Shown here: one piece after another, positions 1-26,301 of the stretch
How positions within the stretch are numbered: position 1 is the stretch's first letter
Layout of the letters: every line of letters starts with the position of its first letter
Origin: a virus
Strand: one strand, 5' to 3'
Length of the DNA stretch: 26,301 nucleotides
Virus record (IMG/VR): IMGVR_UViG_3300020578_000372
Span: 1 to 26,301 of that record
Translations under genes and position numbers: made by a program
The notes under the pieces: model-generated
Seen by the model: the letters and a program-made list of their open reading frames with translations, nothing else
The model's database searches: none
What the model was told of the DNA's origin: nothing

Positions 1-206
1 GCACGCGCTTCGCCTACCTCAATCGTCTGGATGACGGCGAGGCCGTTGTCGGTCAGCGGCTTGCGGCACGCATCCCAACACGACGCAAGGTCAGCGTACT
101 TGCTCTTGAAGTAAGGGTTGGCTGAATCTTTGAGGGCGCCGGTAATCAACGCCTGTGCCTTAGAGAGCGCCGCTGCGAGGGCGGCAATGGATTCTGACTG
201 ATTCAT
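1..206 (-). CDS. erf: ERF-family single-strand annealing protein (partial, C-terminus outside window)
   Basis: The first 68 residues are visible; the gene runs off the left edge. The N-terminus has the pattern characteristic of the ERF superfamily (P22 Erf type): a helix with ALSKAQ, then KDSANPYFKSKYADLAS, then CRKPLTDNGLAVIQ at about residues 47-60. ERF proteins are ring-forming single-strand annealing proteins that promote phage recombination and genome circularisation. The start ATG at 206 overlaps the stop of the upstream 71-aa gene in an ATGA junction, so the two are probably translationally coupled and transcribed leftward from the promoter near 456-483. Family assignment is confident from the conserved N-terminal block; the C-terminal half cannot be assessed. 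Confidence 0.88.
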   Translation of the reverse strand, partial: MNQSESIAALAAALSKAQALITGALKDSANPYFKSKYADLASCWDACRKPLTDNGLAVIQTIEVGEAR

Positions 207-418
207 TGTGTTCTCCCGAGTTCGGCTCGCGCCTTATCGATGGCGTCAATGATTTCACGCAGGCCGTTCGACCATGCGGTCGCGGTTTCTTGCTCGATGC
301 GATTAAGTTCTTGGATGCCGCAAAGACACTGCCAGGCGGCGATCTCAGCGCGGGTTTGCGCTTCGGCGTAAGCTTCGGCCATTTCTTGAAGGTCACGACC
401 TTCTTGCTGTTCACCCAT
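203..418 (-). CDS. Small helical early protein of unknown function
   Basis: This 71-aa acidic, Ala/Glu/Gln-rich protein is predicted almost wholly helical, with a likely coiled coil across residues 5-65. I do not recognise the family. The start at 418 is chosen because CAGGAG sits six bases upstream of the ATG; a longer reading from 460 would begin upstream of the predicted transcript start. It is the first gene of the leftward early operon and overlaps erf by four bases. Its position next to a recombinase suggests a recombination accessory or nuclease-inhibitor role, which is inference from context only. Confidence 0.75.
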   Translation of the reverse strand: MGEQQEGRDLQEMAEAYAEAQTRAEIAAWQCLCGIQELNRIEQETATAWSNGLREIIDAIDKARAELGRTQ

Positions 419-455
419 GTTTGTCTCCTGTCTGTGGGGCCAATCCCCGAGAGCA

Positions 456-483
456 ATCATACCCCTTACATTTGACTTGTCAA
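456..483 (-). promoter_or_regulatory. Leftward early promoter (PL-like)
   Basis: Read on the minus strand, a perfect -35 TTGACA (483-478) is followed after 16 bp by TATGAT (461-456), matching the sigma-70 -10 consensus at five of six bases. The predicted transcript start is near 449, leaving a leader of about 30 nt that carries the CAGGAG ribosome-binding site of the 71-aa gene. A short GGGG/CCCC stem (436-448) would lie at the very 5' end of the RNA. Assigned by inspection only. Confidence 0.72.
472..483. promoter_or_regulatory. Candidate operator palindrome between divergent promoters
   Basis: TTGAC-TT-GTCAA is a perfect inverted repeat (5-bp arms, 2-bp centre) covering the -35 boxes of both divergent promoters. 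A second short inverted repeat, CAAC-CCAC-GTTG (481-492), overlaps it on the right. A dimeric HTH protein bound here would block both promoters; the adjacent 53-aa regulator is the obvious candidate. Because TTGAC/GTCAA is also promoter consensus, the symmetry could be a by-product of two abutting -35 boxes. Confidence 0.5.
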
Positions 484-500
484 CCCACGTTGCGTATCGT
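472..500 (+). promoter_or_regulatory. Rightward promoter for the HTH-methyltransferase operon
   Basis: TTGACT (472-477), a 17-bp spacer and TATCGT (495-500; four of six matches to TATAAT) form a sigma-70-type promoter. The predicted start of transcription, 6-8 bases past the -10, is at 506-508, i.e. at the ATG of the HTH gene. The -35 box overlaps that of the leftward promoter, so the two promoters are likely mutually exclusive or controlled together. Confidence 0.6.
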
Positions 501-507
501 CCACTAC

Positions 508-669
508 ATGGACATCAAGACTTTGGTTAGAGCGTTTGGGTCAGCCTCACAAATCGCACGCCGATTCGGCGTTTCGAGACAGGCTGTGGCGAAATGGATC
601 AAGTCGGGCACATTGCCCGCGCTGCGTGCGTATCAGGCACGCGAGATGCTGGAGAAGTTGGGCAAGTGA
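508..669 (+). CDS. Cro/YdaS-type helix-turn-helix regulator
   Basis: This 53-aa protein is essentially one DNA-binding domain. Residues 12-31 (SASQIARRFGVSRQAVAKWI) form a classic helix-turn-helix, followed by SGTLPALRAYQAREML as in Cro/YdaS-like phage regulators. It probably represses the divergent early promoters just upstream. The ATG at 508 coincides with the predicted transcript start and has no Shine-Dalgarno sequence, so it may be read from a leaderless mRNA. Its stop overlaps the GTG start of the methyltransferase gene (GTGA). Whether it acts as Cro or as the main repressor cannot be told; no second repressor gene lies in the window. Confidence 0.82.
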   Translation: MDIKTLVRAFGSASQIARRFGVSRQAVAKWIKSGTLPALRAYQAREMLEKLGK

Positions 670-1787
670 GGTACGGCAGCGTCTGTAGCGGCGTTGAGGC
701 GGCGACAGTTGCATGGGATTCGCTTGGATGGACGCCCGTGTTTTTCAGCGAGATTGAGCCGTTCCCGTGCGCCGTGCTGAAACATTATTACCCTGCCGTA
801 CCGAACTACGGCGACATGACTAAATTTGCGGAGTGGCCGAATGAATCAATCGACGTTCTCGTGGGAGGAACCCCATGCCAAAGTTATAGTGTCGCAGGAC
901 TCAGAGCAGGACTGGCTGATCCGCGTGGCAACCTCATGCTTACCTACCTTGCGATTGCTGACCGATATCGGCCCGAGTGGCTGGTATGGGAGAACGTCCC
1001 CGGCGTCCTGTCATCTAACGGAGGAAGGGACTTTGGAACCCTCCTCGGAATGTTGGCAGAACTCGGGTATGGGTTCGCCTACCGGGTTCTTGACGCTCAA
1101 TACTTTGGAGTGGCCCAGCGCCGCCGCCGTGTGTTCGTTGTCGCAAACGCTAGAAGTTGGCAACGTGCCGCAGCGGTTCTTTTTGAGTCCCACAGCCTGC
1201 AAGGGCATCCTGCGCCGAGCAGAGAGACGCGGGAAGGCGTTGCCGAAACCTTTGCGGATCGCTTTGGAATCAGTCATGAAAATCACGAAGAGTTAGCGTG
1301 GCCTGCGGAAGTCGCGTCAACGCTAAATGCCGCATTCGGTAGCAAGCAAGGACTAGAGGATCAGCACGCGCTTGGCGGCGCACCGTTGTTTGTTCCTGCC
1401 GTTGCCGGTTCGTTGACCGCAAAAGGACCAGGAGCGATGGGCGCGCCTGAAGTTGATGCACATCATTTTTTGCCTGTGGTGCAAACAATGGGCGATGAAG
1501 ATATTGCTCCATGTTTAATCAAACGCATGGAAGCGGCGACCGGCACAACGCGAGACGCGCAAATTATTGCCGTCGCCCAGCCGGTGGCGACCGCCATGCA
1601 AGTGCGCCGCCTCACGCCCGTGGAGTGCGAACGTCTGCAAGGCTTCTCTGACGGCTACACCAACATTCCATGGCGCGGTAAGCCCAAGAGCCCGGACGGC
1701 CCTCGCTACAAAGCTTTGGGCAACTCAATGGCCGTGCCTGTTATGAAATGGATTGGGCAGCGAATACAGAAGGTGAGCGAACTATGA
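666..1787 (+). CDS. C5-cytosine DNA methyltransferase (Dcm type)
   Basis: This 373-aa protein carries the C5-methyltransferase motifs in order: SAM-binding GSVCSGVEAA (residues 4-13), FSEIE (27-31), catalytic GGTPCQS with Cys71, WENVPG (108-113), GVAQRRRRVFVV (148-159), a variable target-recognition region (about 165-310), RLTPVECERLQGF (315-327) and ALGNSMAVPV (350-359). It transfers a methyl group from SAM to cytosine C5, probably to shield phage DNA from host restriction. The GTG at 666 is chosen because it overlaps the regulator's stop (GTGA), has GGAG 11 bases upstream and begins just before motif I; a longer ATG start at 594 would add residues unrelated to the family. No cognate restriction enzyme is evident, so it looks like an orphan. 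Target sequence unknown. Confidence 0.93.
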   Translation: MRYGSVCSGVEAATVAWDSLGWTPVFFSEIEPFPCAVLKHYYPAVPNYGDMTKFAEWPNESIDVLVGGTPCQSYSVAGLRAGLADPRGNLMLTYLAIADRYRPEWLVWENVPGVLSSNGGRDFGTLLGMLAELGYGFAYRVLDAQYFGVAQRRRRVFVVANARSWQRAAAVLFESHSLQGHPAPSRETREGVAETFADRFGISHENHEELAWPAEVASTLNAAFGSKQGLEDQHALGGAPLFVPAVAGSLTAKGPGAMGAPEVDAHHFLPVVQTMGDEDIAPCLIKRMEAATGTTRDAQIIAVAQPVATAMQVRRLTPVECERLQGFSDGYTNIPWRGKPKSPDGPRYKALGNSMAVPVMKWIGQRIQKVSEL

Positions 1788-2104
1788 ATCAGCCTCTGAC
1801 GACAAGTAGCGACATCACTTGGGCCACGCAGTCCTGCATCCGGCATTGGGATCAGCGCATAGGCACAACGCTCGGCAAACTGCACCTTGCGGCGGCTTAC
1901 CTTGCTCGCATCGGGGTCGGCGAATGGAGCGACCGCGAGATACGCAAGGACTGGCTGAAAGGTCAGGTCGGCCCGCTGATCCGCGAGGCCAACCCGAAAG
2001 ACGTTCTCGGCGACCCGAACCTATGTGGGATGGTGAGAGAACTCTTCACCGAGCGTGGCGTGACACGCTTGCGCGACAAAATCAATGCACATCATCCCGA
2101 TTGA
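1784..2104 (+). CDS. Conserved-looking phage protein of unknown function
   Basis: This 106-aa protein starts at an ATGA junction with the methyltransferase, with AAGGTGAG six bases upstream of the ATG. It is mixed alpha-helical, with a Trp-containing N-terminal helix, a charged region GVGEWSDREIRKDWLKG (residues about 45-61) and a helical C-terminus ending HHPD. I recognise no catalytic motif or established family. Its tight coupling to the methyltransferase and the next gene places it in the early operon, perhaps as an accessory to DNA metabolism; that is positional inference. Confidence 0.7.
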   Translation: MNQPLTTSSDITWATQSCIRHWDQRIGTTLGKLHLAAAYLARIGVGEWSDREIRKDWLKGQVGPLIREANPKDVLGDPNLCGMVRELFTERGVTRLRDKINAHHPD

Positions 2105-2567
2105 ACTAAAAGAGGCGAATGCGTTTGTGCTGTCGTATCACCGGCATAACAAGCCGGTCGCGGGGCATAGATTCAGTATTGGCGCAAGCGATGGAACAAA
2201 GTTAATTGGCGTAGCGATTGTTGGCCGCCCGGTTTCACGCCATTTGCAGGATGGTTTGACGGCAGAAGTTTTGCGGTGTTGCGTGTTGCCGGACGCGCCG
2301 AAGGGGGCTTGCTCGTTCCTGTATTCGCGGGCATGGCGCGTATGGTCAGCGATGGGCGGGCAGAAACTAATTACCTACACCCTTGATACGGAACCGGGGT
2401 CAAGCCTTCGCGGAGCGGGATGGCTCATTGTCAATCAAGCGCCTGCTGTCAAGGGAAAAGGATGGACAAACAGGCCGGGGCGCGAGTGGCAATCTGTCCA
2501 CGGTCAGGGCAGACTTCGTTGGGAATGCGCTACGCCAAACGTCGAGACACTAACCACGCCGAAATAG
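2085..2567 (+). CDS. XF1762-family protein (GNAT-like fold)
   Basis: This 160-aa protein matches the XF1762 family common in phages and prophages. It has N-terminal PIELKEANAFVLSYHRHNKP (residues 5-24), GHRFSIGASDG, LIGVAIVGRPVSR, EVLRCCVLPD, CSFLYSRAWR and TYTLDTEPGSSLRGAGW. The hydrophobic strand 'LIGVAIVGRP' and the C-terminal 'SLRGAGW' resemble GNAT acyltransferases, but substrate and activity are not established. It overlaps the upstream gene by 20 nt and has no clear Shine-Dalgarno, suggesting coupled translation. Its 3' end overlaps the start of the nuclease gene. Confidence 0.82.
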   Translation: MHIIPIELKEANAFVLSYHRHNKPVAGHRFSIGASDGTKLIGVAIVGRPVSRHLQDGLTAEVLRCCVLPDAPKGACSFLYSRAWRVWSAMGGQKLITYTLDTEPGSSLRGAGWLIVNQAPAVKGKGWTNRPGREWQSVHGQGRLRWECATPNVETLTTPK

Positions 2568-2839
2568 TCCATGCCCTGCGGCAGGTAGGGTTTGAAGTCA
2601 TTGACTTCGCTTCGGCAGGCCACGACATCCCTGATCTGCTCGCCGTAAAGCCCATGCGGGACGGTCTAGCGTGGGCCTGTTGGGTTGAGGTCAAGGCTAA
2701 AGGTGGGCGGCTCTCAGAGGGCCAGAAGCGGTTTCAGGCGATCATGCAGCCACGGGGCGAGTGGTACGAAGCGCGAGATGCCGCTGATGCGGTCGCAGCG
2801 CTACAGGCGATGTACCTTGCGGCAACCCTAGCGGGTTAA
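2525..2839 (+). CDS. Small PD-(D/E)XK (VRR-NUC-like) nuclease
   Basis: This 104-aa protein has the layout of small phage VRR-NUC/Holliday-resolvase-like nucleases. An N-terminal RYAKRRDTNHAEIVHALRQVG helix is followed by a strand (FEVIDFAS), the metal-binding Asp in HDIPDLLAV, and the E-x-K motif in WVEVKAKGGRLSEGQKRF, then a helix. Such proteins cut structured or branched DNA, or process phage DNA. The start at 2525 begins at the conserved block; an in-frame ATG at 2462 with AGGGA five bases upstream would add 21 residues and is a real alternative. It is the last gene of the rightward operon and overlaps the end of the convergent endolysin gene by 12 nt. Confidence 0.78.
   Translation: MRYAKRRDTNHAEIVHALRQVGFEVIDFASAGHDIPDLLAVKPMRDGLAWACWVEVKAKGGRLSEGQKRFQAIMQPRGEWYEARDAADAVAALQAMYLAATLAG
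2824..2837. terminator. Short hairpin at the convergent gene ends (weak terminator candidate)
   Basis: AACCC-TAGC-GGGTT is a perfect 5-bp stem with a 4-nt loop inside the overlapping 3' ends of the nuclease (plus) and endolysin (minus) genes. It is symmetric, so it forms in both transcripts, but neither strand has a clear U-tract after it. It is the only stem-loop I see at the junction of the two opposing operons. Confidence 0.3.
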
Positions 2840-3304
2840 ATTCTCGGCGATCCGACGCGCCCACCCGCGTCCAAAAGCGTTCCAGGTCGGAAGCGAAGTC
2901 ATCAAAAGCAGGCGCTGACCGTTCAGTTTCGCGGCAAACTTTGCGGAGTTTGCGGTCGCCATCGCGTTTAACGTCACGGTGCCAAGTACGCCGTCGTCTT
3001 TGACTGCCAAGATTCGCTGCGCGTGACGCACGGCAGTACCGACGCCAGAGTTCACCGCAAAGTCGAAAAGGTCAAACCGCAGTTCAGGGCGAACGTCATT
3101 CAGACGCATAGAGTCCCAATAGAGCTTCTCGTAAACGCGCTTGGCTTCCTCAAAAGGGTAGTCGCGCATCTCCCCTGTGTAGCCTTCACGCCGCGCGACG
3201 GCCTCGGTGACGCCGAAACGCGTCCTGCCGCCGGGGTCGGCAGCGTGGTCGCTGTAGTCGCCTTCGTGCTTCATCAGCGCGTTGAAGGCTTCATCGAACG
3301 TCAT
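2828..3304 (-). CDS. Endolysin, glycoside hydrolase family 108 muramidase
   Basis: This 158-aa protein matches GH108 N-acetylmuramidases. The N-terminal motif HEGDYSDHAADPGGRTRFGV (residues 13-32) contains catalytic Glu14, and the C-terminal half carries the PG_binding_3-like block FDFAVNSGVGTAVRHAQRIL followed by DDGVLGTVTLNAM. It would cleave the glycan strand of peptidoglycan. No signal peptide or membrane segment is visible, so release should depend on the holin encoded upstream. The start overlaps the Rz gene's end by 14 nt. Being last in the lysis cassette, after the spanins, reverses the lambda order. Confidence 0.9.
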   Translation of the reverse strand: MTFDEAFNALMKHEGDYSDHAADPGGRTRFGVTEAVARREGYTGEMRDYPFEEAKRVYEKLYWDSMRLNDVRPELRFDLFDFAVNSGVGTAVRHAQRILAVKDDGVLGTVTLNAMATANSAKFAAKLNGQRLLLMTSLPTWNAFGRGWARRIAENLTR

Positions 3305-3761
3305 TGACCCATCCTTGCAAAGCGCGGAGCTTGGCTATCTCGGCGTCACAGCGTCCGGCGAGGTCGTAGAGGTCGGCGCTGATGTCTGGCCCTGCCGCAA
3401 GATTTGCTCCAGCCGTTTCGTCATAGCGCCCGGCGGGGGCGGTGGTTCGAGTAGCACGGTCGGCGGGAGTGAACTGGGTGGGCACATCAATGCGCTTTTC
3501 GACGCACAGCCTGACAGGAGTACGAGGAACAGGACGACCACGAAGAGCATCCATCTCGGATCGGTAAGCATCCGCAGCCGCTTCAGCACGCGCTCGATCA
3601 GCACGTTCAGCGGCGAGCGTGACCTCCAGTCGTTCAATCTGCGGTTTGAGTTCGGCACGGCCAGACTCCTTGGCGTTACGCAGGGCGCCCATGCAAGCGA
3701 CGACAATGACAATCAGGCCAACCAGGTACGGCGCGAATCGTAATGCCCACGCGGGGATCAC
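3291..3761 (-). CDS. Rz: Rz-like inner-membrane spanin
   Basis: This 156-aa protein has an uncleaved N-terminal membrane segment (about residues 9-26) followed by a long charged helix with coiled-coil character (about 28-75), the architecture of Rz i-spanins. The periplasmic part is Ala/Arg rich and ends in a second short helix. With the Rz1 lipoprotein it would bridge the envelope and fuse inner and outer membranes at lysis. The start is GTG at 3761, overlapping the upstream stop (GTGA), with AAGG seven bases upstream. The Rz1 gene lies entirely inside it in another frame, which supports the call despite weak sequence conservation. Confidence 0.82.
   Translation of the reverse strand: MIPAWALRFAPYLVGLIVIVVACMGALRNAKESGRAELKPQIERLEVTLAAERADRARAEAAADAYRSEMDALRGRPVPRTPVRLCVEKRIDVPTQFTPADRATRTTAPAGRYDETAGANLAAGPDISADLYDLAGRCDAEIAKLRALQGWVNDVR
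3335..3571 (-). CDS. Rz1: Rz1-like outer-membrane lipoprotein spanin, nested inside Rz
   Basis: In a different frame within Rz, a 78-aa protein has a hydrophobic signal (MLFVVVLFLVL, residues 8-18) and a lipobox LLSG|C with Cys22 as the lipidation site. The mature part is short and proline rich (PPSSLPP and PPPPPG), the signature of Rz1 o-spanins. It would be anchored in the outer membrane and pair with Rz. The start could be ATG at 3571 or ATG at 3550 (residue 8, with GAG four bases upstream); the frame itself is open back to 3712, but the extra residues would put a non-signal sequence before the membrane segment. Confidence 0.83.
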   Translation of the reverse strand: MLTDPRWMLFVVVLFLVLLSGCASKSALMCPPSSLPPTVLLEPPPPPGAMTKRLEQILRQGQTSAPTSTTSPDAVTPR

Positions 3762-4003
3762 TTGTCAGCCTTGTTCTCAAGGCGGTCAAAAATGAGGCGC
3801 AGCATGGACTTGATCTCGTCGATGTCGCGCTGATAACGGTTTTGGTCGCGGTTGTATGAGTCCTGCGTGACGTAAGTGAGCGGCATATCGCGGACATCGT
3901 GATCCAGCTTTTCGATGGAGCGACTGATGTTGTTCAAAATCCATCCTCCAAAAACGCCAGCAATACCGATGATAATGTTGAACAGGACTTGCCCCTCACC
4001 CAC
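3758..4003 (-). CDS. Small one-TM protein of the lysis cassette
   Basis: This 81-aa protein has one N-terminal hydrophobic segment (FNIIIGIAGVFGGWIL, about residues 8-23) followed by a charged helical tail (about 45-78). I choose the GTG at 4003 because AGGAG lies seven bases upstream; this start overlaps the holin's stop by 8 nt. Similar small TM-plus-coiled-coil proteins often sit beside phage holins and may act as antiholins or second holins, but the family is not established. It also overlaps the GTG start of Rz (GTGA), so it is embedded between two lysis genes. Confidence 0.72.
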   Translation of the reverse strand: MGEGQVLFNIIIGIAGVFGGWILNNISRSIEKLDHDVRDMPLTYVTQDSYNRDQNRYQRDIDEIKSMLRLIFDRLENKADK

Positions 4004-4199
4004 CGCTCTTCTCCTGAAGTGATTGCGTCGTGATGGCCCGCAGCGCAAGGTTGGCTACGGCGCCGGTCAGCATAATGGCGGCGGCGACCTGTGCGCCGAA
4101 GAGCGTCGTCAGATGGGCGCCTATCAGTTCAAGGCCGCCAAGTACGGCGAGCAGGACGTTGAACCAAACGGTCTTGGATTTGAGTGCGCCTTTGAGCAT
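3996..4199 (-). CDS. Putative holin
   Basis: This 67-aa protein has two hydrophobic segments, about residues 11-28 (TVWFNVLLAVLGGLELIG) and 33-52 (LFGAQVAAAIMLTGAVANLA), a basic N-terminus (MLKGALKSK) and a charged C-terminus. This is the profile of a class II holin, forming lesions in the inner membrane that release the endolysin. GAGG lies five bases before the ATG and overlaps the stop of the upstream ejection gene. Its place at the head of the lysis cassette supports the call. Confidence 0.78.
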   Translation of the reverse strand: MLKGALKSKTVWFNVLLAVLGGLELIGAHLTTLFGAQVAAAIMLTGAVANLALRAITTQSLQEKSGG

Positions 4200-4201
4200 A
4201 A

Positions 4202-6664
4202 CTACCTCGGAGCTAGTGCGTTGCCACTGAACTGTTGCAGTGATGCCGGATCAATTAACTGATTGCCGATGCGCTCAACCGTAACGTCTGGCAAGTTTTC
4301 TGTTTTTTGCTGCGTTGCAGATATGGCCGTAAGCGTGGGCGCTGCCTTCTTAACCGCCGCTTGTACTTCCGGTACGTCTTGCATCGCCAACAGCACAGTG
4401 CTTCGGTCTGCCGTTGGCAGCGCTTGTAACAACTGATTTGCTGATTTTCCGCTTTTCATGGCGTCAGCAATAATTTTTAGAGACTTGGCGCTTAAATAAC
4501 TCTCAACGCCCTCTAACACTTTGTTGGTAATTGCCGCCTTTGCCGACAAGAACGATGGCAAACGGAATGATGACCCGGAGTCAATGATAAGATCTTTTAA
4601 TGCAGCGGTTCCTGCGGTAGCCTGTTCCGCCAATTCAAGGTCGCGCTTCACGCCAAACGCTACATCGCGCAGAGCGCCAAAATCCGTGCCCATCTCTTTT
4701 GCGATGTCAAACTTGCCGGGGCCAAAAATCTTTTCAACGGCTTTGACGTTGTTACCTTCAATCAGTTTGACGTATTCAGCAGGGTTTTGACCAAAAAACT
4801 CAAGCGCTCGCTGTGCCATGCGCCGACGCTCAATGCCCTTCATCCCGGCTTCAAACGTCCGCAAGTAGTTTGACCAATCATCGCCACCGCCAGCGGCTTT
4901 CATGGCATCGTCAATCATCGGCTTCAACTCAATCATTATGGACTGAGTAGCCTTGCGCCGCGCTTTAGCCGTCGCTTGTGGCATTAAATCTTCAATAACG
5001 CCGTTAATTCCATGCTCTCGAATTGCCGTCAACGCTTCGGCAGTAATAACGCCGTTTTCGTTTTTCCAATCGCTTAACATATTGGACACTCGCTCAAGCG
5101 CTTGACGAGTTTTGTCATTGAGCGCAATACGCGGATTGGTGAGCTTGCCTCGCAGCGAGGCAATCATTCCATCGGCATTGAGCGGCGTTAAGCCTTGAGC
5201 CTTCAGGTCGGCAGCTAATTCTTCTGCCCTACGCGCTTTCATGCCCGCCTCAAGCGAAGCCGCTGCTTCTCGGTCGATCCGACTTGCAATCACGCCGCCT
5301 TCGTCAATAACCTGACGTTCAAACGGGCCGCCAATGGTGGTTTGCCGCCCACTCGCCGCTAACTGACCTGGGAACGTAGCTGTAGCCTCTACACGACCCG
5401 GTACTCTAACTCCTGCCTCGCCAACGCCGCGCCGCTCTACCCAACTACGCGCCCAATCGTCCGTTTTGTTGACGGCCCTAGTTAGGCGGCGAACATTTTC
5501 AACGGCTGTAGACGCCGCTTCGCGTGCGCCAGATGCAATGTCTTCAAGGCGCGGAATACGCGCAGCGCGATTTGCCTTTCGCAATGCCTCTTCGCGCATC
5601 GGGCCGGTAAGCCCTTCAAGCGATGCCTTCTCTGCTTTTTGCGTTGCGCGAGATTGAGCGCTAGTGTAACCGCCCGCCAATCGAGCAAGCGCATCTATAC
5701 GCTCTTGGCCCTGCAAATTAGCAATAGCCGCAAATCCTGCCGGATCAACTTCGCGGGCTGCTGCCTCAAGCGCTTGGAACTCTGGCGCGTTAATACCGTA
5801 AACCGCTTGTCCTGCGGTAATGCCTTTTGGCGCCGCTGCGGTCGCTGCAAGGATTGCAGGCAGTTGGTTGCCTGCAGCACCGCGCATAATTCGCGCCGCT
5901 TGCAATTCAGCAAGCCGGTTCTTTGCAAGGTCTACCGTCGCGCCTGCAACGCGAGCGCCGCCTTTTGCTGTTGCCGCAACAACTGGCGCCAGCGCGGCGA
6001 TAGGGTCCGTTACCCTCGCGGCAGTTTCTATTGGGCGCACAACGCCCTCTGCTGCGCCCGCTCGTCGAGCAACCGCTGCAGTGCCGCCAAACAATGTAGA
6101 GACGTCGGCGGCGAAGCCTGCAGGATCGGTAGCAATAGTATTCAGCAACGCTTGATATGTGCCATATCGCTGCCTCATCGCGCCGCCAAAAGCATCTGCT
6201 TTTGCAATTAGTTGTTTTGCAGCTTCGGGGTCTTTAATAAACCGCTCGGGAATTGCCTTAGCAATGTACCCGCCGCCAACCTCCGCAATATCCGTTATAA
6301 ACTTCGGGAATTCGCTTTCGCCCGGCGGAATCTGTGGGCCTTCCTCCAAAAATGGAATACGGGGACGCACGCGCTTTGCGGATTCAATCAACTGACCGCC
6401 AACGTCTACAAGGCCGCCAATCTGGCGCCCTACTGAAGACAAGAACGTACCCGGCGACGCGCCCTCACCTATTGCACCTAACAATGTGCGTTGCGGAATT
6501 TCGGGGACAGGTTCTGGCGCCGAAGCAGCAACGATTCGTTCAACGCGATACTGCCCTTCAGAATTTTTTTGCGCCCGCGAAACGGGCACCCACTCGCCGC
6601 CAATCAGCGCTCGATATTGACCGGCTGAGTTTTTTTGGACGCGCTCTGCGCTTTCCCACGCCAT
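4202..6664 (-). CDS. Large ejection (internal virion) protein, P22 gp16-like position
   Basis: This 820-aa protein is mostly helical and Ala/Arg/Glu rich. The N-terminus carries a twice-used motif QKNSxGQYR (residues 10-18 and 32-40), then a stretch with small apolar residues, long helices and a hydrophilic C-terminus. It is the last and largest of three consecutive ejection-type genes just before lysis, the position occupied by gp16 in the P22 order gp7-gp20-gp16. Such proteins leave the capsid with the DNA and help build a channel through the envelope. Start at 6664 is chosen because TAATG couples it to the upstream stop; an ATG at 6679 would add five residues. No catalytic motif was seen. 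Role is inferred mainly from position and composition. Confidence 0.65.
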   Translation of the reverse strand: MAWESAERVQKNSAGQYRALIGGEWVPVSRAQKNSEGQYRVERIVAASAPEPVPEIPQRTLLGAIGEGASPGTFLSSVGRQIGGLVDVGGQLIESAKRVRPRIPFLEEGPQIPPGESEFPKFITDIAEVGGGYIAKAIPERFIKDPEAAKQLIAKADAFGGAMRQRYGTYQALLNTIATDPAGFAADVSTLFGGTAAVARRAGAAEGVVRPIETAARVTDPIAALAPVVAATAKGGARVAGATVDLAKNRLAELQAARIMRGAAGNQLPAILAATAAAPKGITAGQAVYGINAPEFQALEAAAREVDPAGFAAIANLQGQERIDALARLAGGYTSAQSRATQKAEKASLEGLTGPMREEALRKANRAARIPRLEDIASGAREAASTAVENVRRLTRAVNKTDDWARSWVERRGVGEAGVRVPGRVEATATFPGQLAASGRQTTIGGPFERQVIDEGGVIASRIDREAAASLEAGMKARRAEELAADLKAQGLTPLNADGMIASLRGKLTNPRIALNDKTRQALERVSNMLSDWKNENGVITAEALTAIREHGINGVIEDLMPQATAKARRKATQSIMIELKPMIDDAMKAAGGGDDWSNYLRTFEAGMKGIERRRMAQRALEFFGQNPAEYVKLIEGNNVKAVEKIFGPGKFDIAKEMGTDFGALRDVAFGVKRDLELAEQATAGTAALKDLIIDSGSSFRLPSFLSAKAAITNKVLEGVESYLSAKSLKIIADAMKSGKSANQLLQALPTADRSTVLLAMQDVPEVQAAVKKAAPTLTAISATQQKTENLPDVTVERIGNQLIDPASLQQFSGNALAPR

Positions 6665-7851
6665 TACAGATCGCTCCAATCACCGTCAGCGGGCGCTCCG
6701 GTGTCAGTTGTAAATTGCCCTTGGCGCCTTGTGAACAAATCAATAAGCGTATTTGCTGCCGCTTTTCGGATTTCGGTCGGCAATGTTGAGTTTGCAAGTT
6801 GACCCGCAGCTTCCTTATAACTTTGCGTATCTTTATCTGACTGCGGGCCTTCAAACCTTGGAACAATTTTAAGAATTTGATCGGCCAAAGGTTGCAATTT
6901 TCCAATAGCGATTGCGCCCGGCGTAGCTTGTCCGAAAAAACCAGCCGCAACATCGACACCGCGACCAAATCCGCTGCCTGTTGATTGGTCTATTAGTCCA
7001 CCAGGCTTTACAACTTCTTTAAGAGTTGCCAATGCGCTGGACAAATCACGCTGCGTCTGCTCACGTGTCGCTTTAGTTTTTTCAAACGTTGCGGAAGGCT
7101 TGCCAGCGCCCTTTTCGGTTTTAATTTTTTCGCCAAACTTGTTGTAGAACGTGACGTTGCCAGCCGCGTCCGTTTCTGAACGGGCAACAATCGTTTTGTC
7201 AGTAGCCTCTGTTGCTTGCCGTTCTTCAGTAGCACGAGAAATACCTACTCGTTCGCGTTCAAGCTCAACACGTTCACCCTCAAGCTGAAGGCGCTTTTTG
7301 TCACGCCGTGCTTGTTCTGCTTTTTCTTCTAACTCTAACTGCTTTTCAACGGGAACAAGCTCATCAATTTGCGCTTGAATTAAAAAAGGAGTTGTAGACG
7401 GGTCAAACGTCTGCGGATATGTTGAAATGTCGTATCCCATATCCGCCGCCATTTGCAAGCGCATTGGATAAGAAGACGGGTCTTTCAGCGCCCCACGCAA
7501 AAGACTCATAGTAGCGCCAACCATTTCTCGGGCTTGTTTTCTGCGTTCGGCTTTTATTTCTAACTCTAATTTTGCAGCAGCACGTTGCGATGCCATCGAC
7601 TGAGCAAGCGACTGTGCTGTTGCCGCGCCTCCCGGCGTAATGGCAAGCCGGTTAACAAATGACGGGTCTTGCAAGTCTTTTTCCGTTGCGCCCATGAGCA
7701 TATTTCGCAACGCGGTTTTTTCTTCCATTTCGCGCAGCATCGCGGCTTCTTGCGCACGCGCCATTCGATTAGCGCGAGCGCCTTCAAGCCCTTGGACATA
7801 CGATCCAAGGATGTTGACGGGTTGAAGTTCAGTTGCACCGATAATTGGCAT
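6664..7851 (-). CDS. Ejection (internal virion) protein, P22 gp20-like position
   Basis: This 395-aa hydrophilic, helix-rich protein has a strong coiled-coil stretch around residues 165-215 (repeated Glu/Arg/Lys/Gln with heptad spacing, as in KQLELEEKAEQARRDKKRL), followed by a Gly-containing region and a helical C-terminus. It lies between the gp7-like and the large ejection gene, as gp20 does in P22-like phages. It is expected to be packaged inside the head and delivered with the DNA. AAGGTG lies just before the ATG. Sequence resemblance to a named family is weak, so the call rests on context and composition. Confidence 0.62.
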   Translation of the reverse strand: MPIIGATELQPVNILGSYVQGLEGARANRMARAQEAAMLREMEEKTALRNMLMGATEKDLQDPSFVNRLAITPGGAATAQSLAQSMASQRAAAKLELEIKAERRKQAREMVGATMSLLRGALKDPSSYPMRLQMAADMGYDISTYPQTFDPSTTPFLIQAQIDELVPVEKQLELEEKAEQARRDKKRLQLEGERVELERERVGISRATEERQATEATDKTIVARSETDAAGNVTFYNKFGEKIKTEKGAGKPSATFEKTKATREQTQRDLSSALATLKEVVKPGGLIDQSTGSGFGRGVDVAAGFFGQATPGAIAIGKLQPLADQILKIVPRFEGPQSDKDTQSYKEAAGQLANSTLPTEIRKAAANTLIDLFTRRQGQFTTDTGAPADGDWSDL

Positions 7852-7859
7852 ACGTCACC

Positions 7860-8561
7860 TTAAACGCCGTAAGGACTCTCGGTAGAGGTAGCGCGATTGC
7901 CCCCTACTCGATCAAAAAAGCCGCCTTTATACAGTCCATATCCCATAGCGCCTTGAGCCAAAGCATTAGAAAGCGCGTTGGCTTGACCGATATAACCTGA
8001 AGCGCGAGCCTGTCCAGCGCCCATTTGCAAATTGGCAATATTGCTGCCAGTCTGTCCAATAGCTCCCGCTGCTGAAGATGCAAGTGCAGGCCCATATCCG
8101 CCTATGCCCAAAAGCGCATTTGTAACATCAGCTTGCTGTTGGCGTCGTCGAGCGAGTGCGTTTGCGGCTTCCTCTGAAGCCAAACGTTGACTAAATTCAG
8201 TTCCTGCGCGAATTGCGCCGCCACTCAAAAAACGACCGCGAGATGACTGCATTCTAGCCAAGGCTTTTTCGCCTTCAGATAAACGAAATGAAAACGCGGG
8301 GTCAATCATCAAATCTTGCATAGTTGGTGTGCGAACGTACTCGCCTTCGGGGCCGTATAGCTGCGCCAACCGATTAAGTTGTTGCAGCGAAAGATCGCGA
8401 AACGGTTTAGTTTCGGCAAGTTGCCGCTCTAACATTCGCTCTTCGGTTTCAGCGCCTAGGCGTGCGCCTTCTACTTGCGCTCTGGCGCCTTTACTTGCGC
8501 CACGCGAAGCAACCGCGCCACCTATGACTGCGCTGCCTAAAATTGCTGTTGCAATACCCAT
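7860..8561 (-). CDS. DNA transfer (ejection) protein, gp7 / p32-like
   Basis: This 233-aa protein begins MGIATAILGSAVIGGAVASRGASKG, the Gly/Ala-rich hydrophobic start typical of phage 'DNA transfer protein p32'/gp7-type ejection proteins. A helical region with AETKPFRDLSLQQLNRLAQLYG (about residues 49-70) and a Gly/Ala-rich C-terminus follow. These proteins are ejected ahead of the genome and interact with the cell envelope. Its ATG abuts the acetyltransferase stop (TAAATG), with AGAGG about eight bases upstream. The family is recognised from overall pattern; confidence is good for role, moderate for orthology to P22 gp7. Confidence 0.74.
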   Translation of the reverse strand: MGIATAILGSAVIGGAVASRGASKGARAQVEGARLGAETEERMLERQLAETKPFRDLSLQQLNRLAQLYGPEGEYVRTPTMQDLMIDPAFSFRLSEGEKALARMQSSRGRFLSGGAIRAGTEFSQRLASEEAANALARRRQQQADVTNALLGIGGYGPALASSAAGAIGQTGSNIANLQMGAGQARASGYIGQANALSNALAQGAMGYGLYKGGFFDRVGGNRATSTESPYGV

Positions 8562-9020
8562 TTACGCAACCTCTTTATAAAACATCCGCTCCATCGGCTT
8601 AAAGCCTTGGCGGGCATATAAGTTTGCCATGCTTAGCGACCGTTCATCTTCGAGCGCTACCATAAACAAGGCGGTCGCACCTTGTTCTTTCGCCCATGAC
8701 TCTATCGCATCGTACATTTGTTTGCCTACGCCGTTACCACGAACTTCCGGGGTCAAGTACCACCAGAGTTCCTGCACCACTCGGTGCGACGGGCTAAAGT
8801 ACATGGGGTAGTCGCACGCCCCCGTAATTCCGACTACTTGGCCATCTTTCTCTGCTACCCAAATCCCCATGTTCGGATTGCTGACGGCTGCTAAATAAAA
8901 GTTGGTAAAACCTTCGTAGTCGAAAGGCAGCGCGGAATGAACTGGGCTTGCGCTGTGGAACGCCGCAGCCAACGGCAAGTACCTATCAAGGTCTTCAGCG
9001 GTAGCGCGTCGAACGGTCAC
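8562..9020 (-). CDS. GNAT-family N-acetyltransferase
   Basis: This 152-aa protein has the GNAT fold signature: N-terminal VRRATAEDLDRYLPL, strands around WVAEKDGQVVGITGA (residues 54-68), motif A VRGNGVGKQMYDAIESWA (93-110, acetyl-CoA pyrophosphate-binding R/G-x-x-G-x-G) and the C-terminal LYARQGFKPMERMFYK. It would transfer an acetyl group from acetyl-CoA to an amine; the substrate is unknown. It starts with GTG overlapping the upstream stop (GTGA), so it is an integral part of the late operon between a virion-type gene and the ejection genes. Similar enzymes occur in other phage late regions. Confidence 0.87.
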   Translation of the reverse strand: MTVRRATAEDLDRYLPLAAAFHSASPVHSALPFDYEGFTNFYLAAVSNPNMGIWVAEKDGQVVGITGACDYPMYFSPSHRVVQELWWYLTPEVRGNGVGKQMYDAIESWAKEQGATALFMVALEDERSLSMANLYARQGFKPMERMFYKEVA

Positions 9021-9352
9021 GAAATCTCTCTCCCCGACGAGCGAATGTTAATTGCCGTTGCCGCCGAGGCAATCGTTGAGATATAGCCTCCAGGCGCCAG
9101 CACCTGCCCCACGATCTCAGGAAACGTGTACGTCTCTGAGGCCAGTAAGGTCTTGGTCTTAACCACAAGGTTGTTGTTACCAGCGGTGTCCAAAATGGTC
9201 ACAAGGTTGACTGAGATCGTCCGCGCCACGGTGTCGAAGTTTGTCGCCGTAAACTTGTCAATAATGGTAGTCACATTAGTCGCGGTGTATTGCGCGGTCT
9301 GCGAGGACTCTGCAATTTTTGCCGGTATCAGGACTTTGACTTGAACTGCCAT
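9017..9352 (-). CDS. Small beta-rich virion-type protein
   Basis: This 111-aa protein is beta-rich, with alternating Thr/Val stretches (TISVNLVTIL, LVVKTKTLLA, TYTFPEIVGQVLAPGGYIST) resembling small immunoglobulin- or jelly-roll-like phage structural proteins. No signal peptide is present. GAGGT lies four bases before the ATG. It sits between the second Gly-rich tail protein and the acetyltransferase. A minor tail or decoration role is likely from context; I do not recognise a named family. Confidence 0.66.
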   Translation of the reverse strand: MAVQVKVLIPAKIAESSQTAQYTATNVTTIIDKFTATNFDTVARTISVNLVTILDTAGNNNLVVKTKTLLASETYTFPEIVGQVLAPGGYISTIASAATAINIRSSGREIS

Positions 9353-9359
9353 AGTGACC

Positions 9360-10013
9360 TCAACTGAATACGAATCTGACGCGCCCGCTGGAGCCGTCGC
9401 TACCGGCGCTACCGCCGACTTCAGGGTCGCCGCCGTTACCGCCCGCGCCGCCCGTCAACGAGTTTACTCCCGCAATCGCCGTTGCGCCTGACTGGTCGTA
9501 GACCGCCCCACCGTTACCGTTGGTGTTGGTTGTGTTACCGCCCGTAGCCGTACCGCCCGCGCCCTGCTGACCGCCGTTGACGCCAAGGCCGCCGTAGCCG
9601 CCCCCGCCGCCTGTACTAATCATTTCGTCGATAGTAAAGGTTCCGGCAGAGGCCGACGAAATGCCGCCAGAATACCCTGTAGGGTTGCCCAAAACGCCTC
9701 CGGCGCCTTTGACGCCGACGCCATAGGCGATTGTCTTGCCGACATCGCCACCGCCGACTGCCACAATAGTTTTGGCATAGGCGCCCGATCCACCGCCACC
9801 TCCCGGCGCGTCTTGCGGCTCAAACTCAGGAAAGCCTGCGTAGGTCACGGTGCCAAAGCCACCGCCGCCTCCCCCGCCCCATACTTCGATGGTCAGGGAG
9901 GTAAAGCCTGACGGGATGCTGATAGTCCCTGCGCCTTCGGAAAAGTCAAAGACGCCCGCCCCAGCCCCGCCGGTCGTGCCTGCAATCGCGGCTGCAAGCG
10001 TAGCGCCGCCCAT
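9360..10013 (-). CDS. Gly-rich tail adhesin (single module)
   Basis: This 217-aa protein has one Gly_rich-type module. The strand SGFTSLTIEVWGGGGGG (about residues 35-51) leads into poly-Gly loops containing GGGGGSGAYAKTIV, ISTGGGGGYGG and a closing GSDGSSGRVRFVF. Proteins of this type form Gly-rich adhesin tips on phage tail fibres. The ATG overlaps the stop of the preceding fibre gene (TGATG). The same gene pair order, fibre then Gly-rich protein, recurs at 18494-22142, where the Gly-rich member has three modules. Host-receptor binding is inferred from family behaviour. Confidence 0.75.
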   Translation of the reverse strand: MGGATLAAAIAGTTGGAGAGVFDFSEGAGTISIPSGFTSLTIEVWGGGGGGGFGTVTYAGFPEFEPQDAPGGGGGSGAYAKTIVAVGGGDVGKTIAYGVGVKGAGGVLGNPTGYSGGISSASAGTFTIDEMISTGGGGGYGGLGVNGGQQGAGGTATGGNTTNTNGNGGAVYDQSGATAIAGVNSLTGGAGGNGGDPEVGGSAGSDGSSGRVRFVFS

Positions 10014-10822
10014 CAGGTCAACCCCGCTCCGCTAATCAGCCACGAAGTCGTGTTGATCTTAACGCAGGTGGCAAGGCCATTCCGCGCCAAGGTGCGGGTG
10101 CCGGTCGTCGTGCTGTTGGCAAGCGTCAGCGTATCGGTCGTGATCGCAATCGAGAGGCCAACGGTGTTGAGGTTTACAAAAATGATGACGGTGCCAATCG
10201 GGAACGCGACCGTGCCGTTCGCTGGAATTGTGGCCGTAATTGCCGTCGCCGTGCCATCGCCCATGACGACCGACTTACCGCGATCTGCGAGGACGAGCGT
10301 GTAGTTGCCTGCCTGCGCGTTGCGCGGCGCCTCTCGATAGCCGACTGGATAGTTGGCGCTAGTTGCAGCGTTGTCGGGAATCAGCGGCGTGCCCGTAAAC
10401 GTCGGCGAGGCAATCGGCGCGTAGGTCGCCGCAGCCGTTGCCGTTGAGAGCGCATCGGTGATGCCGTAGCCCGCGACGGTCGTAGGCTTGCCGGTCAGAC
10501 TTGCCCACGGCACTGCGCCCGTTGAGAAGTCGTTGATGCCTGGCACATTGTCGTAAGCGCCGATCTGTACGTTTGACGAATCGGTCAGCACGAAACGGTA
10601 AACGCCTGCCTGCTCTAGCCACATATCTTCAGGCAGTCGCCCGCCTGAGTCTAAAATAATGGGGTTCGGATTGGCGGTACTGCCCGTTGCCGAGGTGTAC
10701 GTCGCCTTCGGGCTAGTCGTCCCCGCGCTATAGGTATAAATCCGACCGGCTGAAAGCACTTCGCCGTCGTCGGTAAAAAATTGTGCGCCTGCACCCGCAA
10801 ACGCTGAAAGATACACGGTCAT
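10013..10822 (-). CDS. Tail fibre protein with VGYR-type C-terminal domain
   Basis: This 269-aa protein starts TVYLSAFAGAGAQFFTDDG, an N-terminal domain seen in podovirus tail proteins (GRIYTYSAGTTSPKATYTSATG follows). A linker with SLTGKPTTVAGYGITDAL and a beta-rich C-terminal domain starting VGYREAP (about residue 160) complete it. The C-terminal domain is paralogous to that of the 402-aa fibre at 20934-22142. Start at 10822 is chosen because it overlaps the upstream stop (ATGA) and begins the recognisable domain; the frame is open 34 codons further upstream, with unrelated Arg/Cys-rich sequence. Confidence 0.8.
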   Translation of the reverse strand: MTVYLSAFAGAGAQFFTDDGEVLSAGRIYTYSAGTTSPKATYTSATGSTANPNPIILDSGGRLPEDMWLEQAGVYRFVLTDSSNVQIGAYDNVPGINDFSTGAVPWASLTGKPTTVAGYGITDALSTATAAATYAPIASPTFTGTPLIPDNAATSANYPVGYREAPRNAQAGNYTLVLADRGKSVVMGDGTATAITATIPANGTVAFPIGTVIIFVNLNTVGLSIAITTDTLTLANSTTTGTRTLARNGLATCVKINTTSWLISGAGLT

Positions 10823-11535
10823 ATATTCACCTGATTTACGGTAAGAAGGGCAGACGGAATCGCAGGCACTGGCGCAGCGGCAGCGTAAGCCTCTAACTGC
10901 GCGCTCGTAGCATCGGTAGACCACACTAACTCAAAATAGTCACCGCCGCCCATTTCAACAAAAATGTTCGCGGCATACACGGTTTCGTTGTTGTTGCCTT
11001 GCAGATGAACGTGACGGCCCGAGTCTGCAATGTTGGTGCCGTTCTTGCGGCCCCAGAAATACATTTGCGCCAAACCGCCAGACGTTTTGTCGAGCTGAAC
11101 GGAAAACGCGAAGTTGTAGACCGCAGGCGTGCTGACGTAAATACGCGAAGTCGGCGAGCCACGGTAGACGCCGACGCCTACCTGAGTCGTGTTGAAGGTA
11201 ATCGGATACGCCGTATTGATGACCGCTGCCGTTTGGTCGGTCGTGTCGTAAAACATCCCGTAGTTGGTTTTAGACAGGTTCGCCAGCACCGTCTCAAGGT
11301 AAGGCGGTTCTTTCTGCAAATCCTCAATCTCGCGTTGCAACACTGCTGTGACATCATCGGTGTCGGGCGACAAAGCTCGCCCCACCTCAAGATCGGCGAT
11401 ACTAGTTGCGGTCGTGCCACTACCTGTCAGCACAAATTGGTTGTTCAAAAACCGAAACCACTCACGCGAAATCAGGCCCGTCCGCTCATCAATAAACGGC
11501 ACGCGAGGGGCGGGAATGTTGGTGATGTTAGCCAT
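10819..11535 (-). CDS. Tail protein with probable C1q/TNF-like jelly-roll C-terminus
   Basis: This 238-aa protein begins ITNIPAPRVPFIDERTGLISREWFRFLNN, a conserved N-terminal anchor seen in proteins following gp10 in many environmental P22-like phages. A short helix (about residues 60-85) precedes a beta-rich domain from about 90 with YGMFYDTTDQTAAVINTAYP, VYNFAFSVQLDKTSGG and FELVWSTDATSAQLEAYA, resembling C1q/TNF-like trimeric jelly rolls. It likely forms a trimeric tail fibre or knob. TAATG couples it to gp10. In P22 the equivalent slot holds gp26, which this does not resemble. Confidence 0.68.
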   Translation of the reverse strand: MANITNIPAPRVPFIDERTGLISREWFRFLNNQFVLTGSGTTATSIADLEVGRALSPDTDDVTAVLQREIEDLQKEPPYLETVLANLSKTNYGMFYDTTDQTAAVINTAYPITFNTTQVGVGVYRGSPTSRIYVSTPAVYNFAFSVQLDKTSGGLAQMYFWGRKNGTNIADSGRHVHLQGNNNETVYAANIFVEMGGGDYFELVWSTDATSAQLEAYAAAAPVPAIPSALLTVNQVNI

Positions 11536-13241
11536 TAGTACGCGGTCTCCGCGATTTGCAGTTCCGCGCCGTTGATGGCGACTTTGACGGGATCGGTGCC
11601 GCTGATCTCGTACACGCGGTCGCGCAATTTGGTGGTAGTGCCAAGGCGACGGAAGATAGCGCGAGTGCCGTAACGACCGATGCGCCCCATCGAGGTCTGC
11701 CGAGGCTCTGACCAGGTATGCCCTGCGTCATCTGACCAGCGCATCATCAACTGCGGGTTCACGCCGACTACCGTTTCGCGGTCAATAACAAGCGTTAGCC
11801 CTTCATCTTCGGTCACACCCAAGATGTGCGCGAGGTCTTCGGTGGCAATGTCTTCGTCGTCTTGCGTGGCAAGGTTTGCCGCAAGCTCAACGCCACCCGT
11901 CTCCGTGTTAATCGGAATAGACGTTTCGGTTGCAATTTCAATCTCAGGGTCAAACTGATCGTAACCGTTCAGCCCGACGCCCGTTTCCATGTCAATCTGC
12001 AACGAGTGGTGCGTCGTTCGCTTAAGATTGTTAGCGCCTGTCGGCAGCGCACGCCACGACCGCAGCCATTTCTGCACCGCGCCGTTGTCGCTAAATACGT
12101 CAAGGCTAAAGGCGTATAGGTTGCCGTTTTCAAAATCACCGATAATGGGTTCGCCATCGAATCGAGCGTGGCAGTTACCACGGTGACGCTTGAAGTCGCC
12201 TTGTTTGAACGCAGCGCGTTCGTGCCATGAACCGGTCGCGGCGTCGTACACCCACGTTGTATCGGCGTTCGTAAAGTTCAACACATAGAACGTATGCCCG
12301 TCCTGCTGGTAGGTATAACCCACCGCGTCAGCCAGATCGTCGTATTGTTGAATCGCAAACTCTACCGCGTGCGTAGAGACGCGAACGCCTTGGTAGCCTT
12401 GCGCTCGGTACACGATGCCTTGGCCGCGAGCGTCAGCGCCTAACCAAAAGACGCTGTTATCCATCTTGGCGACGGAGTATGGCGCGATACACCCGATTTC
12501 GTTGTAAGCGCCTTGGATGCGCGAAAGCGGGAAATCAGCCTCGCCACTGTTGTACCAGACTTCAACGCTATTCGTGCCAAAGAGCCACGCTTCGCGGTGG
12601 TCGATGATGAGCGACACCAAGCCGTCAGGCGAGCCTTCAGCCGAAGCAAAATCCAGCGGGTCTACAGAAAGCCCATCTAAAAGTGCTGTAACCCATACCC
12701 GTTGGCTATTGGGTTCGTTAAACACGAAGTAGCCATCAAGGTAGCCGACCGTCACCGCGCCGGGGAAATCTTCGTCAGTAATCTGCGCGAACACCAACGT
12801 GTCTACGTTGTAGATATATCCGTCAGGGTTCGCGGCGATAAAGATTTGCGTGCCGTTGTCAGCCATTGATACAGGGCCAATGCCGCTGACATATCCGACA
12901 TACGCACTGCCCGTCTCAAGGACAATCTTGCTGCTGTCTTCTAGCAGAATAAAACTGCCGTCTTCCAGTTCAAGGTAGCCAGTTGTTTCGCCCAAAAACG
13001 ATGCGTCTAGTCGATAGAATCCGTTACCAGACACTACATACAAAAATTGACCTAACGTCCACAACCCTCGAATCGGGCCGTCACCAACCGTTGCGCGAAG
13101 CGTATAGCCGGGGCAACGCTGCAAGTACGCGGCATCCTTACCTCCTTCAGCAATGATTTCTGGGTAAAGATTGACCATCCGATTGTCGGCAGCGTTAATG
13201 CTACGAATAACGTAGCTGCTACCCAGAATCGGGGACTTCAT
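11535..13241 (-). CDS. gp10-like packaged-DNA stabilisation (tail hub) protein
   Basis: This 568-aa protein matches the P22 gp10 family (about 470 aa in P22). It shows the N-terminal NLYPEIIAEGGKDAAYLQRCPGY pattern (residues 24-46), then repeated beta strands with the spacing of a beta-propeller, and a C-terminal region with MRWSDDAGHTWSEPRQTSMGRIGRYGTR. gp10 forms the hub that closes the head-tail channel and holds packaged DNA. It overlaps gp4-like by one base (TGATG). An octapeptide repeat (LEDGSFIL/LEDSSKIV/LETGSAYV, residues 92-115) is inserted near the N-terminus and is probably not part of the core fold. Confidence 0.9.
   Translation of the reverse strand: MKSPILGSSYVIRSINAADNRMVNLYPEIIAEGGKDAAYLQRCPGYTLRATVGDGPIRGLWTLGQFLYVVSGNGFYRLDASFLGETTGYLELEDGSFILLEDSSKIVLETGSAYVGYVSGIGPVSMADNGTQIFIAANPDGYIYNVDTLVFAQITDEDFPGAVTVGYLDGYFVFNEPNSQRVWVTALLDGLSVDPLDFASAEGSPDGLVSLIIDHREAWLFGTNSVEVWYNSGEADFPLSRIQGAYNEIGCIAPYSVAKMDNSVFWLGADARGQGIVYRAQGYQGVRVSTHAVEFAIQQYDDLADAVGYTYQQDGHTFYVLNFTNADTTWVYDAATGSWHERAAFKQGDFKRHRGNCHARFDGEPIIGDFENGNLYAFSLDVFSDNGAVQKWLRSWRALPTGANNLKRTTHHSLQIDMETGVGLNGYDQFDPEIEIATETSIPINTETGGVELAANLATQDDEDIATEDLAHILGVTEDEGLTLVIDRETVVGVNPQLMMRWSDDAGHTWSEPRQTSMGRIGRYGTRAIFRRLGTTTKLRDRVYEISGTDPVKVAINGAELQIAETAY
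12906..12974 (-). repeat. Octapeptide repeat segment in gp10-like gene, shared with the 58-aa gene
   Basis: Residues 90-112 of the gp10-like protein contain tandem octads of the form L-E-[DT]-[GS]-S-x-x-x. Positions 12923-12947 are nearly identical (23 of 25 bases by hand alignment) to positions 23853-23877 in the 58-aa gene, where the same octads end that protein. The two copies lie about 11 kb apart in the same operon. Confidence 0.75.
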
Positions 13242-13954
13242 CAGAAGTTGCCGGTGTAGATGTTAAAGCGCGGACGATTGACCATCAGTGCGGCAGGCAT
13301 TGCCATCACATCGCCTGGGAAGTTGATGCGCTTCAGATCGCGCTTACTGTACATCGCAATACGCCGCACTTGATTAGACGGCTCAATGCCGTACTCCGGC
13401 GCCAACTCACAGGCCAAGTTGTAGCGGAACGCCCGCAGATAGCCCGGCGGGAACGCCAACACGGTGTCTAGCGCGGCAGGCTGATTAAGCGGCTGCACCG
13501 ACACAAAGTGGAACTCCAGCACTCGGGTCGGCACCGGATAAATGTAAATCTCAATATCGGGATAGGTCGCGTTGTACCACAGCACCTGCGGGTAGGTAGA
13601 CGTTACCGTCTTGACCGCAATGTTGTTGTACTGCTCTTGGTTAATCATCTTGATGCCATACGACACGTTGGTCGAGGCATCGCGGAAATAGGTGGCGTCA
13701 TCCAATTCAACGGGACGTTGGCCGACGAAATCGCCGGTAGGCCCGAGTGTGCGAATGCGCGTAGAGGGCGGCCAGTTGAATACTTGGTCAATAGTGGAGA
13801 AGACCGACAGTCGCTCGGTACTCCACGAATCAATCATCTGATTGAGCGCTGTCAAGGCATCCTGCGCCATCGCTGCCGAGGGCGCTTCGGCTTCCGCTAG
13901 GACACCGATCAAACGCAGCGCACCGTTGATCTGGTCGAGAGCGGTGGTAGCCAT
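13241..13954 (-). CDS. gp4-like head-completion (tail accessory) protein
   Basis: This 237-aa protein belongs to the P22 gp4-like packaged-DNA stabilisation/tail accessory family. It has an N-terminal helical bundle (LDQINGALRLIGVLAEAE, then AQDALTALNQMIDSWS, residues 6-46), the strand YTWPP-like FNWPPSTRIRTLGPTGDF, and the C-terminal block FPPGYLRAFRYNLACELAPEYG (about 168-189). gp4 docks under the portal and connects it to gp10. An excellent AAGGAG lies eight bases before the ATG, merging with the upstream stop. It is longer than P22 gp4 (166 aa) but typical for environmental relatives. Confidence 0.88.
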   Translation of the reverse strand: MATTALDQINGALRLIGVLAEAEAPSAAMAQDALTALNQMIDSWSTERLSVFSTIDQVFNWPPSTRIRTLGPTGDFVGQRPVELDDATYFRDASTNVSYGIKMINQEQYNNIAVKTVTSTYPQVLWYNATYPDIEIYIYPVPTRVLEFHFVSVQPLNQPAALDTVLAFPPGYLRAFRYNLACELAPEYGIEPSNQVRRIAMYSKRDLKRINFPGDVMAMPAALMVNRPRFNIYTGNF

Positions 13955-13957
13955 TAT

Positions 13958-14161
13958 TTACTCCTTACGGCGACGACGCGCCCGCAATGCGTTGCCAGAA
14001 GTCTCCGACGCCAACATTTCTGCTGACGCCGGAGATTCTGAATCATCCGGGTTAGAAGGGTCAAACTCTTCCCACCCGTGCTGTATATCTTCCTGAACCT
14101 CTAGCCAAGAAATAGCGACTTTCTCGCCATGCCTCGGATGTCTCAGGTAGATATTCGCCAT
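13958..14161 (-). CDS. Small charged conserved virion-region protein
   Basis: This 67-aa protein has an N-terminal IYLRHPRHGEKVAISWLEVQED, a central acidic/Pro/Ser stretch and an Arg-rich tail (ALRARRRRKE). It lies just upstream of gp4-like, where small hypothetical proteins are often found in this phage group. There is no good Shine-Dalgarno; the start lies in an AT-rich near-palindrome (14161-14176), so translation may depend on the upstream gene. Function unknown; a capsid-associated or DNA-binding role fits the charge but is speculative. Confidence 0.62.
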   Translation of the reverse strand: MANIYLRHPRHGEKVAISWLEVQEDIQHGWEEFDPSNPDDSESPASAEMLASETSGNALRARRRRKE

Positions 14162-14166
14162 ATTAA

Positions 14167-14565
14167 TTAACTAATACGATAGCAAGTCCACGAACCGTCG
14201 CCCGTCTTGCGAGCGCGGAAGTGACCCGATGTACCAGCAGAGACAGCGCCCGCACCCACAAGGGTCCAGCCTGTGCCCACCGCTACCGTAATCGCATCCG
14301 CACCTGCGTCGATGTTAACGACGAAGAAATCAAACGCCGCATCCACTTTTGAGGCAGACGAAACGTAGGCTTCAAGGTCAGAAACAGTCGGCAGGGTGAG
14401 ATTGCCCGCAGTTCCATTGAACGTGAAAAGGCCATTTGACAACTGAGCCGCCGTGGCGGTAGTAGCCGCCGTTAGCGCAGTCGGCGCACCCTGTGCAAAA
14501 AGCAGAGCCTCGCCAACATTACCGTCGTTAAATTGATAACCGCCAGAGCCATTAGGAAGAGCCAT
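14167..14565 (-). CDS. Small capsid-region virion-type protein (132 aa)
   Basis: This 132-aa protein starts ALPNGSGGYQFNDGNVGEAL and has a beta-rich body (LTLPTVSDLEAYV, AFDFFVVNIDAGADAITVAVGTGWTLVG) ending SGHFRARKTGDGSWTCYRI. Proteins of this pattern are common directly after coat genes in environmental podoviruses and may decorate the head, but the role is not established. AGAGGT lies about eight bases before the ATG. Confidence 0.7.
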   Translation of the reverse strand: MALPNGSGGYQFNDGNVGEALLFAQGAPTALTAATTATAAQLSNGLFTFNGTAGNLTLPTVSDLEAYVSSASKVDAAFDFFVVNIDAGADAITVAVGTGWTLVGAGAVSAGTSGHFRARKTGDGSWTCYRIS

Positions 14566-14578
14566 GTCTAATTACCTC

Positions 14579-14893
14579 TTAAATAATGCCATCGGTGATA
14601 GTCCGATCCGGGCGGCTTACGAGGATTTTGTAGACCTCGTTTGCCGTCGGAGTAATTGGACTAGCCGTGAAGTTTCCAAACGTGATTGCCAGCGTATCTG
14701 CTGCTGAGACACGGCAGCCAACAATACCGAGGCCCGCTTGAGCGCTCGGCTTGTTGACGGCAACGTGGTCTTCTGCCTGCAAGCCCGTGACCGTAAACGT
14801 CTGCTCGGCAGACGTATACGCGGACACGGCAGAAGGCGACAGCGTAACGCTGATAACCGACTGCTTGGGGAGATTGCCAATGACGTAACTCAT
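14579..14893 (-). CDS. Small beta-rich virion-type protein after coat (104 aa)
   Basis: This 104-aa protein is beta-rich (SVISVTLSPSAV, TFTVTGLQAEDHVAVNKP, DTLAITFGNFTASPITP, YKILVSRP), resembling small capsid decoration or Ig-like phage proteins. It starts four bases after the coat stop. No family is recognised with confidence; head decoration is the most economical guess from position and fold type. Confidence 0.65.
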   Translation of the reverse strand: MSYVIGNLPKQSVISVTLSPSAVSAYTSAEQTFTVTGLQAEDHVAVNKPSAQAGLGIVGCRVSAADTLAITFGNFTASPITPTANEVYKILVSRPDRTITDGII

Positions 14894-14897
14894 GGCA

Positions 14898-16100
14898 TTA
14901 ACCCCAGAGACGGACGGCCATCTGCGGACGGATTACGTTGTAACCGTACAGAACGTCAATACGGCACGGCATACGGTCGTTGTTGATGTCGTACTGACGA
15001 ACAACGCGCATGGAGATGCCGTTGTGAACCTGGCGCGAAGCCATGTCAACGCCCTGCGGCATGAGGAGGTCTGCCGTGGCGAAAGCAATCGCATCGCGGT
15101 GGTACACAAGGTTCTGCGGGTATTGCGTGGACGCACCACCAAGGAACGTCACCGTCGCACCAGACTGCGGGAACGAATCCACGGTAGCAAGGGCGTTCGA
15201 CGAGGTGTAGATCGCCGGAGAGACGTTCACCGTGTATGCGCCAGCCACAGCCGTTGCATCGGCGGTCGCCACGAACTGCTGAAGCGAGCCGGTGGACTCA
15301 CGGGTCTGCGGATTGACCGCAAACACGCTGCCAACGGTAAACACATCGCCCTTCTTGATCGTCTGCGTGCCAGTGCCGGTGATGGCAATGGACGAGGTGC
15401 CCTGAGTGGAGATGGTGGTGGTTACGGTGTGTGCGCCAGTGCGGGTGCCAGTCATGAACTGCTTGATCGACTGCGACATATTGAGTTCGTTGAACCCAAG
15501 GATGCCCTCGCCGAACATACCGTTCTTGAACTGCGCCGAGATGGTGCTGACCGGATTAAAGAGACCCTTCATGCCCTCGATGAGCGCGGCATTGGCAGCC
15601 GGGTTCACGGTGACATAACGCGGCTGCATCACAGCGGCGGCTTCGTTGAGCTTCTGCTGTGCGGCGAGCAGAACCTGAGTGCTGCTCGGCGTGGTGCCGG
15701 GGGTGCCGACCGACTGGAAGATGCTGTTGAAGCTATTGGCAACGTCCGCGTCAATCGAGGCCGCAAGCTGCGAGATACGCGGCTTGAGAACACGCTCGGC
15801 GAAGTCGTCCAACTGCATCGTCATTTCGGCAGTCGTGAAGTTCACGCCGATGTGCTTCTGCGAAGCAACGGTCAGCGTGGTGAACTGCTCGTTGTCGTCC
15901 TGCACTTGCAGGGCGGCACCGTCAGTCACAAGGGCGCGATCTGGCAGACGGATACGCAGGGTGGTGCCGATCTTGGCGCCTTCCACAGCGTAGCTGTTGT
16001 CGTACTGGCGGTTGACATTACGGGTGATGACAAGGTTGTTCTCAAGGATTTCGAGAGCCTTCCTCGTAATCATGTCGATAGTAAGAAGTGTATTAGCCAC
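14898..16100 (-). CDS. Major capsid (coat) protein, P22 gp5-like
   Basis: This 400-aa protein matches the P22 coat family (430 aa in P22), an HK97-fold capsid protein. Diagnostic parts are the N-terminal LENNLVITRNVNRQYDNSYA (residues 18-37), VEGAKIGTTLRIRLP (38-52), QKHIGVNFTTAEMTMQLDDF (80-99) and AASIDADVANSF (113-124); the C-terminus has YNVIRPQMAVRLWG. It forms the icosahedral shell on the scaffold. The start is GTG at 16100 with AGGAG seven bases upstream. It follows the scaffold gene as in P22. Confidence 0.95.
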   Translation of the reverse strand: MANTLLTIDMITRKALEILENNLVITRNVNRQYDNSYAVEGAKIGTTLRIRLPDRALVTDGAALQVQDDNEQFTTLTVASQKHIGVNFTTAEMTMQLDDFAERVLKPRISQLAASIDADVANSFNSIFQSVGTPGTTPSSTQVLLAAQQKLNEAAAVMQPRYVTVNPAANAALIEGMKGLFNPVSTISAQFKNGMFGEGILGFNELNMSQSIKQFMTGTRTGAHTVTTTISTQGTSSIAITGTGTQTIKKGDVFTVGSVFAVNPQTRESTGSLQQFVATADATAVAGAYTVNVSPAIYTSSNALATVDSFPQSGATVTFLGGASTQYPQNLVYHRDAIAFATADLLMPQGVDMASRQVHNGISMRVVRQYDINNDRMPCRIDVLYGYNVIRPQMAVRLWG

Positions 16101-16121
16101 GGAATTACTCCTGAAAAATGG

Positions 16122-16904
16122 TTAACGTCTCTGCATCGCTTCCCACTGCTTGATCTGGCGACGACGTTCGGCCTCAATCCATTCCGACGTACTCATGGCC
16201 GTTACCGACCGTGGGTCCGTCGTCTCGTAGGTGCCGTTCGCCGTGCCTCTCGCCGTGACCGGCTTCAGCGGGGGCGGTGCGCTGGTTGTCTTTTTGACCG
16301 GCGGATTGTCAGCCAATTTGGCCTCGATCCTGCCAATCTCTTTAGCCTGAAGGTAGGGCGACAGGCGGGAAATACGGTCAGCCTCTCGGGGGTTAGAGCC
16401 TAAGTAGTACGCTACGTCTGGCCCAATATCCGATGCCTGAATCGTCTGCGCCATCACGGTCGTAATTGGCAGGCTCTGGTTGTACGCGACTTGCTCGAAG
16501 TCATCGTACCGATCCCGCGCCGCCTCTTCGCGTTCGTGATAGGCGCTCAAGAATTCGTGCTGCTGGCGCTCGGCTTCCCGCTTGGCAAGGAGTTCTTCGG
16601 CCTTACGAACCGCTAGGGCTTCCGCATAGGCGTCAGGGTCTACTTCCTTATCCGGCAGGGCTTCCGATGCCGACCTTTCAGTCGGTGCCTTCAGCGCTTG
16701 CTCTCGTTCCCACTTGCGACGTTCCCGTGCAAGCCTCTTGCCGACCATCGCGTCCAACTCTTCTTGAGTGAACGTCTTGGCAGGCTTTTCCTCCGGCGGT
16801 GCCGCCTCTTGGGCAGCGACTTCGGGTTGCGGGGTCGCCGTGACCTCCGCTTCCGGCGCGGGTACTTCCGCTACTTGTTCAACCAACTGATTTTCGTCAG
16901 CCAT
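16122..16904 (-). CDS. Capsid scaffolding protein, P22 gp8-like
   Basis: This 260-aa protein has the composition and layout of podovirus scaffolds: an acidic, Pro/Ala-rich flexible N-terminus (to about residue 45), long charged helices (EELDAMVGKRLARERRKWERE about 48-68; AVRKAEELLAKREAERQQHE about 97-116), a middle region and a basic C-terminal helix SEWIEAERRRQIKQWEAMQR that would bind coat protein. It lies immediately before coat in the transcript. AAGGA lies just before the ATG, inside a predicted hairpin. It would leave the procapsid before or during DNA packaging. Confidence 0.88.
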   Translation of the reverse strand: MADENQLVEQVAEVPAPEAEVTATPQPEVAAQEAAPPEEKPAKTFTQEELDAMVGKRLARERRKWEREQALKAPTERSASEALPDKEVDPDAYAEALAVRKAEELLAKREAERQQHEFLSAYHEREEAARDRYDDFEQVAYNQSLPITTVMAQTIQASDIGPDVAYYLGSNPREADRISRLSPYLQAKEIGRIEAKLADNPPVKKTTSAPPPLKPVTARGTANGTYETTDPRSVTAMSTSEWIEAERRRQIKQWEAMQRR

Positions 16905-16908
16905 TTGT

Positions 16909-16940
16909 GTTCCTTGTGGAACCCTGGTCGTCCGGACCAG
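16909..16940 (-). promoter_or_regulatory. Two hairpins in the scaffold leader, one overlapping the ribosome-binding site
   Basis: On the minus-strand RNA, CTGGTC...GACCAG (16940-16935 with 16929-16924) forms a 6-bp stem, followed directly by GTTCC-ACAA-GGAAC (16922-16909). The second hairpin's loop and 3' arm contain AAGGA, the Shine-Dalgarno of the scaffold gene four bases on. Folding would mask it. P22 scaffold synthesis is known to be autoregulated after transcription; whether that applies here is inference. Confidence 0.5.
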
Positions 16941-16949
16941 TACGGTAAA

Positions 16950-16978
16950 ACTTTACTGTGGCGCGAAAGAAACATCAA
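16950..16978 (-). promoter_or_regulatory. Possible internal promoter before scaffold and coat
   Basis: Minus-strand TTGATG (16978-16973), a 17-bp spacer and TAAAGT (16955-16950) each match sigma-70 consensus at four of six bases. It lies in the 70-bp gap before scaffold, the largest gene-free gap in the late operon. A transcript from here would start near 16943 and carry both leader hairpins. Weak evidence on its own. Confidence 0.35.
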
Positions 16979-17286
16979 CTCCAAGGCGTGCCCATTGGCA
17001 CTGCGCTTGGCTTTTTGCCGTCTTTTTCAAGGATGGCAAGTTTGCGCTCAAGTTCGATAGCTTCGCGGGCAGCGCGGCCTTCAACGGCAGATTTATCTAC
17101 CGCTGCCCACACCCAACCCAAAACCTTGTCTTCGGTCAGATCAGCGAACGGGGTAAAACTGCCGCTTGGCGGGGCCAACTCCACAACGTCTTTCAGGACG
17201 CCAACTTGGTAGTTCACGCGCACGACAACGTCGCTATGTCCGTAGGCGTTGGGATACACCTGAAGATTGGTAATCTTCCAGTTCAT
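16975..17286 (-). CDS. DUF7936-type phage protein
   Basis: This 103-aa protein starts MNWKITNLQVYPNAYGHSDVV and continues with a beta sandwich-like half, then FTPFADLTEDKVLGWVWAAV and a helical tail ending PSAVPMGTPWS. This order (NWKI..L.VYP, F.P...LTE..VLGWV) fits the DUF7936 family of small phage proteins from aquatic phages. Function is unknown. The ATG at 17286 overlaps the upstream stop (ATGA); 15 further codons upstream would be open but lack a start signal. Confidence 0.76.
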   Translation of the reverse strand: MNWKITNLQVYPNAYGHSDVVVRVNYQVGVLKDVVELAPPSGSFTPFADLTEDKVLGWVWAAVDKSAVEGRAAREAIELERKLAILEKDGKKPSAVPMGTPWS

Positions 17287-17651
17287 GCTGCGCGCTCCAC
17301 TTCTTTCCACGACTGTGCGGCCTCGTCCCAACTATACATCTTCCCATCGCTCGGCATTGGCACTGGAGCGACCCACTGCGCGGTCGCATTATTAAGCACC
17401 CAGGACGGGTACGGTTGCGGCGGTACAAAGGCATCAATCGCCGCATCGTAGCGGTAACCGATACCCGCATAATTTTTGCGAATATTGGCGTTGTAGCTCG
17501 TCTGCTTCCAGTTCCCACCGAGTAGGTTCTGGCAGAACGCGACGCCGATGCTCTCAGTCTCGTTGCCGTTAGCGTCTGCCGTATCCTTGTTGGCGACAAC
17601 GATGACGCGCTGCACCACGCTGTTTGAATCAATCTCTGCGAAATGAGCCAT
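17283..17651 (-). CDS. Conserved aquatic-phage protein (MAHFAEID type)
   Basis: This 122-aa protein begins AHFAEIDSNSVVQRVIVVAN and contains ESIGVAFCQNLLGGNWKQTSYN, RKNYAGIGYRYD, AFVPPQPYPSWVLN and SWDEAAQSWKEVE. This pattern recurs in cyanophages and other marine or freshwater phages, usually near tail genes, with no assigned function. The ATG at 17651 lies one base after the oxygenase's stop; the frame is open 15 codons further upstream but inside that gene. A virion or tail-assembly association is inferred from neighbours. Confidence 0.8.
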   Translation of the reverse strand: MAHFAEIDSNSVVQRVIVVANKDTADANGNETESIGVAFCQNLLGGNWKQTSYNANIRKNYAGIGYRYDAAIDAFVPPQPYPSWVLNNATAQWVAPVPMPSDGKMYSWDEAAQSWKEVERAA

Positions 17652-17652
17652 A

Positions 17653-18252
17653 TCAGTTCTCCAAATGCAAAGCGGTGAGACTTTCTTCCTCACCAACGTA
17701 ACCGACCGGGAAAGTGTTGAACGAAAGCGATACCCGCTCCTGCTGCACGGATTCCACCATGTGCGTCAAGTGCGAGGGGAAAATCATCAGATCGCCTGCG
17801 CCGACCTCGAACCACCACGACTCGCTGTTGTGCAGGTTCCAATTATCAGTCGGCAGGCTGATCTGTTTGTAGCCGTCGCGGTAAAAATAAATCTTGTCGC
17901 GCTCGCGTGCGGCCTTCATGTAGAGAACGCCGCTGATGAAACTGTTGGGATGCGCGTGCTTGTGGTGCCATTCACCGGGCTTGCAGTAGTTGAGCCACGA
18001 CTGCGTGATGCGTAGGCCGACCTCGTTCTTCGGCGCGTAGATACTTCGTAGATACTCGCCCAGACTAGCCTCTACGAATGCCTTGAGGTTTGCCATCGTG
18101 TCATGGCGCAGCACATAGCGGTCGTTGCTCGTCGTGTTGCCTTGGTTCTTGTGCGTCTCTTGCGAGTCCACAAAGGCGCTCTCCTCGGCGGTGTAGTCCC
18201 GTCCGAGTTCAAACTTAGCCACCGCCGTCGGAAAGATGCTGTAGAGATTCAC
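17653..18252 (-). CDS. 2OG-Fe(II) oxygenase (PF13759-like)
   Basis: This 199-aa protein fits the 2OG-Fe(II) oxygenase family common in aquatic phages. The iron ligands lie in EWHHKHAHPNSFISGVLYM (His97/His99/His101 region), the distal His in FPSHLTHMV (His164), and Arg173 in RVSLSFNTF would bind 2-oxoglutarate. The reaction couples 2-oxoglutarate decarboxylation to substrate hydroxylation; the substrate is unknown. The start is GTG at 18252, overlapping the upstream stop (GTGA). Placement between adhesin genes and scaffold raises the possibility that a virion or cell-surface component is modified; that is inference. Confidence 0.86.
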   Translation of the reverse strand: MNLYSIFPTAVAKFELGRDYTAEESAFVDSQETHKNQGNTTSNDRYVLRHDTMANLKAFVEASLGEYLRSIYAPKNEVGLRITQSWLNYCKPGEWHHKHAHPNSFISGVLYMKAARERDKIYFYRDGYKQISLPTDNWNLHNSESWWFEVGAGDLMIFPSHLTHMVESVQQERVSLSFNTFPVGYVGEEESLTALHLEN

Positions 18253-18497
18253 GCGACCGCCTTTTCTATTTGGGCAACGTACTCGTCAAACGCTTTCTGC
18301 TGCTCTGGGAGCAGGATCGTCGGCACCGCGTCTTCAAGTTCCTTGATCTTTTCAATCGTGAACATGATCTCGTCCCACGACGGTTTTGGCCTTGGGTCTT
18401 CCCAGCGCGTGATTTCGCGGTTGCTGATTTCCCACTTGGCACCGGGACGCAAGAGATGCATCGCGGTATCTATGCCCATTAACTGATAGGTTTTCAT
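18249..18497 (-). CDS. Small protein, possible tail-fibre assembly factor
   Basis: This 82-aa protein (YQLMGIDTAMHLLRPGAKWEISN, then ITRWEDPRPKPSWDEI and a helical C-terminus) resembles small proteins that follow tail-fibre genes in aquatic phages, with the 'LRPGA-W...P.P..E' pattern seen in XkdW-like/fibre-assembly proteins. It overlaps the giant Gly-rich gene (ATGA), as a dedicated chaperone would. Resemblance is modest, so the functional call is tentative. Confidence 0.6.
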   Translation of the reverse strand: MKTYQLMGIDTAMHLLRPGAKWEISNREITRWEDPRPKPSWDEIMFTIEKIKELEDAVPTILLPEQQKAFDEYVAQIEKAVA

Positions 18498-20929
18498 GTG
18501 AAGTTGACCTTGAGAATTACGATGCCGGAGCCGCCTGCTGCGCCTGTTATATCACTGGGATAATTGCTACCATTTGAGCCACCGCCACCGCCACCTGTAT
18601 TAGCAGTTCCTGCAACTTGCACATTGCCGGGAGCGGGATTAAATGCGCCTTGACCTCCACCGCCTGTGCCGCCCGTAGGAATATTAGTTCCTCCTGTACC
18701 GCCGCCACCGCCGCCTGCATAAGTTACAGATGACCCAGAAATAGACGATGCTGTACCGTTACCGCCTGTGCCGTTAAAGGGCGATACATTTCCCGGCCCT
18801 CCTGCTGCGCTTGCGCCTCCTCCTCCTCCAGAGCGATAAGGTATATTGCCATCAAGTTGCCCACTACCACCGTTTGATCCCTGTGCAGGAGTTACAGAAG
18901 GTGTATTACCGTTTCCTGCACCAAACCCCGCAGGAACCGCTGCTGATCCGCCGCCACCAGAACCACCATTTCCTCCTGCACTATTAGAGCCGCCTCTTCC
19001 TCCTCCCGTGCTGGTAATGGTGCTAAATATGGAATCGCTGCCTTGCGTATTTGCGCTGCCGCCACCTCCGACAGTAATCGCGTAATCGGTTCCTGCCGTA
19101 ACGGATAAACCCGTGCCAGTTCTAAATCCACCTGCGCCACCGCCACCGCCGTTAGAAGTGCCAAAAACATATGTACCACCCCCACCACCACCGGCCACCA
19201 CCAAATAGTCAACGCTCACCGCGCCAGCAGGTGCGACCCACTTCTGCGTGGACTTGAAGGTGAAGATCGTGGCAGAGCCGATGTTGTACTTGAGGATGAC
19301 GATGCCGGAGCCGCCTGCACCACCAGCAAAAGAAGTTGGGTTATATCCGCCGCCACCAGCGCCACCGCCTGTGTTTACTGTGCCACTTGAGCCAACTGCT
19401 GCGTTTTGCCCATTACCGCCACCACCTGAACCGCCTGTTCCAGCCGTACCTACTGGAGTTCCACCACCGAGACCAGCACAACCACCACCACCGCCACCTG
19501 CGTAAGTGACGGACGCACCCGAAATAGAAGATGCGGTTCCATCACCTCCCGACCCTGCGGTATTTGTTCCGGCATTACCATTACCACCTGTTGCACTTGC
19601 ACCGCCACCACCACCCGCAACGGCTGATGATCCCCCTGGTTGATTTGGAGCATTACCCCCGCTACTTCCTTGTGAAGGGCTTACAGACGGCGTGTTTCCA
19701 GCGCCACCCGTGCCTCCGGTTCCTCCTGAACCAGTACCGCCGCCACCGCCAGAACCACCTGCACCACCATTGGTGTAATAAGCCCCGCCACCGCCGCCGC
19801 CAGCGGAAGTAATTGTGCTAAATACAGAATTAGACCCAGAAGTACCTACTGCTTGAGTTGTTCCGCCAGCACCACCAGCGCCGATTGTGACGGTGTAATC
19901 GGTTCCGGCGGTTACAGACAGCCCAGTACCTGTTCGGAAACCTCCGGCTCCGCCGCCACCTCCAGCAAGAAAACCACCCCCGCCACCACCGGCCACCACA
20001 AGGTACTCAACCTCGGTGACACCCGCAGGGGCAGTCCATGTGCCGGAGGCGAGGAAGGTTGCGACAACAGACTGGACGGGTACTTGGTATTTCAGAATGA
20101 CGATGCCGGAGCCGCCAGAGCCGTTGAGCGACGGAATGTTATATCCACCGCCACCGCCGCCTGTGTTGGCCGCTCCAGCAGTTCCCGGATTTGGATTGCT
20201 GTAGCCACCGCTACCGCCGCCGCCCGTGCCGCCGGGAGTGAGCGCAGAGCCGCCATTGCTCATGCCGCCGCCACCACCGGCATACGTTACCGATCCGCCA
20301 GAGATTGACGAGGCTGTCCCGTTACCGCCCGCGCCGCCTAACCCAGCAGACGGGCCAGCAGCATTAGCGCCCACAGCCGATGCACCGCCACCACCGCCGC
20401 CTTTGGTGTAGGTTGCTTGGTCTGATATTGACTTGCCGCCGTTATTACCTTGAGACGGGCTGACTGACGGCGTATTGCCAGCGCCGCCGGGAGCGCCAGC
20501 AGTTACTGCACCGCCGCCACCGCCGCCGGAGCCACCGGCCCTGCCATCATGCACGTTTGGATTGCCCGACCCGACAGGTTGCTGCCCGCCTGCGCCGCCG
20601 CCGCCTGCGCTAGTGATGGTGCTAAAAACTGAATTTGAGCCGTCCGTACCGCGTGAGGTGCCGTCGTCGTGCTTTCCTGCCGCGCCGCCGCCGCCAACCG
20701 TTACCGTGTAATTAGTGCCGGCAGTTACGGATAAGCCTGTGCCTGTTCGGAATCCGCCTGCTCCACCGCCACCAGAACATCCCCCACCACCCCCCGCGAC
20801 GACAAGGTATTCCACCTGCGTCACGCCGGTAGGACAAACCCAACTACCGGATGCGGTGAAGATTTTGTATTCGGTGTATGCCGCTGCGCTGACGACTTGG
20901 CCCAGCAGCAGACTCATAATGCCGCTCAT
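18494..20929 (-). CDS. Giant Gly-rich tail adhesin with three tandem modules
   Basis: This 811-aa protein consists of three homologous modules of about 265 residues (roughly 18-283, 284-551 and 552-811). Each starts with a W-containing strand and VEYLVVAGGGGG or VDYLVVAGGGGG, has GGAGGFRTGTGLSVTAGT and YTVTVGGGG-like strands, then SVFSTIT, long poly-Gly loops with GNTPSVSPSQG, GTASSISG and SVTYAGGGGG, and closes with GGSGIVILK. Gly-rich modules of this kind form polyglycine sandwiches at phage adhesin tips. It likely binds a host receptor. It is preceded by a fibre gene, as is the single-module gene at 9360. Start at 20929 or 20917 cannot be separated. Confidence 0.83.
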   Translation of the reverse strand: MSGIMSLLLGQVVSAAAYTEYKIFTASGSWVCPTGVTQVEYLVVAGGGGGCSGGGGAGGFRTGTGLSVTAGTNYTVTVGGGGAAGKHDDGTSRGTDGSNSVFSTITSAGGGGAGGQQPVGSGNPNVHDGRAGGSGGGGGGAVTAGAPGGAGNTPSVSPSQGNNGGKSISDQATYTKGGGGGGASAVGANAAGPSAGLGGAGGNGTASSISGGSVTYAGGGGGMSNGGSALTPGGTGGGGSGGYSNPNPGTAGAANTGGGGGGYNIPSLNGSGGSGIVILKYQVPVQSVVATFLASGTWTAPAGVTEVEYLVVAGGGGGGFLAGGGGGAGGFRTGTGLSVTAGTDYTVTIGAGGAGGTTQAVGTSGSNSVFSTITSAGGGGGGAYYTNGGAGGSGGGGGTGSGGTGGTGGAGNTPSVSPSQGSSGGNAPNQPGGSSAVAGGGGGASATGGNGNAGTNTAGSGGDGTASSISGASVTYAGGGGGGCAGLGGGTPVGTAGTGGSGGGGNGQNAAVGSSGTVNTGGGAGGGGYNPTSFAGGAGGSGIVILKYNIGSATIFTFKSTQKWVAPAGAVSVDYLVVAGGGGGGTYVFGTSNGGGGGAGGFRTGTGLSVTAGTDYAITVGGGGSANTQGSDSIFSTITSTGGGRGGSNSAGGNGGSGGGGSAAVPAGFGAGNGNTPSVTPAQGSNGGSGQLDGNIPYRSGGGGGASAAGGPGNVSPFNGTGGNGTASSISGSSVTYAGGGGGGTGGTNIPTGGTGGGGQGAFNPAPGNVQVAGTANTGGGGGGSNGSNYPSDITGAAGGSGIVILKVNFT
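18519..20880 (-). repeat. Three direct repeats of about 800 bp inside the Gly-rich adhesin gene
   Basis: The three modules are also visible as DNA repeats. For instance ACGATGCCGGAGCCGCC occurs at 18519, 19299 and 20100, marking the end of each module at intervals of 780 and 801 bp. Other shared words mark the start of each module. Spacer loops differ in length and sequence, so the units have diverged but could still recombine. Confidence 0.82.
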
Positions 20930-20933
20930 GGCT

Positions 20934-22142
20934 TTAGCTCACGTTGCCGGAGATCACGCAGACCGTACCGCTGATGAACAAAATGGTCGCCACACCTCGC
21001 GTTGCGAGTGACACCGTAGCCTTGTCTGTGTCTGTGCCTGCAATGTACGCGGTTGTGATCGTGCAGGTAATCGTGATAGCGCCCGAGGTGTTGTTGAACA
21101 CCGAGACAATATCCCCCGTCGCAAACGTGCTGTTCGGAATCGTGATTGAACCACCAGAACCTACGCCGATGAACTTGCCGACATCGCCTGTAACAAGCGA
21201 GTAGTTCGTCGTTTTGTCTGAGCCGGACTGCGGGACGTTGCGATAACCGACGTTGTTGGTGCCGTCAGCCGTGCAGTTGGAGAGGTTGCCCGAGGTCGGC
21301 GTGCCCAAAATAGGCGTGGTGAGCGTGGGCGAAGTAGCCAGTACGTTATTACCCGTGCCTGTATTGGTGACGCTGACGATGTTTTTGCTACCGTCGAGCG
21401 CGAGCGCCGTAGAGGCCGTTAAACCATTGAGTGTGGTAGTGCTGCTCGTTGTCAGCGTGGTAAAGGCACCCGTATTCGCAGTCGTCGCGCCAACGGTGCC
21501 ATTGATGTTGATCGAGGCTGTGCCGGTGAGGTTTGTGACCGTACCGCCAGATGGCGTGCCGAGTGCGCCACCATCTTGTAAAAGCCGAACCCATGAACCG
21601 CCGTGGGCAAAATACATTGCACCGTCGGCGTGCGAGTGCGCGACCGCGCCGTGATAAGTGGTAGCAGAAGGAAACGCCGCTTGGTTCGCAAAATAAAACG
21701 GAATGACCGATCCTGCTTCCGGCGCAACGATGGCACCTGCATCAGAAATTGTAACCGACGAATTTTGAATGAGCTTGCCGGTGGTGCTATCAAATCTTGT
21801 AATTGCATTGTCCGTGGAGGACGCCGGGCCAACGACATCGCCGCCCGATCCGGTCGCGGCAATCGTGATGCTGCCGGTGCCATTCGTAATGGAGATACCC
21901 GAGCCTGCGGTCAGCGTGGCTTTACTCAACGTGTTGCCGGTCGTGTTACCGATCAACAATTGGCCGTTCGTGTAAGTGGATTGGCCGGTACCGCCGTTGG
22001 CGACCGTAATCGGCGTGCCCAGGTAAGCCGCAATGTTGGCAACGGTCAACTTGTAGTTCGCGCCGCCTCGGGCAATAACGGTTTCATCCGCCGCTTGTGC
22101 CGGGGCGCCAGAACTTAACGCACTAATTTTTGTGTCGGCCAT
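20934..22142 (-). CDS. Tail fibre protein with VGYR-type C-terminal domain (402 aa)
   Basis: The N-terminus (ADTKISALSSGAPAQAADETVIARGG, residues 2-27) resembles that of the tailspike next door and is probably the virion-anchoring part. A Thr/Gly-rich shaft follows with VANGGTGQSTYTNGQLLIGN, then LTTPILGTPTSGNLSNC, repeats typical of phage fibres. The C-terminal domain starting VGYRNVP (about residue 300) is paralogous to that of the 269-aa fibre. It is expected to be a trimeric host-recognition fibre. GAGG lies six bases before the ATG. Confidence 0.82.
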   Translation of the reverse strand: MADTKISALSSGAPAQAADETVIARGGANYKLTVANIAAYLGTPITVANGGTGQSTYTNGQLLIGNTTGNTLSKATLTAGSGISITNGTGSITIAATGSGGDVVGPASSTDNAITRFDSTTGKLIQNSSVTISDAGAIVAPEAGSVIPFYFANQAAFPSATTYHGAVAHSHADGAMYFAHGGSWVRLLQDGGALGTPSGGTVTNLTGTASININGTVGATTANTGAFTTLTTSSTTTLNGLTASTALALDGSKNIVSVTNTGTGNNVLATSPTLTTPILGTPTSGNLSNCTADGTNNVGYRNVPQSGSDKTTNYSLVTGDVGKFIGVGSGGSITIPNSTFATGDIVSVFNNTSGAITITCTITTAYIAGTDTDKATVSLATRGVATILFISGTVCVISGNVS

Positions 22143-22159
22143 GATAAACCTCGATTAAA

Positions 22160-23836
22160 TCAAATCAGCGTTTGCGCGACTGTCAGCAGGCTAATGGAGT
22201 CCGTCACATCGTTCGCCGTCGCAGCAGCAGTCGTCTTGCTTGACAGGCCAACGTAGTTGTAGAAAAAGTCCGAGTCGGTAGCATAGTCAAACACTTCGTA
22301 CTCCAACACACAGCGGATGTTGACCACTTGAAAAGCACCGAAGTTTCCGCAAGTAATGCCGATACCTTGCGCAATGCCGGCGGTCTTTCCAGTTAAGAAG
22401 TACAGACCCGTAATCTGCCCGCTTGTCGGATTGTTAAACACTTGGTTCACGCACAACTTAGCGGCATACGGCGCGGTGGCGCTGTCAGCTACCAAATACT
22501 TAAAAGTGACATCCGCAACGTGCATCCCTGCGCCGCTGTTGCCATAGACGTACACTTTTAGGCGAGCGCCAAAACTCTTAAAATTAAGAAAAGTAAATGT
22601 GCTGTTAAATCGGAAGATCACCTTGCTGTCGGGGTCTGACGCAACAAACGTACCAGTGTTGTTGTTCGCTTCCGGCATCGTGCCGTCGATGAAAAACTGC
22701 TCAAAGTACGTTGCGCCAGTTCCCACGACGTTGCGGTCGTTGGTCGTTTTGCTCGTCAGGTAATACTTGGCAAAGTTGCTGACGTTTTCCGGCTGCATAT
22801 ATCGCAGGTTAGCCTGCGAGGTCCACGAAGCGTTTTCGTTTGCAACACCGCAGAAAAGGTTTTGCGAAATGTCGGTAGCACCTTCAGAAAATTCGTACCC
22901 CTCGGATTCGGTTGTGTAACCAATAAACGCATTAAACTTCGCGTATTGAGTTAGCTTAAAACAAATTGACAAAGGCGAGAGCGGAGGCGAAATGTTGTAA
23001 CAAGTTATTCCACTAAATATGTTTTCAATGGCAGGCCATATCGCGTTGCCTTTCAGTTCGTAATGAACGTGATTTGTTCGCAACACGCCATTTGTAAACA
23101 CATTGACATTGGCATGGCCGCCCAAAAACACCGCAATATCACAGTTTGTAATGTGATAGTTGCTAACGCGGTTACCCATTTGAACGCGAACAGCGGCTGG
23201 ATTATCGGTGCCGTCAAATTTGATGCCAAAGCATGAGGTCGCGCCCGTGGTATCGGTCGTGCGGTGCCCCATGAGGTAAATGTTGTCCATCGAGGCGTAG
23301 GTCACGGTTTCGCTCGGGTGCATCCCGATGATGCCACCCGTGGCACCGTTTATTTTCTGGTGGTCAAATTGCAGATGATGAATGCCAGAGCATTCCCGCA
23401 TAATTATGATTGACCCTGCAAGGCTCGCCGAATCCTTAAAGAGCAGCGTGCCGTCTTTGCCAGGGTGACTCGGGTAGTAATCGCCCGTGTTAGTTTGGCC
23501 GTGCAAAACGCCGCCTAGCGGCATCGTGATCGTTCCGTCGATACGGTATTTGCCTGCGGGCAAGTAAACAATGTTGTTCTGATTGAGCGCGGTCTGAATC
23601 GCGCTTGTTGCATCTGCAACACCGGTGTTGTCGGCGCCGTAGTCGAGGGCGCTTACAATATCACGCAGTTTGCTCTGAATCGTGCGAGTGACCGACGACG
23701 CGCCAGCTGAAGCAAACCCGAGTTCGTTCAGCGAAGCCTTTTTGGTTACGCCGCCTTGCACAACAGGCACAACGTCCGCTGGTGAGACCGGCGACGTTGC
23801 GGCGGGTAACTGCGAAATTTTAATGGTAGAGGCCAC
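22160..23836 (-). CDS. Tailspike with pectate-lyase-like beta-helix
   Basis: This 558-aa protein has an N-terminal anchor (STIKISQLPAATSPVSPADVVPVVQGG), then the Pectate_lyase_3-type start DYGADNTGVADATSAIQTAL (residues about 65-84) and VYLPAGKYRIDGTI, which open a right-handed beta-helix. The C-terminal third is a beta-rich domain. Tailspikes of this fold bind and often cleave surface polysaccharides such as O-antigen or capsule. Catalytic residues cannot be named. The start is GTG at 23836 with GGAG eight bases upstream, overlapping the stop of the 58-aa gene. Codon use looks more AT-rich than the head genes, as is common for exchanged adhesin genes. Confidence 0.85.
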   Translation of the reverse strand: MASTIKISQLPAATSPVSPADVVPVVQGGVTKKASLNELGFASAGASSVTRTIQSKLRDIVSALDYGADNTGVADATSAIQTALNQNNIVYLPAGKYRIDGTITMPLGGVLHGQTNTGDYYPSHPGKDGTLLFKDSASLAGSIIIMRECSGIHHLQFDHQKINGATGGIIGMHPSETVTYASMDNIYLMGHRTTDTTGATSCFGIKFDGTDNPAAVRVQMGNRVSNYHITNCDIAVFLGGHANVNVFTNGVLRTNHVHYELKGNAIWPAIENIFSGITCYNISPPLSPLSICFKLTQYAKFNAFIGYTTESEGYEFSEGATDISQNLFCGVANENASWTSQANLRYMQPENVSNFAKYYLTSKTTNDRNVVGTGATYFEQFFIDGTMPEANNNTGTFVASDPDSKVIFRFNSTFTFLNFKSFGARLKVYVYGNSGAGMHVADVTFKYLVADSATAPYAAKLCVNQVFNNPTSGQITGLYFLTGKTAGIAQGIGITCGNFGAFQVVNIRCVLEYEVFDYATDSDFFYNYVGLSSKTTAAATANDVTDSISLLTVAQTLI

Positions 23837-23841
23837 GGGTT

Positions 23842-24018
23842 TTACTCCAATTCAATTTTGCTACTGTCTTCTAGCAGCACAAAGGAACTATCTTCAAGCA
23901 TTAAAAAAGAAGGCGCGGGCGGTGTAGGCGATCCTGTAGGGTCGGGAAACCCGACGCTGATGATGGACCCGAGCCCCAGCGCGATTCCATTACGTCGGTT
24001 TGTGCCATCCGTTGCCAT
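23842..24018 (-). CDS. 58-aa virion-region protein with octapeptide repeats
   Basis: This short gene is easily missed. Its ATG overlaps the previous stop (TAATG) and its own stop overlaps the tailspike Shine-Dalgarno, so it fills an otherwise 181-bp gap precisely. The protein begins ATDGTNRRNGIALGLGSII, has a Pro-rich hinge (PDPTGSPTPPAP) and ends in octads LEDSSFVL/LEDSSKIE. The same octads occur in the gp10-like protein. Function unknown; a small virion-associated adaptor is possible from its repeat sharing with the tail hub. Confidence 0.72.
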   Translation of the reverse strand: MATDGTNRRNGIALGLGSIISVGFPDPTGSPTPPAPSFLMLEDSSFVLLEDSSKIELE

Positions 24019-24320
24019 TAGCTCTGACTAATCGGTTTAGCGTACACCGTGCCGCCTGCTGACACCTGAATAGCCGACACCCGCCACGGGGCGCCCGTGC
24101 CATTCGGCACCACAAACGGAATCGGCGTGTTAGCCGGAATCGGGGTATCCGAGGTCGTTGCGGTCACGCCTTCACCGACGCGGACATACGCGGCAGTCGT
24201 TGCCCACACCACAACGCCATCGGGGCCGGGGTTCCACGCGGTCGTTGAACCTGCGGTGCCCGTAAAGGCCGCCGAAAAAGCCGGATAATCAGCGGCTGAA
24301 AGGGGGTTTAGCAAATCCAT
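24018..24320 (-). CDS. Small beta-rich virion-type protein (100 aa)
   Basis: This 100-aa protein starts DLLNPLSAADYPAFSAAFTG and is beta-rich with VVVWATTAAYVRVGEGVTAT, TPIPANTPIPFVVPNG and VSAIQVSAGGTVYAKP. Its pattern is that of small capsid or tail decoration proteins in phage late operons. The ATG at 24320 has GAGG eight bases upstream; a GTG three codons earlier is open but lies within that ribosome-binding region. It overlaps the 58-aa gene. Confidence 0.66.
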   Translation of the reverse strand: MDLLNPLSAADYPAFSAAFTGTAGSTTAWNPGPDGVVVWATTAAYVRVGEGVTATTSDTPIPANTPIPFVVPNGTGAPWRVSAIQVSAGGTVYAKPISQS

Positions 24321-24330
24321 CTTAATCACC

Positions 24331-24693
24331 TCACGCGAGGAACTTTAATTTGTAAAGGGTCGAAAGATACAGCGCCACCACCTCGTCGATGATGTTCTGT
24401 ATTGCAGAATCTTTTTCGTCGCAAACCTTGTAGCGATTGGCTTCAATGTCGGCGAGCGAGTCTTGCAAAAAGTCGATGATGTTGTTGCCTTTCTTGGCGG
24501 TCTGCAACGAGATCGGGCCAATCAAACCGTGACGGCCTTGGTAGGCTTCGGCAAAGTCATCGGCCAAGTCCACAACGCCGTCGTAAAACGACTTCAGCGC
24601 CTTGTGCTTGGCATACGAGCGCGTATTGAGATGCACGCTATGGGCGACATCCCGCGCTAGGAACAGATGGCCTACAAAGTCTGCCGCTTTCAT
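24331..24693 (-). CDS. DUF5856-type, Dps/ferritin-like protein
   Basis: This 120-aa helical protein fits the DUF5856 family of phages. Its N-terminal helices read HLFLARDVAHSVHLNT (residues 9-24), YAKHKALKSFYDGVVDLADD (27-46) and FAEAYQGR (47-54). His30, Asp45 and Glu49 keep the spacing (15 and 4) of the E. coli Dps ferroxidase residues His63, Asp78 and Glu82; His18 lies 12 before His30 as His51 does before His63, while the Dps Asp67 position is Lys34. HLNTR (21-25) also resembles the Dps HWNMR. It may be a ferritin-fold protein; iron oxidation is not shown. It overlaps the portal stop (ATGA). Confidence 0.72.
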   Translation of the reverse strand: MKAADFVGHLFLARDVAHSVHLNTRSYAKHKALKSFYDGVVDLADDFAEAYQGRHGLIGPISLQTAKKGNNIIDFLQDSLADIEANRYKVCDEKDSAIQNIIDEVVALYLSTLYKLKFLA

Positions 24694-26301
24694 TGCAACT
24701 CCATGGGCAACTCTGCGCCCGGCATGGGCATCTCTTCTCCCATCAGGGGAGTTTCACGTGGAACCATCGGGGCCACCAAGTCATTGCTTGACATCATGCC
24801 TGCCAAGGTGCCTGCGATAATGTCCTGAACTTGCTGTTCATTCAAGCCCGATTCCATCGCCTTGATGCGATCTGTCTCGGCTTGGTACGCCTTGACCTCG
24901 GCCTCGAACTCCTTGACCTGCACTTCACGCGCTTCCATCGACTGCTGCACGTTCTGGAGCATATTGAACATCTGCTCCATCTCCGCGCCCATCGCTTGAA
25001 TCTGCTGCTGCGCGGCCTGCATCGCAGGCGACTCATCCGAGGCTTCGAGCAACTTCGGATCAATCGTCTTGGAAAGCCGCTCGGCAATCTCTTGTGCGCC
25101 CGGCCAGTCCATGTTCTTCACGAACAAGTCACCGGCCACCGCCCAGAGTTGCGGGTTGGCTTGCAGAATCTCGCCCATCGCCACCATCGCTTCCTGCCGC
25201 TTGGTGTAGTACGAGGGGCCAGTCGTAACCGCAACGTCATACTTACCCACGGACGGGTTGTAGATTTTTTGGATCACAATACCCGCCTCATCCACGATCT
25301 TGCGGACAGGCTCGGGCTGCATCGGGTCAATCCGCACGGTGTCGGTTTCCCCGTCCATGCCGATGATGCGAGCAATCCGCTGCGTGTCGTAAATCTTCGG
25401 AATCAGGTCAACAAGTTGGCGCGTCACATAGCGAATGGCGCGAGCCAGGTTATCAACGTAATGGTAGGTGCCTGTGTCGCCTTGCCGTTCACGCGCCAAG
25501 ATGGCCCGACCCGAGCGCTCGTTAGAGGTCGCGCCCAAGCTCGAATCGTATTGCCCGGTCGTCGCCTTAATATCGTCAGAGGCGCCCATTTTGGCCTGAA
25601 TGAGGCCCGTTTGCGGCAAAGGCGGTGCCGCACGCTGCGGGAGCGGCAATACGCCACCCTGCGCGTCGGTCACGTCTGGATTGACCTCCAAATACGGCCA
25701 GTTGCTCGTATTGGCCGTCTTCCACTGGTGTTCGTAGCCTTCAAACTGACCGCCGTAGCCGATGAACGGGGCTTTGGGGGCAAGCGCGAGCATTTCGGCT
25801 TCTTGACTTACCCAGTAGTTGTACATCCGCTGGGCATCTTTGGCGTTACGCACCAATCCCGAGATGTAGAGCCGCCCATCGACCTCAAACTCGTTACCGA
25901 CCACGCGAACGACGGGAATCCACTTACCCGGCCACTCCTGCTCTTCAAGGATTTCGTAGCCGTTGGTCTTCATCCACTTGATGCGGCGGATTTCGACATC
26001 CCGCGAGCGAATGGGCTTGAGGCCCATCATCTCCATCTGCTTGGCTTCGGGCGAACCGCCGTAAGCGGTGACGTTACCGGGATACAGATGCAGCTTGATG
26101 CTGTCGTAGTACGCGTAAAAGTATTCAGCGATCCGCACCGAGTCTTCGCGTATCCACTGCGAGAGTTGCTCATCGCCGACGCCGCGAGTGCTGATCGATG
26201 AAATCGGTTCGGCGTTGGGGAATAGCCGCTCAAACTCGTCCTTCGGCATATCTTCGGTGATAAAGCAGTATTCGGCGTCTGAGCCGCACGGGTCTTGGAT
26301 G
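24690..26301 (-). CDS. Portal protein, P22 gp1-like (partial, N-terminus outside window)
   Basis: The reading frame is open to the right edge, giving at least 536 residues of the C-terminal part. The sequence PCGSDAEYCFITEDMPKDEF just inside the edge is the typical portal 'D/GSDAEYxFxxDxMxxDEF' region, so the gene continues upstream. Other family blocks are RIAEYFYAYYDSIKLH, YEHQWKTANTSNWPYL, LPQTGLIQAKMGASDDIKATTGQYDSSLGA and a C-terminal Gln-rich coiled coil (about the last 110 residues) matching the helical barrel. The portal forms the dodecameric DNA-entry ring at one capsid vertex and docks the terminase, gp4 and tail. Confidence 0.93.
   Translation of the reverse strand, partial: IQDPCGSDAEYCFITEDMPKDEFERLFPNAEPISSISTRGVGDEQLSQWIREDSVRIAEYFYAYYDSIKLHLYPGNVTAYGGSPEAKQMEMMGLKPIRSRDVEIRRIKWMKTNGYEILEEQEWPGKWIPVVRVVGNEFEVDGRLYISGLVRNAKDAQRMYNYWVSQEAEMLALAPKAPFIGYGGQFEGYEHQWKTANTSNWPYLEVNPDVTDAQGGVLPLPQRAAPPLPQTGLIQAKMGASDDIKATTGQYDSSLGATSNERSGRAILARERQGDTGTYHYVDNLARAIRYVTRQLVDLIPKIYDTQRIARIIGMDGETDTVRIDPMQPEPVRKIVDEAGIVIQKIYNPSVGKYDVAVTTGPSYYTKRQEAMVAMGEILQANPQLWAVAGDLFVKNMDWPGAQEIAERLSKTIDPKLLEASDESPAMQAAQQQIQAMGAEMEQMFNMLQNVQQSMEAREVQVKEFEAEVKAYQAETDRIKAMESGLNEQQVQDIIAGTLAGMMSSNDLVAPMVPRETPLMGEEMPMPGAELPMELQ

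Follow-up and report, generated by a model that had tools for sequence, protein, structure and literature searches.

Based on sequence comparisons and structure predictions, we found that the two fibre and adhesin gene pairs in the window, which is the whole 26.3-kb IMG/VR virus record analysed here, are probably two independent copies of a plug-and-socket receptor-binding module with exchangeable adhesins. In such a module the N terminus of the fibre would anchor to the virion, in the second pair via a head-binding domain like that of the P22 tailspike, and the fibre would end in a presumably trimeric beta-sandwich of the XD1 type (the socket) with a free distal face. The next gene, whose translation is coupled to that of the fibre through an overlap of 1 or 4 nt or over a short gap, would encode an adhesin with a leader of about 15 residues at its start, hydrophobic and mostly without charge (the plug). 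This leader would become ordered on the distal face of the socket and cap the fibre tip, and the body behind it, here a Gly-rich fold, would touch the host surface. Unrelated lectin-like folds would be swapped between phages in this position, with leader and socket staying matched during the exchange.

The coat, portal and tail genes of the window are of the P22 type, and the P22-type tail factors were found by profile matches. All genes discussed here (portal, spike, F1, G1, scaffold, coat, head-closure, X, F2 and G2) are on the minus strand. The P22-type portal gene (24690-26249) and the gene for a pectate-lyase-like spike (22160-23836) are followed by the first fibre gene, F1 (20934-22142, 402 aa), which matches phrog_31660 tail fiber (5e-19), and by the Gly-rich adhesin gene G1 (18494-20929, 811 aa) after a gap of 4 nt. 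Further along come the genes for the scaffold (16122-16904) and the P22-type coat (14898-16100), the head-closure genes, and X (10819-11535). The second fibre gene, F2 (10013-10822, 269 aa), starts with the ATG at 10822 in an ATGA overlap with the gene upstream, and the ATG of the second Gly-rich adhesin gene, G2 (9360-10013, 217 aa), overlaps the F2 stop codon by 1 nt. In the direction of transcription F1-G1 thus precedes the coat gene (5') and F2-G2 comes after it (3'). The earlier note had described a fibre gene directly followed by a Gly-rich gene at two sites flanking the capsid genes, and this layout was confirmed, with no gene between the members of either pair and with coat and scaffold genes between the pairs.

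The two fibres were also said to share a C-terminal domain behind different N termini, and this was borne out as well. Over approximately the last 105-110 residues F1 and F2 are 32% identical (BLASTP, E 7e-7), and profiles built from each socket with six relatives matched with a probability of 97.4 (hhalign, E 1.1e-11). The N-terminal shaft of F1 and the N terminus of F2 were unrelated by BLAST. The socket domain comprises residues 298-402 in F1 (20937-21251) and residues 160-269 in F2 (10016-10345). At least 560 relatives of the F1 socket were found in IMG/VR, and only two loci, both metagenome-assembled, among genome contigs. Its nearest relative, in locus L082, is 89% identical and is followed by a gene for a LamG protein. 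The F2 socket is 100% identical to the socket of locus L162 and sits in a clade of fibres from the second position. No credible relative was detected when the socket profiles were compared by sequence with solved structures, and the broad socket alignment held no pattern conserved enough for a pattern search.

The AF2 model of F2 had a mean pLDDT of 81.9, with both domains at about 90. In a structure search with VIA the N-terminal domain (residues 10-106, 10505-10795) matched the P22 tailspike (1lkt, Z 9.9), Sf6 gp14N (7sg7, 9.4), Pam1 (7eeq, 11.6) and Pan3 (9vyg, 12.2), and this domain is the predicted virion anchor. The head-binding fold is that of the P22 tailspike (gp9) and Sf6 gp14, but F2 lacks an enzymatic spike body and has a short shaft and the socket instead. 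The C-terminal domain has the XD1 fold, with matches at Z 8.9-12.4 over 93-109 residues that included the Pa223 capsid spike (9ny6, 12.4), XD1 of CBA120 TSP4 (7rej, 10.1) and T4 gp9 (1qex, 8.9). By homology to F2, the C-terminal domain of F1 is expected to be XD1-like too.

XD1 is known from the trimeric phage assembly proteins T4 gp9, T4 gp10 and CBA120 TSP4, where it is internal, whereas here it is the free C terminus of a fibre and lies nearly always ahead of an adhesin gene. Against a joint at this domain, XD1 in TSP4, gp9 and gp10 has been termed a spacer that cannot bind trimeric partners, its termini being located on opposite faces and both used (PMC8825819). In F1 and F2 the distal face would be free, because the domain is C-terminal and nothing comes after it. 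The predicted models are of monomers; the docking of leader on socket, the trimer or cap stoichiometry and the binding of the host by the adhesin bodies are what we infer from the comparisons as a whole.

G1 exceeded the curated cut-off of Pfam PF21722 (Gly_rich_2) in three stretches (218.5 bits against 24.3; E 1.5e-64), which correspond to three tandem modules that are 56-60% identical to one another. Judged by length, the relatives of G1 have one, two or three modules. G2 has a single module, had no Pfam match at E 0.1 and did not reach the Gly_rich_2 cut-off. The earlier view of the Gly-rich members as sharing one design in three modules versus one was upheld for composition and module number but not for homology, as G1 and G2 gave no BLAST match and an hhalign probability of only 10.5%. 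Compared by sequence with solved structures, G2 had no credible relative and G1 gave only chance-level or irrelevant matches; a scan of viral contigs with the G2 body recovered only 10 loci. The AF2 model of G2 (pLDDT 88.8, pTM 0.83) was disordered in residues 1-17 (pLDDT below 50). Its body matched the Pam3 fibre gp24 (7ypx, Z 18.6) and Bxb1 9d93_Q (Z 17.6), the latter taken as gp33 from the description in PMC13243192, with the same fold at 29% identity, and was more distantly like the ALK Gly-rich domain. S16 gp38 (6F45) was not among the matches listed for G2, an absence that we do not count as evidence. In Pam3 the Gly-rich domain is located within the fibre chain, whereas G2 is a separate protein whose body stands behind a disordered leader.

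The resemblance of G2 to virion proteins (Pam3 fibre, Bxb1 tail tip) and not to chaperones speaks against a role of the downstream protein as a fibre chaperone of the Tfa or T4-gp38 type, acting in fibre folding and staying outside the particle. Chaperone genes are encoded with fibres, for example gp25 with gp24 in Pam3 (PMC9608196), and weak matches to PHROG tail-fibre-assembly (phrog_863) were seen; however, the bodies are large, variable and lectin-like or Gly-rich, and are swapped freely behind one leader. We regard the chaperone role as improbable, and an adhesin mounted on the fibre tip as the preferred reading.

An iterated socket profile gave 278 domains in 327 loci from IMG/VR and isolates. 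The iteration also pulled in XD1-like domains of non-fibre proteins, which were set aside as controls. In 276 of the 278 cases the socket ended within 9 aa of the end of the open reading frame, and a socket fused to an adhesin was found in none of them. Among 214 non-redundant cases, there were 92 in which the next gene started at -1 and 57 in which it started at -4. The proteins encoded downstream fell into more than 40 BLAST clusters (Gly-rich, Laminin_G_3, Lcl-like, propeller-like and others), and a few of the socket genes preceded a gene for a non-adhesin (e.g. in L238), which counts against the proposed joint. LamG and Gly-rich bodies replace one another within the F1-type clade, with 6 changes for 6 LamG bodies in 15 rows, and even sockets that are 93% identical in DNA can precede different bodies.

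The main downstream groups all begin with a short hydrophobic leader, represented in G1 by MSGIMSLLLGQVVSA (20885-20929) and in G2 by MGGATLAAAIAGTTG (9969-10013), both putative plugs. It was found that F1-type sockets are followed by the leaders MSGIMSMLLG or MSGSQQLLLG, F2-type sockets by MGGATLAAAIAG, MAGILAVVAGLS or MSGALQAVFQNQRSF, and cyanophage-type sockets by MxIQQMLLG or MxIHQALF. The Lcl-like body carries MSGIHLALLG behind an F1-type socket (L035) versus MSGALQAVFQNQRSF behind an F2-type socket (L234). When pairs with the same socket (at least 65% identical) and with different sockets (less than 45% identical) were compared, the similarity of leader residues 1-14 was 0.35 for the same socket with different bodies, 0.17 for different sockets with the same body and 0.13 when neither was shared. 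For residues 41-54 the corresponding values were 0.00, 0.26 and 0.08. The excess identity spanned residues 2-15, with background from residue 17 and a hydrophobic peak at residues 7-9. By this measure, leader residues 2-15 follow the type of the socket, whatever the body. Where an XD1-like domain belongs to a capsid-adjacent or an X-family protein, the next gene has no leader, and these cases served as a negative control. Among the loci selected by capsid genes, the adhesin-type genes that have such a leader all sit behind a socket fibre.

The leader was conserved as a peptide. Between unrelated bodies behind sockets at least 90% identical, codons 2-10 of the leader had a pN of 0.18 and a pS of 0.68, and codons 26-35 had a pN of 0.75 and a pS of 0.74; for the sockets, compared at 80% identity or more, pN/pS was 0.13. 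Judged from these substitution counts, purifying selection acts on the leader. Its synonymous sites are nearly saturated, and for this reason its conservation is not put down to recent linkage of the DNA. This bears on the view that the leader is kept for a reason other than docking, such as translational coupling, an mRNA element, a recombination hotspot, or a signal or membrane segment. The leader is hydrophobic and lies where its gene overlaps the stop codon of the fibre, as that view would have it, but saturated synonymous sites with kept amino acids indicate that the constraint acts on the peptide, and the leader tracks the type of the fibre domain and not that of the body. Moreover, no charged residue was present in the first ten of 165 of the 188 leaders (a set that also underlies the similarity, position and substitution figures above and still includes a few XD1-like non-fibre controls), unlike the n-region of a classical signal peptide. 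A cause other than docking thus seems very doubtful, and docking of the leader on the socket is the explanation that we prefer. In a search of the literature, mostly without subscription papers, no paper describing the pairing of leader and socket was found.

The module was also present in isolates: in Synechococcus phage S-CBS2 (gp052 and gp053), in Synechococcus phage S-B28 of the Autographiviridae (gp11 and gp10) and in Limnohabitans phage YIMV22061, with the members annotated as collagen-like, PE_PGRS or hypothetical. Of 50 records with a socket, many of them fragments, only 13 had the coat family above its cut-off. As T7-like and siphophage isolates carry the pair as well, the module is not tied to the phage type of the window.

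The earlier note had proposed duplication or capture of a receptor-binding cassette. In a tree of 82 domains, the grouping of F1-type and F2-type sockets without the cyanophage type was rejected by the AU test (p 0.018), and in a quick tree the F2 type was nested among sockets from Limnohabitans and Synechococcus phages of the T7-like kind. That a single cassette was duplicated within this lineage is not supported because each fibre domain has closest relatives of its own and the two are not each other's closest kin. The earlier note had named independent closest homologues as an outcome that would refute it; this finding speaks against the duplication half of the proposal and does not contradict separate capture. 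A survey of relatives for one or two copies, as had been suggested, found both modules, one of each type, in the window, in L014 and L005 and in two 38-kb records (L103 and L154), and one module or none in the other records with a P22-type coat. This distribution would fit a cassette that was duplicated in an ancestor of the phage group and then diverged, as would the gene order and the C-terminal domain, identical in kind at both positions. However, besides the AU test, an F2-type socket occupies the first position in L077, no homology of G1 and G2 is detectable and the N termini of the fibres are unrelated, which leaves an ancestral duplication highly improbable. On the sequence evidence, F1-G1 and F2-G2 only look like a duplicated pair; each is one use of a two-gene module that is very widespread. 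The suggestion that the particle has two adhesin sets is retained as a prediction, as both cassettes have the same design and the fibre domain in common.

The module is best read as a fibre-tip adhesin joint of the kind known from T2 and S16 gp37-gp38, here made by a short peptide and with exchangeable, unrelated folds. S16 gp38 joins gp37 via three short helices at its N terminus, which sit on a hydrophobic platform (PMC9608196), and in T2 the N terminus of gp38 sets the compatibility with gp37, such that swapping the N-terminal 113 residues of gp38 restores the fit to T2 gp37 (PMC12892980). As in those phages, a trimeric fibre would be capped at its distal end by a separate, N-terminally attached protein, here a putative one, with a Gly-rich receptor-binding region that in gp38 is of the polyglycine II type (PMC12892980, PMC9608196), and the adhesin gene is located directly downstream of the fibre gene. 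Unlike in T2 and S16, the common N-terminal part spans only about 15 residues, an XD1-type domain forms the end of the fibre, unrelated folds occur among the bodies, and the module is found in podo-, T7-like and siphophages and twice in this genome.

We lean towards the view that the XD1 socket and the plug of about 15 residues form a coupling standard that is general among tailed phages of aquatic habitats, by which different tail types swap whole adhesins of unrelated fold. Phage tip adhesins are usually found singly and labelled hypothetical. If such a joint exists, a fibre ending in a socket domain with a next gene that starts M-x-G-I/A-hydrophobic would locate the receptor-binding protein whatever its fold, and this signature would be usable in many environmental phage genomes. 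It would also account for the swapping of tips between unrelated phages, and small protein pairs that can be co-expressed would allow a direct test of the rule.

When the selection was made by adhesin sequence, leader and socket were present for 35 of 109 scored Gly_rich_2-type open reading frames. The other 74 had no such socket upstream, which counts against a joint of this kind as the only mount and indicates that there are other means of mounting a Gly-rich adhesin. When other fibre-end families were recounted with regular expressions, few cases came up, and these families are leads only. Such families, with leaders of their own before the same Gly-rich body, may represent parallel standards. 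Other frames of the 109 were seen behind different fibre ends, several of them with their own recurring leaders, in small numbers that serve as a lead only.

A pectate-lyase-like spike is encoded beside the fibre gene F1 (22160-23836, minus strand) and is a third receptor-binding candidate, besides the pairs of F1 and the second fibre gene, F2. The spike has a KISxLP motif at its N terminus, which by eye is similar to the first 40 residues of F1; BLAST gave no significant match between these regions. In the loci L342, L366, L348, L376, L332, L343, L364, L331, L345 and L382, further fibre-end families have their own recurring leaders, such as MPIHGYPGQIIS and MPVLSSLxxATA, with Gly_rich_2 bodies behind.

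The X protein (10819-11535, minus strand), encoded between head closure and F2, had no Pfam match and is possibly a tail needle or knob. A domain like XD1, the fold of the modelled F2 socket domain, was found at the C-terminal end of its counterparts in L035, L040, L062, L063 and L075, and was not found in the X protein of the window. Such a domain also makes up most of the ~123-aa proteins encoded immediately 3' of the coat gene in L022, L028, L030, L036, L037 and L038, which may be capsid decorations, given the match of the modelled F2 socket domain to the Pa223 capsid spike.

Additionally, the window encodes a C5 cytosine DNA methylase (594-1787, plus strand), a GNAT acetyltransferase (8562-9020, minus strand) and, amid the structural genes, a 2OG-Fe(II) oxygenase (PF13759; 17653-18252, minus strand), which MW202483 likewise has at the corresponding position.
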